A stretch of 64,000 bases of DNA from Nitrospirota bacterium. GTDB lineage: Bacteria > Nitrospirota > 9FT-COMBO-42-15 > HDB-SIOI813. Both the position numbers and the translations under genes were made by a program. This document shows positions 1 to 64,000 of this stretch, piece after piece; position 1 is the stretch's first letter; each line of letters starts with the position of its first letter. The DNA lies in contig JADZCV010000010.1 of NCBI GenBank assembly GCA_020851375.1, positions 1-64,000 of the forward strand, in the 5' to 3' direction. Below the pieces are notes generated by a model. The model saw nothing but the letters and a program-made list of their open reading frames with translations, had not been told where the DNA came from and did not search any database.

Positions 1-331
1 AAATCAGATTGACCAGGTGATACCCCACAGGACTCAGACCGCCAAAGGCATAGTTTATTGCATAACTCGAGATCACAAGCGGGCGGTAATGACCGGCAAC
101 CTTAGGGTCATTGGCGCTCAGGCCAGGATCTTCGAAAAAGCTCAGGATATTAGCGGTATCCCGGATGTTCCGGTTTTCCACAACAACTTCAGAATCATCA
201 TACTGGAATGGATTGTCCAGTGCATTTAAATAGAGCAGACTGCCCAGGATAAGGAACACAAAAAGGGTAATCCATGGATAGAACAAGACCCCGGATAACA
301 TTGTCCTTTCTGAAGATAGCGCCGGCATCAT
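1..331 (-). CDS. TMTC/DUF1736-like multi-pass membrane protein, N-terminal part (clipped by window edge)
   Basis: The reverse strand is open from an ATG at 331 to the window edge. An alternative ATG lies at 301. The visible roughly 110 residues start with a hydrophobic segment (FYPWITLFVFLILGSLLYL) followed by NALDNPFQYDDSEVVVEN and then HYRPLVISSYAINYAFGG and GYHLVNLI. This order (one membrane helix, an FxYDD loop, a HYRPL motif, a GYHLxN helix) is what I know from membrane proteins of the TMTC/DUF1736 family, which resemble GT-C glycosyltransferases and usually carry C-terminal TPRs. It lies 40 bases downstream of the large TPR gene on the same strand, so the two are probably co-transcribed. 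No convincing Shine-Dalgarno sits before either ATG, so the start is uncertain. The substrate cannot be told from this fragment. Confidence 0.7.
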   Translation of the reverse strand, partial: MMPALSSERTMLSGVLFYPWITLFVFLILGSLLYLNALDNPFQYDDSEVVVENRNIRDTANILSFFEDPGLSANDPKVAGHYRPLVISSYAINYAFGGLSPVGYHLVNLI

Positions 332-371
332 CGCATTATAATACAGATATCCGGCAAAAGAAAAGGATCAA

Positions 372-3300
372 TCAGAAAGGGGTTGAGATGGAAATTCCTA
401 TATTATGCTGGTAATATCCACCGCCGCCGCCTACTGTTGGAACAGGGGAGGCCAGGAGATCTTCCAGTTTCTGCTGTTCCTCGGATGTCAGAGGGGCGAG
501 GTTGGTATGGCTTAGGACATAAGAGAAGTTGTAACCAAGAGAAAAGTTGACATATTCCGTAAAACTAAGGGTGAGCCCTCCGGAATATGACTGGTTGACA
601 TTTCGACGGAAACGTTGAAAGAATGTCGTTGAATCAGGATTACTGTAATCCACAAGACTAATTGAATAGCCGAGACTCAATCCAAGGTGAGCCACTATTG
701 GCCGGCTGTAACTCACAGAAATGGCATTTGTCCGGTTGGCGTAATTACTGGCAATTGCATCAAGGTTCTTGTAAACGCTAAAACTGTAACTCCCGGACAG
801 ATTGTCCCGAACAGAAAGCTTCTGCGAAACGGTGAGCGTCAGGTTGTGCTGTTCCGAATTACTGGTCTTATTTACAGGAGACCAGCCCCGGGAGCCCTTA
901 TAGCTAAGGGCAGCTATAGTGGGAATGTATCGCGGTTCTGTAGTCGCCACAAGAGAAAGTTCATTATTCACATAAGTCAGTCTCCCCTCAAAAAAGGATC
1001 TGCTGCTTGAAATAGAACCGGAGATTGTTCTGTCCTGCTGGAGCCTTTGCACCCCATTCACCTGTAGCGTGTAACCATTGCCCTCTAACTGGGTATCATA
1101 ATAGACTGACTGATTGCCAGAAAGTCCAGCAAAGAGGCTCCCGTTTTTCGGGCGAAAGATGGTGTAGTTAAGACCGAGGCCGTAGGTTGATTGGACAGTG
1201 GACTCTGCGTTAGCCCTGAAGGCAATATTGGAGTTAAAGCTGTGCGTCATGGAAAAACTCCCATGCCAGTCACGGAGCTGTTTGAGTCTTTCCTCAGCAA
1301 CCTCTGCATCCGGAGATCCCTCTGCAACGGCTGTTAAATCTTTGAATATCTTTCTCGCCTCCTCATACTCCTCCTCTCTGACATAAAGGTTTCCAAGTAC
1401 TATGTAGGCCTTGGTAAAGCCGGGATTTATCTCTATCGCCTTCTTAAGTGCAACTCTGGCTTCATCTTTAATGTCAAGGTTTTCCAGAATAACGCCCAGA
1501 TAATAGTATGCGATATAGTTTTTAGGATAGAGGGCCAGGACAGTTTCCATCTCCTTCCTCGCCCCTTCCCAGTCCTTATTTTCCATACGCTCAAACGATT
1601 TCTTAAGACGGTCAGACAAATCCTCCACCTCCTTCATCTGATCCAGTCTTGACCGGGCAACGCGGGTCTCAGTTCCCTCCTTCTGTATCTCAATAACCAT
1701 TTTAAATGCCTCACGGGCCTCCTGGAATTTCCTAAGCCTCTCAAGGACAGCCCCAAGCTGGAGATATGCCTGGACATAATCCGGGGCCCTCGATATGGTC
1801 TTCTTCAAGGCAACCTCAGCCTCTTCCGTCCGGTTGAGTCTCTCATACAGGACACCCGAATTGAAGAGGGCTACCGGATCATCCGGTGTCATCTCAAGGA
1901 TGGCCTGCATCTCTGTAAGAGCAGCCTCATAGTTACCTGCGGTTAACAGTCTCTTCCCCTGATCAAAATGGAACCGGATGGTAACTGCGCGAAGGCGGCT
2001 GCGGGCCTCTTCCACGCGGGGGGCCTCCTTTTCCAGGTCAATTGCAGCGCTGTATGCCTCCATTGATTTTTTATATTCCCTTAATCCATCATATACCTGG
2101 CCAAGGAGAAAGCGTATCTCGGGATCCTTCGGTGAAAGCGTCACGGCCTTCTCCAGTGTAAATGCAGCATCCCTGACACGGCTTCCCTTGATGTAGAGTA
2201 CAGCCAGAGACAGGTGGAGTCTGGCGTCATCCCGCTTAATTGCAATAAGGGCCTCCATTTCCTTAATGGCCCCTGAAACATCCTCCTTAGTTATCAGCTC
2301 TTTGGCTGCCCCGGCCCTTTCTTCTACCTCAAGGAGCGGTTTGATGATGTCTATCCTGGCCTTTGCCTTTTCCGCTTCTGTGCCCTGTTCACCAATGGTC
2401 AGCACCTGTTCGTATGCACTGATCGCATCACTCAATCTGCCCAGGTCGTCATAGATTACACCCAGCTGGAAGTATGCCTTCTGGAGTTTGGGGTCTGCCT
2501 CAATGGCCTTTTTCAGCGCCTCTATGGCATCATCATTTTGTTTCAAGTTATACTGGATCAGACCAAGGTTAAATAGGGCAGACGGGTTAGCAGGCTCCAC
2601 TGTCAGGACAGCTCGTGTCTCCTGAAGGGCCTCTTGCCACTGTTCCTTACGTATCATATCAGCTGCCGCCTCAAAATGATGGCGAGTCTCAATTTTTTTT
2701 TGATCCTCACTGATCCGCTCTCCGGCCTCCTTCGCCTGCGGGGAGTCAGGATTAAGGGAGATGACCTTACGGAAGACTTCCATCGCCTTCTCATAATTTC
2801 CAATCAAGTCATATGTGCCGGCCTGCTGCATGAGGGCATTGACATGTGCAGGATTGATATCCGTCACCTTTTGAAATGCTTCGACGGCCTTATTGAATTG
2901 CCCGAGACGCTGATAGGCAATGCCTGAAGCATAACGGGCCTCTGCATCCTCCGGTGCAAGGGATAATACAGTCTCCAGTTCCTTTAATGCCTCCTCCCAT
3001 CGCTTTTCCTGGAACAGCCTCGCAGCAGCACGGGAATGTTCCATGATCGTAAGCCTCCTGATACGCTCCTCAGCCTCCTGCACCAGTTCCGCATTTTCCT
3101 TCCCACTGGCAACAGTCCTGTATGCCTCCCTGGCCCTGTCAAAAAGACCAAGTTCCTCCATGATCTTACCTATCTCGAGAATGGCCTCCGGCATCCCCGG
3201 CCTCAGGCTCAGCGCCCTGTTGAGACTGTTCATTGCAGGCACGGGTTGACGGTTTCGGTGGTAGGCCACACCAGCATAGTAGTGTGGCAGTGGATTTTCA

Positions 3301-3506
3301 GGGTCAGCTGCCGAGGCCTTCTCAAAGGCCTTCAGCGCCTCGTCAGGCTTCCCTTCATTGAGAAGCTGTATTCCCTCATTCAGGGGGGAAGCAGACGTTT
3401 CCTGGGCAAAGGCTGTATCCAGGGCGCCTCCCTCTCTGTAAGGAAAGTATAGGGTGGGGAAGAGGAGTAAGAGATAGAAAATCAGAAAAATTAGTGGTCT
3501 TGCCAT
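372..3506 (-). CDS. Large periplasmic TPR protein with C-terminal outer-membrane beta-barrel-like domain
   Basis: 1044 residues. Residues 1-35 are a signal peptide (hydrophobic run ending FAQ). Residues about 40-735 are degenerate 34-residue TPRs in repeated blocks, recognisable by A-Y-x-LG-x-A-Y-P patterns such as PENPLPHYYAGVAYHRNRQ. From about 745 the sequence changes to alternating polar/aromatic strands (GSFSMTHSFNSN onward) and ends in phenylalanine, as outer-membrane barrels do. TPR-plus-barrel architecture is known from exopolysaccharide export proteins such as BcsC, PelB and AlgK/AlgE pairs. This protein is not clearly any of them. The downstream neighbour is a TMTC-like membrane glycosyltransferase-type protein, which supports a role in envelope glycan or lipoprotein handling, but that is inference. 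Confidence 0.8.
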   Translation of the reverse strand: MARPLIFLIFYLLLLFPTLYFPYREGGALDTAFAQETSASPLNEGIQLLNEGKPDEALKAFEKASAADPENPLPHYYAGVAYHRNRQPVPAMNSLNRALSLRPGMPEAILEIGKIMEELGLFDRAREAYRTVASGKENAELVQEAEERIRRLTIMEHSRAAARLFQEKRWEEALKELETVLSLAPEDAEARYASGIAYQRLGQFNKAVEAFQKVTDINPAHVNALMQQAGTYDLIGNYEKAMEVFRKVISLNPDSPQAKEAGERISEDQKKIETRHHFEAAADMIRKEQWQEALQETRAVLTVEPANPSALFNLGLIQYNLKQNDDAIEALKKAIEADPKLQKAYFQLGVIYDDLGRLSDAISAYEQVLTIGEQGTEAEKAKARIDIIKPLLEVEERAGAAKELITKEDVSGAIKEMEALIAIKRDDARLHLSLAVLYIKGSRVRDAAFTLEKAVTLSPKDPEIRFLLGQVYDGLREYKKSMEAYSAAIDLEKEAPRVEEARSRLRAVTIRFHFDQGKRLLTAGNYEAALTEMQAILEMTPDDPVALFNSGVLYERLNRTEEAEVALKKTISRAPDYVQAYLQLGAVLERLRKFQEAREAFKMVIEIQKEGTETRVARSRLDQMKEVEDLSDRLKKSFERMENKDWEGARKEMETVLALYPKNYIAYYYLGVILENLDIKDEARVALKKAIEINPGFTKAYIVLGNLYVREEEYEEARKIFKDLTAVAEGSPDAEVAEERLKQLRDWHGSFSMTHSFNSNIAFRANAESTVQSTYGLGLNYTIFRPKNGSLFAGLSGNQSVYYDTQLEGNGYTLQVNGVQRLQQDRTISGSISSSRSFFEGRLTYVNNELSLVATTEPRYIPTIAALSYKGSRGWSPVNKTSNSEQHNLTLTVSQKLSVRDNLSGSYSFSVYKNLDAIASNYANRTNAISVSYSRPIVAHLGLSLGYSISLVDYSNPDSTTFFQRFRRNVNQSYSGGLTLSFTEYVNFSLGYNFSYVLSHTNLAPLTSEEQQKLEDLLASPVPTVGGGGGYYQHNIGISISTPF

Positions 3507-3570
3507 AAAGATAATGACTATATCGGATTTTGCCTGCTACGTCAAAGACTATCGCATAAAAGGACCTCAC

Positions 3571-3601
3571 AAAAAAAAGGGCCCCTGTTTCCAGGGGCCC
3601 C
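3571..3601 (-). terminator. Strong intrinsic terminator of the 3631-4779 gene
   Basis: Read on the minus strand, GGGCCCCTG and CAGGGGCCC form a GC-only stem around a GAAA-like loop, followed immediately by eight T residues. It starts 30 bases after the stop codon of the upstream secreted-protein gene, in the correct orientation. Confidence 0.9.
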
Positions 3602-3630
3602 ATTAGGATACAACCATCCAATCAAACCTT

Positions 3631-4779
3631 TTACGGGTCAATATGATCGTGACCGGTTGATACTGTTTTATTAATATCTCCGTGACCGCCGTCATAATTC
3701 CAGTTGTAGGTCCAATCTGGCGTTGGGTTGTTTCTCATCCACCATGAGCTATAACCCTGCTTCATACCAACAGACTCGATCTTGCCAACCTTGGAAGGAT
3801 CCATGTTCGGGTTATCTGACCAATCCCAAACATCCTGAACCACCCACTGATCGAATACATTAGCTGCTCCGCCCATACTTGCATAAATAGCATCAGTTGT
3901 AGGAGCTGGTGCATTCAGAGCTTCGTTACACTCGCCTGGGTTCATGTAAACACCAACCCTCGCCGAGCTGGCGCAAGCTGCTGTTGAGCTAACCGGGCCA
4001 GCCATGAAGAAGAGCTGTGTCAACTTACCGTAGATACCCATGATCTCGCCGCCTGTGTTTGTCCAGTCTGCGACATCCTGATCCAGGGTCTGATCTATAA
4101 CATAGTGATATCTGGTCGAAACACCAACACCAGTGGCTGCGTCAACAGGCCATGTATAAGGATCGAGGAAACCATCGCCGTTTGCATCACCGACAACAGT
4201 GCCGTTTGCGGTCTGGATAATCGCATTCTTTCCAACGAACACGAGGATATCCAGGTCCTGAGCCAAATACCTGGTAGCAGATGCATCGCTGTCATCTTCA
4301 CCTATAGACTGATAAAGATCATCCAGCATATCAAAACCATGACCTCCACCGCTGTGCTCACTCTGCGGATCTGAGGCATAGATGTTTGCTATACAATCCC
4401 CAGGATTAAAGGCGCCACCATTTATATCCATAGTATCCGGACATGGAGTTGAATATAAAGGAGCTGGCAACAGGAATGACGTGTTATCGTCAAAGCTGCT
4501 GTCAGTACCAGTCCATGGATCTATGAACCAACCTGCTTTAAATGGGTTTGTACCGGTTACATAACCGAAAGATGTATCGCCGTCCCAGGTATCACCAAGA
4601 CTCTTCAGAACTGCTGAACTGAGCTGCCATGTGGCATGACCATGCTCTACGAGATCAGTAGACTTGTAGTGGTTTCCACTTGGAGCTATCGTCTCTGTAA
4701 AGGCTGCTGCAGCCATTGAAGCAGAAGCTGAAAGTGTAACCATACCTGCTACTAAAAGAGGAACTATAAATTTTCTCAT
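3631..4779 (-). CDS. Secreted protein of unknown family, probably highly expressed
   Basis: 382 residues with a clear signal peptide (MRKFIVPLLVAGMVTLSASA, cleavage near ASMAAA). The mature part is rich in W, D, G and N, has a calcium-loop-like stretch VGDANGDGFLDPY around residue 195, about seven Cys, and a His-rich end (GHGDINKTVSTGHDHIDP). There is no CxxCH heme motif and no membrane helix after the signal. The start is fixed by a near-perfect AAAGGAGGTG 7 bases before ATG. With the strong terminator and a roughly 400-base AT-rich upstream region, this looks like a single, strongly expressed gene. I do not recognise the family. A structural or extracellular role, possibly as a substrate of one of the two secretion machines in the window, is only a guess. 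Confidence 0.85.
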   Translation of the reverse strand: MRKFIVPLLVAGMVTLSASASMAAAAFTETIAPSGNHYKSTDLVEHGHATWQLSSAVLKSLGDTWDGDTSFGYVTGTNPFKAGWFIDPWTGTDSSFDDNTSFLLPAPLYSTPCPDTMDINGGAFNPGDCIANIYASDPQSEHSGGGHGFDMLDDLYQSIGEDDSDASATRYLAQDLDILVFVGKNAIIQTANGTVVGDANGDGFLDPYTWPVDAATGVGVSTRYHYVIDQTLDQDVADWTNTGGEIMGIYGKLTQLFFMAGPVSSTAACASSARVGVYMNPGECNEALNAPAPTTDAIYASMGGAANVFDQWVVQDVWDWSDNPNMDPSKVGKIESVGMKQGYSSWWMRNNPTPDWTYNWNYDGGHGDINKTVSTGHDHIDP

Positions 4780-5182
4780 TTCGTTTCACCTCCTTTCATT
4801 GTCAGTTTGCAGATTTGAGGCCATTTCCTTCCAGCCTCAATCAGCAGACACGTTTATGTGTATATTGCAAGGGGTATACCATTTTCCGAAAACAGGCCGG
4901 AAATAAATGGCAACAAATTAAAAATTGTTGAAAAATGAACAGGTTAGGATAATACGAGAAAAGAGGCAATTAACCCCTGGGAACCTAAACAGAGGGAAAT
5001 GAGTCAATAAACAAGGGACAATCTCAGCTTAAACATAAAAAGTTGTATCTTTTATATACAATTAAAAGGAATAACCTAAGACATCAACAGCTTTAACTGA
5101 TTGTTTTATAATGATAAACAAACGACGTGTCCTTTTAATCTCGTAATTCATATGTACTGTGCAATCATTACACAAGAATTGT
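4780..5182. other. 403-base AT-rich intergenic region
   Basis: No open frame is supported here. It holds the strong RBS and candidate sigma-54 site of the 3631-4779 gene, an imperfect dyad CAACAA...TTGTTG at about 4915-4940, and a dyad-like motif TGTATCTTTTATATACA at 5044-5060. A close relative of that motif lies at 20908-20924. Confidence 0.6.
4808..4823 (-). promoter_or_regulatory. Candidate sigma-54 promoter for the 3631-4779 gene
   Basis: Minus-strand TGGCCTCAAATCTGCA has the GG-N10-GC spacing of the -24/-12 class (consensus TGGCACG-N4-TTGCA). It would place the start point just before the AAAGGAGGTG ribosome site. A single match by eye, so tentative. Confidence 0.35.
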
Positions 5183-6112
5183 CTAAAAGTAAAATCTTGC
5201 CTGCCCTTTCAGGTCCCATCCTTCAAGATCAATAAAAAGAGGCTTCATAGTGCCTCTCCTGAAGTCAGTATATGTAACTACATCTCCACTCCTGATAATA
5301 TCCTGTTCCAGCGGGTCCACAGTAAAGTAGCGAACAAATTTCAACTTTCCTATACCTCCTATAACATAGTCTATGTCCATGCCTATGGATATCCCCTTTC
5401 GGAGGTAATACTCGCCGCCAACGCCTATATATGTCGCATAGCCGCTGCCGCTGATCCCTGTCTCCGTGACCTTGTAGAAGTCAAACCCCTCCTCCGGGGC
5501 ATAGACATGCAGCCAGACATCAGTGGTCAGGTAGGCCCTTGTAATTGCGAGGATGCCCATCCCGGCATAGATCCTTGGATCCGGCTTCTTTAGCTTACTT
5601 CCATCATCTCCGGATTTCACCTTTACTGACTTTTTCTCTGCGTCATCTGATTTATTTTCAAATATCCAGTATCTCTTTCCCCCTAACCAGAATTGGTTCA
5701 GCGACAGTGAAAATCTCGTCTCCCTCGCTGAAGGGATGTTGAAACCAACAAAAAAATTTCTCTCATCCCGGCTTACAGAGTCAAAGGTAGCTGTGCTCCC
5801 GCCAAATATTATGGCATATCTTGGATTGACATCGGCCTGAACCTGCAGGCCAATCCTGGGGGCGGCAATTCCCATCTCCGGCATGGCGGGACTCACCCCC
5901 TGGTATATAACAGGATAGGATGAAGGTTTTGCCTCGGTATTGCGCGGCCCAAGCTCAACCTCCGGGTGTATCAATACATAGTTTAGTTCGTTCAGGCTCG
6001 GTTTGTAATAACCATCAACAACTGAAAGACTCCACTGTATGTCTGCAAGGGCAGGCGATGGGGAATACGCAAGAAAAATGATACAGAAGATAAGGAATAA
6101 AATACGGTTCAC
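5183..6112 (-). CDS. Outer-membrane beta-barrel protein, family not recognised
   Basis: 309 residues. Signal peptide 1-23 (MNRILFLIFCIIFLAYSP, cleavage after PALA). The mature chain has alternating aromatic strands (e.g. TYIGVGGEYYLRKGISIGMD), a lysine/aspartate-rich loop (KSDDAEKKSVKVKSGDDG) and ends WDLKGQARFYF. The terminal aromatic residue is typical of BAM-inserted barrels. The size is close to OmpW/OmpA-barrel-like proteins. The start is a GTG that lies inside the end of a dispersed family A repeat: AGGAG sits 9 bases upstream, so the repeat supplies both ribosome site and start codon. Its neighbour upstream is the RND/LolA/DUF1302 module, but a repeat separates them. Confidence 0.75.
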   Translation of the reverse strand: MNRILFLIFCIIFLAYSPSPALADIQWSLSVVDGYYKPSLNELNYVLIHPEVELGPRNTEAKPSSYPVIYQGVSPAMPEMGIAAPRIGLQVQADVNPRYAIIFGGSTATFDSVSRDERNFFVGFNIPSARETRFSLSLNQFWLGGKRYWIFENKSDDAEKKSVKVKSGDDGSKLKKPDPRIYAGMGILAITRAYLTTDVWLHVYAPEEGFDFYKVTETGISGSGYATYIGVGGEYYLRKGISIGMDIDYVIGGIGKLKFVRYFTVDPLEQDIIRSGDVVTYTDFRRGTMKPLFIDLEGWDLKGQARFYF

Positions 6113-6276
6113 CTGAAAATGCTCCTATTCACCCGTCAGTCCCACGCAACCTGTCCCCGCAGGATTTTTTACCCCGTCATTCCCACGTAAGTGGGAATCC
6201 AGAATCTGGCCCTGGTCTGGATTCCCGCTTTCGCGGGAATGACGTTTTCATGACCAGTCGAAGGGCTCATGACGGT
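6112..6276. repeat. Family A dispersed repeat (start-cassette end at 6112-6126)
   Basis: The block contains GTCATTCCCACGTAAGTGGG and GATTCCCGCTTTCGCGGGAA hairpins joined by CCAGAATCTGGCCC. It then continues into ATGACGTTTTCATGACC and the shared tail that reads TGAACCGTCATGAGCCCTTC on the other strand. Similar blocks occur at 11785, 31338, 34262, 49868, 56219 and 60684. Here one end supplies the GTG start of the barrel gene and the other the TGA stop of the RND gene. Confidence 0.9.
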
Positions 6277-9180
6277 TCATTTGTAAATAAATCCCGGCCT
6301 GATAACCTTCACTATTGCAGGCAGGATAATAAGTGTCGCCAGAGAACTGGTTATCATGGCAACAGGTATAAGGAAGCCTTCCATGTGCAGGTAGTAACCG
6401 GTAAAGAGCAGGGTCAATCCACCTGCTGACAACGCCAGTGCAACAAATATTATCGCCTTTCCGGCAGTCAGAAGGGTCCTTCTTATAGCCTCATCAGTAT
6501 GCACCTTCAGGTCATAAGGGCCGGCGCTGCCTGCTTCCTGTCTGCTTCGTCCTGAGACCTCTTCCCTGAGCCTGTAAATAAGATAAATTGAGTAGTCAGC
6601 GCCGAAGCCGACTGCCATTGCAGAGATGGCGGCTGTGCCTACACCAAGCCCTATCCCGAAAAGTCCCAGAACACCAAAGTTAGTAAGGACTGCAATGCCA
6701 AGGGGCAGTAAGACGAGGATACCACCGACCGGCGACCTCAACACAATAGATGTAATTACAAATACGATGCCTGCAATCTGAAGTATGTTCCAAATCTTTC
6801 CGGCTACCATGGTCTGGTTAAGCGCCATCATTACAGGTATGCTGCCTGCAACGCCAACCTTAATACCAGGCGGAAAGCCCTCCCCATTATCACCCCCTGA
6901 ATATTTATCTACAATTGAAATCAGCTTCTGACCAAGCTCAGTGCTGTCATCCCGCAGAAACACCCATATCACGCTTTTCTGATACTGATAGTCGAGGAAG
7001 CGGTTCATTTCTCCATTTGAGCCTGAAAGCGAGAACAGGAACAGGAATTCAGAAATAGTGGCCCGTGAGTCAGGGATGGTGCGGTACGCAGGATCACCTC
7101 CGTGCATGCTCTGGTTTGTGGCCTTTACATAATCCACATATGACTGGGTCTTTCCGACCTCAGGGACAGACTCTATCTCCTTCTGCAGGTTCTCTATTGC
7201 ATGCAAAACAGCCGGGTCTTTAAGTGAATCAGGCTCCTGTCCTTCAAGGTAAATGTAGAATGTCGCTGTGCCACCAAAGTATTTGTTCAGCGCTGCATCA
7301 TCCTTCCTGAATTGTGTGGACTCAAAGAAGAGGCTTTTAAGGCTGTTTGTGACAGTAAGCCTGTTAATACCGTATAAAGAGATGGCTGCTACTACAATCA
7401 GGCCAATCCAGACAAGCCAACTGCGCGTAGTTACCAGCCGCGAGATGGCAAGGAGGAATCTGTCAAGAAGCCCCCCGTCTTCCACTGTATGCTCCCTGCT
7501 GCCTGCGACCTTCTTTGGCGGCTTCATCAATGACCTTGCCGCAGGAATAAATGTCATCTCAAGGACAAGGGCGCTCAATATGCCAAAGGCCGTAAAAAGA
7601 CCGAAGGACTGGAAGGTCTTTAGTTTGAATGTCAGCAGGGACGCAAAGCTCGCTGCTGCAACGAGTCCTGCTGTAATCATGACAGGGCCGATCTTTGTCA
7701 GGGATTCAACGACAGCCTGTTTTGAGGCATCCCTTCCCCAGTGGGTGCTGCCTTCAATCCCCCCTAACCCCCCTTTTTCAAAGGGGGGGATGGGGGGATT
7801 TTCACCTGCCACACCATATTTCCCTAATTCTTCATAATATCTCTTCAAGATCTGCACCGAATGCCCGGCAGCAACAGCAAGGATAAGTATGGGCGTCATC
7901 ATATTCCATGGATCAAGTGGTATCTTAAATACCCCCATCAGGCCGACAGCCCATACTACGCTGAGAAGGGCGCATATGATGGGCAGTATCATCCCCTGTA
8001 TGCTCCTGAAGGCAAGATAGAGGATGAACATTATTATGACAACAGCCACAGGATAAATGTAATGGCTCATTCTAAGCGAATCAGCCTCAAGGAATGAGAG
8101 CGCCACAGGAAGACCGCCAACATATATTTCAGTATTGGCATCCTTATACTTGTTTACTATATCAAGAACCTTGCTGTATATCTTTGAGTCGCTGACATAC
8201 CACTGCTCCCAGTCAGCCGCACCCTGACCTGCCTGCCAGCCGCTATCACCTCCGGCAGGCCATTTGGCATCTCCGCCGCCGCCCGCTGCCGGCCACTTGC
8301 CTTCCTGGCCCTGTTGTGTCCCTGCGCCCTGTCCGGCATCCTCAACCGGAGGTGACGCGCCCTGCTGTTCTGCTGCCGGCCTGGTTCCGGCAGGAGCACT
8401 GCCCTCTCCCCCCTTGCCCCCCCCGCCTTTCTGCCACTTCTTCCAGTCTTCCTGGGCATAGGCAGAAGACACGATACTTAATTTACCATTATCATCCATC
8501 ATGTTATTCTGAAATTGTTTCAGAAGCTCATGTCCCTGCTTCGTTTGAGACCCTGAAGCAAGTTCAGGGTGACGAACCGGGCTGTCATATACCTTTGTCA
8601 GCCTCCCGGCATTGTTCGTATTATCTTCTGCCTTGCCTTGCTTCTCCTGCCAGTTGCTGTCTCCCCCCCTGAAGTCGAGTATTATTGCTGCTACAGTCCC
8701 GTCCGCGGATATCAGACTGTTAATAAACGCAGGGTTTGAATAGACTCGCTCTTTTAATTTCTTCATGCCCTCAGGTGTGTATTCTATCCCATCGAGAAGG
8801 CTGTTGATTTCAAGCGAATCCCCCTCGGCCTTGACCACCTTTACCTTGCGGTCTGCAATGCTCACAACGTTGTTTTCCAGTATGCCGGGCAGTGTCTTAA
8901 CCTCTTCAGTTATCTTCCGTATCTTTTCTATATCTGCCGGGTTGAATATGTCACCATCTTTGGACGCAACCCCGATCAGCACAACACGGCTCCCGCCGAA
9001 CTGCTTTTCTATCTCATTATTCAGCTTTACATACGGATGGTCCTGAGGAAGCAGGGCCTTTGGATCAAGCACCATATGGAGTCCTGATATCTGAAAGGCA
9101 AAGAAGACCGTGATGAACACAGCCAGCAGGATAGTGGTCACCGGGAAACGGACAATACGTTCTATGTGTTTGCGAAGCAT
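6277..9180 (-). CDS. RND/MMPL-family inner-membrane exporter with low-complexity and repeat-derived insertions
   Basis: 967 residues. One N-terminal helix (about 13-33), a periplasmic domain with KALLPQDHPYVKLN (an RND/HpnN/SSD-type signature), a block of helices from about 375 to 560 including a GH-containing helix (LILAVAAGHSVQILKRYY), a second periplasmic domain, and a second helix block with FGADYSIYLIYRL. That is the two-repeat plan of RND lipid exporters. Three unusual segments interrupt it: residues 201-227 encoded by a dispersed repeat (PVRHPELASGSQTKQGHELL), 244-327 W/G/K-rich (WKKWQKGGGGK, GKWPAAGG, AKWPAGG), and 460-476 encoded by a family B repeat (NPPIPPFEKGGLGG). It follows a DUF1302-like barrel and a LolA-like protein, suggesting export of a lipid or hopanoid-type molecule; the cargo is unknown. 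Confidence 0.85.
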   Translation of the reverse strand: MLRKHIERIVRFPVTTILLAVFITVFFAFQISGLHMVLDPKALLPQDHPYVKLNNEIEKQFGGSRVVLIGVASKDGDIFNPADIEKIRKITEEVKTLPGILENNVVSIADRKVKVVKAEGDSLEINSLLDGIEYTPEGMKKLKERVYSNPAFINSLISADGTVAAIILDFRGGDSNWQEKQGKAEDNTNNAGRLTKVYDSPVRHPELASGSQTKQGHELLKQFQNNMMDDNGKLSIVSSAYAQEDWKKWQKGGGGKGGEGSAPAGTRPAAEQQGASPPVEDAGQGAGTQQGQEGKWPAAGGGGDAKWPAGGDSGWQAGQGAADWEQWYVSDSKIYSKVLDIVNKYKDANTEIYVGGLPVALSFLEADSLRMSHYIYPVAVVIIMFILYLAFRSIQGMILPIICALLSVVWAVGLMGVFKIPLDPWNMMTPILILAVAAGHSVQILKRYYEELGKYGVAGENPPIPPFEKGGLGGIEGSTHWGRDASKQAVVESLTKIGPVMITAGLVAAASFASLLTFKLKTFQSFGLFTAFGILSALVLEMTFIPAARSLMKPPKKVAGSREHTVEDGGLLDRFLLAISRLVTTRSWLVWIGLIVVAAISLYGINRLTVTNSLKSLFFESTQFRKDDAALNKYFGGTATFYIYLEGQEPDSLKDPAVLHAIENLQKEIESVPEVGKTQSYVDYVKATNQSMHGGDPAYRTIPDSRATISEFLFLFSLSGSNGEMNRFLDYQYQKSVIWVFLRDDSTELGQKLISIVDKYSGGDNGEGFPPGIKVGVAGSIPVMMALNQTMVAGKIWNILQIAGIVFVITSIVLRSPVGGILVLLPLGIAVLTNFGVLGLFGIGLGVGTAAISAMAVGFGADYSIYLIYRLREEVSGRSRQEAGSAGPYDLKVHTDEAIRRTLLTAGKAIIFVALALSAGGLTLLFTGYYLHMEGFLIPVAMITSSLATLIILPAIVKVIRPGFIYK
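7756..7802. repeat. Family B palindromic repeat inside the RND coding region
   Basis: AATCCCCCCTAACCCCCC followed by TTTTTCAAAGGGGGG and its complement: same layout as intergenic copies at 13168, 30157, 31247 and 50073. In frame it encodes ENPPIPPFEKGGLGGIE. It falls in a loop before the next conserved helix, with no frameshift. Confidence 0.85.
8501..8590. repeat. Dispersed-type repeat with internal CCTGAA..TTCAGG dyad, in frame inside the RND gene
   Basis: Minus-strand GTCACCCTGAACTTGCTTCA is followed by GGGTCTC and, after a spacer, CTTCTGAAACAATTTCAGAA. In frame it encodes VRHPELASGSQTKQ. I recognise this peptide as the translation of a common bacterial intergenic repeat rather than of any RND domain. 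It is the only copy I see in the window. Confidence 0.65.
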
Positions 9181-9194
9181 GTAATCACTCCTTG

Positions 9195-10958
9195 TTAAAA
9201 GCTGTACTTTATCTCCATATACGCCCTGTCGTCATCGTCAAAGTATCCGAAGAAATTAAGCCTGCCAGGATCAGGGCCGGGATCTCCCGAGAATATATCA
9301 ACCCCAAAAAGCAATGTTACCTTATCTGTATATCTGTATTCAAGCTTTGGCCTGAAAAGATATTCATGCCTGTTTAACAGCGATATAGCAAGCAATTGCG
9401 GAACCATAGTCCCGTAGCGAATCTCTTTCCTCGCAAATATGGATGCCGCGTCCTCATGCCTGGCCTGCTGTATCTCTTTCGTGTGATGTAAGATTATATC
9501 CTGTGAAAAGTTCACGGATATATCTGTCCCGTATAGAACCGTCTTCACGCCAACTACGTGCTTGACATAGTCGCGCTGTATTTCCCCGAATTTTATCTCC
9601 GGCGATGTACACTCTGTGCAGGTACCCCAGTATTTGCCATCCACATATGCAAATTCTCCCTCAAGGACTATCTTGCCAAAGCTCTTTGCAACTCCTGCCC
9701 CGTATGATTGAAGACGCCTGAATACAGGGAAAAATGTCACGTCAGGCGATATGCCGAGGTTCCCAAGACCGAGACCTGAGACAGACCTGAAGGCAGCAGG
9801 GAAGTCATCCCACTGGTTGAAGTATGCGACTGCAAATTCATATCCCTTTACCATGCCGGAAACCCTGAGCCCGCCTTCGCTGTTCTTCAGGTTCCTCGGC
9901 ACCTTTTTGAGGTCAGGAAGTGTCTGAAACTGTGACCACTCAGACCGCAATGGGGCAGGCTTGTGCCCCCTGACATCCGGCACCCAGAGGCCCTCGATTG
10001 TCAGCGGACCTAAATAATAATCCCCCTTTACCATCCAGAGCGGTATGTACCTGTCAGACACATCCCGCAATATATGCTCTGTAAAGTCGAGGGGGTTTAC
10101 CTCATCAAGAATACGCCAGCCCTCAACTATTCCCCATCTTATTATCTGCTTCCCTATCCTGAAGTCCATATTACGCAGAAAGACATCAACATATAATTCC
10201 CTGACATCTATGCCGTAATTATCAACCTTAATTTCTCTCAGGTTTTTTATATCCGGTTCAGGTTCGCCGGGAGCAGGAGGTTCAATAAAGGCAAACGCCT
10301 TCATGGGGGCTATCGTCCCGACATCGTTGACATCATACGCAAGGTCATAATAAGACCATATTCTCGCTGTCAGCCGGACATCGCTGTTAAATGAATAGGA
10401 AGGTTCAAGCTGTAAGATATTCAGTATCTTGGAAAAGACCGCAGGGGTAACATATCTGTATGCAATCTCACTCTTAAAATATCCCCTTAATTCAATTTTT
10501 TTAAGGAAATCTTCATTTATCCTTGTAAGTAACCCGCGTGACGGCGGAGGGGCTTCTGCCGGTATTACCATAGTCCCTTCCTGAGGAGGCAAGGGAAGCG
10601 CTTCTTCAAATCCCCCCTCACCCCCCTTTTCTAAAGGGGGGACGGGAGGGGGGATTTCGGAAATTGCAGGACCTTCCGGACGACTTTCCTCTAAGGGCTT
10701 CTGTTCCGGCCCTTCTACCGGGGTCTCTTTAGTCGCTTCAGTACCGGCTGTATTCCCGTCCGATGGGTTTGACTGAGTCTCAACGGACACATCCGGCGCA
10801 GGTGAAATAACATCAGGCGCTTTTTCTGCTGTCTCTTCACCACTGCTTACAGCAGGATTAACAACAAGAAAAAGCACGCAAAGTATGAGAAATAAACAAT
10901 GAGACAATACCCTGTGTTTATCCCTTAAAACTGATTTAATTGATGACACGTGAAGCAA
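9195..10958 (-). CDS. DUF1302-like outer-membrane beta-barrel protein
   Basis: 587 residues. Hydrophobic signal (HCLFLILCVLFLVVNPA), then a low-complexity P/E/T-rich stretch to about residue 140 that contains a family B repeat in frame (EIPPPVPPLEKGGEGG, residues 101-116). From about 150 it is barrel-like: RGYFKSEIAYRYV, DVFLRNMDFRIGKQIIRWG, GRLNFFGYFDDDDRAYMEIKYSF at the end (aromatic C-terminus). RIGKQxIxWG and NPLDFTEH are motifs I associate with DUF1302 barrels. These often sit beside RND pumps and LolA/DUF1329-like proteins, exactly as here. The start is uncertain: 10958 is TTG, and a GTG four codons on is equally possible. It would be the outer-membrane partner of the RND pump. Confidence 0.75.
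   Translation of the reverse strand: MLHVSSIKSVLRDKHRVLSHCLFLILCVLFLVVNPAVSSGEETAEKAPDVISPAPDVSVETQSNPSDGNTAGTEATKETPVEGPEQKPLEESRPEGPAISEIPPPVPPLEKGGEGGFEEALPLPPQEGTMVIPAEAPPPSRGLLTRINEDFLKKIELRGYFKSEIAYRYVTPAVFSKILNILQLEPSYSFNSDVRLTARIWSYYDLAYDVNDVGTIAPMKAFAFIEPPAPGEPEPDIKNLREIKVDNYGIDVRELYVDVFLRNMDFRIGKQIIRWGIVEGWRILDEVNPLDFTEHILRDVSDRYIPLWMVKGDYYLGPLTIEGLWVPDVRGHKPAPLRSEWSQFQTLPDLKKVPRNLKNSEGGLRVSGMVKGYEFAVAYFNQWDDFPAAFRSVSGLGLGNLGISPDVTFFPVFRRLQSYGAGVAKSFGKIVLEGEFAYVDGKYWGTCTECTSPEIKFGEIQRDYVKHVVGVKTVLYGTDISVNFSQDIILHHTKEIQQARHEDAASIFARKEIRYGTMVPQLLAISLLNRHEYLFRPKLEYRYTDKVTLLFGVDIFSGDPGPDPGRLNFFGYFDDDDRAYMEIKYSF
10608..10657. repeat. Family B palindromic repeat inside the DUF1302-like gene
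   Basis: AAATCCCCCCTCACCCCCCT, then TTTCTAAAGGGGGG and its near-complement ending GGGGGGATTT. Lies in frame in the disordered region after the signal peptide. Confidence 0.85.
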
Positions 10959-10962
10959 AAAA

Positions 10963-11769
10963 TTACGGCCCCTCTCCTCTTCTCAGCAATCTTTCGGTAA
11001 AGAGGTCGTCACGCAGCCCGTTATTTATTTTAATATTGCTCATCTCAAATATTGTAGAGTGGCCTGTCTGTAAATTCTTTACAGTTGCATCCTTCCATAT
11101 CCACAGGTCTCCGCTCTTCTGCCACTGTATGGTCTGGGTCTTAAGAGGTTCCTTTTTATGGTCAAAATATTCGATCCTGATGGCACGCCATTCATCTTTC
11201 AGTATCCAGAATGTCCGCTTGCTGTAGGCTGCTCCCTCCTCCCTGGGGGTACTTTCAACAACGTAGCAGGTGTTCTTGTCGCATGGTTTCTCTCCGAGAA
11301 ACTTATGTTCATCCTCATCAATCCTTCTCTGTCCCATATCAGCAAAGGTGAGGTCTGATCCCATGAATGCATCGTTCTGGTCGCGGCTTGACACTGTGCT
11401 GACCTTTCTGAGGGACGGGAGATATAACCAGAGGCCGTCTGTTTTCCCTTCCTGTGCATAATCCCAGATTAGAAAACCTGTGCCTTTGACGTCCGGAGGA
11501 AAATCAGTAAAGAACAGTGTCTTACTGTAAAAACCGTCCTTTCCTCTGTAGTTTTTCCAGTAGCGGGAAGTAACGATCTTTCTCTCCTGTCCCTGTGCTG
11601 AGATAAGCCGCAGGGTTACAGTTGACTTCTGGTCATCACCCTGTGGAAGTTCATCCACCTTTTTCATGATGTCAAGGCCGGAAAGCGCCGCCTGTGAGGC
11701 AGACGGCCATACCATTGCCAGCGCAATGATGAGAGAAACACCAGCAACAAACACCTTCTTAATACCCAT
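10963..11769 (-). CDS. LolA-like outer-membrane lipoprotein-sorting-type protein
   Basis: 268 residues from ATG at 11769, chosen over a GTG at 11787 because AAAGGAG lies 8 bases before the ATG. Signal peptide MGIKKVFVAGVSLIIALAMV to SQA. The mature part has the DIMKKVDELPQGDDQKSTVTL opening (split here by my reading at about residue 33) and later LWLYLPSLRKVSTVS, FMGSDLTFADM and EYFDHKKEPLKTQ. These are hallmarks of the LolA-like family (PF17131) found next to RND exporters. A half-barrel of this type would carry a lipid or lipoprotein across the periplasm from the pump to the barrel partner. Stop and next start are almost adjacent (about 4 bases), so the three genes are one operon. Confidence 0.85.
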   Translation of the reverse strand: MGIKKVFVAGVSLIIALAMVWPSASQAALSGLDIMKKVDELPQGDDQKSTVTLRLISAQGQERKIVTSRYWKNYRGKDGFYSKTLFFTDFPPDVKGTGFLIWDYAQEGKTDGLWLYLPSLRKVSTVSSRDQNDAFMGSDLTFADMGQRRIDEDEHKFLGEKPCDKNTCYVVESTPREEGAAYSKRTFWILKDEWRAIRIEYFDHKKEPLKTQTIQWQKSGDLWIWKDATVKNLQTGHSTIFEMSNIKINNGLRDDLFTERLLRRGEGP

Positions 11770-11784
11770 ATTTTGTTCTCCTTT

Positions 11785-11990
11785 CACTCGAAAATACTCC
11801 TAAGTACCCGTCATTCCCGCGGAACCTGTCCCCTCAGGATTTTTCACCCGTCATTCCCACGCAAGTGGGAATCCAGAATCAGGCCATCAGTCTGGATTCC
11901 CGCTTTCGCGGGAATGACGTTTTCATGAACCCTGGTGAGCCCTGACCTGTGAGCGTGCCGAACAGTCGAAGGGCTCATGACGGTTCATCA
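11785..11990. repeat. Family A dispersed repeat upstream of the LolA/DUF1302/RND operon
   Basis: Holds CGTCATTCCCGCGGAACCTG, ATTCCCACGCAAGTGGGAAT and ATTCCCGCTTTCGCGGGAAT hairpins and the GGGCTCATGACGGTTCATC tail. Its end reads TTAGGAGTATTTTCGAGTG on the minus strand, the same AGGAG-N9-GTG cassette seen elsewhere. Here the real ATG with its own RBS follows a few codons later. Confidence 0.9.
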
Positions 11991-12105
11991 GCAAAAAAAA
12001 CGGATAGATTAACACTGCCTCTATCCGTTCACAAAGATGCCTGAACTAATCTATCTGACTTCTGATTTCCTACTCATTGCTCATCTCTCATTGCTCACTA
12101 CTTTT
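11788..12105. other. 318-base intergenic region: repeat plus terminator
   Basis: Contains the family A repeat and the minus-strand terminator listed separately. The remaining bases 12030-12105 hold only a short direct repeat (CTCATTGCTCATCTCTCATT) and no gene. Confidence 0.8.
11993..12028 (-). terminator. Intrinsic terminator after the O-methyltransferase gene
   Basis: On the minus strand ACGGATAGA pairs with TCTATCCGT around an 11-base loop, followed by a run of T residues (plus strand gcaaaaaaaa). It lies about 80 bases past the methyltransferase stop, separating it from the LolA operon. Confidence 0.85.
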
Positions 12106-13134
12106 TTATGGCTTAATTGCTGTAATTACAGTAAATGGGCTCCACTCTGCAAGAGGTTTTTGTGCTACATTCCTGAAACCTGCCTCCTGAAGCCACCCTG
12201 CAATCTCCTTGTCTGAGTATGCTGCGCCTGCAGGTGTATGGATAAGCTGATTAACCCCGATCAGGGCTGAAAGCGCAGGACCTGTTTTGTCAGCATTTAG
12301 CATCTGCTCCTGCACTATCAGGAGTCCTCCGCTTACCATTGAATCAAATGCCTTCTTAAAAGACCTTATATTTACCTCAGGTGATTCCTGGTTCATCATT
12401 GAAGAGAAGAGAACTGCATCATGCCCTGAACCAAAGCTGTCTTTTAGATAATCCCCCTGACTGGTCGTAACCTTTTCCTCTGCATTAAACATCTTTATGA
12501 TCTCTTTTGTAATCTTCAGGGTCTGTGGAAGGTCAAATACGATACCCTTAAGTCCGGGTGTCTTGTTGCATAGGAAAATAGTAAAGGTGCCCGGGCCGCC
12601 GGCAATGTCGCAGAGCTGCTTTCTGCCGCCAAGGTCAATAGTGTCTGCAAGCAGGTATGCCTGGCCCACGGCGCGGTGGTGCATACCCATTATGTAATTT
12701 CTTGTTGTATCTTCATTTATATCGTGAGGCTTGTGAACTGAGGGCTTTCCGGTGACTACTGATTCAGGGAGGCCGAGCCATGCAGTATACCAATCGTCAA
12801 ACATTGACACAATACCGCCCTGGTATCTCTCCCGCCCCCTGACCAGAAATGCGCTTGACACCTCTGTGTTTGAGTACTTGTCATCTATCCTCTTCAACAG
12901 GTCAAGTGACGTGCATGCTATCAGTAATATCTCAAGGCCGCGCCTGTCTGCATTGCAGTCCCGCGCAAGCTCTTCAGCAGAAACCTGGCGCCCTTCAAGC
13001 TTTGTAAACAGCTCGAGGCGGTTTGCGGCATGCAATACCCTGGAACTCCAGTAGGCAGAGGCAATCTTCATCACTGCCATGAAATCCGGACCGCTGCTAT
13101 CCCATGCACCCTCTTTCCTGGTTTGCTCTCCCAT
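12106..13134 (-). CDS. SAM-dependent O-methyltransferase (class I, dimerisation-domain type)
   Basis: 342 residues from the second of two tandem ATGs, placed 5-6 bases after AAGGAGGG. Residues about 15-100 form the winged-helix/dimerisation domain (SSRVLHAANRLELFTKL, LLIACTSLDLLKR). The Rossmann SAM domain starts at motif I LCDIAGGPGTFTIFL and continues with KGIVFDLPQTL and HDAVLFSSMMNQ. This is the layout of hydroxyneurosporene/acetylserotonin O-methyltransferase and BchU/CrtF-like enzymes (PF00891 with a dimerisation domain). The substrate is unknown; a carotenoid, quinone or other aromatic/polyene is typical. It is upstream of the lipid-export module but separated by a terminator, so a shared pathway is only suggested by position. 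Confidence 0.8.
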   Translation of the reverse strand: MGEQTRKEGAWDSSGPDFMAVMKIASAYWSSRVLHAANRLELFTKLEGRQVSAEELARDCNADRRGLEILLIACTSLDLLKRIDDKYSNTEVSSAFLVRGRERYQGGIVSMFDDWYTAWLGLPESVVTGKPSVHKPHDINEDTTRNYIMGMHHRAVGQAYLLADTIDLGGRKQLCDIAGGPGTFTIFLCNKTPGLKGIVFDLPQTLKITKEIIKMFNAEEKVTTSQGDYLKDSFGSGHDAVLFSSMMNQESPEVNIRSFKKAFDSMVSGGLLIVQEQMLNADKTGPALSALIGVNQLIHTPAGAAYSDKEIAGWLQEAGFRNVAQKPLAEWSPFTVITAIKP

Positions 13135-13167
13135 CATCCCTCCTTGTTCACTCGAAAATCCCTGTTC

Positions 13168-13302
13168 AAATCCCCCCTCTCCCCCCTTTATTAAAGGGGG
13201 GAGCTGATTTCCCTTTTTTATAAAGAGAAGAATTACTTTCCCCCTTTGTAAGGGGTGGAAACTGATTTCCCCCTTTATAAAGGGGGACTAAGGGGGATTT
13301 TC
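13168..13302. repeat. Family B repeat cluster (three hairpin copies)
   Basis: Successive CCCCCCTTTATTAAAGGGGG, TTTCCCCCTTTATAAAGGGG and similar hairpins between AAATCCCCCC and GGGGGATTTT ends. The same array type, in the opposite orientation, lies at 30157-30284 and again at 50073-50238. Confidence 0.9.
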
Positions 13303-13371
13303 ATCTGCCTTTGTGAGCCCTGGCTCATGAAGGTTCACCTGAAAATCCCTCTATTCCCGGAATTTCTTTAA

Positions 13372-13731
13372 TTAATGCTTATGGGCGTGCTCATGGCCAT
13401 GCGGATGTTCGTGTCCGTGTCCATGTTCATGGCCATTATTGCCTTCCTCTTCACCTTCGAACTTGCTTCTCTGTACCATATCAACCTCATTAATAAGTTG
13501 AATCAGCAGAGCTGCATGGCCTTTCTGCTCTTCTATAATATGTTCGAGGGTGTGTACTATGTCATCAGCTGCAGAAAACTCCGCTCCTGACATTATCGCC
13601 CTCTGATGTTCCAGTTTGTTTACTAACTGAAGCACCTCTCCAAGGTCATTCCTTAAATCGGCCGCTGCCTTCTCTTCATTGGTAAGCGTACCATGCGCTG
13701 CGTGACTGTGTCCTCCTGCTGTACTGCACAT
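13372..13731 (-). CDS. Small helical protein with histidine-rich metal-binding tail
   Basis: 119 residues. Starts MCSTAGGHSHAAHG, then a helical body (ADLRNDLGEVLQLVNKLEHQ, HTLEHIIEEQKGHAALLIQL) and a terminal GHEHGHGHEHPHGHEHAHKH. RBS GAAAGGAGAA is placed 6-7 bases before the ATG. There is no signal peptide, so it is probably cytoplasmic. His tails of this type bind Ni, Zn, Co or Cu in chaperones and storage proteins; no family is recognised. The body has the two-helix look of ferritin-like or four-helix proteins, which is only an impression. It lies between the Mo-cofactor/FmdE block and the methyltransferase. Confidence 0.75.
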   Translation of the reverse strand: MCSTAGGHSHAAHGTLTNEEKAAADLRNDLGEVLQLVNKLEHQRAIMSGAEFSAADDIVHTLEHIIEEQKGHAALLIQLINEVDMVQRSKFEGEEEGNNGHEHGHGHEHPHGHEHAHKH

Positions 13732-13790
13732 TGTTGTTTCTCCTTTCGTCTGTTGATGTTAACATTTGGGGTGGATAGTCCACCCTGTAC

Positions 13791-14420
13791 CTATACCTTA
13801 TTTCCTCCCGGCAGGTGGCCGAGGTAAATCAGGTTGACAGCGCTGTTGCCATAGTCAACCCTCGTTGCAGAACCAGGATGTATCTGTAACTGCCTGTAAT
13901 AAATCAGTGGTATATTGAGCGCCTCAGTTACAGCAACCCTTATCGGGCCTGTATGAGAAACTATGATGACCTTTTTTCCCCTGTACTCCTGTAGTGCCAA
14001 TTGTAGCACACTGTTTACCCTTTTTTGCAAGTCGTATATCGTCTCACCGCCTTCAGGGGTGTAGCTGGCAGGGTCCGCCTTCCACTTACTCAGCCCTTCA
14101 GGGTATTTCTCTGCTATTTCACCAAAGGTAAGCCCATCCCAGATCCCAAAGCACCTTTCCTTCAGCTCATCGAATATCTTATACTCTATTCCGAGAGAGT
14201 TGACAATAGGGGCGGCTGTCTCTCTGGTCCTCGCTGAAGGACTTACCAGAATGGCTGAAACATCACTCCCCTTTACCCATGTCCCCAGGTTCGCCGCATG
14301 GGCGCGTCCTCCCTCGTTAAGTGCCGGACCGTTATCTCCTTTATATATCCTGTCTTCAGGATAATCAGTGCTTCCGTGCCTGACGAAAATAATACTTGTT
14401 GACGGTTCCTTATAGCGCAT
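13791..14420 (-). CDS. Histidine phosphatase family protein (phosphoglycerate mutase-like)
   Basis: 209 residues. The catalytic RHG motif is at FVRHGSTDYPEDRIYKG, followed by LVSPSARTRETAAPIVNSLG, ERCFGIWDGLTFGEI and the second catalytic His in VIIVSHTGPIRVAV. This is the complete set of the branch 1 histidine phosphatase superfamily (CobC, PhoE, GpmB-like). The exact substrate cannot be told. Its ATG overlaps the end of fmdE by 11 bases, so the two are translated as a pair. Confidence 0.85.
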   Translation of the reverse strand: MRYKEPSTSIIFVRHGSTDYPEDRIYKGDNGPALNEGGRAHAANLGTWVKGSDVSAILVSPSARTRETAAPIVNSLGIEYKIFDELKERCFGIWDGLTFGEIAEKYPEGLSKWKADPASYTPEGGETIYDLQKRVNSVLQLALQEYRGKKVIIVSHTGPIRVAVTEALNIPLIYYRQLQIHPGSATRVDYGNSAVNLIYLGHLPGGNKV

Positions 14421-15039
14421 TATAGTAGCTCTTGCCCTCCCCGCACGACCTGCACATTACCCTGCCATCAACAACAACCTCTTTATGGTCATTTACTATC
14501 TCGCCGCACTGCTCACACTTAATCTTAAACTTCTCTTTACTGAATTTATAGTTGGCTACCTTTACATTTTTAATAATAAAGAGTTCCCCTTCAGGCATTA
14601 TCTTGTAGGCATCCACCTCCCGCGCTGTCCTTCCATGCTTGTCATCCGGATATTCGCCTGATGCGTAATTGTCTACCAGCTCTCTTGCTGAATCCGGACA
14701 GCTAATCCTTACGGCCTTGCCGGTATTGGTATTGACAAATGTCGCCGCAACCTTCCCCCAGTCAAGGAACTTCAGGCTTCTCCTGCTGATCCTAGCGCCG
14801 CTTACAACAGAAATGGCATCAATGGGACAGCGGTCAGTCTCAACGAACACCAGAAAATCCTTCTGCTGAGAGCCCTCCGGGTCTGTAATGCCAACCTCTC
14901 TTAATCCTGCAAGGGCCATCCTTGTGCCGATAACAGTACCTGCACATAAATGCCCGTGAAATGCGGCCGTCTTCCTGAGTAAACTATCGAGTGGCGACGA
15001 CTCAGCCTTTGTCCTGACCTTTGTAAGTGTAAAACCCAT
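14410..15039 (-). CDS. fmdE: FmdE-family protein with C-terminal zinc ribbon
   Basis: 209 residues. The N-terminal domain has FHGHLCAGTVIGTRMALAGL, the FmdE signature (His-Gly-His, Cys-x-Gly), then ETDRCPIDAISVVSGA. The C-terminus is a zinc ribbon, CEQCGEIV and CRSCGEG. Related proteins are called formylmethanofuran dehydrogenase subunit E and are found beside molybdenum or tungsten enzyme genes in bacteria that have no methanogenesis. Here it is in a molybdopterin-synthesis neighbourhood, so a role in metal/cofactor handling is likely; the enzyme it serves is not in the window. Symbol given for family membership only. Confidence 0.85.
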   Translation of the reverse strand: MGFTLTKVRTKAESSPLDSLLRKTAAFHGHLCAGTVIGTRMALAGLREVGITDPEGSQQKDFLVFVETDRCPIDAISVVSGARISRRSLKFLDWGKVAATFVNTNTGKAVRISCPDSARELVDNYASGEYPDDKHGRTAREVDAYKIMPEGELFIIKNVKVANYKFSKEKFKIKCEQCGEIVNDHKEVVVDGRVMCRSCGEGKSYYNAL

Positions 15040-15193
15040 TATCCTGACTCCTCTTTATTCTGTCACGTTTGCTTTTTAATCCGGCCATTAAGACAGGCCG
15101 GCCTACCTGCTGCTCTGCCGTTGTTAACGCTCAAAAATGTCCAGTTGCAGGGAAGGACATCGAATTTGAGCCGGGGCGTACTGACTGTTACGT

Positions 15194-16000
15194 TTATGGC
15201 CATTTAGCACGCCACGATGCCTCATCATCCGTAGTACACCCAGTCACGCAATTCGAACTTGATGAATATGCATTGCCTGTGCTTGTGTATGTTCCGGTGA
15301 CAGTATATCTGTAGAAAACACCCGGGGTGTTAGGGTCCATTTCCGTAACTTCCTTGGAGTAGATGCCTGTAGCATTACCCACCATGTTCCCTTCTGTCCC
15401 TGACTGATTTGACTGTGTAGAATCCACGGTTGTATAAGGAATATAGAACTTCATGTAATAAGGCTCAAGAGGGTCTGTTTTCTTGTCTACAACCACCTCA
15501 AATCCAAATTCATTGTGCTGATTCCTGAGGCTTCCTGATGGCTGTGAACTGACACCCGATGTAGCCGTAGTACCAGGGGCTAAAGGCGCATTATAATACC
15601 TTACTGAAAAATGCGGCTGCAATACTTCGGTCGTGGATGTCTGCCCCAGCGCTGCTCCGCTGCCGCCGGGCGTTACCCCGTTTCCCTTCTGTGTATTAAG
15701 TGCTGAGTCTGAAAACCACGGCGTTGAGGTGTCTCCCCATGAGCACTCACCCTGATCAATCCAGCCATTTCCGTTTTGATCGCTGCATGTAATATTCGAA
15801 GGGTCAAATCCATTCGAACACGGAAGGCCGGTTATGGGATTTATCCCTTTAGCACAATAAGTGCCCTTGCCTGAATCTGTCTGCTGATATGTGTCCGGAC
15901 TTGCCTGAATGCTGTAGCTTACCTCTGCGCCGGCCATATCAACTGCGAAAAGACAGATGAATAGCAGGACGGCTGTATTTAGCATGCCGGTTTTCATCAT
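15194..16000 (-). CDS. Secreted protein of unknown family, Cys-containing with a calcium-loop motif
   Basis: 268 residues from the ATG at 16000, whose first bases overlap the moaD-moaE stop codon (TAATGATG). Signal peptide TGMLNTAVLLFICLFAVDMAGA. The mature part has six or more Cys, an EF-hand/TSP3-like DQNGNGWIDQGEC, many S/T/G, and ends DDEASWRAKWP. The translational coupling to moaDE is unexpected for an exported protein. The Cys pairs may be disulphide-bonded in the periplasm. The closing WRAKWP resembles the W-x-K-W segments of the nearby ABC ATPase and RND pump, but one short motif proves nothing. I cannot name a function. Confidence 0.75.
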   Translation of the reverse strand: MMKTGMLNTAVLLFICLFAVDMAGAEVSYSIQASPDTYQQTDSGKGTYCAKGINPITGLPCSNGFDPSNITCSDQNGNGWIDQGECSWGDTSTPWFSDSALNTQKGNGVTPGGSGAALGQTSTTEVLQPHFSVRYYNAPLAPGTTATSGVSSQPSGSLRNQHNEFGFEVVVDKKTDPLEPYYMKFYIPYTTVDSTQSNQSGTEGNMVGNATGIYSKEVTEMDPNTPGVFYRYTVTGTYTSTGNAYSSSSNCVTGCTTDDEASWRAKWP

Positions 16001-16677
16001 TATGGATGCTCGTCCACCCATATCTCCCCCTCCGGGGTTGTCTCTTTCTTCCAGATCGGTGTAATGCGCTTTAGTTCATCAATACACCATTTGCACGCCT
16101 TGAAGGCATCAGCCCTGTGGGCTGCGCCGACGACGATCAGGACTATGTTCTCTCCAATGCTTATTTCACTTATCCTGTGGACTATGTTGACCTCTATTAT
16201 ATCAAAGTCCTTGAGCGCCTTCTCCCTTATCTCATTCAATTTCTTTTCAGCCATTCCAGGATAGTGTTCAAAGTCCAGCTTTCTGATGGAACGTCCGCGG
16301 GATGTGCCCCTGCCTGTACCGAGGAATACAACTATCCCCCCGACATCGCCGGATTTTGCCTTGACCCTGTTGATCTCTTCATCTACTGAAAAGTCTTCTT
16401 TTTGTATCCTGACCATGGGCGACCCTGGCGCCCCTCCTGCAAACGGCGGAAGGATGGCGACCTCATCCCCATCTTTGACCAGCATATCGTCGGTTCCTAT
16501 CTCCTGATTGACAGATATAAGAACCCTCTTGGTCTTCAACATCTCACCAACCCTGGGAAAATCTTTTTCAATTAATCCAACAAGGTCTTTCAGCTTGACT
16601 GATCCGCCCACGTCAATCTGGGCATCTTCCTTACCTGCCAGGTTTTTTATGATTGCAAAAAATTTAACCTTTACCAT
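16000..16677 (-). CDS. moaDE: MoaD-MoaE fusion, molybdopterin synthase
   Basis: 225 residues from ATG at 16677, with AGGGGGG before it; a GTG six codons upstream is not needed. Residues 1-82 are MoaD, ubiquitin-fold small subunit, ending in DEVAILPPFAGG. The Gly-Gly normally carries the thiocarboxylate. Residues 88-225 are MoaE: GGIVVFLGTGRGTSRGRSI, RISEISIGENIVLIVVGAAH and the active-site region PIWKKE. Molybdopterin synthase inserts two sulfurs into precursor Z. In Mycobacterium MoaX a similar fusion is cleaved after GG to work. The same is expected here (APGSP linker follows GG), but no protease is evident. Confidence 0.9.
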   Translation of the reverse strand: MVKVKFFAIIKNLAGKEDAQIDVGGSVKLKDLVGLIEKDFPRVGEMLKTKRVLISVNQEIGTDDMLVKDGDEVAILPPFAGGAPGSPMVRIQKEDFSVDEEINRVKAKSGDVGGIVVFLGTGRGTSRGRSIRKLDFEHYPGMAEKKLNEIREKALKDFDIIEVNIVHRISEISIGENIVLIVVGAAHRADAFKACKWCIDELKRITPIWKKETTPEGEIWVDEHP

Positions 16678-16687
16678 ATGATCCCCC

Positions 16688-17455
16688 CTATTCACTCTGA
16701 TTCACAAACATCTCTGTTGCCCATGAAATAGACAAGACTGCGAATAACGTCAAAAACAGGAAACCGACAAGTATCGTATGCATCGAAGCCCCGCCGCTGT
16801 AAAAGGCACGTGTCGTCTCCACTGCATAATCTATAGGATTTATCCTGGTAATGACCTTTATCCATTCCGGCATAAAACTCTTTGGCACCATCGCAGATGA
16901 TAAAAACATCAGCGGCAGGGTCATCATGTTCCCAAGCATAACCAAAGGCTCTTCTCTCTTTAACCACATGGCAAGGCCATTCGATATACCTGAAAAACCG
17001 AGCGACAGGAGAAATACGATGACAAGACTTAGGAAAGCACCCTTAATCCCTGACACGCTTGCCCCAAATATAATCGCTATAATCATGATAATAAGACATT
17101 GTATAATAACCGTAACTGCAGTGTGTATGACGCGGCTCATAACTATTGAAACCCTTGAGACCGGGGTAACAAGCATCTTCTCAACTGTTCCAAAGTTGAT
17201 CTCTCGCAGAAGGCTGACGCCGGACCATGATGTGCCAAAAAGCACCGTCATAATAATTGCACCAGGCAGGAAAAAATCCATATAACGTCCCTGGGGAAAA
17301 CCCGGGAGGGATGCCATATTCTTAAATAACTGGCCGAAAATAAGGAGCCATATGAGAGGTTGAATAATAGTAAAGAGCGCCCACATAGGCATTCTAAGGG
17401 TTATCCTTAAATATTTATTGAAGAGATACCATGTATCACTAAAGAGTTGAACCAT
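16688..17455 (-). CDS. ABC-2 type transporter permease
   Basis: 255 residues with six predicted membrane helices (for example LFTIIQPLIWLLIFGQLF, GAIIMTVLFGTSWSGVSLL, VTVIIQCLIIMIIAIIF, FLSLVIVFLLSLGFSGIS). MMTLPLMFLSSAMVPKSFMP is the conserved ABC-2 segment. It is the DrrB/ABC-2 partner of the ATPase gene, three bases upstream. Exporters of this type move lipids, polysaccharides, drugs or antibiotics. Its place between moaC and moaDE is odd; the substrate is unknown. Confidence 0.9.
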   Translation of the reverse strand: MVQLFSDTWYLFNKYLRITLRMPMWALFTIIQPLIWLLIFGQLFKNMASLPGFPQGRYMDFFLPGAIIMTVLFGTSWSGVSLLREINFGTVEKMLVTPVSRVSIVMSRVIHTAVTVIIQCLIIMIIAIIFGASVSGIKGAFLSLVIVFLLSLGFSGISNGLAMWLKREEPLVMLGNMMTLPLMFLSSAMVPKSFMPEWIKVITRINPIDYAVETTRAFYSGGASMHTILVGFLFLTLFAVLSISWATEMFVNQSE

Positions 17456-17457
17456 AA

Positions 17458-18861
17458 TTAACCCTCTTTTTTACCCTGCTTAGCCCACCACTCTGCTGCC
17501 CCTGGCGTATTCATCCATTTCTTCCAGGGCTCTTCACTGCTCTCTTCCTCTTTATTTTCTTTATCTTTTACCTCATCATTTTCTGATGATGTAACTTTAT
17601 CATCCTTATCCATTTCCCATTCTCCCTTTCCCCAATCATTCTCAGTTGGCGTATCATTGTCCGCTTTTGCCTGCCGGCTCCACCACTCCTTCATCTCCTC
17701 AGGTGACCACTTGCCCCATTCACCGTTTCCGTTTTCGTTTCCGCTTTCACCCTCTTTATGGCCGCCGGAGGCGCTGCCGTCCCATTCTTTACCCCATTCC
17801 TGCTGGCTGCCCTCCTGGCCTTCCTGTACCTCCTGCTGATCCCAATCCCCGCCACCCTTCCAGTTCTTTCCCCAGCCGCCCTTCTGCCACTTGGCCCACC
17901 AGGGCTCACCGCCTTCTTCACTATCACCCTCTTTAAAGCTGGCGCCGCTGTACTTAAGATAGACATCGTCAAGGCTCGGCCTTGATATGGAAAGAGATGA
18001 AATGTCTATGCCATTCTCATTAAGGAGCTTCATCATCCACTGAACGGCCTCGCTCCCATTGTTGACATACACCCTGACATGTTCATTTTCAAGAAGGATC
18101 TCCTTGACCTTGCTGTTGCCTTTCAATATGGAGATGGCCTTGCTCTTTGCGTTCCCTTTAAGTTCGAGATTTACTGAATCTCCGCGAATACTGTCTTTCA
18201 GTTTATCCGGGGTATCAACAATCTTGATGCTCCCCTTGTGAAGTATCCCAATCCTGTTTGAGAGCTTATCCGCCTCATCCAGATAGTGGGTTGTAAGGAA
18301 TATAGTGACCTTCAGTTCACGGTTCAGCATGCGGATGTAATTCCATAACTGTGACCTGCTGTGCGGATCAAGCCCCAGCGTAGGTTCATCGAGAAATACG
18401 AGACTTGGATTGTGTATAAGGGCGGTCGCAATGTCAAGTTTTCGCCTCATACCGCCTGAATAAGTAGAAACGAGCTGGTCGGCACACTCCTTTATGCTGA
18501 ACAATTCCAACAGTTCATCTATTCTCCTGCTGATAGTCTTCCCGTCCATCCTGTACATCCTGCCCTGGAGAACGAGATTTTCCCTTCCTGTCAGGAAATA
18601 GTCTATTCCTGTTTCCTGAGCCACATATCCGATTGAACAACGTACCTTCACAGGTTCAGTCAGGACATTATGTCCTCCAACCCATGCCTGTCCTGATGTC
18701 GGACGGGAAAGGGTCGTAAGTATTTTTATAGTAGTGCTCTTGCCTGCACCGTTAGGACCCAGAAAACCAAAGATCTCCCCATCTTCGACAGTAATATTGA
18801 GGTTATCTACTGCCTTGGTACCTGATGAAAATATCTTGGTTAAGTTCTCTGTCTTTATCAT
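17458..18861 (-). CDS. DrrA-type ABC transporter ATPase with a 157-residue W/G/K-rich tail
   Basis: 467 residues. Residues 1-310 are a normal DrrA/CcmA-type ATPase: Walker A GPNGAGKST (35-43), Q-loop AQETG, signature YSGGMRRK (134-141), Walker B LVFLDEPTLGLDP (154-166), H-loop His 192, then the C-terminal regulatory domain ending RPSLDDVYLKYSG. Such ATPases normally end there. Residues 311-467 are low complexity with about eighteen Trp, in units such as WWAKWQKGGWGK, EWGKEW, GEWGKW and EPWKKW plus acidic runs. The WKWQKGG unit also occurs in the RND pump of this window. The start ATG has no strong RBS. Pairs with the downstream permease. Confidence 0.9.
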   Translation of the reverse strand: MIKTENLTKIFSSGTKAVDNLNITVEDGEIFGFLGPNGAGKSTTIKILTTLSRPTSGQAWVGGHNVLTEPVKVRCSIGYVAQETGIDYFLTGRENLVLQGRMYRMDGKTISRRIDELLELFSIKECADQLVSTYSGGMRRKLDIATALIHNPSLVFLDEPTLGLDPHSRSQLWNYIRMLNRELKVTIFLTTHYLDEADKLSNRIGILHKGSIKIVDTPDKLKDSIRGDSVNLELKGNAKSKAISILKGNSKVKEILLENEHVRVYVNNGSEAVQWMMKLLNENGIDISSLSISRPSLDDVYLKYSGASFKEGDSEEGGEPWWAKWQKGGWGKNWKGGGDWDQQEVQEGQEGSQQEWGKEWDGSASGGHKEGESGNENGNGEWGKWSPEEMKEWWSRQAKADNDTPTENDWGKGEWEMDKDDKVTSSENDEVKDKENKEEESSEEPWKKWMNTPGAAEWWAKQGKKEG

Positions 18862-18898
18862 GAATTATGCCTGACTCTCCTGCTCAAGTTACTCATTG

Positions 18899-19405
18899 CT
18901 ATTTGTTAACCGCCTTCTCCCTGATATATGTCCCTGACTTGCCGCCGGTCTTCTTCTCAAGGCAAATCTCGCTCAAAATCATCCCTTTATCTATAGCCTT
19001 GCACATATCATATATGGTAAGGGCTGCAATTGATGCGGCTGTGAGCGCCTCCATCTCAACGCCTGTCTGGCCTCCTACCCTGACTGTAGCGGTAATTCCA
19101 ACGGAGCAAAGACCGTTTTCATCAGGAACAGGATCCTCTGTAAAGGATATATCCACACCTGATAACAGAAGGGGATGACACATCGGGATTATATCGGGTG
19201 TCCTCTTTGCCCCCATTATACCCGCGACCTGGGCCACTGCAAGGACATCGCCTTTGGCAATCTTCCCATCCTGTATCCTTTTCAAGGTCTCAGGAAGCAT
19301 ATATACCTTACCTGTTGCTATGGCAGTCCTCGATGTCACAATCTTTTCACTTACATCCACCATCTTTGCCCTGCCCTCTACATTGAAATGTGTAAGCTCT
19401 GACAC
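18899..19405 (-). CDS. moaC: Cyclic pyranopterin monophosphate synthase accessory protein MoaC
   Basis: 168 residues from GTG at 19405, with GGAGG 7 bases upstream. Typical MoaC signature: [16 protein letters not shown] at the start, then [20 protein letters not shown] (His-Pro active-site loop), [20 protein letters not shown] and a closing KTGGKSGTY. Full family length. It works with MoaA to turn GTP into cyclic pyranopterin monophosphate. Confidence 0.97.
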
Positions 19406-19533
19406 TTTGAATCCTCCTTTAAAAAGTAACCATTCTTATATATCAAAATACAAGTTTCATACCAGTATATCAGAACTCATTGAAAATTTTCTATAAAAAA
19501 ATATAAAGTGTCAGAAAAAAGGGGGACAGCAAC

Positions 19534-19599
19534 AAGAAAAAGGGGGACAGATTTATTTTTCCGCTGCAGCGGAAAAATAAATCTGTCCCCCTTTTTCTT
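19534..19599. repeat. Family C perfect 66-base palindrome with GGGGGACAG core
   Basis: Arms of 33 bases are perfect complements around CCGCTGCAGCGG; the arm contains AAAAAGGGGGACAGATTTAT. A partial first copy of the AAAAAAGGGGGACAG end sits at 19514-19530. Between moaA and moaC, so a very strong hairpin interrupts the transcript. Confidence 0.95.
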
Positions 19600-19613
19600 T
19601 CAACTTGACTATT

Positions 19614-20609
19614 CTATCCACCTATCTGTGTCATCGAGTGGAGGAATTTCTGAGACTCGGCGTTCATGTCTATATTGTGTGCCTCAGGTTTGGTTTCCAT
19701 CACTGAACATAACAACTTTTCAATCTCAGCATCCTCGCAACCATTTCTGAGAGGCTCCCTGAAATCAATAAAAGACTCTGAGAAAAGACAATGTTTGATC
19801 TTACCGTCAGCGCCAAGCCGAACCCTGTTACAGGTATCGCAGAAATGCTCACTTATTGCGCTTATAAAGCCTACCTGTCCGGGGGCCCCGTGCAGCCTGT
19901 AATTCTTTGCCGGACCTGACCTTTCTTTTTCCACGACCGGCTCAAGCTTCCCAAGCGCTGACTCTATCTTTTCCATCATCTCAGCCTTGGAAATGAAATT
20001 TTTCTTCCACGCTTCCCAATCATCTACAGGCATAAATTCTATGAATCTGACCTGGAATGGCTTTGTAAGCGTCAACTTTGCAAAATCAACCAGTTCATTA
20101 TCATTGCATCCCTTTGAAGGGACAACATTAATTTTTATGGGATCAAATCCAACGCGCTCAGCCTCCAGGATACCTTCCCACACCCTGTCAAAACAATCAC
20201 CCTTGGTTATTTCCATAAACTTCTTTGGATCAAAAGTATCGAGGCTGATATTAAGCCTTCTGAGACCCGCCTTTTTAAGGGCCTGGGCATATTGTTTAAG
20301 GAGAACCCCATTGGTAGTCATTGCAATATCCCTGATGCCGTCAACCTTGTTGACCGCTGCAATAAACTCGACCACACCCCTGCGAACCAGCGGCTCACCA
20401 CCTGTAATACGCACCTTTGTGAGTCCCATTTTTGCTGCGACTTTAACTATTTTGAGCATTTCATCAAACGTCAGGAGTTCTTTGGAGGGCATACTGCTGA
20501 TGGTACCGCAGGAAGGGACACAGTAAACACACCGGAGATTACACCGGTCAGTTACTGAAATCCTCATATAAGTGATTCTACGATTGAAAGCATCAATTAG
20601 CTGGGCCAT
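19614..20609 (-). CDS. moaA: GTP 3',8-cyclase MoaA (radical SAM)
   Basis: 331 residues. Radical-SAM cluster CNLRCVYC at residues 24-31 in TDRCNLRCVYCVPSCG; KVRITGGEPLVRRG follows, then RLNISLDTFDP. The C-terminal second cluster has CDTCNRVRLGADGKIKHCLF. RBS AAGGAGG is 6 bases before the ATG. MoaA rearranges GTP in the first step of molybdenum cofactor synthesis. It precedes moaC in the same direction. Between them lies a perfect palindrome. Confidence 0.97.
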   Translation of the reverse strand: MAQLIDAFNRRITYMRISVTDRCNLRCVYCVPSCGTISSMPSKELLTFDEMLKIVKVAAKMGLTKVRITGGEPLVRRGVVEFIAAVNKVDGIRDIAMTTNGVLLKQYAQALKKAGLRRLNISLDTFDPKKFMEITKGDCFDRVWEGILEAERVGFDPIKINVVPSKGCNDNELVDFAKLTLTKPFQVRFIEFMPVDDWEAWKKNFISKAEMMEKIESALGKLEPVVEKERSGPAKNYRLHGAPGQVGFISAISEHFCDTCNRVRLGADGKIKHCLFSESFIDFREPLRNGCEDAEIEKLLCSVMETKPEAHNIDMNAESQKFLHSMTQIGG

Positions 20610-21007
20610 GGGAACCTCCTTGATTCCGTTTTTATATGGTATTTGAAGCTATTCCATTCACGTTGCAATATCTATACCAGCTCTTAACCCCACATAACGT
20701 CATTCAGAATAAACCGCATTAAGTACAACATTATCTGTACGATATATTAAGCCAGCACACAACTAATTGCAATATTATGATATCAGATACCCCCACCAAA
20801 CCTTCGTTTATCTTCGTTGCTCGCCCTTTTTTGTGTAATGATGATACACGCTTAAGGTTCCGTGGAATACAGAACATTATAACTACTCAATTTACAACAA
20901 TAAATTCTGTATATCTTTTATACAGCCGGTTGTATAAATACCCCTTGACCCTTGTTTTGCAATAATATAGGATAATCCTAAATAATAATGACTTTTAAGG
21001 AGAAATT
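20610..21007. other. 398-base divergent intergenic region
   Basis: No gene visible. It separates moaA (minus) from the 21008 gene (plus). It contains overlapping dyads at 20907-20925 (CTGTATATCTTTTATACAG) and 20919-20936, and the plus-strand promoter listed next. I looked for a molybdenum-cofactor riboswitch before moaA and could not confirm one. Confidence 0.6.
20945..20973 (+). promoter_or_regulatory. Candidate sigma-70 promoter for the 21008 gene
   Basis: TTGACC at 20945-20950, 17-base gap, TAGGAT at 20968-20973 (four of six to the -10 consensus), about 30 bases before the RBS AAGGAG of the 21008 gene. The dyad at 20907-20936 lies just upstream and could bind a regulator. Confidence 0.5.
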
Positions 21008-21394
21008 ATGATGAAGATTACCAGGGCTGTTGCATTGTCTGTATTGATCGCTTTCGCTTCTTTTATATTTGCACCTTCTGATGCCAGATCAGAAGAAAAT
21101 GGCATGAGGACTATCTTCATGGATACATTCTATGGTATGGCTGCCGGGGCCCTTATAGCCTCTGCAGTATCGCTGACGCAGGATGACCCGGATTGGGGCG
21201 GCAATGTCGGCACCGGCGCTGCAATAGGTGGAATTGCAGGGGCCATCTTTGGCGTCGCATCTGAGGTGAGATATGTGGCTACTGTCAACAAAGGCAGCTT
21301 AACAGTAAGTTTACCATCTGTAAGTGTAGTAGCTGACAACAAAACAGGAGGACAACCACTCTACACAGCCGGGATTTTTAAGTATAAGTTTTAA
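21008..21394 (+). CDS. Small exported glycine-zipper protein
   Basis: 128 residues, RBS AAGGAGAAATT before ATG. Signal peptide to about residue 28 (FAPSDARS). The mature part has a glycine-zipper stretch (MAAGALIASAVSL, TGAAIGGIAGAIFGV) and ends GIFKYKF. It looks like a small envelope protein that could insert in or attach to the outer membrane. No family is recognised. Leads a group of four envelope genes on the plus strand. Confidence 0.75.
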   Translation: MMKITRAVALSVLIAFASFIFAPSDARSEENGMRTIFMDTFYGMAAGALIASAVSLTQDDPDWGGNVGTGAAIGGIAGAIFGVASEVRYVATVNKGSLTVSLPSVSVVADNKTGGQPLYTAGIFKYKF

Positions 21395-21418
21395 GCTGTA
21401 TGCTTCCGATAGACTAAC

Positions 21419-22090
21419 ATGATTCCTTTAAAGGATGATAACCCAACCGGTAGTTTCCCCATTGTAACCATAGGTCTGATTGCATTAAACATCGTCATAT
21501 TCGTCTACGAAATATCTATAGGGCCGCAACTTGAGTCTTTCCTGAATACGTATGGCGCAAAACCGCTTTATATCATAAACATGTCAGCGCCTCCAGGACA
21601 CCCACCCCCCTATCTGACCATATTTTCATCCATGTTTCTTCATGGCGGCTTTTTTCATGTAGCCGGCAATATGCTCTACCTCTGGATTTTCGGGAACAAC
21701 ATAGAAGACTCAATGGGGCATTTTAAATTTATAATCTTCTATTTGATCAGCGGAATAGCTGCAGTCTATATCTTTACTTTTGTAAACCCGGATTCTACGG
21801 TACCTATGGTTGGGGCAAGCGGAGCCATCTCCGGTGTCCTTGGCGCCTACCTCGTCCTGTTCCCCCGGGCAAAGGTGCTGACACTTGTGCCGTTTGGTTT
21901 CTATATGCAGGTAATAAAGGTTCCTGCAGTATTCGTTTTAGGTTTGTGGATATTCGTGCAGATACTAAATGGGATGATAACCGGAGGCAGGGGAGGCGGG
22001 GTCGCCTGGTTTGCACATATAGGAGGCTTCCTTGCCGGGGTCCTGCTTGTCGGACTGTTCAAAAAGAGAGGTCACACAGAAGCCTATTAA
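21419..22090 (+). CDS. Rhomboid-family intramembrane serine protease
   Basis: 223 residues, six or more helices. The motif FLHGGFFHVAGNMLYLWIFG is the H..G..H.xxN helix; VGASGAISGVLGAYLV holds the GxSG active-site serine; the catalytic His is in WFAHIGGFLAG. All the residues of an active rhomboid are present. It cleaves single-pass membrane proteins within the membrane. Between a glycine-zipper protein and a lipoprotein; no target can be named. Starts MIPLKDDNPT, the common rhomboid N-terminus. Confidence 0.93.
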   Translation: MIPLKDDNPTGSFPIVTIGLIALNIVIFVYEISIGPQLESFLNTYGAKPLYIINMSAPPGHPPPYLTIFSSMFLHGGFFHVAGNMLYLWIFGNNIEDSMGHFKFIIFYLISGIAAVYIFTFVNPDSTVPMVGASGAISGVLGAYLVLFPRAKVLTLVPFGFYMQVIKVPAVFVLGLWIFVQILNGMITGGRGGGVAWFAHIGGFLAGVLLVGLFKKRGHTEAY

Positions 22091-22108
22091 TCAAAGGAGG
22101 ATTTAAAG

Positions 22109-22927
22109 ATGAAAAGGGCATTTCTATATTCATCCCTGATAATAGTTCTGATGGCAGCATCAGGCTGCGGACAGAATATTCTCAAAGGGATGGAAGACAA
22201 GGAGACAGATGACGCACAACAATACGCAGCCCTGAAGTCCCTTGACTCAGGAGATTTTCAGGCAGTATTGAGCGCATGTGATAAAGGGGCTGCTGATCCT
22301 CTGGATTGTTCTGCCGCTGCCCTCGGCGCTGCAGGGCTTGACCCGCTTGATGTGGCCCGGCAACTAAACGGCCTTATTGACTCTGCCACTACAGGAGACA
22401 TTAGTGCCATCGGCTCACTGTCCGGCCTTGATCCCTCGTACCTCGATGAGATATACAAAGCAAATGTACAGTTGGCCGAAAAATGTGAAGCCGGCAGTGA
22501 AGCTGCATGTTCACAACTCGTGATTACATCTGTTGCAGAGGTAGTCATTGCCTTAGCCCAGGTTGGCGAAAATGATGTGGATGTAACTGACGGAATAAGC
22601 GCTGCTGATGCTGATACAATAGCCGGTTTGATTGCCTCTTCTCCAACCGTCCTGGTAGACACTGATGGTGACGGCACCCTTGATCCCACACCAATACTTG
22701 ATGTCATAGAAAGAGACGCGCTGTACATAATAAACAACATCAATGACTCCCCCTTTGGGGACACAGACGGCGACGGAACGGCAGATACTGAACTGGGACA
22801 GGTCATCGAAGACCAGATAGAGGCTATTGGCGGGGCAGACTGCACTGCCGGAAGCGCAACCTGTCAGGTCACTGCAGCAGAACTGGAGAGCTACCTTCAG
22901 AACCAGTATGGGACAAGCGGCCCATAG
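22109..22927 (+). CDS. Lipoprotein with TSP3-like calcium loops
   Basis: 272 residues. Signal peptide MKRAFLYSSLIIVLMAASGC: lipobox ASGC puts the lipid-modified Cys at residue 20. RBS AAAGGAGG 8 bases before ATG. The body is a helical domain with Cys pairs (SACDKGAADPLDCSAAALG) and two calcium-loop motifs, DTDGDGTLDPTP and DTDGDGTADTE. The end is again Cys-bearing (GGADCTAGSATCQVTAAEL). I do not recognise the family. Next to a PorV-like barrel, so an outer-membrane-associated role is likely. Confidence 0.8.
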   Translation: MKRAFLYSSLIIVLMAASGCGQNILKGMEDKETDDAQQYAALKSLDSGDFQAVLSACDKGAADPLDCSAAALGAAGLDPLDVARQLNGLIDSATTGDISAIGSLSGLDPSYLDEIYKANVQLAEKCEAGSEAACSQLVITSVAEVVIALAQVGENDVDVTDGISAADADTIAGLIASSPTVLVDTDGDGTLDPTPILDVIERDALYIINNINDSPFGDTDGDGTADTELGQVIEDQIEAIGGADCTAGSATCQVTAAELESYLQNQYGTSGP

Positions 22928-22974
22928 GGACGTTTCAGGCAAAGGGACATGTATATTTATCAGGGGGAAATCAA

Positions 22975-24096
22975 ATGGTAAAGAAATTATTATCTCTATG
23001 TATATCACTGCTGTTCATTGTCACTCTGATGGGCGGGGCTGCTGCTTTTGGCGCTGCGGCATCTTTTAATGATTATCCATTCCTGTATAAAGGCCTGCGC
23101 AGCCTTGGAATGGGAAGCACATATACGGCAGTAGGCCGGGATGCCGAGGCATTATTCTATAACCCGGCGACACTCTATGACATGGGTTTTCAGCTTCATA
23201 TATTCGACCCGGTTGCAGAGATTGATTCAGGTGTCACTGATATGGCGCAGGATGTACTGGATGCGATGGACCTTGATACCGAAAAGGAGAGGTCTGATGC
23301 ATTATTTGACATTATTGACAGGCATCAGGGGGAACCCCTTCACGTCCGTATATCATTTTTCCCTCATGCCGCTGTAAGGAATTTTGCCGTTGGTGTGCTC
23401 GGACAGGGAAGGGCTGACATAAAGCTGCACTCCCCGCTCTCTTCTGCAGGGGCCGTGGAATTTCACGGCGGGTATGAGTATGGTCCCGTAGCCGGATTTT
23501 CAATAGAACTGCCTGTGCCTGGACTGCGGGTTGGCGCCGGGGCAAAATATATAGCACGCTCATGGTTTAACAAGAATTTTACCATTGCAGACATAGCCAG
23601 TGAGAGTTTTGACTTTGACAAGGAAAAGATTGACAAATCTGACATCAGTCTTGACCTGGGCGTCCTCTATAACCTGCCGCTGCCCGTCATTCAGAAAATC
23701 AAGCCACAGGTTGGCCTGTCAGTCCTTGATATTACTGACCTCGATTTTGGTGATGGAGGCAGGATACCGCAGAGAGTTAATCTCGGCATATCAATTCAAC
23801 CAAAGGTACCGCTTGCTTCCTCATGCATCCTGGCCCTTGACTATCAGGACATCTCAAAGGCATTTGAACAGGATGACAGCTTTGGCAAAAGGCTCCATGC
23901 AGGGGCTGAGCTGGGCTTTTTGAAGAACCATTTCATCCTGCGGGGCGGACTCAACGGGGGATATCCGGCCTTCGGTGCAGAGGTTGACATATGGCTGCTT
24001 AAGGTAAGCTACGCCAATTATACAGAAGAGATAGGGGTTTATGCTGGACAGGATGAAGACAAGCGCCAGGCCCTGCAGTTGATCATGGGCTGGTAA
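22975..24096 (+). CDS. PorV/UPF0164-like outer-membrane beta-barrel protein
   Basis: 373 residues. Signal peptide to about residue 27 (GGAAAFG). The segment GLRSLGMGSTYTAVGRDAEA then LFYNPATL is the hallmark of the PorV/PorQ/UPF0164 group of FadL-like barrels. Barrel strands follow to the end (NYTEEIGVYAGQDEDKRQ). RBS AGGGGG before ATG. In other bacteria PorV-like barrels act with secretion systems or as transport channels. It precedes the type II secretion operon by about 70 bases but a promoter lies between, so linkage is by position only. Confidence 0.75.
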   Translation: MVKKLLSLCISLLFIVTLMGGAAAFGAAASFNDYPFLYKGLRSLGMGSTYTAVGRDAEALFYNPATLYDMGFQLHIFDPVAEIDSGVTDMAQDVLDAMDLDTEKERSDALFDIIDRHQGEPLHVRISFFPHAAVRNFAVGVLGQGRADIKLHSPLSSAGAVEFHGGYEYGPVAGFSIELPVPGLRVGAGAKYIARSWFNKNFTIADIASESFDFDKEKIDKSDISLDLGVLYNLPLPVIQKIKPQVGLSVLDITDLDFGDGGRIPQRVNLGISIQPKVPLASSCILALDYQDISKAFEQDDSFGKRLHAGAELGFLKNHFILRGGLNGGYPAFGAEVDIWLLKVSYANYTEEIGVYAGQDEDKRQALQLIMGW

Positions 24097-24124
24097 GAAG
24101 CGATGACAAAGGGGTGGGGTTCTA

Positions 24125-24152
24125 TTGACTTTCACCACTTTTCTATTGTAAT
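24125..24152 (+). promoter_or_regulatory. Candidate sigma-70 promoter of the type II secretion operon
   Basis: TTGACT (24125-24130), 16-base gap, TGTAAT (24147-24152): five of six at both boxes. The start point would fall near 24159, only about 10 bases before the gspC ATG, so the leader would be very short. Confidence 0.6.
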
Positions 24153-24167
24153 ATCTCGGAATATGAG

Positions 24168-25046
24168 ATGAAAAACTATTTCATACCGTTTAACTTACTT
24201 ATCCTGGCCACAGGTGTTTTCTTTATAACTCATATAGTTATTTTCAGGATAGCGCAGGAGATTGAACCCCCTTTTTCAAAAGGGTATTCAGCAGGGCCCC
24301 TTGTCACCGGTGTAAAGGAAACCAAATCCATTGAGATGTATAAGGCTATCCTTGACAGGAACATTTTTAAATCAAAGACCTTAGCCGAGCTTCTGGCGCC
24401 TTCCTCAAGATCATCAGGCATAACAAAGGAAGAAAAACAGGTAGTCCCGATACGCCTCATTGGCACAGTAGCCGGCGATGACAACTTTGCCTATGCCATT
24501 ATTGAAGACCCGTTTCAAAAGGCACACAAGATATTCAGGATAAACGATACGATTACCCCGGGCGTCAGGCTTGCAGATATCAGCAGGAGCAGGATTACAA
24601 TAGAACGAGACGGGCAGAGAGAGGATGTTGAAATTGCATCGCCGGATGCCATGGCCTCACAGCGGACAGCTTCACCACCGGCTCCACGTCCTGCTTTCCC
24701 TGCGGCCCCTCAGGACACGCCACAGCAGGGCACCATGCTTATTGAGAGGGAGGCCGTAGCAGCGGCAACAGAAGATATGAACAAACTGCTTACCCAGGCA
24801 CGCCTCGTGCCAAATTTTACGGGAGGGGCAGCCGACGGATTCAGGATTTTCTCTATAGTTCCCGGCAGTATATTCGACAAGGCAGGTCTCAGAAACGGCG
24901 ACATTTTGTATGGGATTAACGGAACAGAACTCAAAGACCCGGAAAAGGCATTTCAGGTATATCAGATGCTTAAGGATAATGACCGTTTTGTAATTGACCT
25001 CGTACGAGCCGGACAGAAGATGACTTTAAACTACGAGATCAGGTAG
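24168..25046 (+). CDS. gspC: Type II secretion inner-membrane protein GspC
   Basis: 292 residues. One N-terminal helix (LLILATGVFFITHIVIF), then the HR domain (YKAILDRNIFKSKTLAELL; VVPIRLIGTVAGDDNFAYAII; KIFRINDTITPGVRLADIS). A P/A/Q-rich linker follows and then a C-terminal PDZ domain (from about 205: GFRIFSIVPGSIFDKAGLRN, GDILYGINGTELKDPEKAFQ). GspC links the inner platform to the secretin GspD. First gene of the operon. The segment EPPFSKGYSAGP just after the helix resembles the translation of a family B repeat end, but the match is short. Confidence 0.93.
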   Translation: MKNYFIPFNLLILATGVFFITHIVIFRIAQEIEPPFSKGYSAGPLVTGVKETKSIEMYKAILDRNIFKSKTLAELLAPSSRSSGITKEEKQVVPIRLIGTVAGDDNFAYAIIEDPFQKAHKIFRINDTITPGVRLADISRSRITIERDGQREDVEIASPDAMASQRTASPPAPRPAFPAAPQDTPQQGTMLIEREAVAAATEDMNKLLTQARLVPNFTGGAADGFRIFSIVPGSIFDKAGLRNGDILYGINGTELKDPEKAFQVYQMLKDNDRFVIDLVRAGQKMTLNYEIR

Positions 25047-25056
25047 GAGGTGTAAT

Positions 25057-27108
25057 CTGAAAATTTTGCAATTTCGGCTGTTGACGTGCTCTATTGTTCC
25101 CGCATTGTTGCTTATTGCATCCCAGACATTGCATGCTCAGATGAGCCCTCCTTTCCCTCCTATGTTTCTTGAAGAACAGACAGCAGGTACAGAGGGGACC
25201 ATTTTGCAGGGGTCTGAGGGGACCTCGGCTGTCCAGCAGCGGATCATGCCGCGTGCAATAGCGCCCCGAGCCCTCCCCCCACCTGCATCAGCCCCTTCTC
25301 CAGCTGCTGAGCCGCCTGCGCCTGACGGTCAGTCCGGCAGCCCGTACAGCCTGAAACCTCCTGTATTAATAAAGGGCCGGGACATGGGGGCAGCCAAAGC
25401 GCCGGAGGCTGAAGCCCCGGGTACAGAGGATATCGCATCACCAGCAGCCCCCCCGCAATTGCCTTCAGGCAAACGCTCTGCTGCAAAGGGCGGCGACAGG
25501 ATGGTAACCCTCGACTTCAACAACGTTGACCTTCAGACGTTCGTGAAATTTATCAGTGAACTTACGGGCAAGAACTTTGTGCTGGATGAAAAGGTGCAGG
25601 GAAAGGTTACTGTAATATCACCGACGAAGATATCAGTTGATGAGGCTTATCAGGTATTTCTTACTGTCCTTGATATGAAGGGATTTACAGCAGTAGGTGA
25701 AAACAAGGTAATAAAGTTATTTCCGTCACGAGAAGCCAAACAGAGCGGTGTAAGCATAGTTACCGCTGATAAACCGCTACCTCAGGACGAAAATTATGAG
25801 ACGCGTGTAATGCGGCTTAATTACATCAGCGCCTCCGAGATATCAAGGCTGATTGCGCCCCTTATATCCAAAGATGGTTCAAGCATCCCCTACCCGCAGA
25901 CTAATACACTGATACTTACTGATATCAAGAGCAATATGGCAAAGGTCCTGGAGTTAATTACTGAGCTGGACAAGGAGCCTCCAAAGGGAAAGGGCGGTAT
26001 ATATGTGTACTACCTCCAGAATGCAAGCGCAGAGGAGATGTCAAAGGTGCTCGCTACCCTGACGAGCAAGGCCCCGCCACGGGCTGCTGCGGCTGCACAA
26101 ACGCCGCAGGATACCACTGTCCACTTCGAGGGCGGGATATCCGTCACTGCTGACAAGGCGACCAACTCCCTGATAATAATGGCATCACCCGAGGACTACG
26201 AACGCATTAAGTCTATCATAGAACGGCTTGATATCAGGCGCAAACAGGTCTATGTCGAAGCTGCCATAGTAGAGATGGGAGTTGACAAGGCGCGTGAAAT
26301 CGGAATGGAGTGGAGAAGCACGGCGAATGTAAAATCCGGAGAGACTATGTTTGTGGGAGGTACTGCCCTTGCGCCGCCAGGGGCTGGAATAACCAGTTTT
26401 TCCGTAAACCCGCTCAGCGTCAGCGGCCTCGTGGCTGCCGGTGTGCATGGCTTCCTTCCTGACGGAACTACCCTGAATGTGGGCGCCCTTGTAAGGCTCT
26501 TTCAGGCTGACTCTGATGTAAATGTCCTCTCAACCCCAAATATACTCACACTGGATAATCAGGAGGCGAAGATCATCGTCGGTCAGAATGTTCCATTTAT
26601 AACAGGGGTGAGCCAGACAGCAGGAGGCAATGTCCAGGCCACGATTGAAAGGAAGGATGTCGGTATCCAGCTGAAGATTACCCCGCACACAACAGAGAGC
26701 GACCTTGTTAAACTCGATATATATCAGGAAATATCAAGCCTGAGCGGCAGTATCCCGGTCGGTACAGATCAGGAGGTACCGATAACAAACAAGAGGTCTG
26801 CCGAGACCTCTGTTATGATACGGGATCAGGAAACCATAGTGATAGCGGGTCTCATTAAAGACGATGTCACGATAACGGAAAGAAAAGTTCCGCTCCTTGG
26901 CGATATACCGCTCCTCGGCTATCTCTTCAAGTATGAGGGCAGGAAAAAGTCAAAGACAAACCTTATGATCTTCCTCACCCCTCACATAATCAAAGAAGTT
27001 GAGACACTGGAGGAGATAAGCCGGGATAAGAGAAAGACAGGCGAGGCATTCAGGAAAAAATATAAATTTGATATCAAAGATAATTTCATCCTAAATCCGC
27101 CGGAATAG
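25057..27108 (+). CDS. gspD: Type II secretion secretin GspD, probable CTG start
   Basis: Outer-membrane channel of the T2SS. AGGAGG at 25045-25050 is 6 bases before an in-frame CTG (25057), giving M-K-I-L-Q-F-R-L-L at the signal peptide. The next alternative, TTG at 25066, is 15 bases away, and no ATG is near. After the signal (ending HAQ) is a P/A-rich stretch of about 110 residues, then N0 (TLDFNNVDLQTFVKFISELT), N1-N3 (NYISASEISRLIAPLIS; YYLQNASAEEMSKVLATL) and the secretin core (VPFITGVSQTAGGNVQATIE, VPLLGDIPLLGYLFKYEG). Confidence 0.93.
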   Translation: MKILQFRLLTCSIVPALLLIASQTLHAQMSPPFPPMFLEEQTAGTEGTILQGSEGTSAVQQRIMPRAIAPRALPPPASAPSPAAEPPAPDGQSGSPYSLKPPVLIKGRDMGAAKAPEAEAPGTEDIASPAAPPQLPSGKRSAAKGGDRMVTLDFNNVDLQTFVKFISELTGKNFVLDEKVQGKVTVISPTKISVDEAYQVFLTVLDMKGFTAVGENKVIKLFPSREAKQSGVSIVTADKPLPQDENYETRVMRLNYISASEISRLIAPLISKDGSSIPYPQTNTLILTDIKSNMAKVLELITELDKEPPKGKGGIYVYYLQNASAEEMSKVLATLTSKAPPRAAAAAQTPQDTTVHFEGGISVTADKATNSLIIMASPEDYERIKSIIERLDIRRKQVYVEAAIVEMGVDKAREIGMEWRSTANVKSGETMFVGGTALAPPGAGITSFSVNPLSVSGLVAAGVHGFLPDGTTLNVGALVRLFQADSDVNVLSTPNILTLDNQEAKIIVGQNVPFITGVSQTAGGNVQATIERKDVGIQLKITPHTTESDLVKLDIYQEISSLSGSIPVGTDQEVPITNKRSAETSVMIRDQETIVIAGLIKDDVTITERKVPLLGDIPLLGYLFKYEGRKKSKTNLMIFLTPHIIKEVETLEEISRDKRKTGEAFRKKYKFDIKDNFILNPPE

Positions 27109-27110
27109 TC

Positions 27111-28814
27111 ATGACAAGAAAGAGGGAACTGTTAGGAGACATCTTGCGGAACATATCCTCTATCGGGGATGGCGAGATAGAGGAATGCCTTAATATCCAG
27201 CGTGAAAAAGGCGGCCGGATCGGCGAAATACTCGTTCATACAAAACATGTACGGGAGACCGACCTTCTGCGGGCATTAAGCCTCCAGTTCCATTTACCAT
27301 ATCTGCAGAATCTGACAGAAGAAGAGATAGATAAGGAGCTGGTCTCATCAGTGCCAATATCGTTCCTTAAACGGCATGTCATGATCCCCTTCCGCAAAGA
27401 GAACAGTACGGTAAGAGTAGCCATATCCGACCCATTGAATATTACTCCGATAGACGACATAAGGACATATCTGGGATCTGATATCGAATTGTTCCTGACC
27501 GAATCTATCACGATCCTGAATGCCATAAACATGGCATACGAAACACACAAGGAAGCGGCAGAGCAGGTTATCGAAGATCTCGGTGATGAAGCTCTCGCTG
27601 CAGGTCTGGATGAGCCTATAGATCTCATTGACGCAGTTGATGAAGCCCCGATTATCAAACTCATTAATTCACTGCTCTTCAGGTCGGTAAAGGACAGGGC
27701 GAGTGATATCCATTTTGAACCTTTTGAGCGGGACATAGCAGTACGGTTCAGGATTGACGGAGTCCTCCATAATATCCTTTCACTGCCAAAGAGATTTCAA
27801 CCCAGTGTGGCCTCAAGAATAAAGATTATGGCCTCTTTGAACATTGCAGAAAAACGCCTTCCGCAGGATGGAAGGATCGGCCTGAAGATTGCAGGCAAGG
27901 ACATTGATGTGCGCGTCTCCATTATCCCCACATCCTTTGGAGAACGGATTGTAATGAGGCTTCTGGATAAGTCAGGCTATCTCCTCAGGCTCAGGGATAT
28001 CGGCCTTTCCAATGACATACTGCACAAATTTGAAAAACTGATTCACCTGTCTCACGGTATCATTCTCGTCACAGGGCCTACAGGCAGCGGCAAGACCACT
28101 ACTCTCTATGCCGCCCTCATGGAAATCAATTCTCCGGACAAGAATATAATTACTATCGAGGACCCCGTGGAATATCAGATAAAGGGTATTGGCCAGATGC
28201 AGGTAAACCCCAAGATAGAACTGACGTTTGCAAAAGGATTAAGGTCCATACTCCGTCAGGACCCTGATGTAATCATGGTAGGTGAGATCAGGGACCTTGA
28301 GACATCTGAAATAGCAATTCAGGCCTCACTGACCGGACACCTTGTCTTCAGCACGCTGCATACGAATGACTCGGCCGGGGCAGTCACAAGGCTTATTGAT
28401 ATGGGAATTGAGCCGTTCCTTGTTTCATCATCAGTTGTTGCTATAGCTGCCCAGAGGCTCATAAGGCTTCTCTGTCCGGTCTGCAAAAAGGAATACACCC
28501 CTTCCAGGCCGGAGCTCGAAGAGCTGGGGATTGATTCACATCAGTTATCCGGACGCCATATTTATGCTGCTGAAGGATGTGACAAGTGTATGCACACCGG
28601 CTACAGAGGACGCACAGGTATATACGAGATACTTCTTGTAAATGATGAGATCAGGGGACTTATTCAGCAAAACGTCAACTCCCAGATAATCAAGAATAAG
28701 GCTATAGAAGGGGGTATGATAACCCTCAGACGGGACGGCGCTTCAAAGGTGCTTGCAGGACTCACAAGCATTGAAGAGGTGTCAAGGGTGACTCAGGAAG
28801 ATATTGTTGAATAA
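27111..28814 (+). CDS. gspE: Type II secretion ATPase GspE
   Basis: 567 residues, starts 3 bases after gspD. N-terminal GspE-N domain (LGDILRNISSIGDGEIEECL; LPYLQNLTEEEID). ATPase core: PTSFGERIVMRLLDK, Walker A GPTGSGKTTT, ILRQDPDVIMVGEIRD (Asp box/Walker B), TGHLVFSTLHTNDS (His box). A four-Cys zinc motif, CPVCKK and CDKCMHTGYRGRTGIYE, is present as in GspE. It powers pseudopilus assembly at the inner membrane. Confidence 0.96.
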   Translation: MTRKRELLGDILRNISSIGDGEIEECLNIQREKGGRIGEILVHTKHVRETDLLRALSLQFHLPYLQNLTEEEIDKELVSSVPISFLKRHVMIPFRKENSTVRVAISDPLNITPIDDIRTYLGSDIELFLTESITILNAINMAYETHKEAAEQVIEDLGDEALAAGLDEPIDLIDAVDEAPIIKLINSLLFRSVKDRASDIHFEPFERDIAVRFRIDGVLHNILSLPKRFQPSVASRIKIMASLNIAEKRLPQDGRIGLKIAGKDIDVRVSIIPTSFGERIVMRLLDKSGYLLRLRDIGLSNDILHKFEKLIHLSHGIILVTGPTGSGKTTTLYAALMEINSPDKNIITIEDPVEYQIKGIGQMQVNPKIELTFAKGLRSILRQDPDVIMVGEIRDLETSEIAIQASLTGHLVFSTLHTNDSAGAVTRLIDMGIEPFLVSSSVVAIAAQRLIRLLCPVCKKEYTPSRPELEELGIDSHQLSGRHIYAAEGCDKCMHTGYRGRTGIYEILLVNDEIRGLIQQNVNSQIIKNKAIEGGMITLRRDGASKVLAGLTSIEEVSRVTQEDIVE

Positions 28815-28831
28815 TAGAGGTAGATAGAGAT

Positions 28832-28904
28832 TGAAGACTGAAGACTGAAGACTGAAGACCGAAGACTGAAGGCTGAAGGAAAGAATGACCTTCAGCCTTC
28901 AGTC
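28832..28904. repeat. Tandem 7-base repeat running into a 16-bp hairpin
   Basis: Seven consecutive TGAAGAC-type units at 28832-28880. The last two merge into a perfect hairpin: GACTGAAGGCTGAAGG (28864-28879) and its complement at 28889-28904, loop of 9. It lies between gspE and gspF, where it could weaken downstream transcription; no U-run follows. Confidence 0.9.
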
Positions 28905-28935
28905 TATATCACCTTAAGTTGCTTTTGTTATTACT

Positions 28936-30156
28936 ATGCCTGTATTCGAATATAAAGGACTTACAACTGACGGTAAAGATACCCACGGTTTTATTGATGC
29001 GGATAACAGCCAGGGTGCAAAACTCAAATTAAGAAAATCAGGCATCTTCCCAACAGAGGTATCTGAGGAGTCAGCCAGAAAGGCAGAGGAAGGACGATCC
29101 GCAGCCCTAAGTATACTTAAACGGGTGAAGAAACAGGAGGTTACGGTCTTTACCCGCCAGCTCGCCACATTACTTACCGCAGGACTTCCGCTTATGGAGG
29201 GCCTGTCAGCCACTATAGACCATGTTGACGATCCATTACTCAAAAGGACTATAACCAAGATACGTGAGGATGTCAGGGAAGGAAAATCTCTTGCAGAGGC
29301 AATGAGGACTCATCCTAAGGTCTTTTCAGACCTCTATACCAATATGATACAGGCAGGCGAGGCAAGCGGGGCGCTTGATGTCGTCCTCGCACGCCTTGCT
29401 GATTTTCAGGAAAGCCAGGTAAGGCTCAGGAACAAGATCTGGGCGACCATGACATACCCTGTCATGATGCTGTTTATTGGCACCTGCGTCCTCGGATTCC
29501 TTTTCAGCTATGTCATACCGCAGGTCACAAAGGTATTCGAGGATACAGGACAGGCGCTGCCGCTCCCGACCCTCATACTTATTTCGATCAGCAGCTTCTT
29601 CAGGTCATACTGGTGGGCCGCAGGAAGCGGGATATTCATTCTGATATTTTCACTCGTCAGGTATGTAAAGACACCGGGGGGAAGGACTGCTTATGACAGG
29701 TTTATCCTGCGAATGCCGCTGTTTGGCAAGATCGTCCGGCTGATAGCAATATCAAGATTTACAAGGACACTCAGTACGCTCCTCGCAAGCGGAATACCCC
29801 TCATTAACTCAATGGATATTGTCAAGGCGGTAGTGAACAACACAGTATTGTCAAAAATAATAGAAGACGCAAAAGACCGGGTTAAAGAAGGAGAACCACT
29901 GTCAGAACCACTCAAAAGGAGCGGTGCATTCCCATCCATGGTTATACAGATGATGACAGCAGGCGAGAAGAGCGGAGAGCTTGAAGGGATGCTGGCCAAG
30001 GTGTCCGACGCGTATGATAATGAGGTTGATACTACAGTATCCGGACTCACTGCCCTGCTGGAACCCATAATGGTGCTGTTCATGGGAGTGGTTGTGCTTT
30101 TTGTAGTGCTATCTATACTATTGCCGATTTTTGAGATGAGCCAGGTGGTAAGATGA
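28936..30156 (+). CDS. gspF: Type II secretion inner-membrane platform protein GspF
   Basis: 406 residues. Starts MPVFEYKGLTTDGKDTHGFI as GspF proteins do, then two repeated T2SSF domains, FTRQLATLLTAGLPLMEGL and FTRTLSTLLASGIPLINSM, each followed by membrane helices (VMMLFIGTCVLGFLFSYVIP; PIMVLFMGVVVLFVVLSILL). It is the platform on which pseudopilins are assembled. Confidence 0.95.
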   Translation: MPVFEYKGLTTDGKDTHGFIDADNSQGAKLKLRKSGIFPTEVSEESARKAEEGRSAALSILKRVKKQEVTVFTRQLATLLTAGLPLMEGLSATIDHVDDPLLKRTITKIREDVREGKSLAEAMRTHPKVFSDLYTNMIQAGEASGALDVVLARLADFQESQVRLRNKIWATMTYPVMMLFIGTCVLGFLFSYVIPQVTKVFEDTGQALPLPTLILISISSFFRSYWWAAGSGIFILIFSLVRYVKTPGGRTAYDRFILRMPLFGKIVRLIAISRFTRTLSTLLASGIPLINSMDIVKAVVNNTVLSKIIEDAKDRVKEGEPLSEPLKRSGAFPSMVIQMMTAGEKSGELEGMLAKVSDAYDNEVDTTVSGLTALLEPIMVLFMGVVVLFVVLSILLPIFEMSQVVR

Positions 30157-30284
30157 AAAATCCCCCTTTTTCAAAGGGGGAAACCAGTTACCCCAGTTTA
30201 CAAAGGGGGGGAAAGTAATTCTTCTCTGTATAAAAGGGGGATGTCAGCTCCCCCCTTTAGTAAAGGGGGGAAAGGGGGGATTTG
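30157..30284. repeat. Family B repeat cluster between gspF and gspG
   Basis: TCCCCCTTTTTCAAAGGGGG, a degenerate copy TACAAAGGGGGG, and CCCCCCTTTAGTAAAGGGGG, closing with GGGGGGATTTGAA. Starts at the gspF stop codon (AAGATGAAAAATCCCCC). The reverse of the arrays at 13168 and 50073. Confidence 0.9.
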
Positions 30285-30314
30285 AAACGGAATTTTAAGG
30301 TGAAAGGAGACAGG

Positions 30315-30752
30315 ATGAAAAGGATTTTACGAAGGAATGAGGGTTTTACGCTCATTGAGATTATGGTTGTGTTGATCATTATCGGCCTGCTTGCCGGCAT
30401 TGTCGTGCCAAGGCTGATGGGACGCACTGAGGAGGCAAAGCGCACCAAAACAGCGGTGCAGATAAAAAACCTTCAGTCTGCGCTTGACCTGTATAAACTT
30501 GACAGCGGCAACTACCCTACTACGGATCAGGGTCTTCAGGCGCTGGTAGAGAAACCTGCGATTGGAGAGATCCCCAGGAACTGGAAGGAAGGGGGCTACA
30601 TAGACAAGATACCCAAAGACGCATGGGGCAACAACTATGTATACATAAGCCCTGGCGTGCATGGTGATTTTGATCTTTATTCATATGCTGCAGACGGAGA
30701 GGAGGGGGGAGAAGGAAAGAATGCCGATATTCAGAGCTGGAACATCGAATAG
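30315..30752 (+). CDS. gspG: Major pseudopilin GspG
   Basis: 145 residues from ATG at 30315, with AAAGGAGA 4-6 bases upstream. The longer frame from 30282 would begin in the repeat tail. Prepilin cleavage site NEG|FTLIEIMVVLIIIGLLAG, Glu at +5, then the GspG core (QALVEKPAIGEIPRNWKEGG, YIDKIPKDAWGNNYVYISPG) typical of the calcium-binding GspG fold. It is the main rod subunit of the T2SS pseudopilus. Confidence 0.94.
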   Translation: MKRILRRNEGFTLIEIMVVLIIIGLLAGIVVPRLMGRTEEAKRTKTAVQIKNLQSALDLYKLDSGNYPTTDQGLQALVEKPAIGEIPRNWKEGGYIDKIPKDAWGNNYVYISPGVHGDFDLYSYAADGEEGGEGKNADIQSWNIE

Positions 30753-31236
30753 AGGCTATACCCTTATCGAGCTTTCCATCATTATTCTGCTGATAGGCGT
30801 CATTCTGGTATTTGTCGTTCCCAGACTGGATAATCTGGGAGATTCAAGACTGCGTACAACTGCAAGAAAAATCTCAGGCACAATACAATCAGTCTATGAT
30901 GAATCAATCATGAAAAAAAGGCCATATCAGATTGTCTTTGATATTGCCAACCGGAAATACTCTTATGCTGAAATAAGAGATGAAGACACATCAATTATAT
31001 CGGAATCAGCCGGAGAGATCAGTTTGCCTGACAGGATATATATAAAAGATATCATACTGGAGACTGGAGGGAAAATTACAGAAGATAAAGTGTATATAAG
31101 GTTTTTCCCTGACGGATATGTTGAAAAAAATACCATACATATATCAGACGGGAAAAAAGACTATACCCTTGTAACAGCGCCGCTTACAGGAAAGGTACGG
31201 ATAAGTGAAGGATACGTGGAAGTGACGGATGAGTGA
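30721..31236 (+). CDS. gspH: Minor pseudopilin GspH-like
   Basis: 171 residues from ATG at 30721, which overlaps the end of gspG by 32 bases and has GGGGGGAGAAGGAA before it. Cleavage site NRG|YTLIELSIIILLIG (Tyr rather than Phe at +1, Glu at +5). The rest is a beta-rich GspH body (LRTTARKISGTIQSVYDES, YSYAEIRDEDTS). Family length is normal. Minor pseudopilins form the tip complex. Confidence 0.85.
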   Translation: MPIFRAGTSNRGYTLIELSIIILLIGVILVFVVPRLDNLGDSRLRTTARKISGTIQSVYDESIMKKRPYQIVFDIANRKYSYAEIRDEDTSIISESAGEISLPDRIYIKDIILETGGKITEDKVYIRFFPDGYVEKNTIHISDGKKDYTLVTAPLTGKVRISEGYVEVTDE

Positions 31237-31246
31237 AAAGATCATG

Positions 31247-31325
31247 AAAATCCCCCTTAATCCCCCTTTTCCAAAGGGGGAAATTAGTTCCCCCCCTTTA
31301 ATAAAGGGGGGTAGGGGGGATTTGA
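31247..31325. repeat. Family B repeat after gspH
   Basis: AATCCCCCTTAATCCCCCTT, TTCCAAAGGGGG, then CCCCCTTTAATAAAGGGGGG and GTAGGGGGGATTTGAA. Same layout as the other copies. Confidence 0.9.
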
Positions 31326-31337
31326 ACGGTTCTTTTC

Positions 31338-31703
31338 AGGTGAACCGTCATGAGCCCTTCGACTGTTCGGCACGCTCACAGCTCAGGGCTCACAAAGGGT
31401 CATGAAAATGTCATTCCCGCGTTGGCGGGAATCCAGAACGAGGCCTGGTTCTGGATTCCCACTCCCCGCTTAAATCATGCGGGGACAGGTTCCGTGGGAT
31501 TGACGGGTACTTAGGACGGGTGAATAGGAGCATTTCCAGGTGAACAGTCATGAGACTCAGGCTCACCAGGGTTCATGAAAACGTCATTCCCGCGTAAGCG
31601 GGAATCCAGACCGTGGGCATGATTCTGGATTCCAACTCCCCGCTTAAATCCTGCGGGGACAGGTTCCGTGGGATTGACGGGTACTTAGGAGTATTTTCGA
31701 GTG
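31338..31703. repeat. Two family A repeats in tandem between gspH and gspI
   Basis: First copy about 31338-31545, second about 31546-31703. Each has CAGGTGAACNGTCATGAG at one end, ATTCCCGCG...GCGGGAATCC and GACAGGTTCCGTGGGATTGA hairpins, and finishes GGGTACTTAGGA. The second ends TTAGGAGTATTTTCGAGTGA, which provides the ribosome site and GTG start of gspI. Together with the family B copy this fills 31237-31700, with no gene. Confidence 0.9.
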
Positions 31704-32081
31704 AAACAAAACTCAACATTAGAAAATAATGGCTTCACTTTGCTTGAGGTCATGGTTGCATTGCTAATCATCGCAACCTCTTTTGTAGTCCTCCTGCACT
31801 CAAGGAATCAGAGCGTTCTTAGCGCTGATTATGCAAAACAGGCAACGATAGCCACTTTGCTGGCGTCTGAAAAGATCAGCGAGGCCGGACAGGAAGTTTT
31901 TCCAGACACAGGCGAAGAGACCGGTGATTTCGGGGATAATTATTCTCAATACAGATGGAGGACGTCTGTTTCAGAAACTCCATATGAAAATATCAGAGAG
32001 GTTAAAGTTGAAGTCCTTTGGGGAGAAGGGGGCTCAGAGAGGAGCATCGGATTAGTCAATTATGTCAGGGAAAAGAAGTAA
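31701..32081 (+). CDS. gspI: Minor pseudopilin GspI
   Basis: 126 residues starting at the GTG of the repeat cassette (AGGAG 9 bases upstream). Cleavage NNG|FTLLEVMVALLIIATSFVVL with Glu at +5; then the GspI body (LLASEKISEAGQ, YRWRTSVSETPYENIREVKV, VEVLWGEGGSERSI). Normal family length of about 120 residues. Confidence 0.88.
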   Translation: MKQNSTLENNGFTLLEVMVALLIIATSFVVLLHSRNQSVLSADYAKQATIATLLASEKISEAGQEVFPDTGEETGDFGDNYSQYRWRTSVSETPYENIREVKVEVLWGEGGSERSIGLVNYVREKK

Positions 32082-32706
32082 CAGCGGTTTTACATTGATG
32101 GAAGTGCTGATAGCCACCGCTATTCTTGGCATCATCATGGTTACTATATATGGAAGTTTTGTGCAGACCCGGCGTGTCATAGGACGAACTGAATCTGCTG
32201 TTGAAGGACTTCGGGGCGTACGTGCGGCATTCAGCAGGATAACCAGTGACATTGGCATGGCATTCCTGTCAGCCGCAAATGACAACACATTTTTTGTGGG
32301 GACAGATGATTATGAGGCCAGCTATCCGAGCGACCAGATTGAATTCACATCTTTTTCACACATACGGCGCAGCAGTGATGCAAGGGAATCTGATCAGATG
32401 GAGGTGGGATATTTTCTGAGAAAGGACTATGAGGGCGCCTCTGTCCTGATGAAAAGGGAGAAGAACCGCATAGATCCCAACCCCACTTTCGGGGGAAGGA
32501 CATATGAGTTGTGCGAAGAGATTGCCGGGCTTGATTTCAGGTATCTCGATGAAGGGGTATGGTTTGAGAGCTGGGACTCAAGAGTCACAAAGAAATTGCC
32601 GGAGGCTGTAGAGATCACACTGATCACCAAAGACGGAAATGGCATCGAGAAGTCATTCAGAACCATCATGGAGATACCGCTGAGTGGAATATCAGCTCAG
32701 AAATAA
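32062..32706 (+). CDS. gspJ: Minor pseudopilin GspJ
   Basis: 214 residues; ATG overlaps gspI by 20 bases, so translation is coupled. Cleavage NSG|FTLMEVLIATAILGIIMVTI. The body has FSRITSDIGMAFL and EEIAGLDFRYLDEGVWFESW, typical GspJ. It forms the pseudopilus tip with GspI and GspK. Confidence 0.9.
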   Translation: MSGKRSNSGFTLMEVLIATAILGIIMVTIYGSFVQTRRVIGRTESAVEGLRGVRAAFSRITSDIGMAFLSAANDNTFFVGTDDYEASYPSDQIEFTSFSHIRRSSDARESDQMEVGYFLRKDYEGASVLMKREKNRIDPNPTFGGRTYELCEEIAGLDFRYLDEGVWFESWDSRVTKKLPEAVEITLITKDGNGIEKSFRTIMEIPLSGISAQK

Positions 32707-33631
32707 CAAGGGCATTGCCCTCGTCATAACGCTCCTTGTACTGACACTCCTTATAGTGCTGATCCTGGAGTTTAGTTCAGGCATGCGTATTGAAGCGCGT
32801 GCAGCCGCAAACTTCAGAGATGATATTAAGGCATATTATCTGGCGAAGTCAGGTGTAACTTTTGCAATTGCGGTGCTTGAGGAGGATCTGAAGGAAAATC
32901 CAAACGTTGATAACCTCAATGAAACATGGGCACAGAAGCTGCCGCCCATCCCGCTTGGGGATGGTTTTGTTTCGGTTGAAATTGAAGATGAAAGCAGTAA
33001 GATCAACGTAAATAAATTAGCCGGTGATTCGGGTGATAAATGGCACGAATTGATGAATAATTTTCTTGATCGCCTCGAATTAAAAGAGGATATAACTGAA
33101 GCCATATCCGACTGGATTGATGCAAATAATAATGACCGGCCTGGCGGAGGCGCAGAAAGCAGTTATTATGAAAGCCTCGAAGACCCTTACGAGGCAAAAA
33201 ACAACCTGCCTGACTCATTGCAGGAATTAAGATTGATAAAGGATGCAGATAATGAGGCATTCGATAAAATGAAAAACTTCGTAACAGTCGTACCATCTGA
33301 CGGAAAGATAAATGTCAATACTGCGAAGAAAGAGGTGCTGAGGTCAGTGTTTGCACTGTCTCACCTGCTTTCAGACAGCACAGTTGATGATGTAATAAAT
33401 TCAAGGATGGAAAATCCCTTTGAGGACGTAAATGATCTGGGCTTCGGGACAAACGGGAGAGGTCTGATGAGCGATGAGGCGCTTGGCCACATAAGACAAT
33501 TCATAACATTAAAGAGCAGCTTTTTTTCCATTACATCAACCGGAGAGGTCAACAATATCAGAAAAAAGATAAATGCCATAGTAAAAAGGGATAATAAAAA
33601 AACTGATATTATCTACTGGAGGGTTGAATGA
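32684..33631 (+). CDS. gspK: Minor pseudopilin GspK
   Basis: 315 residues, starts at GTG overlapping gspJ by 23 bases. N-terminal NNKG|IALVITLLVLTLLIVL: there is no Glu at +5, as is characteristic of GspK. Later conserved parts: RDDIKAYYLAKSGVTFAIAVL, DESSKINVNKLAG, DITEAISDWIDANNNDRPGG and the SAM-like fold GKINVNTAKKEVLRS. The large GspK caps the pseudopilus and contacts substrate. Confidence 0.93.
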   Translation: MEYQLRNNKGIALVITLLVLTLLIVLILEFSSGMRIEARAAANFRDDIKAYYLAKSGVTFAIAVLEEDLKENPNVDNLNETWAQKLPPIPLGDGFVSVEIEDESSKINVNKLAGDSGDKWHELMNNFLDRLELKEDITEAISDWIDANNNDRPGGGAESSYYESLEDPYEAKNNLPDSLQELRLIKDADNEAFDKMKNFVTVVPSDGKINVNTAKKEVLRSVFALSHLLSDSTVDDVINSRMENPFEDVNDLGFGTNGRGLMSDEALGHIRQFITLKSSFFSITSTGEVNNIRKKINAIVKRDNKKTDIIYWRVE

Positions 33632-34254
33632 TTAAACTGCGATGGAGTCTGACAGCGCTGCTGAGCCTGCTGTTATTTGCAGGATTCGCGGCGCCCGTAG
33701 CACCGTATACTATTTCAGGGGTAATTAAAGATACACATGATATGCCGGTCAGCGATGCAGAAATCGGCATATTTGACGGCTTTACCATCCAGCGGATCAG
33801 GAGTGACGATAAAGGGGCGTATAGTATATCACGATTGCCGGTCTCTGACGGACTCTATGCAGTACTCTTCTTCACCAGGGACGGTTTTGTACCGTCAATT
33901 ATTAATGTCAAAAAGAACAGGCTTGATAGCAGGGAGTATCCGGTCACTATGAAAAGGGCTGAGTCAGAGAAGAGTGGCTATATCGCAGGTGTCGTATATC
34001 AACCTGTAAAGGGAGGCAAGATAAGATATCAAAGCGGGATTAACCGCTTCGGCCAGGAAAGAAGCATTTGGCTGGAAGGAGACGGGATAGCGGCAGAATC
34101 AAGGACTAATAAGGACGGTCAATTTATCCTTGAGGTCCCTGCAGGAAGATATGTGCTTCGTGCAGAAGGCGCGGGGGAGAAACAGGTTGTTGAGGCTGTA
34201 GCTGGAAAGACAGTCATAAGGAACATAAGGTCAGGGATCGTCCTGATTGATTGA
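33628..34254 (+). CDS. Exported protein with carboxypeptidase-regulatory-like (CRD) domains
   Basis: 208 residues; ATG overlaps the gspK stop (GAATGATTAA), so it is translationally coupled. Signal peptide ALLSLLLFAGFAAPVAP. A first beta-sandwich (TISGVIKDTHDMPVSDAEI, VSDGLYAVLFFTRDGFVPS) and a second, IAGVVYQPVKGGKIRYQSGI to AGRYVLRAEGAGEKQV. This is the CarboxypepD_reg/Cna-B-type fold, common in extracellular binding. Within the gsp operon between gspK and the metalloprotease, so a role linked to secretion or to a secreted enzyme is likely. It is not a standard Gsp component. Confidence 0.8.
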   Translation: MIKLRWSLTALLSLLLFAGFAAPVAPYTISGVIKDTHDMPVSDAEIGIFDGFTIQRIRSDDKGAYSISRLPVSDGLYAVLFFTRDGFVPSIINVKKNRLDSREYPVTMKRAESEKSGYIAGVVYQPVKGGKIRYQSGINRFGQERSIWLEGDGIAAESRTNKDGQFILEVPAGRYVLRAEGAGEKQVVEAVAGKTVIRNIRSGIVLID

Positions 34255-34261
34255 GCAGGAT

Positions 34262-34432
34262 CATTTTCGGGTGGGCCGCAATGAGCCTCAGGCTCACAAA
34301 GGTTTAAGTACCCGTCATTCCCGCGTAAGCGGAAGTCCAGACACCGGCCTGATTCTGGATTCCCACTCCCCGCTTAAATCCTGCGGGGACAGGTTCCGCG
34401 GGAATGACGGGTACACAGGAGTATGTTTGGAT
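34262..34432. repeat. Family A dispersed repeat between the CRD gene and the metalloprotease gene
   Basis: CATTTTCGGGTGGGCC start, CGTCATTCCCGCGTAAGCGG, GATTCTGGATTCCCACTCCC and TTCCGCGGGAATGACGGGTA, ending in CACAGGAGTATGTTTGGATG. Less conserved than the other copies. Confidence 0.85.
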
Positions 34433-34451
34433 GACGTGTCTAACATATAAA

Positions 34452-34500
34452 TCTTTGTGTCCTTTGTGTCTTTGTGGTAAATAACGGAGATTTTCGGGTG
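34452..34500 (+). repeat. CTTTGTGTCCTTTGTG repeat ending in a GTG start cassette
   Basis: TCTTTGTGTCCTTTGTGTCT then TTGTGGTAA, followed by AACGGAGATTTTCGGGTGAA. The same 29-base sequence, inverted, is at 60623-60651 next to the ispG start. Confidence 0.8.
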
Positions 34501-36756
34501 AAATGTAGCATTAGGAAATCGCGAAACAGGTCCCGGATAATACAGGGGTTGACCCTGGTGCCTGCAATTATGCTGCTGCTCGTCTTCTCCCCGGCTTATG
34601 GCTCAGCAAGGGATTTAAACAGCATTGACCTTATTAACAGGGCATACAAGACCGGGCAGATAAATCAACAGGAGGCCCTGAATTACAAGATTGATGCTAT
34701 TCTGCGGCCTGAATCACTCCCTTCAATTTACAGGTCAAGGGGAATAATCAAGTCTGCGACCACTATCCTGATGGAGGCCAGGCAGAACAGGCACCTCCTG
34801 TCCAGTGAAAACAGCAGGATTCTGGCAAAGGGAAGAAGTGCTACTCTGACAGACTTGTACGGAACCGGCATAACACTTCAGAGTTATGCAAGCCCTCAGG
34901 GACGTTTCAGGATCCACTATACAACGGATAATTCGGGCGGGGACGCTGTCCCTGCAAACGACACAGATGCAGACGGGGTACCGGATTATGTGGAGAGGTT
35001 TGCAGACATACTTGACCATGTGTGGACAACTGAAATAGAAGTCATGGGTTATGACGCCCCCCCGTCAGACGGGACAGAAGGGGGTGACTGCCTGCTTGAC
35101 GTATATCTGGCGGATATAGATGCATATGGATACACACAGATTGACGAAGGCGACACCGCAGCCAGGGTCTATATGATCTTTGAGAATGATTTCGCCCTGT
35201 ATTTCCCTCCTAACACTGACCCTGATGGTGATATCCCGGGTGACATGAAGGCTGTTGCAGCACATGAATTCTTCCACACTGTCCAGTTCCAGATAAGCGA
35301 TGACATATGCACCAATGGCTGGTGGATGGAGGCATCTGCCACCTGGATGGAAGACCATGTATACCCGGATGTCAATGACTATATCAATTATATATACTAC
35401 TGGTTTCAGCACCCGTATCTGCCGCTTGATACCTACTCAGGATCAGGATGCGCGGGTGATCCCTCACAGTCCTTATATGCTTACGGCACAGCCATCTGGA
35501 TAAAACACCTGACAGAGAAATATGGTTCTGAGTTTGTATATGATGTCTGGAACAGGATGAAGAACAGTGGTCCGGCTGTCAATGCCCTCTCAGCTGTTAT
35601 CAGTGCACTGAATGACAGGGGTGTGACGCTTGAGGAGGAACTGGGGGAGCTAAGGGTTGCCAATGCCACTATGACTTATGAAGATGCCCTGTGGTATAAG
35701 TCATGGCAAACAGTAAATCCCGACCCAAATCTCGGGAAGATTGAAGTTTATTACGAAGATGATATCCCCGGCTTTTCTGCTTCCAAAGCCTATACAGGTG
35801 TCTCATTACCAAAGCTTGCCTCGAAATATTATTCCTTTTCTGCGCCACATGGCAGCGGGAATCTGTCAATAGATTTTAATGGAGGCAGTGATGTTGGCGT
35901 CATGGTTACGGGCTTTAATGCAGATAAAACTGCATATGATATAACTGAAATAGTGACGGATACAAATAACGCCGGTTCTGTAACAGTCAACGGATTTGGT
36001 GCAGGAGGTCCATACGAAAACGTCGTTGTCATCCCCATTAACCACTCATTTACGACTCAGGAGGACTTTAACCTCACGGTATCCTATACGGCGGCTTACA
36101 ATGGAGATATTATTTCAATTGATATAAAGCCCAGCACATCAACTGTAGTAACAGGAGATAATGGCATCAACGGCAAACAGCAGTATCGTCTCATTATGAA
36201 GGATGACAATGGCAAATATGTTCTAAAGTCAGGAACTGCATGGGGCAGTGATCCTCCGGACATAATAATCAACGCAAGCGGTCTTGCTGTATTGACCAAT
36301 ACCGTGACCGGTGGAACAATTTCTGCTTCACTCCCAGCCCTGACACCGCCAGGTTATGCCACCCTGTCTGCTGTAAGTCCGGCGATTGCAGCTGCCGGAA
36401 AACCAAGAGGATGCAGAGTATCAGGCGATTCAAGGTGTTTCATTGCAACGGCTGCATTCGGCACATCTATCCATCCATATGTGGGCATTCTGAGAGATTT
36501 CAGGGATGCGTACCTGCTTACAAATAAACCAGGCAGATGGTTTGTATCTTCATATTATCAGATCAGTCCGCCGATAGCAGAGATAATATCCGGAAACCCT
36601 GCATTAAAAGTGATAGTGAAGATATTATTAATTCCTGCTATAATAATTAGTTGGGTTATGCTTAAGCTTTCGTCAGGCGAAATGATCATCATTGCATTTT
36701 TAATGATCATATCAGGACTTAAGGCCGGAACCCTGTTAAAAAATTATGTCCCGTAA
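34498..36756 (+). CDS. Secreted zinc metalloprotease of the MXAN_6640 type with a CFI-box-like C-terminus
   Basis: 752 residues from GTG at 34498, with ACGGAG 8 bases upstream. Signal/anchor about residues 20-38 (LTLVPAIMLLLVFSPAYG). Catalytic HEFFHTVQ (256-260 HExxH) then WWMEASATWMEDHVYP, as in the MXAN_6640-type putative metalloproteases. Then a mostly beta region. C-terminal CFIATAAFGTSIHPYV, ILRDFRDAYLL, GRWFVSSYYQISPP and a strongly hydrophobic tail: this is the pattern of the CFI-box-CTERM domain, a sorting-like domain of exported proteins. The gene is in the gsp operon just before gspL. The overlap with gspL (11 bases) marks co-expression, so it is a strong candidate T2SS substrate. 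Confidence 0.85.
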   Translation: MKCSIRKSRNRSRIIQGLTLVPAIMLLLVFSPAYGSARDLNSIDLINRAYKTGQINQQEALNYKIDAILRPESLPSIYRSRGIIKSATTILMEARQNRHLLSSENSRILAKGRSATLTDLYGTGITLQSYASPQGRFRIHYTTDNSGGDAVPANDTDADGVPDYVERFADILDHVWTTEIEVMGYDAPPSDGTEGGDCLLDVYLADIDAYGYTQIDEGDTAARVYMIFENDFALYFPPNTDPDGDIPGDMKAVAAHEFFHTVQFQISDDICTNGWWMEASATWMEDHVYPDVNDYINYIYYWFQHPYLPLDTYSGSGCAGDPSQSLYAYGTAIWIKHLTEKYGSEFVYDVWNRMKNSGPAVNALSAVISALNDRGVTLEEELGELRVANATMTYEDALWYKSWQTVNPDPNLGKIEVYYEDDIPGFSASKAYTGVSLPKLASKYYSFSAPHGSGNLSIDFNGGSDVGVMVTGFNADKTAYDITEIVTDTNNAGSVTVNGFGAGGPYENVVVIPINHSFTTQEDFNLTVSYTAAYNGDIISIDIKPSTSTVVTGDNGINGKQQYRLIMKDDNGKYVLKSGTAWGSDPPDIIINASGLAVLTNTVTGGTISASLPALTPPGYATLSAVSPAIAAAGKPRGCRVSGDSRCFIATAAFGTSIHPYVGILRDFRDAYLLTNKPGRWFVSSYYQISPPIAEIISGNPALKVIVKILLIPAIIISWVMLKLSSGEMIIIAFLMIISGLKAGTLLKNYVP

Positions 36757-38362
36757 AATCTTAGGGTTAGACATAGGCAGTCACTCAATAAAGGCCGTGC
36801 TTCTCAGGGAAGGATTCGGCAGGATTGAGCCTGTCACGTATATTGATAAAAACCTCGCTAACGGAGATGTCCGCGGTCTTATCCGGTCAATCTTTCAGGA
36901 AGGCAACCTCAATCCTGACATGGTTGTAAGCTCTGTGCCGGGCAATACCGTCTCTGTACACTATCTTCAGCTCCCGTTCTCTGATGAATCAAAAATCAGC
37001 AGGGTCATACCAAACGAAATTGAAAATCTGACCCCCTTCCACCTTGATGAAATGGTCATAGACCAGATAATCCTGTCAAAAGGGAATGGCGCCAGTCCCG
37101 GCAACGGGACATCTGTATGCGTAGCGCTTATGAAGAAGCAAACCCTGCAGGACCATATTGATACATTGAAAGATGCATCTGTTGATGCAAAGATAATAGA
37201 GCTGGAATCTCTTGCCCTGTATCACGCATTCATGCAGTGGTACAGGACGGAAGATACCGTGGCACTGCTTGATATAGGCGCTGAACGAAGCAATCTGTGC
37301 ATAGTTTCTAAAGGCAAGCCCGCGCTTGTAAGGACATTCCTGAGGGGCGGAAATAATGTCACTGCAGCGATAAAGGATGCGTGCGGAGGCAGTACTGAGG
37401 AGGCTGAGGGCAGGAAGCTTGGTTCAGAAGTATCACTGTCGAGGGTCGTTTCAGGGGAAGATTCCGGAAATAATGGTTCGCAGTCATCTGTGGGAACAGG
37501 GACTAATTCTGTCCCTGACCTCTCTTCAGCCATCATGGGCGGGCTGGCGCCGCTTGTCACTGAACTGATACAGAGTCTTCATGCCTATGAAATCAATAGC
37601 GATGAGACGGTATCAAAACTTTATATATCAGGCGGAGGGGCGCGGCTTCGCAATCTGGACAAGTTCCTTTCTCTGGAACTCCACATGGATGTGGAAAGAT
37701 TCAGCATACCAGGAGATTTTATTCAGAGGCTTCAGGCAGATGAGGACGCTGGTTTGTCCCTGTCCACAGGCATTGGGCTGGCCCTGTGCGGCACCCGCAG
37801 GAAGCACACTTCCGGCATCAATTTCAAAAAGGGTGAACATGTCAGTAGAAAAGAGTCCGCCGTAAATACAGGACGCATCATCTACATTATAGCTGCAGTT
37901 ATAGCAGTAACAATCCTCGGCCTTGCCGATTTCTACTTAAACTTCCGTTACAGGGAGGCAAGATATAACGAAATTCGCGCTGAGATGCGAAGGGTGTTCA
38001 CAGAGACATTCCCGGAAGCGAGGAACATAGTGGATGAGAACCAGCAATTCAGAAGTTCTGTTGATGAATTGAGAAAGAAGGTTGAAGCCCTTGGGGGCGG
38101 CACAAAAGGCGTAATTACCTCCCTTGACATCCTCAATACATTATCTGAGAAGGTGCCCAAAGATCTGCAGGTCAATGTTGACGATATTATGATTGACAAG
38201 AGCAAGGTCAGGATCCAGGGTGAGACGGACAGTTTTGAATCAGTCGAGAAGATAAAAAAAGAGTTTGAATCAGTGAGTTTCTTTAAAAAGGTGGATGTCT
38301 CAGACGCAAAATTATCAGCTGATCAACAGAAGGTAAAGTTCAGGATAATTGCAGATATGTAA
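36746..38362 (+). CDS. gspL: GspL with PilM-like cytoplasmic domain and PilN-like periplasmic part
   Basis: 538 residues. Starts RKILGLDIGSHSIKAVLLRE, the actin-like PilM/GspL fold, with VALLDIGAERSNLCIVSKGK and LYISGGGARLRNLDKFL. An S/G/N linker (SGEDSGNNGSQSSVGTGTNS) interrupts it at about residue 233-255. A membrane helix (IIYIIAAVIAVTILGLADFY) at about 375-395 and a ferredoxin-like periplasmic domain resembling PilN follow. In the T2SS GspL holds the ATPase GspE at the membrane. One protein here joins what type IV pili split into PilM and PilN. Confidence 0.88.
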   Translation: MSRKILGLDIGSHSIKAVLLREGFGRIEPVTYIDKNLANGDVRGLIRSIFQEGNLNPDMVVSSVPGNTVSVHYLQLPFSDESKISRVIPNEIENLTPFHLDEMVIDQIILSKGNGASPGNGTSVCVALMKKQTLQDHIDTLKDASVDAKIIELESLALYHAFMQWYRTEDTVALLDIGAERSNLCIVSKGKPALVRTFLRGGNNVTAAIKDACGGSTEEAEGRKLGSEVSLSRVVSGEDSGNNGSQSSVGTGTNSVPDLSSAIMGGLAPLVTELIQSLHAYEINSDETVSKLYISGGGARLRNLDKFLSLELHMDVERFSIPGDFIQRLQADEDAGLSLSTGIGLALCGTRRKHTSGINFKKGEHVSRKESAVNTGRIIYIIAAVIAVTILGLADFYLNFRYREARYNEIRAEMRRVFTETFPEARNIVDENQQFRSSVDELRKKVEALGGGTKGVITSLDILNTLSEKVPKDLQVNVDDIMIDKSKVRIQGETDSFESVEKIKKEFESVSFFKKVDVSDAKLSADQQKVKFRIIADM

Positions 38363-38364
38363 TT

Positions 38365-38925
38365 ATGAAAAATTCAATCCAGTATCTGACAAAACTTAAT
38401 TCAAGATTAAACCACCGGGAAAGGGCTATCCTGTTTTTCGGTACTATCGGGGCAATAGCCATAATCATTTACGGGGCTGTTGTAGGACCTTTGTCGGACA
38501 GGTATTCAACATTGCTCAGAATGACAAAGCAGAAGGAAGAGCAATATAAGAATATGCTTCAATTGAAGGAAGAATATACTGTACTTAAAAAGGAATATAC
38601 GGACCTGGAAAAGGGGGCGTCACGGACAAAAGAGGGGTTCTCACCTCTTACCTTTATGGAAAATGTGTCCACGCAGGCAAAGATTCGGGACAGGGTGGTG
38701 TCCATGAAACCGCGCGTCATTCCTATCGGAGAGAATTTCCGGGAGTCATCTATTGAGGTAAAGATAGAGCGCGTTGTGCTGGAACAGATGACTGCATATC
38801 TTTATCTCATTGAGGGCTCTGCCTATCCTCTGAAGGTAAGGACTATGCATTTGAAAAGCAGGTTTGATGATCCTGGGCTGATGGATGCATCAGTTGTAGT
38901 TTCATTCTACGAAAAGGTTAAGTAG
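38365..38925 (+). CDS. gspM: GspM-like inner-membrane protein
   Basis: 186 residues. Cytoplasmic N-terminus with LNSRLNHRERAILFFGTIG, a membrane helix (AIAIIIYGAVVGPL), a coiled-coil (KQKEEQYKNMLQLKEEYTVL) and a ferredoxin-like domain. The size and order fit GspM/PilO. It partners GspL. Three bases after gspL. Confidence 0.82.
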   Translation: MKNSIQYLTKLNSRLNHRERAILFFGTIGAIAIIIYGAVVGPLSDRYSTLLRMTKQKEEQYKNMLQLKEEYTVLKKEYTDLEKGASRTKEGFSPLTFMENVSTQAKIRDRVVSMKPRVIPIGENFRESSIEVKIERVVLEQMTAYLYLIEGSAYPLKVRTMHLKSRFDDPGLMDASVVVSFYEKVK

Positions 38926-38937
38926 CAGGGGACAAGC

Positions 38938-39825
38938 TTGAAAATATTAAATAATACCGGACTGTTTATAAAAAGGAATATCAGGGGCATTGTCCTTTAC
39001 ACCCTCTTTTGTCTTGCTTCATTCCTACTCTTTTTTATAATCCTGTTTCCGAGGGACACGATAAGGAAACGCATTATCTATGAGATTGAAAAGGCCACGG
39101 CAACGGATATCAGGTCTTCAGGCTATAACTGGCGGTTTCCGGCCGGCCTCAGGTTCACGGGCATGGAACTGAGGAAGAGAGGGGCTGCGACAGCGTATCC
39201 CATCGTCCGGATTGACAACCTTGGAGTGGAAATACCTTTAGGGAGTATCGCATCTATGAGCCCGGTATCCAACGTCTCAGCTTCTCTATATGGAGGGACT
39301 GTCCGGGGAACCATAACTATGAGGAGCAGCAACAGGCTTCTTAAGGCTGACTGGTCAAACATTGATATGTCGAGGGTTGACATTCTTAAGACAGTTCCTG
39401 TGACGCTTGAAGGGAAGGCAAATGGAGACCTGGTTTTAAGGCTTGCCGGAAACAGACCAGAGGGACAGATCAGGATTTTGATAAGGGACGGCAAGTTTGG
39501 CAAACTCAGGGTCATGGGCTTTGCCATTCCGGAAATCCCACTCGATGAAATTAACGGGACTGTTAATATTAAAGAGAACACCATCTCACTTAAAGAGATA
39601 CGATTCAAGAACAGCGACATCAAAGGTTCAATAACAGGCAGCGTGAAACTTGCATCAGGAAGTGAACAGGGCAGTCTCGACCTGGCAATCAGGTTTTCAG
39701 TAGGTGAGAAGATGAAGGCTCAATATCAGGGGATACTATCCTTTATTTCATCAACAAGGGACAGGGAAGGATATTATACACTGCATATCAAGGGAGACCC
39801 TGCCAAACCAACTGTGGGGATTTGA
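38938..39825 (+). CDS. gspN: GspN-like inner-membrane protein
   Basis: 295 residues from TTG at 38938, with AGGGGACA before it. Long N-terminal helix (GIVLYTLFCLASFLLFFIIL), then FPRDTIRKRIIYEIEKATAT and a repeated beta-strand body of AsmA/GspN type (SSGYNWRFPAGLRFTGMEL, GNRPEGQIRILIRDGKFG). GspN is not required in all T2SS. Last gene of the operon, ending just within the palindrome. Confidence 0.85.
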   Translation: MKILNNTGLFIKRNIRGIVLYTLFCLASFLLFFIILFPRDTIRKRIIYEIEKATATDIRSSGYNWRFPAGLRFTGMELRKRGAATAYPIVRIDNLGVEIPLGSIASMSPVSNVSASLYGGTVRGTITMRSSNRLLKADWSNIDMSRVDILKTVPVTLEGKANGDLVLRLAGNRPEGQIRILIRDGKFGKLRVMGFAIPEIPLDEINGTVNIKENTISLKEIRFKNSDIKGSITGSVKLASGSEQGSLDLAIRFSVGEKMKAQYQGILSFISSTRDREGYYTLHIKGDPAKPTVGI

Positions 39826-39888
39826 GATAAATAGGGACAGCGACTATTTATTTGTTTCAAATAAATAGTCGCTGTCCCTATTTATCTC
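39824..39888. terminator. Family C palindrome used as a bidirectional terminator
   Basis: Arms GAGATAAATAGGGACAGCGA and beyond: 31 bases in perfect complement with a 3-base loop (39855-39857). It lies between two convergent genes, gspN ending at 39825 and rtcB ending at 39897. No classical U-run, so termination is inferred from stem length and position. The arm carries the same GGGACAG core as the palindrome at 19534. Confidence 0.75.
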
Positions 39889-39896
39889 CATTTATC

Positions 39897-41327
39897 TCAG
39901 CCTTTGATGCAGGCCATTGGTCTTACCATCGCCACTTTTCTTGCCAGACCTGCCTTGTGGGTGGCGTCAACTACGGCTGTGACGTCTTTGTAGGCGCCCG
40001 GGGCCTCTTCTGCTGCGCCTGAGTAGGAATGCACCCTTATGATGATACCCCTGCCTGCCAGGTCTCTTAGAAGTGCATCGCCCCTCCATTTCTTTTTAGC
40101 CTGCGTCCGGCTGAGCGCCCTTCCTGCACCATGACAGGCTGAACCAAAGGCCTTAGACATCCCTGCCTCTGTTCCGGCAAGGATATAAGAACATGTGCCC
40201 ATAGTGCCGCCGATCAGGACAGGCTGTCCAACTGACCTGTAATCCTCCGGGATCTCCTTCCGTCCAGGTCCGAATGCCCTCGTTGAACCCTTTCTGTGTA
40301 TATATAACCGCTTCATCTTACTGCCGACAACATGCTCTTCAACCTTGCATGTATTATGGCTCACATCGTAGAGCATGGAAATCCGAGCCCTGGGTAGAAC
40401 ATCAGAAAAGGCCTCGCGTACAAGGTGAGAGATGACCTGCCTGTTTGCAAGGGCACAGTTGATGCCTGCACATACCGCAGAAAAATACCTGCGCCCTTCA
40501 GGAGAATCAATAGGCGCGCAAACAAGCTCCCGGTCAATGATGGGTATGTTATATTTTCGTGACGCCTCTGCAAGCGTCTTCAGGTAATCTGTGCCAATCT
40601 GATGTCCAAGTGCCCGGGAACCACAATGCACTGATACAACGACGTCGTCTTTGTATAATCCAAACGCAGAGGCGATTTTCTCATCATATACCTCTGCAAC
40701 ATACTGGATCTCCAGATAGTGATTGCCTGAGCCAAGCGTCCCCACCTCCCTGAACTGTCTCTGTTTGGCAGTAGAGGAAACATGGGACGGGTCAGCCCCA
40801 TCCATTACACCCCCTTCCTCTATGTACAGAAGGTCTTCTTTACGGCCATAACCCCTGGATACTGCCCACCCTGCCCCTCCGACGAGCACTTCATCTATCT
40901 GCTGCTGGCTCAACCTGATTTTACCCTCAGAGCCGACACCGGCAGGGACTATTGCAAAGAGCCTGTCGCTTAGCTTTTCCAGATGAGGCTGAATATCCTC
41001 CCGCGTCATTCCTGTACGCATTGTCCTTACACCGCAGGAGATATCAAACCCTATGCCTCCCATTGAGATTATTCCACCCTCATTTGGGTCGAAAGCGCCG
41101 ACTCCGCCTATAGGAAACCCGTACCCCCAGTGGGCATCAGGCATTGCCAGAGAAGCCTCTTGTATTCCGGGAAGACATGCGACATTCCTGATCTGTTTCA
41201 CGACGTTGTCATCCAATTCTTCAACAAGTGTCTCGCTGGCAAAAATCCTGCCCGGGACGCGCATCGCGCCTTCGGCAGGGATCTCCCAGATAAAATCAGT
41301 AATCTTTACAAGCGATTTTATTTCCAT
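39897..41327 (-). CDS. rtcB: RNA-splicing ligase RtcB
   Basis: 476 residues. Contains MPDAHWGYGFPIGGVGAF, ISMGGIGFDISCGVRTM (catalytic Cys), TLGSGNHYLEIQYV, VHCGSRALGHQIG and YDVSHNTCKVEEH, all known RtcB metal and GMP-site segments; the C-terminus has the conserved DVTAVVDATHKAGLARKVA. RtcB joins 2',3'-cyclic phosphate and 5'-OH RNA ends, in tRNA splicing or RNA repair. It needs archease, encoded next upstream. Confidence 0.97.
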   Translation of the reverse strand: MEIKSLVKITDFIWEIPAEGAMRVPGRIFASETLVEELDDNVVKQIRNVACLPGIQEASLAMPDAHWGYGFPIGGVGAFDPNEGGIISMGGIGFDISCGVRTMRTGMTREDIQPHLEKLSDRLFAIVPAGVGSEGKIRLSQQQIDEVLVGGAGWAVSRGYGRKEDLLYIEEGGVMDGADPSHVSSTAKQRQFREVGTLGSGNHYLEIQYVAEVYDEKIASAFGLYKDDVVVSVHCGSRALGHQIGTDYLKTLAEASRKYNIPIIDRELVCAPIDSPEGRRYFSAVCAGINCALANRQVISHLVREAFSDVLPRARISMLYDVSHNTCKVEEHVVGSKMKRLYIHRKGSTRAFGPGRKEIPEDYRSVGQPVLIGGTMGTCSYILAGTEAGMSKAFGSACHGAGRALSRTQAKKKWRGDALLRDLAGRGIIIRVHSYSGAAEEAPGAYKDVTAVVDATHKAGLARKVAMVRPMACIKG

Positions 41328-41349
41328 ATCTGAACCATGAGATTAAAGT

Positions 41350-41763
41350 CTAAACATCTACAATACACTGGGCAACATACATATCATCTTCCCTGCCAAC
41401 CTTCAGCATACTGTATGTTGCCGCCTTCACCTCTGTCATCAACTTATGCCTCGCAGGGTCTATCAGCTCACCCCATGCAGTGCCTTTTAGCTGATTGCCG
41501 CTTAACTCAACTTCGAAATTGCTGAATACCATGCGGCTGAGATGAGCCACTGAGAGAAGGCTGTTTAACCATTCGACAAACAGGTAATCATTATCAGGGG
41601 CCTCACAGTACACTTCCTTTCTCTCCTGAGCCTTTACATCAGCTATGTCAACGATCACAGAAAACATCGCCCTGGCCCCATTTTCAAACGCTGTTTCGAC
41701 CCTTTTGCCGAAACCCCTTATCCCTATGTCCGCCCTGTGTTCAAATGTTTCGTATGCCTTCAT
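41350..41763 (-). CDS. Archease
   Basis: 137 residues from ATG at 41763, with GGAGAGA 3 bases before; the longer frame overlaps amrS. MKAYETFEHRADIGIRGFGK is the archease start; DYLFVEWLNSLLSVAHL and VKAATYSMLKV follow with the conserved acidic residues of the metal site. It stimulates RtcB turnover. rtcB starts 23 bases after it, so the two form a pair. It overlaps amrS by 23 bases. Confidence 0.93.
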   Translation of the reverse strand: MKAYETFEHRADIGIRGFGKRVETAFENGARAMFSVIVDIADVKAQERKEVYCEAPDNDYLFVEWLNSLLSVAHLSRMVFSNFEVELSGNQLKGTAWGELIDPARHKLMTEVKAATYSMLKVGREDDMYVAQCIVDV

Positions 41764-42784
41764 ATTCTCTCCGGTCCATATCCACACCATCTATGATGGC
41801 CCCGCAGAATGGACAGCGCGAATCAACAATATGATTTTCAACAAGTTCAAAACCAAAACGGTGGATCAGAACAGCCTTACAGTTATAACATAATGTATGC
41901 TCCCCCTCATCACCGGGTATGTTGCCTGTGTATACGTATTTTAATCCTGTGTTCAAGCCTATGTTTCGTGCCCTGTAGAGGGTTGAAGCCGGGGTGCGCG
42001 GGATGTCAGTCATTTTATATACTGGATGAAATGCGCTCACATGCCACGGGATTTCAGGGCCGACCCCCTTAATAAATTCCGCTATCTGCCGTAATTCCTC
42101 ATCAGAATCATTCTTTGCAGGAATTATGAGTGTGGTTACCTCTACCCATATCCCAAGCTCCTTCATCTTCCTGATACTGTACAGGACAGGGTCCCTTGAT
42201 GCTCCGCAAATCCTTTTGTGCATCTTTTCATTAAAGAATTTAAGATCTACATTGGCGGCATCAAGATATGGAGAGATCATCTCAAGGGCCTCACCTGTCA
42301 TATAGCCGTTTGTTACAAAGACATTCTTCAGCCCCTTTTCCCTGGCTATCCTGGCTGTATCATATGCCAATTCAAAAAAAATGGTAGGCTCTGTATAAGT
42401 GTATGAAATACTTCTGCAGCCGTACCTCACTGCGGTTTCAACAATATCCGCAGGAGGCGTATCACTCCCCTGTATAATATGCTCATCCCTGGGCTTCTGT
42501 GATATTTCATGATTCTGGCAGTGCAGGCATCTGAAATTACACCCCACTGTTGCTACAGAGAAGGATGTTGAACCTGGGAGAAAATGGAATAGTGGCTTTT
42601 TTTCTATGGGATCAGTGTGCGCGGATATTAGTTTGTCGTAAACAAGTGTATAAAGTTCCCCTTCAATGTTCTTTCTGACGCCGCATATGCCGGTTTTGCC
42701 CTCCGGGAGGCGGCATCTGTGTGCGCAGAGATTGCAGACAACTTTTTTATTTTCAAGCTTTTCGTAGAGGAATGCCTCTTTCAT
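41741..42784 (-). CDS. amrS: AmmeMemoRadiSam-system radical SAM enzyme AmrS
   Basis: 347 residues. Early Cys motif CNLCAHRCRLPEGKTGICGV, radical-SAM cluster VGCNFRCLHCQNHEISQ (CxxxCxxC), YTYTEPTIFFELAYDTAR, and CYNCKAVLIHRFGFELVE with CPFCG near the C-terminus. This is the AmrS family, which typically co-occurs with a MEMO1-like and an AMMECR1-like protein; neither is in this window. Its reaction is not known to me. It shares an operon with archease and rtcB. Confidence 0.9.
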   Translation of the reverse strand: MKEAFLYEKLENKKVVCNLCAHRCRLPEGKTGICGVRKNIEGELYTLVYDKLISAHTDPIEKKPLFHFLPGSTSFSVATVGCNFRCLHCQNHEISQKPRDEHIIQGSDTPPADIVETAVRYGCRSISYTYTEPTIFFELAYDTARIAREKGLKNVFVTNGYMTGEALEMISPYLDAANVDLKFFNEKMHKRICGASRDPVLYSIRKMKELGIWVEVTTLIIPAKNDSDEELRQIAEFIKGVGPEIPWHVSAFHPVYKMTDIPRTPASTLYRARNIGLNTGLKYVYTGNIPGDEGEHTLCYNCKAVLIHRFGFELVENHIVDSRCPFCGAIIDGVDMDRREYEGIRNI

Positions 42785-42926
42785 GGTACACTCCCAAGGG
42801 TAAATTTAGTCTAACACTGCAGAGGGCAAACTGCAATACGCTGATTATGGATAGGATTATAAAATGGTGTAAACAAATGCAGCGCCGGCCTTTATGACCG
42901 GCTTAAAGTGGCGGATGAACCTTATG

Positions 42927-43841
42927 CTACACAGGCGTCAGCCATTCTTTATACCGGCTGTCCCTCCCCTGAACTATGGCAAAAAAGGCATCCTGTAGTT
43001 TTTTTGTAAGGAGACCGGGCTTGCCACTGCCTATAACTCTATTATCAACCTCACGAAGGGGTGTGAGCTCTGCTGCCGTGCCTGTAAGGAACGCCTCATC
43101 AGCTATGTAGAGGTCATCCCTCGAAAACCTTTCTTCGATAACTTTAATCCCCATATCCCCTGCGACCTTTATAATGGACTCCCTTGTAATGCCTGCCAGA
43201 ATAGAAGTCAGCGGCGTGGTCTTCAGTATTCCCTTCCGGGCTATAAAAATATTCTCACCACTCCCCTCTGCAACATAACCATCTGGATCCAGCAAAATGG
43301 CCTCATCATATCCTGCTGCCTTAACCTCTTTTTTTGCAAGTATCGAATTTACATAATAACCCGGCACCTTGGCCCTGGTCATGGATATATTGACGTGATG
43401 TCTCGTAAAAGAGGATATCTTGGCCCTGATACCCTTCTCAAGCCCTTCTTCACCAAGATAAGCGCCCCAATCCCAGACAGCTACGGCTACACTTATTGGA
43501 TTATCCTCTACATACAACCCCATTGAACCATAACCAATAAAGACTATTGGCCTTATATAACATGACTCAAGCCTGTTTACCCTTACGGTATCCTTTATCG
43601 CATCCGCTATCTGCTCTGCCGTATACGGTATATCTATCTGCAGGATATGGGCGGATGCAAAAAGCCTGTCAACGTGCTCGTCAAGGCGGAAAATGGCCGG
43701 TCCTGCCCCTGTCTTGTAACATCTTATGCCCTCGAAGGCGCCTACTCCATAATGAAGTGTATGGGTCAGGACATGGACATTGGCATCTCCCCAGTTCACA
43801 AGCTTCCCATCCATCCAGATCTTTTCAGACGCTTTGAGCAT
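42927..43841 (-). CDS. ilvE: Branched-chain amino-acid aminotransferase
   Basis: 304 residues. [20 protein letters not shown], then EGIRCY and the PLP-lysine region [40 protein letters not shown] and [21 protein letters not shown]: fold-type IV IlvE. Final step of Val, Leu, Ile synthesis. A promoter lies just upstream. A short GCCGG/CCGGC stem follows the stop but without a T-run. Confidence 0.95.
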
Positions 43842-43872
43842 TCTTCATACCTCCTGCAGTTGACGTGTTGAC

Positions 43873-43902
43873 ACTATAGCAACAACAATAATGTCTTGTC
43901 AA
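43873..43902 (-). promoter_or_regulatory. Candidate sigma-70 promoter of ilvE
   Basis: On the minus strand TTGACA (perfect -35), 18-base gap, TATAGT (five of six), about 30 bases before the ilvE start, which has AGGAGG. Confidence 0.7.
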
Positions 43903-43924
43903 TTTTCAACAAGTAATTTACAGT

Positions 43925-44524
43925 ATGCAGAACATGGCAGGGATATCCGGTTTAAGACAGCTTTATCATTCACTGGCAGGCCTCACCCTTGTTTTTGTTG
44001 TCTCATATCTTCCTGAACCTGCAGATGTCTATTTGGTATTAATCCTCTTGTTTTTAGCCGCTGCTATAGAATCGTCCAGGCTATTTCTGCCAGAGATCAA
44101 CAGGATGTTTATTCACTTCTTTGGAATTATGATGAGGAGTGAAGAGAGACACGGGCCCACGGGTTCACTCTACTACCTGCTTGGGGCCATGATTGCCCTG
44201 CTCCTGTTTCCAAAGGAGATAGCGCTTTTTTCGATGACGGTGCTTGCAGTCGGCGATCCCTCTGCTTATATAATCGGATACAATTTCGGGAGGCTCAGGA
44301 TCGGGAAAAAGAGCCTTGAAGGAAGTTTGGCCTTCCTTACAGCAGCAGTAATTGCCGGTCTGTTTCTTCATGTACTGTGGGATAAACTGTCAGTCTATGC
44401 AATAATTACAGGGGCAGTGACAGGGGCTGTAATAGAACTAATTCCGGTGAGGATAAATGATAATCTAACTATACCGGTTGCTGCATCGGCGACAACATAT
44501 TTTATGTTTCTCTATTTCAACTGA
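43925..44524 (+). CDS. Diacylglycerol/polyprenol kinase family membrane protein
   Basis: 199 residues, several hydrophobic helices. The conserved cytidyl/kinase motif is VLAVGDPSAYIIGYNFGRL followed by GKKSLEGSLAFLTAAVIAG, which is the SEC59/VTE5-type dolichol/phytol kinase pattern. It phosphorylates a lipid alcohol. Single gene on the plus strand; its last 13 bases overlap the convergent pilQ-like gene. Confidence 0.8.
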   Translation: MQNMAGISGLRQLYHSLAGLTLVFVVSYLPEPADVYLVLILLFLAAAIESSRLFLPEINRMFIHFFGIMMRSEERHGPTGSLYYLLGAMIALLLFPKEIALFSMTVLAVGDPSAYIIGYNFGRLRIGKKSLEGSLAFLTAAVIAGLFLHVLWDKLSVYAIITGAVTGAVIELIPVRINDNLTIPVAASATTYFMFLYFN

Positions 44525-45840
44525 GGGATTCCGTCTGGTTCAAATGACTCAAGCTTGTCTTTGTCCATCCGAATAATGGCAGAATTCCCTGCATCTACAA
44601 TATGCGGTGTAATCATTACTACCGTTTCTGTTCTTGAGACGCTGTCAGTTGTATTTCTGAAAAGTGGCCCTAAAAATGGGATGGCTCCAAGCAGCGGCAC
44701 CTGCTGGATCGTCTTTTCTTTTCTGTCCCTTATCAGCCCGCCTATAAAGATGGACTCCCCATCCTTTATTATGACCCTTGTAGTAACTTCTGTCGTTGTT
44801 TCAGACGGCAATCCCTGATCAACAACACCTTCACTCACCTCAGGATGTATGCTTAAAAGGATGTAACCGTCATCGCTTATCCTGGGGGTAAGTTTCAGCA
44901 TTGTGCCAACGTCAAGAAACTCTATGCTTTCAGTCGTGACCTGATTCACAGTTGTCGTGACCCTGAACCCGAGTCTTCCGCCGATAATTATTTCTGCCTC
45001 TCTGTTGTCGAGGGCAAGCAGCCTTGGGGTGGCAAGGGTCTTGAGGTCACCCTTTTCCTGAAGCGCGTTCAGAAACATATCAAAGTGCGGTGTTACTATC
45101 TCAAAAAAAAGGCCGGAAGAACCTGAAGTAGCAGGCCGGCGGGCAAAGTTTTCGACACTAAGATTATATGTGGCATCCCCGCCTTTAAAGACATTGCTCC
45201 AGTCCACACCAAGCTGCATATCATCTCCAAGACGCACCTCAAGGATCCTGGCCTCAATCAGGACCTGCCGCGGAATAACATCAAGGTTCCTGATGAGTTC
45301 ATCAATCTTTTTCATCCTTTCAGCTGTATCCTCAACGACAATAACATTATTTGCCTTGTTGACTGTGACCTTACCGTACCTCGAAACGTTCCCCCCCACG
45401 GCAGATGCCATCTCGGAAACATCACTGTACACTATCCTGTAACTCTTGCTGTAAAGCATTCCGGATACCTGTTGCTCTGACGGTAATTCCCTGCTATCCG
45501 CTTTTGTCTCCTGCTGACCGCCGGACATATCCAAAGGCCTTACAAACATAATATCTCCTATACGCTCAATCCCATACCCGTTAATCCTGAGGGCTGCGTC
45601 AAGTGCCTGCCTGGCCGTCACATTCTTCAGGTCATACGTGACCCTGCCGGATACTTTGGGACCGGAAACAATATTGAAGCCTCCCCGCTCCGACAGTGTC
45701 CTGATTACATCCTGAAGGTCAGCTTCATGGAAGCGTATCTCAGTCAGCACATCTTCACTGTAGACTGCCTCTGATATCCCTGGAAGGAGAAATGTGACTG
45801 CGAATACTATGATTACAGCACTTTTAAAGAAATTATCCAT
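44512..45840 (-). CDS. Secretin of the type IV pilus/MSHA-like machine (PilQ/MshL-like)
   Basis: 442 residues. Signal peptide (FLLPGISEA), STN domain ADLQDVIRTLSERGGFNIVS, then VTARQALDAALRINGYGIER, N1-like KAYRIVYSD region and the secretin core (VGDDMQLGVDWSNVF as L-G-D; LLALDNREAEIIIGGRLGFR, VPLLGAIPFLGPLFRNT). Much shorter than GspD in this window, in line with MshL/PilQ. It is the outer-membrane pore of the second machine. Confidence 0.9.
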   Translation of the reverse strand: MDNFFKSAVIIVFAVTFLLPGISEAVYSEDVLTEIRFHEADLQDVIRTLSERGGFNIVSGPKVSGRVTYDLKNVTARQALDAALRINGYGIERIGDIMFVRPLDMSGGQQETKADSRELPSEQQVSGMLYSKSYRIVYSDVSEMASAVGGNVSRYGKVTVNKANNVIVVEDTAERMKKIDELIRNLDVIPRQVLIEARILEVRLGDDMQLGVDWSNVFKGGDATYNLSVENFARRPATSGSSGLFFEIVTPHFDMFLNALQEKGDLKTLATPRLLALDNREAEIIIGGRLGFRVTTTVNQVTTESIEFLDVGTMLKLTPRISDDGYILLSIHPEVSEGVVDQGLPSETTTEVTTRVIIKDGESIFIGGLIRDRKEKTIQQVPLLGAIPFLGPLFRNTTDSVSRTETVVMITPHIVDAGNSAIIRMDKDKLESFEPDGIPQLK

Positions 45841-45844
45841 TTAT

Positions 45845-46213
45845 TTACTCCATATAGATATTAATAACCCTGTCTCCATTTAACAACGTAACACCGGAAC
45901 GTGATATTTCTGAAACTGTAAACTCGCCGATAACATCCCCGGTCTTTAAAAGCCTGTGACCTATAAGGGCAACAGCATAATCACTGCCGATCATTATGCC
46001 CTTAACCTTCATGTTTATTACACTGCCCTCATTTGTCTCTTTTTGCATCCCTGCATCATCCCGCTCTGCAGGCCTGTATGGCGTAAGGACAAAGGGATTC
46101 CTGGAAATCTGCGGGGCATTCCCGGGTTTAATCTCTTCTGCGCAGGTGTGTGTCTGCAGGTATGCCGGACAAACCAGAAGAAAAGCCGCTATTATAAAAA
46201 TCACCCTTTTCAT
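45845..46213 (-). CDS. PilP/MshK-like periplasmic protein
   Basis: 122 residues. Signal peptide to about residue 25. The mature part has MKVKGIMIGSDYAVALIGHR and LKTGDVIGEFTVSEISRSGV: one small beta domain of the GspC-HR/PilP type. ATG overlaps the upstream gene's stop by 4 bases. It probably links the inner complex to the secretin. Confidence 0.7.
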   Translation of the reverse strand: MKRVIFIIAAFLLVCPAYLQTHTCAEEIKPGNAPQISRNPFVLTPYRPAERDDAGMQKETNEGSVINMKVKGIMIGSDYAVALIGHRLLKTGDVIGEFTVSEISRSGVTLLNGDRVINIYME

Positions 46214-46749
46214 ATTGATAACACTGCCATGGTTAATACGACCTGTATCCTTCTGTTGTCACTGTTTTTATCCATAACAACACGCTCAATCTTTACAGCC
46301 TTCCAGTCCTCCTCTATCCGATACATATAATTGTAGACATCATAGAATCCGCCGGACAGTATTGTCGTATACATCCTCCTGGTAAACTTATCACCTCTTA
46401 CAACCTCACCCGGTTCTACTGAGGAGACCTCAATCCTGTACCGGCGGCTAATATCAGTTATATACCTGAGGACTTCCGGCGTCCTGTTTTTCGTGTCGAA
46501 TATTCGGATATAATCATTCATCTCAGATTCAAGGGAGGCGACATCAGATAATTTCTTCATTTGCTCCTCTAACATTGACGGACTCAGCTCTGCGGCGCTC
46601 CTGAGTGAAGATAACTTATGCCGCAGTAAAATATATTTCGAGATGTCATCTTTCAGAAATAGTGAGAAAAACAAGAGGCAGACGACTAATATTACACCCG
46701 CTGATGTCAGATCCAGTATCTTTATATTCAAGTATTTCAGTATTCGCAT
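46210..46749 (-). CDS. PilO/MshJ-like inner-membrane protein
   Basis: 179 residues from ATG at 46749, two bases after the pilN-like stop; an upstream ATG at 46788 would overlap. One helix (SAGVILVVCLLFFSLFL), coiled coil (LRHKLSSLRSAAELSPSML) and a ferredoxin-like domain (SVEPGEVVRGDKFTRRMYTT). Fits PilO/GspM. Confidence 0.75.
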   Translation of the reverse strand: MRILKYLNIKILDLTSAGVILVVCLLFFSLFLKDDISKYILLRHKLSSLRSAAELSPSMLEEQMKKLSDVASLESEMNDYIRIFDTKNRTPEVLRYITDISRRYRIEVSSVEPGEVVRGDKFTRRMYTTILSGGFYDVYNYMYRIEEDWKAVKIERVVMDKNSDNRRIQVVLTMAVLSI

Positions 46750-46751
46750 CT

Positions 46752-47405
46752 TTACTGGCTCACATAAATCATATCGTTCAACATGCATTCTATCTCAAAG
46801 CTTATGGGCATCCCATCCTCCAGATCACCTGAACGCGAATATTTGAGATTTACCGATGAATAGATATTGTTATCCGATAACTTTGCCAGCATCACCGCAA
46901 GATCAGAATTGGACAGCGACATACCTCTCATTATCAGCATATTATCATTCCCGCCAGACACCCTGACAGGTGCTGTATTGCTGAAATAACTCCCGCTGCC
47001 AGCCGCCCCTTTGCCACTCTTTTGCAAAGCTGGAAACTGTGAACTGAACTCTAAGTGTGTCAATACAGTATTATAATTAATTGCCCTGTCAACAGAAGCG
47101 AATACGGCCATTACAGGGCTATGCTTCGAGAGATGGCCAACCGTATCCTTAAGTTTTAATAACTCTAATTCCCTGGCCTGCACTTCATTTTCCTGTATCA
47201 TCTTTCCTGAAACCATTTCACCTGCTGACTCAAGCGCAGTAATCTTTTTTAATGCATGGTTATTCATGATCTTAATACCCAGGTTTAGTGCAATCAGAAA
47301 CAGCACGACTCCTGCTGCAAGAAACACCCAGGACTTCATCCTCTGCATAAGCGCTTCTCGCCGGAGTATATCATCCGGGATCAGGTTAATGTCATATTCA
47401 CGCAT
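46752..47405 (-). CDS. PilN/MshI2-like inner-membrane protein
   Basis: 217 residues. Starts MREYDINLIPDDILRREALM, the PilN cytoplasmic tail (INLIP), then a helix (WVFLAAGVVLFLIALNLG), a coiled coil and a periplasmic ferredoxin-like domain. ATG overlaps pilM-like by 8 bases. Binds PilM and PilO. Confidence 0.85.
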   Translation of the reverse strand: MREYDINLIPDDILRREALMQRMKSWVFLAAGVVLFLIALNLGIKIMNNHALKKITALESAGEMVSGKMIQENEVQARELELLKLKDTVGHLSKHSPVMAVFASVDRAINYNTVLTHLEFSSQFPALQKSGKGAAGSGSYFSNTAPVRVSGGNDNMLIMRGMSLSNSDLAVMLAKLSDNNIYSSVNLKYSRSGDLEDGMPISFEIECMLNDMIYVSQ

Positions 47406-48498
47406 CGTAACCCCTTAGAGCCAGGCCTATGGGAACCATAAATACGGGGAAATTATCCCGCACTATATCCTTTAATCTCCCTGGATCGCCAAAAAGCCCG
47501 GCAGGCTCGAACACACTCACTGTAATACCAAATATCTTGTGTACATATTCTGTAAGTTGCTTGAGTAGTCCGCCGCTTCCCATAAGATAGATCGTGTCAA
47601 TCATGGCCCCCTTCATCTCTGATGTGCAATATACGAGCACCTTCTCAATCTCTCTGTTAAGTTCAGAAAGCGCCGGCATTACTATTTCGTATAAATGGGC
47701 CGGGATGTCACTGTCAGGGATCAGACAACTGTTTTGATCAAGCGTAACAGCAGGCACAGAAATACAGTCAATCCCATACTTATAGAGCATCCTTGCAGAT
47801 TCATCGCTGCCTGCATCAAGATTCAAGGCAAGCTTTTCCGTGATGTTGTTCAATCCCCACCCCATTTTTCTGTCTATCAGGATTGACTCATCCCACAGGA
47901 TTGTTGAGAAACTGCTTGCATGACCTATATTGATTACCAGGATGCGCTTATCAGACGATGATTTAAATCTTTTTATAGTCCTGTTCAATGCATTGGGACC
48001 TATATCAATGGCCAGAACACGGAAACCTGCCTTTCTGAGCATGTTCATGTGATTGATTATGTCGCTCCTCCTGGCAAATACAAGCAATACCTTGAAGGAT
48101 TTTCCCTCAGCTTCCTCCGTGCTCTTTAACTGCAGATAATCAATTACAGCCTCAGAAACCGGATACGGAATATATTCCCTGGCTTCACGCAATATTGACT
48201 GCTCAATGGTCTCGTTATCCCTCTTTGATATCTTCACAGGTGCAATACTGACCAGGGAGGGGTGCATACGATATACGACATCCTTTCCCCTGAAGTCATT
48301 GCGCTTCATCATGTCAGACAATACACTTATTATTACATCTTCCCTGACCAGTTCATCCGGAGGGAGAAGTAATGAGTCAGCGTCATGCATGACAATAGTG
48401 TCTGATGTACCGGCCAACTGCACGATGTTTATAGACCGTGTCCCAATATCAATCCCTATTGGCGAATATTGAGGCCTGTGGTACTTATTAATACGCAT
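47398..48498 (-). CDS. PilM-like actin-fold protein
   Basis: 366 residues from ATG at 48498, after GTGAGG; the ORF could run to 48537. Actin-like: YSPIGIDIGTRSINIVQLAG, LREAREYIPYPVSEAVIDYL and LVINIGHASSFSTILWDE, and IDTIYLMGSGGLLKQLTEYV. It overlaps the end of the NHL pseudopilin gene by 11 bases. Cytoplasmic anchor of PilN. Confidence 0.88.
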   Translation of the reverse strand: MRINKYHRPQYSPIGIDIGTRSINIVQLAGTSDTIVMHDADSLLLPPDELVREDVIISVLSDMMKRNDFRGKDVVYRMHPSLVSIAPVKISKRDNETIEQSILREAREYIPYPVSEAVIDYLQLKSTEEAEGKSFKVLLVFARRSDIINHMNMLRKAGFRVLAIDIGPNALNRTIKRFKSSSDKRILVINIGHASSFSTILWDESILIDRKMGWGLNNITEKLALNLDAGSDESARMLYKYGIDCISVPAVTLDQNSCLIPDSDIPAHLYEIVMPALSELNREIEKVLVYCTSEMKGAMIDTIYLMGSGGLLKQLTEYVHKIFGITVSVFEPAGLFGDPGRLKDIVRDNFPVFMVPIGLALRGYDA

Positions 48499-49870
48499 TC
48501 GAAACCTCACGAATCCTGTTATTATTGGTATCGGCAATAATTAAGTGGCCATCCACATCATCAAAGGCGGTTACCCTTCTTGGCCTGTTGAGCCTTGCAT
48601 TTATCGCAAGCCCGCCATCTCCGGTATTTCCCTGCGTGCCTGTCCCTGCATGAGCAGTAATTATGCCGGTTGCCCCATCCACCCTTCTTATCCTGTTGTT
48701 GCCCGAATCAGCAATATACATGGTATCAAAGCTATTTATCGTTATCCCTTCAGGGGCGTTTAGCTGCGCATTAACTGCCATTCCGCCATCGCCTCCGGCC
48801 CCGCCGCCTGCCACTGTTGTAATTATCCCGGTTATCTTATCAATCCTCCTTATCCTGTTATTGCCTGTGTCAGCAACATAGAGGTTTTCATTACTGTCAA
48901 ATACAATCTGTGCCGGACTGTTAAGCCGCCTTGATGTCGCTGCTGCACCATCTCCGTTATAACCACAGGTGCCTGTTCCGGCAAAATTAGTAATAACCGA
49001 GGTCGCCGCATTTACCTTTCTTATTCGGCAATTGCCTGTGTCAGCTATATAAATATTACCGTTGCTGTCAGACACCGCATCCTTAGGACTCCTTAGTCTC
49101 GCATTTGCAGCCAGGCCTCCGTCGCCACTTGACCCTTGTGTGCCGGGGGTGCCTGCCACATTAATGATGTTTCCTCCTGCCACAACCTTACGTATTATAT
49201 GGTTTCTTGTGTCAGCAATATACACATTGCCTGTACTATCAATGAACACACCTTCCGGAGCATTCAAACGGGCAGTCAATGGATTACAATTATTACAATT
49301 ATATCCTGAGACTGTCCCGACCCCTGCCATGGCATGTATATTATCTGAAACGGCATTTATATATCTGATCTGATGATTGCTCCTGTCTGCAATGTAGACA
49401 TCGCCGGCAGCATTCCTGTGAACTCCCCTTGGCCTGTTAAGCCTGGCATTCAGCGCCGGGCCGTTATTACCTGACCAACCCTGAGTCCCTGTTCCTGCAA
49501 AGGCGATAATTATAAATGGCTTGTCCGGCGGTGGTATAGTTCTGACAATAGTGCGTTCAGTCCCGCCTGCTGAACCTGTTGCAGTGATAGTGATATCATC
49601 ATTAGAGCTCGTCTGACTTACATTGAGGCTGTATGTGCCGCCGGCAAAAGGCTTATCATTAATGTCACCCCTCCAGGTGCTGTCCTGATTCAGCTTGAAC
49701 AGTGCATGCTGAAATGCGGCATCAGCCATGTAATACGCCTGTTTTTCCCTGACAGCGCCGTACATGGAAGCAACCCTTAACCCGCCGATCTTCGTTGCAA
49801 CTATGGCAAGCGAGGAGAGCATGGCTATCAGCAAAACTACTATGACTAATGAAAAACCTTCCTGTTTCAC
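48488..49870 (-). CDS. Pseudopilin fused to a six-bladed NHL beta-propeller
   Basis: 460 residues. GTG start at 49870, given by a family A repeat (AGGAG 9 bases upstream). Residues 1-120: a short prepilin leader MKQEG|FSLVIVVLLIAMLSSLAI (PilX/GspK type; no Glu at +5), MADAAFQHALFKLNQDSTWR as in PilX. From about 125 to the end are six NHL repeats: RPRGVHRNAAGDVYIADRSN, APEGVFIDSTGNVYIADTRN, SPKDAVSDSNGNIYIADTGN, SPAQIVFDSNENLYVADTGN, APEGITINSFDTMYIADSGN, RPRRVTAFDDVDGHLIIADT, each followed by an IR-[KREY]-x end. A secreted pilus tip bearing a propeller would be a binding or sensing head. I know no such fusion as a standard component. Confidence 0.88.
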   Translation of the reverse strand: MKQEGFSLVIVVLLIAMLSSLAIVATKIGGLRVASMYGAVREKQAYYMADAAFQHALFKLNQDSTWRGDINDKPFAGGTYSLNVSQTSSNDDITITATGSAGGTERTIVRTIPPPDKPFIIIAFAGTGTQGWSGNNGPALNARLNRPRGVHRNAAGDVYIADRSNHQIRYINAVSDNIHAMAGVGTVSGYNCNNCNPLTARLNAPEGVFIDSTGNVYIADTRNHIIRKVVAGGNIINVAGTPGTQGSSGDGGLAANARLRSPKDAVSDSNGNIYIADTGNCRIRKVNAATSVITNFAGTGTCGYNGDGAAATSRRLNSPAQIVFDSNENLYVADTGNNRIRRIDKITGIITTVAGGGAGGDGGMAVNAQLNAPEGITINSFDTMYIADSGNNRIRRVDGATGIITAHAGTGTQGNTGDGGLAINARLNRPRRVTAFDDVDGHLIIADTNNNRIREVSNAY

Positions 49871-50062
49871 CTGAAAATACTCCTAAGTACCCGTCATTCC
49901 CACGGAACCTGTCCCCGCAGGATTTAAGCGGGGAGTGGGAATCCAGAACCAGGCCCCGGTCTGGATTCCCGCTTACGCGGGAATGACGTTTTCATGACCC
50001 TTTGTGAGCCCTGAGCTGTGAGCGTGCCGGACAGTCGAAGGGCTCATGACGGTGCACCTGAA
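49868..50062. repeat. Family A repeat upstream of the NHL pseudopilin gene
   Basis: TACCCGTCATTCCCACGGAA, CTGTCCCCGCAGGATTTAAG, ATTCCCGCTTACGCGGGAAT, and the ATGACCCTTTGTGAGCCCTG tail. Its end gives TTAGGAGTATTTTCAGGTGA on the minus strand, the start cassette. Confidence 0.9.
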
Positions 50063-50072
50063 AATCCCCGTT

Positions 50073-50238
50073 CAAATCCCCCCTCTCCCCCCTTTAGTAA
50101 AGGGGGGAACTGATTTACCCCTTTTATACAGAGAAGAATTACTTTCCCCATTTTACACAGATAGAGAATACTGTCCCCCTTTTAGACAGATAGATAATAC
50201 TTTCCCCCTTTGAAAAAGGGGGATTAAGGGGGATTTTT
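50073..50238. repeat. Family B repeat array with degenerate middle units
   Basis: CCCCCCTTTAGTAAAGGGGG, then spaced ACTTTCCCCATTTTACACAG and ACTGTCCCCCTTTTAGACAG units that have lost the second arm, then TTTGAAAAAGGGGGATTAAG. With the family A copy this fills 49871-50236, and no gene is visible. Confidence 0.85.
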
Positions 50239-51196
50239 ATGGCGTTACTGCCCTCATCATTCTTGGATATGCCTCTGATTCAAATACAACATTGCCGCTT
50301 TTTCCGGAAGACAGTTCTATCCTTATCTTAATTACAGTCTTTCCGTTCACGCCGAGGAGGCGTTCCACCCTGAATTGTGAAACATTGTCTGTAAGCTTAT
50401 TATTGGTTATGACATTAGTCCCTGCAGATGGGTTCCAGACGACCTTCCTTTCATATAGTGAACCACTGCTTACATAATATATAAGCGGGTCAACAGGGTC
50501 TTCATCAACGGCGCCATCCTCATCATCATCAGCTACACTCCCTTCGTCAACAGAGCCGTCACCATCATCATCCTGTGAACAGACACCAGGACATCCGTCG
50601 CTATTCATGTCAGCAATTAATTCTTCATCATAATTGCTGTCGGAATCATTATCGAGGCCATCTCCCTGGGTATCTTCATCAGTGCTCCCATCCTCGTCGT
50701 CATCAAGTTTTGCCCCTGCCCCTCCTTCATCAGTATTGCCGTCGCCGTCATCATCAAAACCGGCAAGTCCAGGCTGGCCGTCATTGCCAATGTCGCCGCT
50801 ACCATCCTCATCTATCCGGCCATCGTTGTCATTGTCAACCATGGCGCTGATTGCAAGGATATCCCGGACTGCATTTGCATTCGTTGGTATAAGGACGACG
50901 TCTGTCTCCCGTACAGCGCTTAGCATCCTGTTCATCGCATAATTGGCAGAATCAAGGAGCTCTGATTTGACCCTGTTTTCTCTTGATGACAGAAGGCCGA
51001 TTGAAAGCAATTCACTTAAACCTGCGGCAATAATGGAGACGATAAGGATAACGATAACAAGTTCAATCAGGGTTACTCCTTTTTCGCTTGAAAATATTCT
51101 TTCAAATCCCCCCTTACCCCCCTTTTCCAAAAGGGGGAAGCTGATTTTACCCTTTGAAAAAGACAGATTAAGGGGGACGTTATTAAAATGTATCAT
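50237..51196 (-). CDS. PilW-like pseudopilin with acidic TSP3-type calcium-repeat insert and repeat-derived leader
   Basis: 319 residues from ATG at 51196, which overlaps the stop of the upstream pseudopilin. Residues 14-33 are encoded by a family B repeat (KGKISFPLLEKGGKGG) and form the prepilin leader. Cleavage would be EKG|VTLIELVIVILIVSII, Glu at +5. Then a pseudopilin body and, at 121-234, an Asp/Gly-rich insert with units like DNDNDGRIDEDG, DDDGDGNTDEGG, DDDEDGSTDEDT and DDDGDGSVDEGS, which resemble TSP3/EF-hand calcium loops. A last pseudopilin-like part (IKIRIELSSGKSGNVVFESE) follows. Confidence 0.85.
   Translation of the reverse strand: MIHFNNVPLNLSFSKGKISFPLLEKGGKGGFERIFSSEKGVTLIELVIVILIVSIIAAGLSELLSIGLLSSRENRVKSELLDSANYAMNRMLSAVRETDVVLIPTNANAVRDILAISAMVDNDNDGRIDEDGSGDIGNDGQPGLAGFDDDGDGNTDEGGAGAKLDDDEDGSTDEDTQGDGLDNDSDSNYDEELIADMNSDGCPGVCSQDDDGDGSVDEGSVADDDEDGAVDEDPVDPLIYYVSSGSLYERKVVWNPSAGTNVITNNKLTDNVSQFRVERLLGVNGKTVIKIRIELSSGKSGNVVFESEAYPRMMRAVTP
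51100..51182. repeat. Family B repeat at the pilV-like/pilW-like junction
   Basis: AAATCCCCCCTTACCCCCCT and TTTCCAAAAGGGGG, then a degenerate second half. It lies across the pilW-like leader, in frame. Confidence 0.85.
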
Positions 51197-51629
51197 ATGG
51201 ATAATCTGCCATTAGTGTATCAAGGGATGTTTCATCAACAGTTACGGTAATCTTTTTCAAATCTGCATCAGGGACGGCATCACCATCCCCGTCATACAAA
51301 TCCACATAAACATTTCTGTTCACTGTCCTCCCCTGTATGGTGACGGTATCGGATAATGCAGGCACAGGGGTTCCCTGCGGACTGCTTACACTTATGTCAC
51401 TAAAGTTCATTGCAACAACCTCTTCGAGCCTGCCCTGTGCGTAATAGGCCGAAGCAGCAGCCTTTTCAGCGCTGCTATTTGAACGGGATGCTGATGTATA
51501 AGAAATAAACAGAGGGAATACAATGACAGAGATGATAAGGGTTGCTATCAGGACTTCAAGCAGCGTTATTCCAATATTGTTGAGACAAGGATTTTTACTG
51601 GACCGATATTCTGCCTGTAACTGATTCAA
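51183..51629 (-). CDS. PilV-like pseudopilin (start uncertain)
   Basis: Cleavage NNIG|ITLLEVLIATLIISVIVF with Glu at +5; YYAQGRLEEVVAMNF is typical of PilV/GspI. The frame is open to 51728, but the upstream gene ends at 51595, so the start must be a non-ATG codon inside the overlap. I suggest TTG at 51629, giving a 15-20-residue leader; no good RBS is seen. It ends DYPYDTF and its stop overlaps the pilW-like ATG. Confidence 0.65.
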   Translation of the reverse strand: MNQLQAEYRSSKNPCLNNIGITLLEVLIATLIISVIVFPLFISYTSASRSNSSAEKAAASAYYAQGRLEEVVAMNFSDISVSSPQGTPVPALSDTVTIQGRTVNRNVYVDLYDGDGDAVPDADLKKITVTVDETSLDTLMADYPYDTF

Positions 51630-52422
51630 CAGTGATGGTCTTTGACCTTCCCCTGAATAATAATACAACCGTACCTCCCTGAGATGGTGAGCCGTCGGAA
51701 TGGAATATAATATCGTCACCCATTCCAAACAGCGCCGAAACTATATCCACACCACTGAGCCTCGGAGAAGTATTAAAATTGATAGAAGCGGCTTTCTTAT
51801 CCAGCTCATTGATTACAGACGCATCCCCTGTTACCACTACCGGAAGGTCTATCGTCCTGGTCTTTGTCCAGTTACTGTTTATTCCTTTGCCTGCGTCAGT
51901 AATCCTGGCGCCGTTAAAATATATTGCTATTTCTTCCGCCGTATCGGAATCATACAGACTGTAGGCAAGTTTAATATTCTCACCAGAACCATTAAAGTTA
52001 TAATCAACGCGATCCACATGTGATGTATCACCTCCGGGGATATTGCCGTACCCATTATTGTCTGCTAATAATACTGTGTCTCCGTTTGACACCCTTATAT
52101 TTCTTACGCCCCACGTCTCACTCGCAGGGGGATTCTGTTCATTGTCGAACCTCAGAAGATTATTCCCTGATGAGACATAACCTGTTAACAGGGTGCAGGA
52201 CTCCTGGGCAGGATCAAAGTCAATAATCCTTGAGGTGTTGTTATGCATCGCAAGGTCTCTTCCATATCTGAGCATATTGACTACTTCCTGTACTGCCTCA
52301 TCGAGCAGCGCCTCATCCATAACACCCTTTACGGATGGTATTGCAACGCTGGCTACAATGCCAAGAATCACTATGACCAGGACAAGCTCTATAAGGGTGA
52401 ATCCTTTTTCTCCCCTTCTCAC
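51595..52422 (-). CDS. FimT/GspH-like pseudopilin
   Basis: 275 residues. RRGEKG|FTLIELVLVIVILGIVAS, Glu at +5, then EVVNMLRYGRDLAMHNNTSR as in GspH/FimT. The body is longer than the usual 150-180. Ends GRSKTITVESVTGRISVQ, the typical GspH C-terminus. A minor pilin of the second machine. Confidence 0.85.
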   Translation of the reverse strand: MRRGEKGFTLIELVLVIVILGIVASVAIPSVKGVMDEALLDEAVQEVVNMLRYGRDLAMHNNTSRIIDFDPAQESCTLLTGYVSSGNNLLRFDNEQNPPASETWGVRNIRVSNGDTVLLADNNGYGNIPGGDTSHVDRVDYNFNGSGENIKLAYSLYDSDTAEEIAIYFNGARITDAGKGINSNWTKTRTIDLPVVVTGDASVINELDKKAASINFNTSPRLSGVDIVSALFGMGDDIIFHSDGSPSQGGTVVLLFRGRSKTITVESVTGRISVQ

Positions 52423-52471
52423 ACCTTCTCCCTTTTACCAGCCTTCAGATAAGTGTGTACTTCCGGTCCTC

Positions 52472-53011
52472 CTACCTGCTTGCATAAGTTGAATTGTTTG
52501 CAAAGAACTCCCCTGTCTGCTGTACAAACAACCACCCTTTGCTTGCAGTATCATCGGCTGTTGCTGTACCAATAGCAGCTGTCACAATATCCACCTTTAT
52601 GCCTGTTGACTGTACCTCAGTCGTATTGCTGTTCGGCAGAGGATTCTTTGGAACACTCTTTTTTAAATACGGACCGAACTTATACGTGGTTGAGTCACAA
52701 GTATCGGTTGTATTACCGGCTGAATCAGAGCAGTAAATAAGCTGTTTTGCAAAGGCATCCTCAGTGCTTGTATGTGCTACTCCCTTGTGCTGCTTGATAA
52801 CTCCAGGGTAGACACTGTTATGCTGGTGGTAGTAAAGCTCAATGGCGCTCCTTGCCGTGCTCAGGTCTGAATCAAGGGCTGAAAGCTTTGCATCCTGAGA
52901 GGATGACCTCAGCTGTGGTATTACAACTGCAGCAAGTATGGCAAGTATGATTACCACGACAAGCAGTTCAACCAGTGTAAATCCCTTTTTATTGCTCAAC
53001 CTCTTAAACAT
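52472..53011 (-). CDS. Major pilin-like protein (GspG/MshA-type)
   Basis: 179 residues. SNKKG|FTLVELLVVVIILAILAA, Glu at +5, then VVIPQLRSSSQDAKLSALDS and a body with Cys pair (IYCSDSAGNTTDTCDS), GPYLKKSVPKNPLPNSN and WLFVQQTGEFFANNSTY. Short leader, RBS AAAGGAGG before ATG. Pilus rod subunit candidate; resembles MshA and GspG. Confidence 0.9.
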   Translation of the reverse strand: MFKRLSNKKGFTLVELLVVVIILAILAAVVIPQLRSSSQDAKLSALDSDLSTARSAIELYYHQHNSVYPGVIKQHKGVAHTSTEDAFAKQLIYCSDSAGNTTDTCDSTTYKFGPYLKKSVPKNPLPNSNTTEVQSTGIKVDIVTAAIGTATADDTASKGWLFVQQTGEFFANNSTYASR

Positions 53012-53041
53012 TGCATATCCTCCTTTGGTTACGTGTTAAAA

Positions 53042-54181
53042 TCAGTGTATGCTCCTTGTAAGCCTGAAAATAGGGAGTATTAGTGAGATCACAATAACCC
53101 CTATAACGCCGCCCATTACAACGAGCAGGACAGGCTCCATTATTGTTGTAATCCTTTTAAGCGTCCTTTCTATATCCTTGTCATAATAATCGGCAAGTCT
53201 CGGCATAACCTTATCGAGTGTGCCTGTATCCTCCCCTGTGCTTATCATCTGCTTTACGGTTTCCGGGAAATATGGACTCTCTGAGACAGGCTGAGATATG
53301 GTCTTGCCGTCTTCGACGCTCTTCGATATCTTCCCAATCAACTCAGCAAATACCCTGTTTCCGACCACACCGGATGAGATGCAGAGGGAGTCCAGAAGGG
53401 GTACATTACCGTTCACGAGGGCGCCCAGTGTCCTCATAAGCCTCGAGACGTACAACTTGATAAAGAACTCTCTTATCACAGGCATCCTCAACCTGACAGT
53501 ATCCAAATACATGCCCCCCTTCTCGCCTGAGATGAATTTAACTGCCGCATACCACGAAAGGGCAATAAATATGATTATGAAATACCAATATGATACAAGA
53601 AATTTGCTTGATGCCATCAGCACTTTGGTGGTCAGCGGAAGGCTGTCATATATCTCATCAAACATGCTGCCGAATTTTGGAAACACATAGACTACTATGA
53701 ACAAGACAACTGACAACGCAAATACACTCAGGAAGACAGGATAATACATTGCCGCCCTGACTGTAGAAAGAAACTCCTGATTCTTCGTCTCCAGCGATAC
53801 AATCTGCCCGAGCATCTCTTTGAGAAAACCACCGCTCTCCCCGGCCTTTATCATGCTGATGTAAACTGATGAAAAGACCTCAGGATGCCTGTTCATAGCC
53901 TCAGACAACAACCTCCCATCTTCTATATCCCTTACAATTCCCTGCAGTATTATTCTTAATTCACTATTCCTTATCTGTGTACTGATTATATTAATGCTCT
54001 TATTTAACGGCGTCCCTGTGGCAAGCATCAGTGAGAGCTGATCCGCAAAAAATATGATTTCTCTTGAGGGCACCCTCCCTGATTTTCTCAGCCTCATTGC
54101 AGAGAAGTCCAGGTTCCTGAATATATCCACCGGATGCCGCTGCCTCACTGTGTCCTTGTCTTCTATGGTTGATATTGCCAT
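53042..54181 (-). CDS. Platform protein PilC/MshG-like
   Basis: 379 residues. Two T2SSF domains: FFADQLSLMLATGTPLNKSI and LYVSRLMRTLGALVNGNVPL, with helices such as YPVFLSVFALSVVLFIVVYV and PVLLVVMGGVIGVIVISLIL. It starts two bases after the pilB-like stop. Homologous to GspF in this window. Confidence 0.93.
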   Translation of the reverse strand: MAISTIEDKDTVRQRHPVDIFRNLDFSAMRLRKSGRVPSREIIFFADQLSLMLATGTPLNKSINIISTQIRNSELRIILQGIVRDIEDGRLLSEAMNRHPEVFSSVYISMIKAGESGGFLKEMLGQIVSLETKNQEFLSTVRAAMYYPVFLSVFALSVVLFIVVYVFPKFGSMFDEIYDSLPLTTKVLMASSKFLVSYWYFIIIFIALSWYAAVKFISGEKGGMYLDTVRLRMPVIREFFIKLYVSRLMRTLGALVNGNVPLLDSLCISSGVVGNRVFAELIGKISKSVEDGKTISQPVSESPYFPETVKQMISTGEDTGTLDKVMPRLADYYDKDIERTLKRITTIMEPVLLVVMGGVIGVIVISLILPIFRLTRSIH

Positions 54182-54182
54182 G

Positions 54183-55889
54183 TTATATACCTGTACTTAC
54201 CGCCCGCGTCACCTCTTCAAAGGTGGTTATACGGTCTCTGACCTTGTTTAGCCCCTCCGTCTCCATGTTTGAATGATTCCACTCCCTCAGCCTCTTCCGT
54301 ATCTCTTCAAGGGAAGGATTGGATAATATCATTGTCTGCAAGGACTCATTTACCTCCAATAACTCATATAACCCGGCACGTCCCTTGTAGCCGGAACCAT
54401 AACATGCAGGGCATCCCTTACCCTTTGCGATCTGCATGTCCTTTTCCGCCTCAAGGTTATATCTTTCGAGCACCGCAGAAGGGGGATAAATCAGGGTCTT
54501 GCATTCCGGGCATATCGTCCTGATAAGCCGCTGTGCAATAACACCCGTCAGGGCTGAAGATATCATGTACGGCTCTATGCCCATATCAAGCAATCTCGTA
54601 ATCGCACTTGGACTGTCATTGGTATGAAGTGTTGAAAGGACGAGGTGGCCTGTAAGAGATGACTGAATAGCTATCTCTGCCGTCTCCCTGTCCCTTATCT
54701 CACCAACCATTATTATATCCGGGTCCTGGCGGAGAGTGTGCCTCAATATAACTGAGAAGGTAAGACCTATGGCATCTCTTACCTGATTCTGATTTATTAT
54801 CTCCATCTGATATTCAACAGGGTCCTCAATAGTAACTATATTTTTCTCGATTGAATTCAGGAAACTCATGGCTGCATAAAGGGTCGTTGTCTTGCCGCTT
54901 CCGGTAGGGCCCGTAACAAGGATGAGTCCATATGGGCGTTTCAGGAGCCTTTTGAAATTTGATAATGTGTCTCCTGAAAAACCGAGCTGATTTAAGTCAA
55001 GGATGACATTTTTTTTGTCGAGGATTCGGAGGACAATCTTCTCTCCAAGAATACCAGGCATGGATGAAAACCTTAGATCAACAGACCTGCCCTCGACCAT
55101 AACCTGTATCCTTCCATCCTGGGGAAGACGCCTCTCAGCAATATCAAGATTGGCCATTACCTTCAGTCTTGAAATTATTGCAGGATAAGCATCCATAGTG
55201 TGGGTCATTACCTCATACAGCATGCCGTCAACCCTGTAACGGATACGCAGCTTTGACTTATCCGGTTCAATATGGATATCGCTCGCCTTATCCCTGATGG
55301 CACGAAGAATAATATTATTGACGACATTGATGATAGGGCTTCCCTCTTCCGGCTCTTCAATCTTCTGGAAGTCCCTCCCACGCTGAATATCCGGCTGCCT
55401 GCTGCCGTCGCCGGATGCAGCACCAAAATCACCAATCTCAATACTGTCCTTGTAGTGCTCTGCAATAGCCTTTTCTATGTCTCCTGAACGGGTAAGTACA
55501 GGCTGTACGGCAAGACCTGTGGTCTTTTCGATCTCATCAAAAACAAATATCGCCTGGGGGTCAGACGTAGCCACGATAAGGGTGTCTTTGATCCTGAACA
55601 TAGGCATAATCTTATAGAGCCTTGCCTTGTCACCTGGTATTACATTTACAATCCTTGGATCCACCAGCCCCTTTCTAAGCCATATATGCGGTATGGACAT
55701 CTGCCTGCTCAAAACCTGCAGCAGGTCTTCTTCTTTAACATAGCCGAGATCAATTACTGCCTGGCCAAGACGCTTCCCGGTCTTTTTCTGCACATCAAGG
55801 GCATTCTTACACTGCTCTTCTGACAGAAGTCCGTTCTCGACAAGCAGTTCTCCAAGTTTTTTTGACCTGGTTCGGTGTGAGGTGATCAT
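54183..55889 (-). CDS. Assembly ATPase PilB/MshE-like
   Basis: 568 residues. N-terminal GspE-N domain (LGELLVENGLLSEEQCKNAL), Walker A GPTGSGKTTT, LRQDPDIIMVGEIRD, TGHLVLSTLHTNDS, zinc-binding CPECKT and CPACYGSGYKGRAGLYE. ATG overlaps the STAS gene stop (ATGA). No PilT-type retraction ATPase gene is in the window. Confidence 0.94.
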   Translation of the reverse strand: MITSHRTRSKKLGELLVENGLLSEEQCKNALDVQKKTGKRLGQAVIDLGYVKEEDLLQVLSRQMSIPHIWLRKGLVDPRIVNVIPGDKARLYKIMPMFRIKDTLIVATSDPQAIFVFDEIEKTTGLAVQPVLTRSGDIEKAIAEHYKDSIEIGDFGAASGDGSRQPDIQRGRDFQKIEEPEEGSPIINVVNNIILRAIRDKASDIHIEPDKSKLRIRYRVDGMLYEVMTHTMDAYPAIISRLKVMANLDIAERRLPQDGRIQVMVEGRSVDLRFSSMPGILGEKIVLRILDKKNVILDLNQLGFSGDTLSNFKRLLKRPYGLILVTGPTGSGKTTTLYAAMSFLNSIEKNIVTIEDPVEYQMEIINQNQVRDAIGLTFSVILRHTLRQDPDIIMVGEIRDRETAEIAIQSSLTGHLVLSTLHTNDSPSAITRLLDMGIEPYMISSALTGVIAQRLIRTICPECKTLIYPPSAVLERYNLEAEKDMQIAKGKGCPACYGSGYKGRAGLYELLEVNESLQTMILSNPSLEEIRKRLREWNHSNMETEGLNKVRDRITTFEEVTRAVSTGI

Positions 55890-56221
55890 AGGAAACTCCG
55901 GCCTGCCTTGTCTGCACTTGTGTAGATTTCGAAGATTGAATCGAGTCTGGTCGCAGTGAGTATATCAGTGCACACGGGATTGGGATCCGCCAGTTTTATG
56001 CTGCCGCCTTTCTTTCTGACCTCGGCAAGTATGTCAAGAAGGGTTTCTATCCCTTCGCTGTCTATATAGGGAACTGAACGGAAGTTTATAACAAGCTTGT
56101 ATTCACTTTCCTTAAAACATTCTTCCACGGCCTGCCTCAATTGACTGACCCCTTCATCTGCAACAGGGGTATCAGGCTCAATATAGCTTATGACGCCTAT
56201 CTTGGTTTTCTTTATTTTCAC
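55886..56221 (-). CDS. STAS-domain protein (anti-sigma-antagonist-like)
   Basis: 111 residues from the GTG at 56221, again from a family A repeat (AGGAG 9 bases upstream); an ATG further up would start in the repeat. GVSQLRQAVEECF, YKLVINFRSVPYIDSEGIET and LLDILAEVRKKGGSIKLADP: the STAS fold, with Ser at the usual phosphorylation position of SpoIIAA-like proteins (DSEG). Coupled to pilB, downstream of a kinase-like gene. Probably a switch for the pilus machine. Confidence 0.85.
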   Translation of the reverse strand: MKIKKTKIGVISYIEPDTPVADEGVSQLRQAVEECFKESEYKLVINFRSVPYIDSEGIETLLDILAEVRKKGGSIKLADPNPVCTDILTATRLDSIFEIYTSADKAGRSFL

Positions 56222-56410
56222 CTGAAAATGCTCCTGTGTACCCGTCATTCCCGCAGAACCTGTCCCCGCATGATTTAAGCGGGGAGTGGGAATCCAGAAC
56301 CAGGCCCCGGTCTGGATTCCCGCTTACGCGGGAATGACGTTTTCATGAACCCTGGTGAGCCCTGAGCTGTGAGCTTGTCGAACAGTCGAAGGGCTCATGA
56401 CGGTTCATCT
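56219..56410. repeat. Family A repeat between the histidine-kinase-like gene and the STAS gene
   Basis: TGTACCCGTCATTCCCGCAG, CCCCGCATGATTTAAGCGGG, GATTCCCGCTTACGCGGGAA, ATGAACCCTGGTGAGCCCTG tail. Its end on the minus strand is CACAGGAGCATTTTCAGGTG, the start of the STAS gene. Confidence 0.9.
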
Positions 56411-56427
56411 GAAAACTCAGGCGATTC

Positions 56428-57669
56428 CTAACCGAGGAGATAGCCTTGTCCCACGGGCAGTACTATTGTGAAGTGACTTCCCTCTCCCTTTTTACTGCTT
56501 ACCCTTATCTCGCCCTCATGAAGTTCCACTATCTGTCTGGCAATAGAAAGCCCAAGTCCATCCCCCCTGTGTTTCCTGACCATCTCATCAGATGAACGGT
56601 AAAATTTTTCAAATATGTGAGTTATGTCATCTTCAGAGATGCCAATGCCGGTATCAATAATATGTATCAGGACATTCTCTGAATCTTCTTCTGCACGCAG
56701 CCTTACTGCACCGTTTTCAGGCGTATATTTGATTGCATTGCTTAAGACACTTTCTATAGCAAGCCCAATAAGTTCCTTATCAATGCTTACGGGAGTCAGA
56801 TCTTCCGGTATCTGAGTCCCTGTAATAATCTTTTTATTACTTTCAGCCACTGCCTTGTTAAAGACATTTTCAATAAAGTCCCTGGTCCTTGTCATAGTCC
56901 TTGAAATAACCAGCTCTCCCATCTCTATCTTTGAAAGCCGCAGGACATTGTTAACAAGGACTGACAGTCTTGCCGCCTCTCCTTCAAGATTGCGGAGGAA
57001 TTCATCTGTAAGCTCTCTGAAATTATTATTGTCATCGTGCAGCCTGGCTGAATAGGATCTTATCAGATTCAAAGGGGTTGTTATCTCCCCGGATAAATAC
57101 GAAAGAAACTCTACTTTTGCATTGTCCGCCAGCTTATGTGCAGTTACATCCTTGGCAACCAGAAGACTTCCGCCTGTATTGCCATCATCCCTGATAAGCG
57201 TCTTAAACGACACCCGCAGGCTGCTTGAACCTGTATTAAGTTCTATGGTTTTTTCCACCAGTTTGTCTGCTGATTCAGTATTCTCAAGGACGAAGGAAAG
57301 AATTTCATTATTGTTCTGACACTCTTTGATATGCTTTCCCTTTATGTCACCTCTCTTTAAATTTACAATCTGCTCCATAATGTGGTTAATTGCAAAAACA
57401 CGGTTGGAAGAATCGAGGAGCATTATCCCGTCATTAAGATTATTCAGTACAGTTTCAATCTTACTGACCTGGTAGTAGAGCAGCTTATTGGTTAGCCTGA
57501 GATCTGCAATTATTTCATCGCTTGAGTTTACAGCATCTTTTGCATTGCCTGATGGCAATACTGTGGCCTTTGGTTCCTGGCAACTGGAAGAAAGCATGTC
57601 CAGAGTCCTGATAAGCTCTGTGACAGGCCTTACATCTTTTAATGGTTTCAATATACCTGATATTTTCAT
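56428..57669 (-). CDS. PAS-containing histidine-kinase-like protein lacking the phospho-acceptor His
   Basis: 413 residues. PAS domain about 70-175 (LNDGIMLLDSSNRVFAINHI). DHp helix VEFLSYLSGEITTPLNLIRS: the expected SHELRTPL is SGEITTPL, with Gly 194 in place of His. The codon is GGG, clear in the DNA. The ATP domain is intact: N box SNAIKYTPENG, G1 DTGIGI, F box FEKFYR, G2 GDGLGLSIARQ. No membrane helix is evident, so it is cytoplasmic. No response regulator is adjacent; the STAS gene follows after a repeat. It may be an ATP-binding sensor or ATPase rather than an autokinase. Confidence 0.87.
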   Translation of the reverse strand: MKISGILKPLKDVRPVTELIRTLDMLSSSCQEPKATVLPSGNAKDAVNSSDEIIADLRLTNKLLYYQVSKIETVLNNLNDGIMLLDSSNRVFAINHIMEQIVNLKRGDIKGKHIKECQNNNEILSFVLENTESADKLVEKTIELNTGSSSLRVSFKTLIRDDGNTGGSLLVAKDVTAHKLADNAKVEFLSYLSGEITTPLNLIRSYSARLHDDNNNFRELTDEFLRNLEGEAARLSVLVNNVLRLSKIEMGELVISRTMTRTRDFIENVFNKAVAESNKKIITGTQIPEDLTPVSIDKELIGLAIESVLSNAIKYTPENGAVRLRAEEDSENVLIHIIDTGIGISEDDITHIFEKFYRSSDEMVRKHRGDGLGLSIARQIVELHEGEIRVSSKKGEGSHFTIVLPVGQGYLLG

Positions 57670-57822
57670 ACAGTCTGTTTCGCCCCCACCCCCTCCCCTC
57701 AGAGGAGGGGCGCCGACAGTCTTTTACTCCCTCCACTTGTGGGGGGATAAGAAGAGAGAAAGAAGATAAACTTGTTTCGGCTGAATTTATATCGGTATAC
57801 TTAAGGTTGGAATTAACCGGTT

Positions 57823-59559
57823 TTAATCAATGAATTTATCGCTAAGAATTGTATCTATGGCAGTTTCCCTGACTTCCTTTGTTGCCCTGTTCTTTATTTC
57901 AACTACTCCACGATTCACACCCTTGTCTCCCACTACTATCTGCCAGGGAATTCCAAGCAGATCAGCATCCTTAAACTTAACACCTGCCCGCTCGTCTCTG
58001 TCATCAAGGATTACATCTGTACCCTTTTCTGCCAGTTTATTATAAATTGATAATGCTGCTTCATAAGTCTTCTCTGAACGTACATTCAATGGCAGGACTA
58101 TGGTGCTGAATGGCGCAATCGCCGGAGGCCAGATAATCCCGTCCTTATCATGGTTCTGCTCTATTGCGGCAGCCATTGTCCTGCCCACGCCGATTCCATA
58201 GCATCCCATGATAACTGGACGGGGGTTGCCCTGTACATCAAGATAAGTCGCACCCATTGCCTCACTATATTTAGTCCCGAGCTTAAATGTGTGCCCCACC
58301 TCTATCCCCCGGACGATAAAAAGGCGCCCGGCATCACATCTCGGACAACCATCTCCCTCAGCAGCGTTCCGCACGTCTGCAAACTGATCCGGCTTGAAGT
58401 CCCGCGATAAATTCACATTTATAAGATGTACGTCCCGCTCATTACCGCCAACAATAAAATTGGACATATCCTGAACTGCTGTGTCAGCAATTACAGGCAC
58501 CCCTTTGAGGCCTACAGGACCTGAGAAACCTGAAGGAGATCCGGTTGTTTTTTCCACCTCTGATGGTTCAAGCAACTGAACATCCACACAACCAAGCAAT
58601 CTGGACAATTTTGTACCGTTTAATTCATGGTCGCCCCTGAGGAGTACGGCCACCACCCTGTCATCACCCCTGACAATGAGGGTTTTGACAAGCTGCTGCG
58701 TTTTTACCTCTAAGAAGGCTGATACATCCTCGACGCTCTTCTTCCCGGGAGTCAGGCGCCTCTCCATCGGCAGCGGGGTCTTCGCCCCGGATGAACTGGA
58801 CTGAGAACCCGCAACAAATTCAGAATTGTCCGGGAGATTAATCCTGCTCTCTGCCTTTTCCATGTTTGCTGCGTAGTCACAGGAGTTACAGGATACAACA
58901 GCCTCCTCGCCCGTCTCAGCCAATACCATAAACTCATGGGAAAACTGTCCGCCGATAAGGCCTGTATCAGCCTCTACAGGTTTAAAAGTCAGCCCGCAGC
59001 GCGTAAATATATTGATATATGCATTGTACATTTTCCTGTATGATTCCTCTGCGCCTGACTGATCTGCATCAAAACTGTAGGCATCCTTCATAATAAACTC
59101 TCTTCCCCTCATCAGCCCGAATCTCGGCCTTATCTCATCCCTGAACTTTGACTGAATCTGATAAAGATTCAGAGGAAGCTGCCTGTAAGATTTGACATCA
59201 TTTCTGACAATGTCAGTTACAACCTCCTCATGGGTAGGTCCAAGACAGAAATCCCTGTCGTGCCTGTCTCTAAGCCTTAGAAGCTCCTTGCCGTATTTTT
59301 CCCAGCGGCCGGTCTCCCTCCATAACTCAGCAGGCAGCACCATCGGCATAAAGATCTCCTGCGCCCCTGCCCTGTTCATCTCCTCACGGACTATATTTTC
59401 AATCTTTCTTATTACCCTGTAGCCAAGGGGAAGGTAGTTATAGATGCCGGCAGCAAGCTTTCTTATCATGCCTGCCCTCAGCATGAGTCTGTGACTAATA
59501 ACCTCTGCCTCTCCTGGATCTTCCCTTAGTGTAGGTATCAGGAGTTTCGAGTAGTACAT
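57823..59559 (-). CDS. proS: Proline--tRNA ligase
   Basis: 578 residues, ProS type 1 length. Motif 2 region YQIQSKFRDEIRPRFGLMRG, RAGMIRKLAAGIYNYLPLG at the start, and the insertion (editing) domain about 224-400. The C-terminal anticodon domain has VVGDKGVNRGVVEIKNR. Starts overlapping ispG by 22 bases, so it is the last gene of the five-gene block. Confidence 0.97.
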   Translation of the reverse strand: MYYSKLLIPTLREDPGEAEVISHRLMLRAGMIRKLAAGIYNYLPLGYRVIRKIENIVREEMNRAGAQEIFMPMVLPAELWRETGRWEKYGKELLRLRDRHDRDFCLGPTHEEVVTDIVRNDVKSYRQLPLNLYQIQSKFRDEIRPRFGLMRGREFIMKDAYSFDADQSGAEESYRKMYNAYINIFTRCGLTFKPVEADTGLIGGQFSHEFMVLAETGEEAVVSCNSCDYAANMEKAESRINLPDNSEFVAGSQSSSSGAKTPLPMERRLTPGKKSVEDVSAFLEVKTQQLVKTLIVRGDDRVVAVLLRGDHELNGTKLSRLLGCVDVQLLEPSEVEKTTGSPSGFSGPVGLKGVPVIADTAVQDMSNFIVGGNERDVHLINVNLSRDFKPDQFADVRNAAEGDGCPRCDAGRLFIVRGIEVGHTFKLGTKYSEAMGATYLDVQGNPRPVIMGCYGIGVGRTMAAAIEQNHDKDGIIWPPAIAPFSTIVLPLNVRSEKTYEAALSIYNKLAEKGTDVILDDRDERAGVKFKDADLLGIPWQIVVGDKGVNRGVVEIKNRATKEVRETAIDTILSDKFID

Positions 59560-60605
59560 ATATCTTCCACCTCTTTGACAAGTGCATCCACAAGTTCATC
59601 CTCTCTCAACTTCCTCACTATTTCGCCTCCCCTGAACAGGATTCCGGCACCTTTTCCACCTGCTATCCCGACATCGGATTCCTTTCCTTCACCTATGCCA
59701 TTTACAATACACCCAAGAATAGATACATTAACCGGAAGGGTTATATAAGAGAGTCTCTTCTCCACTTCAGTCGCAATCTTTTCAAGATTAATCTCCATCC
59801 TGCCGCATGTCGGGCAGGAAATAATATTGACCCCCCTGTGTCTCAGATTAAGGGCCTTTAATATTTCATAAGCCACCCTGACCTCTTCAACCGGGTCTGC
59901 TGTAAGCGACACCCTTACGGTATCCCCGATGCCCTCTGACAGGAGCATCCCTATACCAATGGCAGACTTTACTGTTCCTGACAAAAGCGGTCCTGCCTCT
60001 GAAACACCGATATGCAGAGGATAGTCTGACTTCTCTGAAAAAAGTCTGTATGCATCAAGTGTCATCTGTACACCGGATGCCTTTAACGAAACCTTGATTT
60101 CATGAAAATCAAGATCTTCAAGTATTTTTACATGCCTTAACGCCGATTCCACCATAGCTTCAGCAACAGGATGGCCATACTTCTTTATCAGGTCTTCCTC
60201 GAGAGAACCGGCATTTACACCTATCCTTATCGGGACACCCCCGGATTTGGCAGCCTGTACAACCTCCCTTATCCTGTCACGGGAGCCGATGTTGCCTGGA
60301 TTGAGCCTGAGACCATCAACACCGTTGTCAATTGCAGTTAGTGCGAGGCGGTAGTCGAAGTGGATATCAGCAATAAGCGGAATACAAATAGACTTCTTAA
60401 TATCTGCAAGTGCTGCCGCAGCATCTTTGTCCGGCACTGCAACCCTGATGATTTCACACCCTGTATCCTCAAGCCGTCTTATCTGGGCAACCGTAGAGCT
60501 GACATCCCTTGTGTCCGTGTTTGTCATGGATTGGACAACAACAGGAGCCCCGCCGCCAATCAAAACATTCCCAACCCTGATCTGCCTTGTCTTCCTGCGC
60601 TTCAT
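59538..60605 (-). CDS. ispG: 4-hydroxy-3-methylbut-2-en-1-yl diphosphate synthase (flavodoxin)
   Basis: 355 residues from ATG at 60605; the frame is open to 60629. MKRRKTRQIRVGNVLIGGGA, VVQSMTNTDTRDV, IPLIADIHFDYRLAL, GLRLNPGNIGSRDRI, and Fe-S Cys in ISCPTCGRMEINLEK and SILGCIVNGIGEGKESD. The MEP pathway step that gives HMBPP. The start lies at a CTTTGTGTCC repeat junction. Confidence 0.97.
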   Translation of the reverse strand: MKRRKTRQIRVGNVLIGGGAPVVVQSMTNTDTRDVSSTVAQIRRLEDTGCEIIRVAVPDKDAAAALADIKKSICIPLIADIHFDYRLALTAIDNGVDGLRLNPGNIGSRDRIREVVQAAKSGGVPIRIGVNAGSLEEDLIKKYGHPVAEAMVESALRHVKILEDLDFHEIKVSLKASGVQMTLDAYRLFSEKSDYPLHIGVSEAGPLLSGTVKSAIGIGMLLSEGIGDTVRVSLTADPVEEVRVAYEILKALNLRHRGVNIISCPTCGRMEINLEKIATEVEKRLSYITLPVNVSILGCIVNGIGEGKESDVGIAGGKGAGILFRGGEIVRKLREDELVDALVKEVEDICTTRNS

Positions 60606-60622
60606 CTGAAAATACCCGTTAA

Positions 60623-60651
60623 TTACCACAAAGACACAAAGGACACAAAGA
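60623..60651 (-). repeat. CTTTGTGTCC repeat upstream of ispG
   Basis: 29-base match, inverted, to 34452-34480. On the minus strand it is followed by AACGGGTATTTTCAGATG, ending at the ispG ATG. Confidence 0.8.
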
Positions 60652-60683
60652 ATTATATTTTAGATTCATAATCCAATATTACA

Positions 60684-60745
60684 GTCATTCCCACGGAACC
60701 TGTCCCCGCAGGATTTAAGCGGGGAGCGGGAATGACGCTTTTTTG
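60684..60745. repeat. Truncated family A repeat
   Basis: GTCATTCCCACGGAACCTGT, CCGCAGGATTTAAGCGGGGA, and GCGGGAATGACG only; tail and cassette are missing. Confidence 0.8.
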
Positions 60746-60773
60746 AACTGTCATCCGATAATTCCTTCGCAAA

Positions 60774-62072
60774 CTACCTGAACACCCTGAGTATATCATT
60801 ATATGAAACAATAATTATCAGCAGTATCAGCACGGCAAAGCCGACTGTCTGCGCAACCTCCATAGTCTTCCTGCTCAACGGGCTACCCTTGATCTTCTCA
60901 ATTAAGAGGAATACAACCCATCCTCCATCCAGCACTGGTATTGGGAGAAGATTGAGTATCCCAAGCTGCAGACTCAGAAATGCAAGAAAGGCGATTAGAT
61001 CGGAAAACCCGGATTGTGCCGCCTCTCCGGTTAGCTTTGCGATCATAATAGGCCCGCCGAGTGTCTCGATAGAGATATTCATTGATACCAGCCTCTTCAA
61101 TACATCAAACGTCAGCATGGTCAATTCCAGCGCCTTGGACAGCCCATGTTTTATCGAGTCACTGAAACCGAATTTTCTGACTATACTCTCCTGCTGATTC
61201 ATGATACCGATGATGCCATATCCGGCCGCATTATCCTTTACAGGTGTTACTTTTGCAGTAATCCTGTCATCACCCCTCTTGACTGTAAGGGCAAGCTCCT
61301 TTCCTGCACTGGACCTTATGAACAATGAAACCTGGTACCAGTTAAAAACAGGATCGCTGTTAATCTCAACAATGGTATCACCTGCCATAAGACCTGCACG
61401 CTCTGCAGGAAACCCCTTGCTCACCTTTCCTATGATTGCAGGCATATCAGGAAGCATCCCTGCAAAACCGCTGCCTCCCCCTCTGACAGCGCCATCACCT
61501 TTAAGAAGAACATCATGAACATTGCCTGCTCTATCCACATCAAGTTTTAACCCAAGCTCAGGTTTTGTAGATATTACAGTTGCCACATCTTCCCAATCTG
61601 ACATGGGCTTTCCGTCAATCCTGACGATACGGTCTCCGGCCATAATACCGGCAACCTGGGCAGGGGAACCTTCTTCAAGCCAGGCAACTACAGGGGCCTT
61701 CTCCAGGTATGCAGGCATCTTAATCCCTATCAGATAAACCAGCGGCATTAACAGGAAGGCAATGACAATGTTCATCACAGGCCCCGCAAGCACAACAGAG
61801 GCACGGGCGCCTACGCTCTTTGCCGGAAACTCATCAGGGGCCATAGTCGCCTCTTCCAGGTTCTCACCAGCCATCTTTACATATCCGCCAAGCGGGAGCG
61901 CTGATATCAGATATTCTGTATCGCCAACCTTCCTGCCGACTATTTTGGGACCAAAACCGAGGGAGAACTTCAACACCCTTATCCCCTTTAACCTTGCCAT
62001 GATAAAGTGGCCAAACTCATGAACAAATATCAATATTCCAAGACAAATTGTAAATATTATTACTGTATACAT
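60774..62072 (-). CDS. rseP: Site-2 protease RseP
   Basis: 432 residues. N-terminal zinc motif VHEFGHFIMARLKGIRV (HExxH), LGGYVKMAGENLEEATMAPD, two PDZ domains (APVVAWLEEGSPAQVAGIM; FPAERAGLMAGDTIVEINSD) and the C-terminal LDGG motif (LNLLPIPVLDGGWVVFLLIE). Four or so membrane helices. RseP cleaves anti-sigma factors in the inner membrane after a first cut. Confidence 0.96.
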   Translation of the reverse strand: MYTVIIFTICLGILIFVHEFGHFIMARLKGIRVLKFSLGFGPKIVGRKVGDTEYLISALPLGGYVKMAGENLEEATMAPDEFPAKSVGARASVVLAGPVMNIVIAFLLMPLVYLIGIKMPAYLEKAPVVAWLEEGSPAQVAGIMAGDRIVRIDGKPMSDWEDVATVISTKPELGLKLDVDRAGNVHDVLLKGDGAVRGGGSGFAGMLPDMPAIIGKVSKGFPAERAGLMAGDTIVEINSDPVFNWYQVSLFIRSSAGKELALTVKRGDDRITAKVTPVKDNAAGYGIIGIMNQQESIVRKFGFSDSIKHGLSKALELTMLTFDVLKRLVSMNISIETLGGPIMIAKLTGEAAQSGFSDLIAFLAFLSLQLGILNLLPIPVLDGGWVVFLLIEKIKGSPLSRKTMEVAQTVGFAVLILLIIIVSYNDILRVFR

Positions 62073-62087
62073 TTAATCTCCCTCACT

Positions 62088-63248
62088 TCACTTAACTAAT
62101 GTACATGCCCTGCGCTCTGCCTCCTGCCGCGCCCAACCATCAGCTATCAGCACATCCTCAATATTTTTAACTGCTACAACTGAATGACTTAGCATAGTGT
62201 CGCCCACGATCCTTTCTATGTCAAGAAATCCGATCCTGCCGTCCAGGAATGCCCGAACAGCAACCTCATTTGATGAATTAAGAACAGCAGGCATAGATCC
62301 GCCGGTCCTTATTGCGTCAAATGCGTATGCCAGGCACGGGAACTCCTTAAAATCCGGATTCCCAAAGGTAAGAGTGCCTGTCCTGGCAAGATCAAGTCGC
62401 TGCATTACGAGGTCCAACCTCTCGGGATAGCTTAGTGAATAGGCTATCGGGATACGCATGTCCGGTATTCCCATCTGGGATAAGACAGATCCATCCCTGA
62501 ATTCCACCATAGAATGTATTATGCTCTGCGGATGTATAACCACCTCTATCTGATTAACCGAGACATCAAACAGCCACCGTGCTTCTATAACCTCAAGCCC
62601 TTTATTCATCAGTGTTGCAGAATCTATCGTAACCTTTGCTCCCATATTCCAGTTCGGATGTTTCAGTGCATCCTCAATAGTAACCTTTTTCCTTTCATCA
62701 TATGATGTATTAAGAAAAGGTCCCCCTGATGCCGTTAAAATAATCTTGTGCAGGTCCTCCCGTCTTCCGCATTCCATCACCTGAAATATGGCGCTGTGCT
62801 CACTGTCTACAGGCAGTAATTTTACGCCCCTCTCTTCAGCCTCTCCCGTAACAATCTCACCTGCCATGACCATAGTCTCTTTATTTGCAAGGGCTATTGT
62901 CTTGCCGGCCTTGATAGCAGATAATGTAGGGATAAGACCGGCTGAGCCTGAGACTGCAGATACGACGATATCAGCATCATCTATAGTAGCGGCCTGTATA
63001 AGACCCTCAACGCCTGATAATACCCTGACTTCAAGATCACCACACCTGTCTTTCAGCGCCCTGGCAGCCTGCCTATTGTTTAGAGAGACAATGGAGGGCC
63101 TGAAACGCCTGATCTGCGCCTCCAGCTTCTCAATGTTCTCACAGGCAGAAAGGGCTGAGACCCTGAACCTGTCCGGGAACATGGCAATCACATCGAGTGT
63201 ACTGCAACCTATTGAACCTGTTGAACCGAGAATAGATATATTTTTCAT
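62088..63248 (-). CDS. dxr: 1-deoxy-D-xylulose 5-phosphate reductoisomerase
   Basis: 386 residues. NADPH site MKNISILGSTGSIGCSTLDV, KTIALANKETMVMAGEIV, LLPVDSEHSAIFQVMECG, LTASGGPFLNTSYDERKKV and NWNMGAKVTIDSATLMNKGL. The MEP pathway step to MEP. It is 15 bases upstream of rseP. Confidence 0.97.
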   Translation of the reverse strand: MKNISILGSTGSIGCSTLDVIAMFPDRFRVSALSACENIEKLEAQIRRFRPSIVSLNNRQAARALKDRCGDLEVRVLSGVEGLIQAATIDDADIVVSAVSGSAGLIPTLSAIKAGKTIALANKETMVMAGEIVTGEAEERGVKLLPVDSEHSAIFQVMECGRREDLHKIILTASGGPFLNTSYDERKKVTIEDALKHPNWNMGAKVTIDSATLMNKGLEVIEARWLFDVSVNQIEVVIHPQSIIHSMVEFRDGSVLSQMGIPDMRIPIAYSLSYPERLDLVMQRLDLARTGTLTFGNPDFKEFPCLAYAFDAIRTGGSMPAVLNSSNEVAVRAFLDGRIGFLDIERIVGDTMLSHSVVAVKNIEDVLIADGWARQEAERRACTLVK

Positions 63249-63256
63249 CTGGAATT

Positions 63257-64000
63257 TTATACGGAAGCCATTGCCGCTTCAGGAACAAAATATATTACAT
63301 AATAATAAAACAGAGGCAGGGTAAAAATAATACTGTCCACCCTGTCAAGCAGACCGCCGTGAGCCGGCAGCAGTGAGCCTGAATCTTTAACGCCGGCGCT
63401 CCTTTTCAGCATAGATTCAGAGAGGTCCCCGATCTGGCTGATGATGCCAAAAACTATTCCCATAAACAGGGTATTATTTATTGTCAGCTCCGGAAGAAAC
63501 AGCCATCTTGCAAATAATGCCGCCAGAATGCACGAGATGACGCCTCCGATAGCACCCTCTACAGTCTTGCCCGGACTTATGGCAGGAGACAACTTGTGTC
63601 TGCCAAGGTTCCTGCCTGTATAATACGCCCCTGTATCTACACCCCAGGTAACAATTAATATAAAAAATACAAGGTTCTGGCCATTTGACAGGCCCCGCAA
63701 TGGAATCAGATGAGCAAGCGGCCACGCAACATACATTACACCGAATATTATCACAGAAACCGCTGTAACTGAATCGCCAATATTTGCCTTAAAAAATATG
63801 AAGCATGTCAGACAGAGAATGACCATCGCAGTCAATGCAACTCCCCTCATCTCAAACAGATGCCTGTCTGCATAAAATGAGAAAAGGAGCATAACGCCGA
63901 ACAAAAGACCAATTAACGGAAAAATGCTGAATGATTTATAATAGAATTTATAGAACTCATACTGTCCGATCAGTACCAGCAGTGTCAGAAAGAGGAGGAA
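63257..64000 (-). CDS. cdsA: Phosphatidate cytidylyltransferase, 5' end clipped
   Basis: The frame is open to the window edge; residues visible before the first internal TTG/ATG read FLLFLTLLVLIGQYEFYKFY. Multi-pass helices and the signature WGVDTGAYYTGRNLGRHKLS, PAISPGKTVEGAIGG, and SMLKRSAGVKDSGSLLPAHG, HGGLLDRVDSIIFTL. It makes CDP-diacylglycerol. Eight bases before dxr in the same operon. The start is outside. Confidence 0.95.
   Translation of the reverse strand, partial: FLLFLTLLVLIGQYEFYKFYYKSFSIFPLIGLLFGVMLLFSFYADRHLFEMRGVALTAMVILCLTCFIFFKANIGDSVTAVSVIIFGVMYVAWPLAHLIPLRGLSNGQNLVFFILIVTWGVDTGAYYTGRNLGRHKLSPAISPGKTVEGAIGGVISCILAALFARWLFLPELTINNTLFMGIVFGIISQIGDLSESMLKRSAGVKDSGSLLPAHGGLLDRVDSIIFTLPLFYYYVIYFVPEAAMASV

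Follow-up and report, generated by a model that had tools for sequence, protein, structure and literature searches.

A short tryptophan motif is shared by two exporters encoded in one gene cluster of a Nitrospirota bacterium, a DrrA-type ABC ATPase, which carries it in a W-rich C-terminal tail, and an MmpL-type RND pump, which carries it in a W-rich insert. In the Nitrospirota genomes searched the motif is restricted to these two proteins and is conserved in them, and the two genes are linked and co-occur. The cluster lies in a window of 64,000 nucleotides (the whole stretch of DNA analysed), in which an earlier note had pointed to the shared motif; this observation is confirmed and reaches well beyond this genome. 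We read the locus as a possible variant of the DrrABC-MmpL7-LppX lipid-export route, LppX presumably having a LolA-like fold. Our preferred explanation, to which we give a probability of roughly 0.4, is that the products of the locus export a hydrophobic cargo in two stages and that the motif would take up one and the same cargo, or cargo that lies in the bilayer surface, on either side of the membrane.

The ATPase gene (17458..18861, 467 aa) is on the minus strand, the plus strand having many stops across 17458-18861. The protein belongs to the DrrA subfamily (TIGR01188 drrA, 343.1 bits over residues 14-306 against a cut-off of 312.45; Pfam ABC_tran and DrrA1-3_C). Its best solved sequence relatives are ABCA lipid exporters, and none of the PDB sequence matches listed extends past residue 319. 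Residues 311-467 (17461..17931, minus strand) form a predicted disordered tail in which 18 of 157 residues are Trp, in agreement with the earlier count of about 18. The first tail motif is PWWAKWQKGGWGK (17866..17904, minus strand), whose residues W321, W322, W325 and W334 are identical in all 11 aligned sequences from families f1 and f2. It is followed by WSPEEMKEWW, a WW variant recognized by the profile A3 described below (17680..17709, minus strand), and by the C-terminal motif EPWKKWMNTPGAAEWWAKQGKKEG (17461..17535, minus strand; profiles A3 and A4), the C-terminus holding EPWKKW...EWWAKQGKK. No significant Pfam family was found on the segments at the tail junction, and a scan of viral contigs with the ABC protein gave no match. 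In 24 such tails (22 genomes and two Manganitrophaceae loci) there are 9–18 Trp per tail, a share of 8.8% as compared with 0.8% in the ATPase core; the ordinary DrrA homologues read (n = 19) have tails of at most 26 residues with at most one Trp each. The tailed ATPases form one clade (support 98/95) in a tree with 19 outgroups, for which it should be noted that long branches meet.

The pump (6277..9180, minus strand, 967 aa) is a member of the MMPL/RND superfamily (PF03176, 105.4 against a gathering score of 20.5). It scores below the cut-offs for HAE3 RND pumps (TIGR00921, 208.4 against 351.9), for the HpnN hopanoid transporter (71.9 against 751.85) and for BstA (36.6 against the NCBIfam cut-off of 1400). 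Its structural model (25 sequences, pLDDT 77), which is better than that of the ATPase, has an MmpL fold: in Foldseek MmpL3/4/5 come out on top, and NPC1, Patched and HpnN (rank 50) are also found. Between TM1 and TM2, in the first loop, lies an insert of about residues 171-328 (8197..8670, minus strand), predicted from pLDDT and alignment to be disordered and periplasmic, with pLDDT below 50 at 189-276 and 278-326. It contains DWKKWQKGGGGK (8413..8448, minus strand; profile A4). The segment that had been matched to the ATPase tail, EDWKKWQKGGGGK, is indeed present in the W-rich insert of the 6277-9180 reading frame, the W-motif peptide segments of the exporters being EPWWAKWQKGGWGK and EDWKKWQKGGGGK. 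Where the system is present, a second RND paralogue of the genome lacks Trp in the corresponding loop (5 of 5 read), and the loop is short and free of Trp in three pump homologues from outside the group (L118-L120). Pumps of the Manganitrophaceae type (L112, L114, L115 and L117) have a conserved Cys pair, C-x-x-W ... HCQ, after the W-rich insert, which is absent from the f1 and f2 pumps. In the complete chromosome of Candidatus Manganitrophus GAC4 a frameshift inside the W-rich insert splits the RND gene (L127:10001-12558), which may be a sequencing error or real.

A profile built from 11 ABC orthologues picked out the tailed ATPase in 22 of 395 Nitrospirota genomes (E ≤2e-131), the next group, at 2.6e-107 and weaker, being ordinary DrrA homologues. 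The RND family was found in 26 of the 395 genomes and in 21 of the 22 with a tailed ATPase (Fisher 3.7e-29, kinship uncorrected). By coordinates, 15 of these 21 genomes have the pair on a single contig, at most some 12 kb apart; in G291 the ABC gene is on a different contig from the RND gene. In the one tailed-ABC genome in which no RND gene was found (G008), the contig stops just past the DUF1302 gene. A W-rich RND insert was read in 20 of the 22 tailed-ABC genomes and was unreadable in G003 and G008. Two genomes, G005 (77% complete) and G369 (88% complete), have a W-rich pump, and no tailed ABC was found in them; nor was one found in G237 and G363, whose pump loop has no insert, and G001 has a pump fragment only. 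The system extends over several families of Nitrospirota, with Candidatus Manganitrophus among its carriers, and W-rich tails and inserts are kept in seven families. As judged from 21 of 22 genomes and from gene order, a DrrA-type ABC exporter and an MmpL-type RND pump are encoded and inherited together, as in a PDIM-type route. In a wider scan of genome contigs for the RND pump, the loop was readable in 23 of the best 80 of 84 loci; six of these loops, all from Nitrospirota, have W-x-x-W, and 17 have at least two Trp, including six from outside Nitrospirota, which are without W-x-x-W. Since 57 of the 80 loops could not be assessed, the absence of W-x-x-W elsewhere rests on few loci.

How specific the motif is was assessed with two profiles. 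A4 represents the W-x-K-W-Q motif and was built from 19 segments taken from both proteins; in the 395 genomes it gave 26 matches at E ≤0.02, all 26 of which are, by coordinates, in the ABC or RND gene. A3 represents the WW variant and gave 11 matches in 41 genomes (E <1e-4), of which eight are in the ABC tails of f1 and the other three in the RND inserts of f2, so that the f2 pump has the same variant as the f1 ATPase. Both profiles were built from these two proteins, so that matches in them are no surprise; what counts is that no others were found, and in these searches of Nitrospirota genomes no third protein with the motif came to light, with the reservation that short profiles can miss weak copies. 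A widespread low-complexity motif is thus rejected, and what the earlier note called a rare motif common to two exporters of one cluster is just that: it is present in the orthologues of both and not widespread in unrelated proteins, so that neither of the two findings named in advance as refuting it was made. W-x-[KQN]-W occurs 45 times in 24 ABC tails as compared with 6.6 in shuffles, and 18 times in 19 RND inserts as compared with 0.85, numbers reached by none of 2000 shuffles in either case, although the shuffles ignore the kinship of the rows. The motif is degenerate. W-x-x-W is missing from 8 of the 21 RND inserts measured, and in family f2 (4 genomes), where A4 has no match at E ≤0.02, the WW variant takes the place of W-x-x-W in the RND insert and the ABC tail has other repeats; the sub-motif is therefore not always common to the two proteins of one genome. 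A literature search, with subscription journals outside its reach, returned no paper that describes exporters of this kind with a W-rich tail or insert.

At the DNA level the two motifs are almost identical, and the earlier note had considered a shared sequence element in two exporter genes within 13 kb (together they span 12.6 kb). The 17-mer in question, AAGTGGCAGAARGGCGG, has two copies in the whole 2.50 Mb genome, only in the ABC and RND genes; in 100 shuffles of the window a mean of 0.05 copies is found at up to two mismatches. When KWQKGG is encoded twice independently with the codon usage of 19 window genes, at most 1 of 17 bases differs with a probability of 0.33, and relatives show free variation and drift between the codons used for the two motifs. 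The DNA match is thus explained by codon choice, the element is a protein motif, and a shared or dispersed DNA element is rejected in view of the two-copy 17-mer and the codon-usage expectation. The short DNA pattern for W-x-K-W is not enriched (51 genome-wide as compared with 60 for a reversed control), and it is therefore the longer motif that is special, the two-Trp pattern being unremarkable. These data also bear on the view that low-complexity drift or a dispersed element gave two tolerant linkers a similar sequence. For this view speaks that the linkers vary strongly in length and take in-frame palindromic repeats, as in the RND and DUF1302 genes. However, Trp is kept far more than its neighbours, at 117 of 127 positions in tails as compared with 703 of 1276 for other residues (9 pairs) and at 34 of 37 in inserts as compared with 260 of 757 (6 pairs; 19 of 21 RND inserts were measured, G271 and G118 being read separately). 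With the 17-mer limited to two copies, a DNA likeness expected from codon usage, and seven families keeping what the paralogous pumps lack, the view is largely refuted and we consider it very improbable.

The palindromic repeats are of two types. Of the dispersed CCCCCCTTTGAAAAAGGGGGG type there are 7 copies in the window, and the RND and DUF1302 genes contain two of these in frame. The second type (VRHPELASGS) is located within the RND insert, close to the W motif; the sites of both types are 7750-7803, 10614-10641, 8545-8583, 13174, 31254, 31291, 50203 and 51110. In relatives other repeats (PLTGEG and VRSQK types) are in frame in the same linkers.

The C-terminal tail of such ABC ATPases is cytoplasmic and the TM1-TM2 loop of the MmpL fold is periplasmic. 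No membrane segment was found in the ATPase tail, and from fold and hydropathy we infer that both linkers are disordered and that the motif is on opposite faces of the inner membrane, cytoplasmic in the ATPase and periplasmic in the pump. Direct binding of the two tails to each other, as proposed earlier, is therefore doubtful. More generally, the motifs could hold the two exporters together by direct contact or through a common protein partner, which is how the earlier note read them. Co-occurrence, linkage and motif sharing are what one would expect from such an arrangement, and for PDIM an MmpL7-DrrABC scaffold has been proposed without direct evidence, according to the part of the source available (PMC11539658). 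But the motifs would be in different compartments, a single partner would need receptors on both sides, and no third motif-bearing protein was found in the profile searches, which makes this reading unlikely. A common cargo, which the earlier note also suggested, is compatible with the topology.

The W-x-x-W segments could also be interfacial anchors, which fix the tail and the loop to the surfaces of the inner membrane without recognizing a cargo. The segments are rich in W and K, and the spacing of W is helix-like: i+3 and i+8 are in excess in tails and inserts, i+4 in tails only, and i+2, i+6 and i+7 are depleted in both (shuffles that disregard row kinship), a pattern that suits one face of a helix. 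It should be noted that i+4 is absent from the inserts, which are ill-suited to a long helix. At low confidence the models have helices over motifs, in the ATPase (a shallow model of 8 sequences, pLDDT 55, and below 50 over 309-467) at 321-327, 387-401 and within 446-462, and in the pump at 238-251. Anchoring also fits opposite faces, and surface binding without cargo matches the same data. However, typical membrane peptides are cationic and the tails are mostly net negative, reaching −28, and simple anchoring leaves the restriction of the motif to two proteins unexplained. We therefore regard anchors as rather improbable.

In the preferred two-stage export of a hydrophobic cargo, tail and insert would be disordered linkers with short W-x-x-W(Q) segments that probably become amphipathic helices when bound. 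On the cytoplasmic face the ATPase tail would first capture the cargo for the ABC step; on the periplasmic face the pump insert would then capture it and hand it over to the pump and a LolA-like carrier. The route would thus consist of a DrrA/DrrB-type ABC exporter, an MmpL-type RND pump, a LolA-fold carrier and outer-membrane proteins. We infer the putative binding of cargo by the motif. In favour of this scheme are the co-occurrence and linkage of the two genes, the restriction of the motif and the conservation of its Trp, the helix-like spacing of W, the W-free paralogues, the single clade of tailed ATPases and the precedent of PDIM export. Against it count the degeneracy of the motif, the absence of i+4 from the inserts, the W-rich pumps of G005 and G369, for which a tailed ABC did not turn up, and the equally good fit of surface binding without cargo. 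That a disordered Trp motif might serve as a cargo address on both faces, so that the motif and not protein docking couples an ABC and an RND exporter in series, is a more far-reaching idea that we put forward with considerable doubt.

The neighbouring genes provide candidates for the other parts. The conserved block reads moaC-ABC-ABC2 permease-phosphatase-methyltransferase-LolA-(DUF1302)-RND-outer-membrane protein, and its core genes (moaC, ABC, ABC-2 permease, histidine phosphatase, O-methyltransferase, LolA-like protein and RND) recur, mostly in the same order, in families f1, f2, f22, f24, f25, f28 and f31 and in Candidatus Manganitrophus. All on the minus strand are moaC (18899..19405), which adjoins the ABC gene wherever a locus read includes both that gene and its flank, the DrrB-like ABC-2 permease (16688..17455; PF01061, an ABC-2 membrane protein family, and 141.6 bits with the DrrB model TIGR01247 against a cut-off of 223), the histidine phosphatase (13791..14420, PF00300), the BchU/FlxJ-type O-methyltransferase (12106..13137; PF00891 and PF08100, below both NCBIfam cut-offs), the LolA-like periplasmic protein (10963..11787; PF17131, 184 bits) and the DUF1302 protein (9195..10958, PF06980), a probable outer-membrane barrel like AmeA (PMC6394551, as far as available). 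No DUF1302 gene was found among the loci read from f22, f25, f31 and Manganitrophus. After the RND gene, and kept beside it, follows a 309-aa probable outer-membrane protein (5183..6112, minus strand), judged from its aromatic C-terminus and its place, without NCBIfam or Pfam match. The presence of MoaDE, FmdE and a His-rich protein varies among loci. MoaD-like (ThiS family) and MoaE domains are fused in one protein inside the exporter block (16000-16695), and a 119-aa protein with the His-rich end HGHEHPHGHEHAHKH (13372-13731), conserved in many relatives and without family match, perhaps binds metal. The secreted protein said to end in WRAKWP does so, its coordinates being 15194-16021 (minus strand) instead of 15194-16000. 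It has no family match, and its WRxxWP C-terminus is kept in 7 of 7 f1 loci read. The gene was not found in the loci read of other families, which places it outside the conserved core, and it is rejected as a core part.

Among known systems, PDIM export in mycobacteria comes closest to the two-stage scheme. According to the portion of PMC11539658 available, it needs both DrrABC and MmpL7, LppX is also involved, and it depends on the C-terminal domain of DrrA, which has been proposed to bind substrate; even there, direct evidence for the way in which ABC and MmpL/RND exporters work together on a single lipid is still to come. Here the same short motif is conserved on both machines, which makes their putative cooperation accessible through point mutations in a few Trp. 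As in PDIM export, a DrrA-type ATPase, an ABC-2 permease, an MmpL-fold RND pump and a periplasmic protein of lipid-carrier type are encoded in one cluster. Unlike there, as far as that source can be consulted, the ATPase has an extra W-rich tail beyond the DrrA domain, a W-rich insert is part of the pump, and the locus also encodes a LolA-like protein as well as DUF1302 and further candidates for the outer membrane. With the AmeABCD monoterpene exporter of Castellaniella the locus has in common an RND pump (of HAE3 type in Ame), a DUF1302 outer-membrane protein and a periplasmic protein of the LolA superfamily; in the accessible part of PMC6394551 no ABC exporter is named among the Ame parts. 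It is from the logic of PDIM export, the likeness to Ame and the ABCA lipid-exporter relatives of the ATPase that a hydrophobic cargo is proposed; that the methyltransferase hints at a methylated aromatic or polyene is speculation. The HpnN hopanoid and BstA sterol transporters share the MmpL-like RND fold, but the pump scores far below both NCBIfam cut-offs. Finally, the ATPase of the O-antigen exporter Wzm-Wzt also has a C-terminal extension, which binds cargo; this extension is, in the part of PMC11539658 available, a folded carbohydrate-binding domain, whereas that of the ATPase described here is a W-rich tail predicted to be disordered.

Follow-up and report, generated by a model that had tools for sequence, protein, structure and literature searches.

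The DNA studied here is a window of 64,000 nucleotides (positions 1 to 64,000 of contig JADZCV010000010.1, assembly GCA_020851375.1) from an uncultured Nitrospirota bacterium (9FT-COMBO-42-15; HDB-SIOI813). On its minus strand, at 48488-49870, lies a gene whose product, referred to below as the propeller pilin, joins a pilin module to an NHL beta-propeller in one chain. The gene is one open reading frame that begins with GTG and runs uninterrupted through 460 codons, which agrees with the intact length and reading frame described in an earlier note on this sequence. It is embedded in an operon of the order STAS - PilB - PilC - major pilin - H - I - J - propeller pilin - PilM - N - O - P - Q. 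The features of the gene and of the operon are as follows.

49880..49884, minus strand: ribosome-binding site AGGAG, 9 nt upstream of the propeller-pilin GTG (read from the sequence)
49856..49870, minus strand: prepilin leader MKQEG, residues 1-5, predicted cut before Phe6 (sequence; homologue conservation)
49535..49855, minus strand: PilX/GspK-like minimal pilin module, residues 6-112, without Glu5 (AlphaFold2; homologues match PilX_N)
49514..49534, minus strand: short proline-rich linker PPPDKPF, residues 113-119 (sequence, AlphaFold2)
48500..49513, minus strand: six-bladed NHL propeller, residues 120-457 (Pfam NHL, AlphaFold2, Foldseek: SOQ1, NHLRC2, Pizza6)
55886..56248, minus strand: STAS (anti-sigma antagonist-like) protein, adjoining PilB by conserved synteny (TIGR00377, 1e-14)
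54183..55889, minus strand: PilB/GspE assembly ATPase (NCBIfam PilB, 1.2e-181)
53042..54181, minus strand: PilC/GspF inner-membrane platform (NCBIfam GspF, 6.4e-91)
52472..53011, minus strand: major pilin, GspG-like, Glu5 present (NCBIfam GspG, 4.1e-14)
51595..52422, minus strand: GspH/FimU-position pilin, Glu5 present (NCBIfam GspH, 4.8e-11)
51183..51728, minus strand: GspI/PilV-position pilin, Glu5 present, start uncertain (weak NCBIfam PilV/GspI matches)
50237..51196, minus strand: GspJ/PilW-position pilin, Glu5 present (N_methyl match; orthologues 69% and 63%)
47398..48498, minus strand: PilM (TIGR01175, 2.5e-39; sequence)
46752..47405, minus strand: PilN (Pfam PilN, 2.3e-4, just below cut-off; gene order)
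46210..46788, minus strand: PilO (Pfam PilO, 0.0064, below cut-off; gene order)
45845..46213, minus strand: PilP/GspC-like (position; weak GspC match)
44512..45840, minus strand: secretin, PilQ/GspD-like, outer-membrane gate (Pfam Secretin, 2.1e-45)

The machine genes around the propeller pilin are complete, as had been claimed, with a prepilin peptidase and PilT encoded elsewhere in the genome. PilM starts at an ATG (48498) overlapping the propeller-pilin stop, so that translational coupling of the two is probable. PilB carries an MshE-type c-di-GMP-binding domain (NF053729, 68.1 bits against a cut-off of 38). The pilin at the J position, whose annotated start is probably too early, contains, between helix and sheet, some 135 inserted residues that are rich in Asp and include DxDxDG-type motifs; the insert is kept in the relatives and, judging from its motifs, probably binds calcium. 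The AlphaFold2 model of this protein is poor (mean pLDDT 45.3) and suggests no more than the helix and the C-terminal sheet. A copy of a REP-like palindrome, GGATTCCCGCTTNCGCGGGAATGAC, lies in the 366-bp gap separating the J pilin from the propeller pilin (49963-49987); further copies are found in the window at 6219, 11894, 31583 and 56314, and exact matches throughout the genome number 69 forward and 71 reverse. An Rfam scan of the whole window gave no matches.

At its N-terminus, MKQEG followed by FSLVIVVLLIAMLSSLAIVATK, the propeller pilin has a prepilin leader of class III, with glycine before a hydrophobic helix; across the predicted cut the sequence reads MKQEG/FSLVIVV. The leader motif is intact in all homologues, with Gly(-1) and Phe(+1) invariant in an alignment of seven, and one prepilin peptidase is present in the genome, outside the filament operon (PF06750 at G000:C28, 6.2e-36). 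Together with a helix on an antiparallel sheet, these features place the protein in the type IV pilin superfamily, and the combination of a pilin module with a separate non-pilin domain in one chain is the architecture of a modular pilin. Assignment to a family within the superfamily is less direct. The earlier note had called the N-terminus PilX-like, and this holds by way of relatives rather than for the protein itself: Pfam PilX_N gave no match at E<=0.1 when searched against the window protein alone, and direct membership was therefore dropped, whereas three operon-matched homologues of the pilin module match PilX_N at E-values of 6.7e-10, 2e-6 and 7e-7 (39.2, 28.1 and 29.6 bits, all above the cut-off of 25.5; a fourth scores 14.4). 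Since the module also aligns with the operon-matched homologues over its full length (30-36% identity), the label PilX/GspK-like is supported through them. The sole direct family match of the N-terminus is a weak one to NCBIfam GspK (residues 3-65, E=6.7e-4), whose 19.3 bits lie far below the cut-off of 130 for the T2SS GspK model NF037980; unlike in GspK, no domain is inserted into the pilin sheet of the AlphaFold2 model. Searched by profile against the PDB, the pilin module gave no meaningful match.

Residue +5 of the propeller pilin is isoleucine, whereas the other four pilins of the operon all carry Glu5. With 460 amino acids it is also the largest of the five, and it is encoded after G-H-I-J and before PilM. 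Absence of Glu5, largest size and a place at the end of the pilin cluster are published signatures of filament-tip subunits (PMC5207764, PMC7541494). In its type IV filament machine the propeller pilin fills the position of GspK/PilX.

Pfam NHL recognizes six stretches in the remainder of the protein (E=1.4e-35, 119.9 bits against a cut-off of 20), the number of repeats given in the earlier note, and the TEN_NHL profile scores 98 bits (cut-off 27.1). An AlphaFold2 model of the propeller pilin (three sequences; mean pLDDT 79.3, pTM 0.71) consists of a stem with a helix of 58 residues (5-62) and strands at 68-75, 78-85, 93-101 and 104-112, followed by a head that begins with a strand at 120-125 and continues with five four-stranded blades and a final three-stranded one. 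As the final blade has only three strands, strand 120-125 must complete it and thereby close the ring, so that the predicted structure is a closed propeller of six blades. Foldseek agrees: the best full NHL-domain matches in the PDB reach TM-scores by target of 0.81-0.89, among them SOQ1 (0.82, rmsd 2.8), NHLRC2 (0.81) and the designed six-bladed Pizza6 proteins (0.84-0.89). By sequence, the closest PDB propellers are teneurin-like, with E 2e-64 to TLP. PF05567, the PilY1 propeller, is absent from the Pfam matches of the protein. In one relative (G004, L044 3913-5391), blades 1-2 of the propeller resemble blades 4-5 (70% and 66% at the protein level, 71% at the DNA level), which suggests, from these similarities, blade-pair copying within that propeller. 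A weak Phytase-like match (28.0 bits against a cut-off of 27.6) and a sub-threshold SGL match could point to a filament-displayed enzyme of the lactonase, phytase or lyase type, a reading to which we give almost no credence, because the NHL and TEN_NHL scores are far higher and the nearest relatives of solved structure are propellers that serve in recognition or as scaffolds.

Confidence in the model is uneven. The blocks of the pilin sheet have pLDDT values of 80-84, and those of the helix are low (41-64 in blocks 2-4), its N-terminal half included; as helix and hinge are of low confidence, the model does not fix the orientation of the head relative to the stem. The weak helix, and the fact that prepilin-like helices are able to anchor proteins, might be taken to mean that the protein is no part of a filament but a periplasmic NHL protein whose pilin-like helix serves merely as a membrane anchor. 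We consider this very improbable, given a complete pilin sheet and seven homologues with a conserved leader that are always found in a machine operon.

The secretin of the operon scores 238 bits with GspD and 233 with PilQ, the platform protein is GspF-like, and a PilT gene is lacking from the operon; since secretin and platform score about equally well or better as T2SS components and no PilT is present, the filament might stay periplasmic. It could then act as a T2SS-like pseudopilus whose propeller docks secreted substrates or gates the secretin and pushes substrates out, without itself ever reaching the outside. The gene order G-H-I-J-K and the weak GspK match are in line with this, and GspK has been proposed to contact substrates (PMC7541494). 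Nevertheless, the operon has PilM-N-O-P instead of GspL-M, no candidate substrate gene is found in the operon, and the window holds a separate T2SS (24168-39825) with its own full-length GspK (221.6 bits, cut-off 130). The carbohydrate-binding head of a relative, described below, also suits surface binding better. A purely periplasmic role therefore seems rather unlikely to us, if less so than the other alternatives.

A type IVa set is encoded elsewhere in the genome, with PilM-N-O-P-Q on contig C4 and a FimU/PilV/PilW/PilX-like cluster with PilY1 on C49. This separate minor-pilin cluster contains the one PF05567 match of the genome, and both PilT homologues lie outside the propeller-pilin operon. 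The propeller pilin thus belongs to a third filament system, one without its own PilY1. Several other genes may be recorded here. Inside the T2SS operon, 34474-36756 encodes a protein of 760 amino acids with a zinc-protease-like motif (HEFFHTVQ) and a C-terminal segment CFIATAAFGT; relatives have similarly placed large ORFs beside gspL, and the protein is possibly a substrate of the T2SS. The tail of an ABC ATPase (17458-18861) and an RND-type protein (6277-9180) have in common unusual low-complexity segments rich in Trp, Gly and Lys. Elsewhere in the genome, a lipoprotein-like protein of 1069 amino acids (L084 2827-6033) has ten NHL stretches, with similar long NHL proteins in the family. A PilX_N-like pilin in a different filament operon (L081 9092-10444; 22.9 bits, just under the cut-off) has repeated WAVG motifs and is perhaps another propeller-bearing modular pilin.

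Two other genomes of the same family encode the fusion as a single gene in the same gene order (G006 and G004, 58% and 62% identical; Nitrospirae MAGs RIFCSPLOW2_12_42_9 and nzgw272 in the public records). No split orthologues were found, so that this refuting condition of the earlier note, like that of an unclosed propeller, does not apply, and recurrence of the fusion in two further MAGs with conserved synteny excludes an assembly error or a chance reading frame. In two further family members the contig carrying the operon breaks off at the gene or next to it (that of G001 starts within PilM, that of G003 stops after J). A single contig scan across phyla for the fusion recovered just G006 and G004, both of the same family. 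Among the best-matching loci of other NHL proteins, some of which are 5'-incomplete, no inspected frame begins with a prepilin leader; an NHL gene near ilvE in G007 was rejected as a pilin, as it encodes a signal-peptide protein. The J pilin occurs in 7 of the 396 sampled Nitrospirota genomes, only in families f1 and f26. The flanking genes of a congener (G002, 99% complete) are collinear (gspL-gspM-gspN / rtcB - archease - radical SAM - ilvE - CDP-like / proS); nothing of the filament machine lies between CDP-like and proS, and the genome matches neither the pilin module nor J. Absence of the machine from the homologous site indicates a dispensable cassette whose gain or loss took place inside the genus.

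When a profile of the pilin module was searched, clear homologues turned up in a single further Nitrospirota family, f26, where the operon is wholly syntenic (PilB 61-63%, PilQ 39-41%, J 37-39% identity). All seven homologues of the leader alignment lie within the machine operon, with J on one side and PilM on the other. The heads differ. In G269 and at two loci of G333 the head consists of seven 42-residue repeats (KLWIGQ..G.LQSCNSSG.CT.HGDKG) with sub-threshold propeller matches; from the repeat length, the N-terminal position of the first half-blade and these matches, it is probably a seven-bladed propeller. In G313, on the other hand, it matches CBM96 (1.2e-9) and DNRLRE (3e-24). The repeat-headed pilin modules are 56-70% identical to one another, and the G313 stem is 62% identical to that of G269, which in turn is 60% and 56% identical to those of G333. 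The stem under the CBM96 head is therefore as near to G269 as G333 is, while the heads are unrelated by family, indicating that stem and machine were conserved and the head was replaced. The presence of different heads on the same stem and machine suggests, on this comparison of sequences, an exchangeable recognition tip. It also bears on the idea that the propeller binds no ligand but serves as a structural cap, for priming assembly, limiting filament length or plugging the secretin. It has indeed been proposed that growth halts at the secretin because of the bulk of GspK (PMC5207764), but heads of unrelated families, including a carbohydrate-binding module, would not be expected at the same position if bulk alone counted, and we regard such a cap as improbable.

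We therefore think that the protein is probably a modular pilin located at the filament tip, with the propeller as a surface-recognition head, resembling a PilY1 built into PilX, and with heads exchanged between lineages. Prepilin peptidase would trim the leader, and the propeller pilin, together with H, I and the Asp-rich J, would prime the filament. Without Glu5 it could presumably only be the first and outermost subunit, which the growing filament would carry into or through the secretin. The propeller would be exposed as a recognition or adhesion head, working like a PilY1 fused to PilX. The head would be the exchangeable part, since in related machines the same stem bears either a carbohydrate-binding module or a second head built of repeats. 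The c-di-GMP-binding domain of PilB further suggests that extension could be tied to surface attachment. Of the earlier proposal that the propeller is a binding head at a pilus tip, the placement gains support from the position in the operon, the lost Glu5 and, in a relative, a CBM in place of the propeller, and exposure at the surface and binding of a ligand are what we infer. More broadly, though tentatively, the operons may represent a Nitrospirota filament family without a separate PilY1, in which the head is fused to a PilX/GspK-type pilin and whole heads (NHL, a second repeat-built propeller, CBM96) are swapped. One machine and one stem with several heads amount to a natural experiment on the specificity of filament tips, and the propeller pilin gives a hint of what uncultured Nitrospirota may hold on to or recognise.

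As a class, modular pilins are well established (264 reported architectures; PMC8179133), and a bulky head on a pilin is hence not new in principle. The head type, which had been thought unfamiliar, is so in a narrower sense: neither a pilin with an NHL propeller nor an exchange of heads at one orthologous position was found in the literature searched, though an NHL entry may stand among the 264 architectures. Like the modular pilins of Streptococcus sanguinis (PilB with a vWA and PilC with a lectin domain; PMC8179133, PMC9934059), the propeller pilin has a small pilin module, a short linker and a bulky binding domain with predicted exposure at the tip; it differs from them in its PilX/GspK-type module without Glu5, its NHL head and the variation of heads between orthologous operons. 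Thermus ComZ and ETEC CofB, likewise minor pilins of large size, bear additional binding domains at the tip (PMC8179133), but these are beta-solenoid or beta-sandwich domains on other pilin classes. GspK, the tip pseudopilin of the T2SS, shares the position after J, the lack of Glu5 and the rank of largest pilin, yet its alpha-helical domain is inserted inside the pilin sheet, whereas the extra domain of the propeller pilin follows an uninterrupted sheet. The nearest PDB propeller sequences to the head are NHL domains of teneurins and bacterial teneurin-like proteins, which in teneurins take part in cell-cell recognition (PMC11058771); the propeller pilin has no YD-repeat shell, and its head is mounted on a pilin. 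The swapping of heads on a conserved stem might, with some reserve, be likened to the exchange of receptor-binding domains at phage tail tips. The PilX-PilY1 tip complex of type IVa pili (PMC7541494, PMC13190605) also has a PilX-type subunit without Glu5 that bears a beta-propeller at the tip. PilY1, however, is a secreted protein in its own right, not a pilin, and has a seven-bladed PF05567 propeller, whereas the present propeller, six-bladed and of NHL type, is covalently part of the pilin chain, in an operon that has no PilY1. The fused protein is in this sense a compact single-chain counterpart of PilX-PilY1, and the structure of a tip head and its passage through the secretin could therefore be testable with one purified protein.
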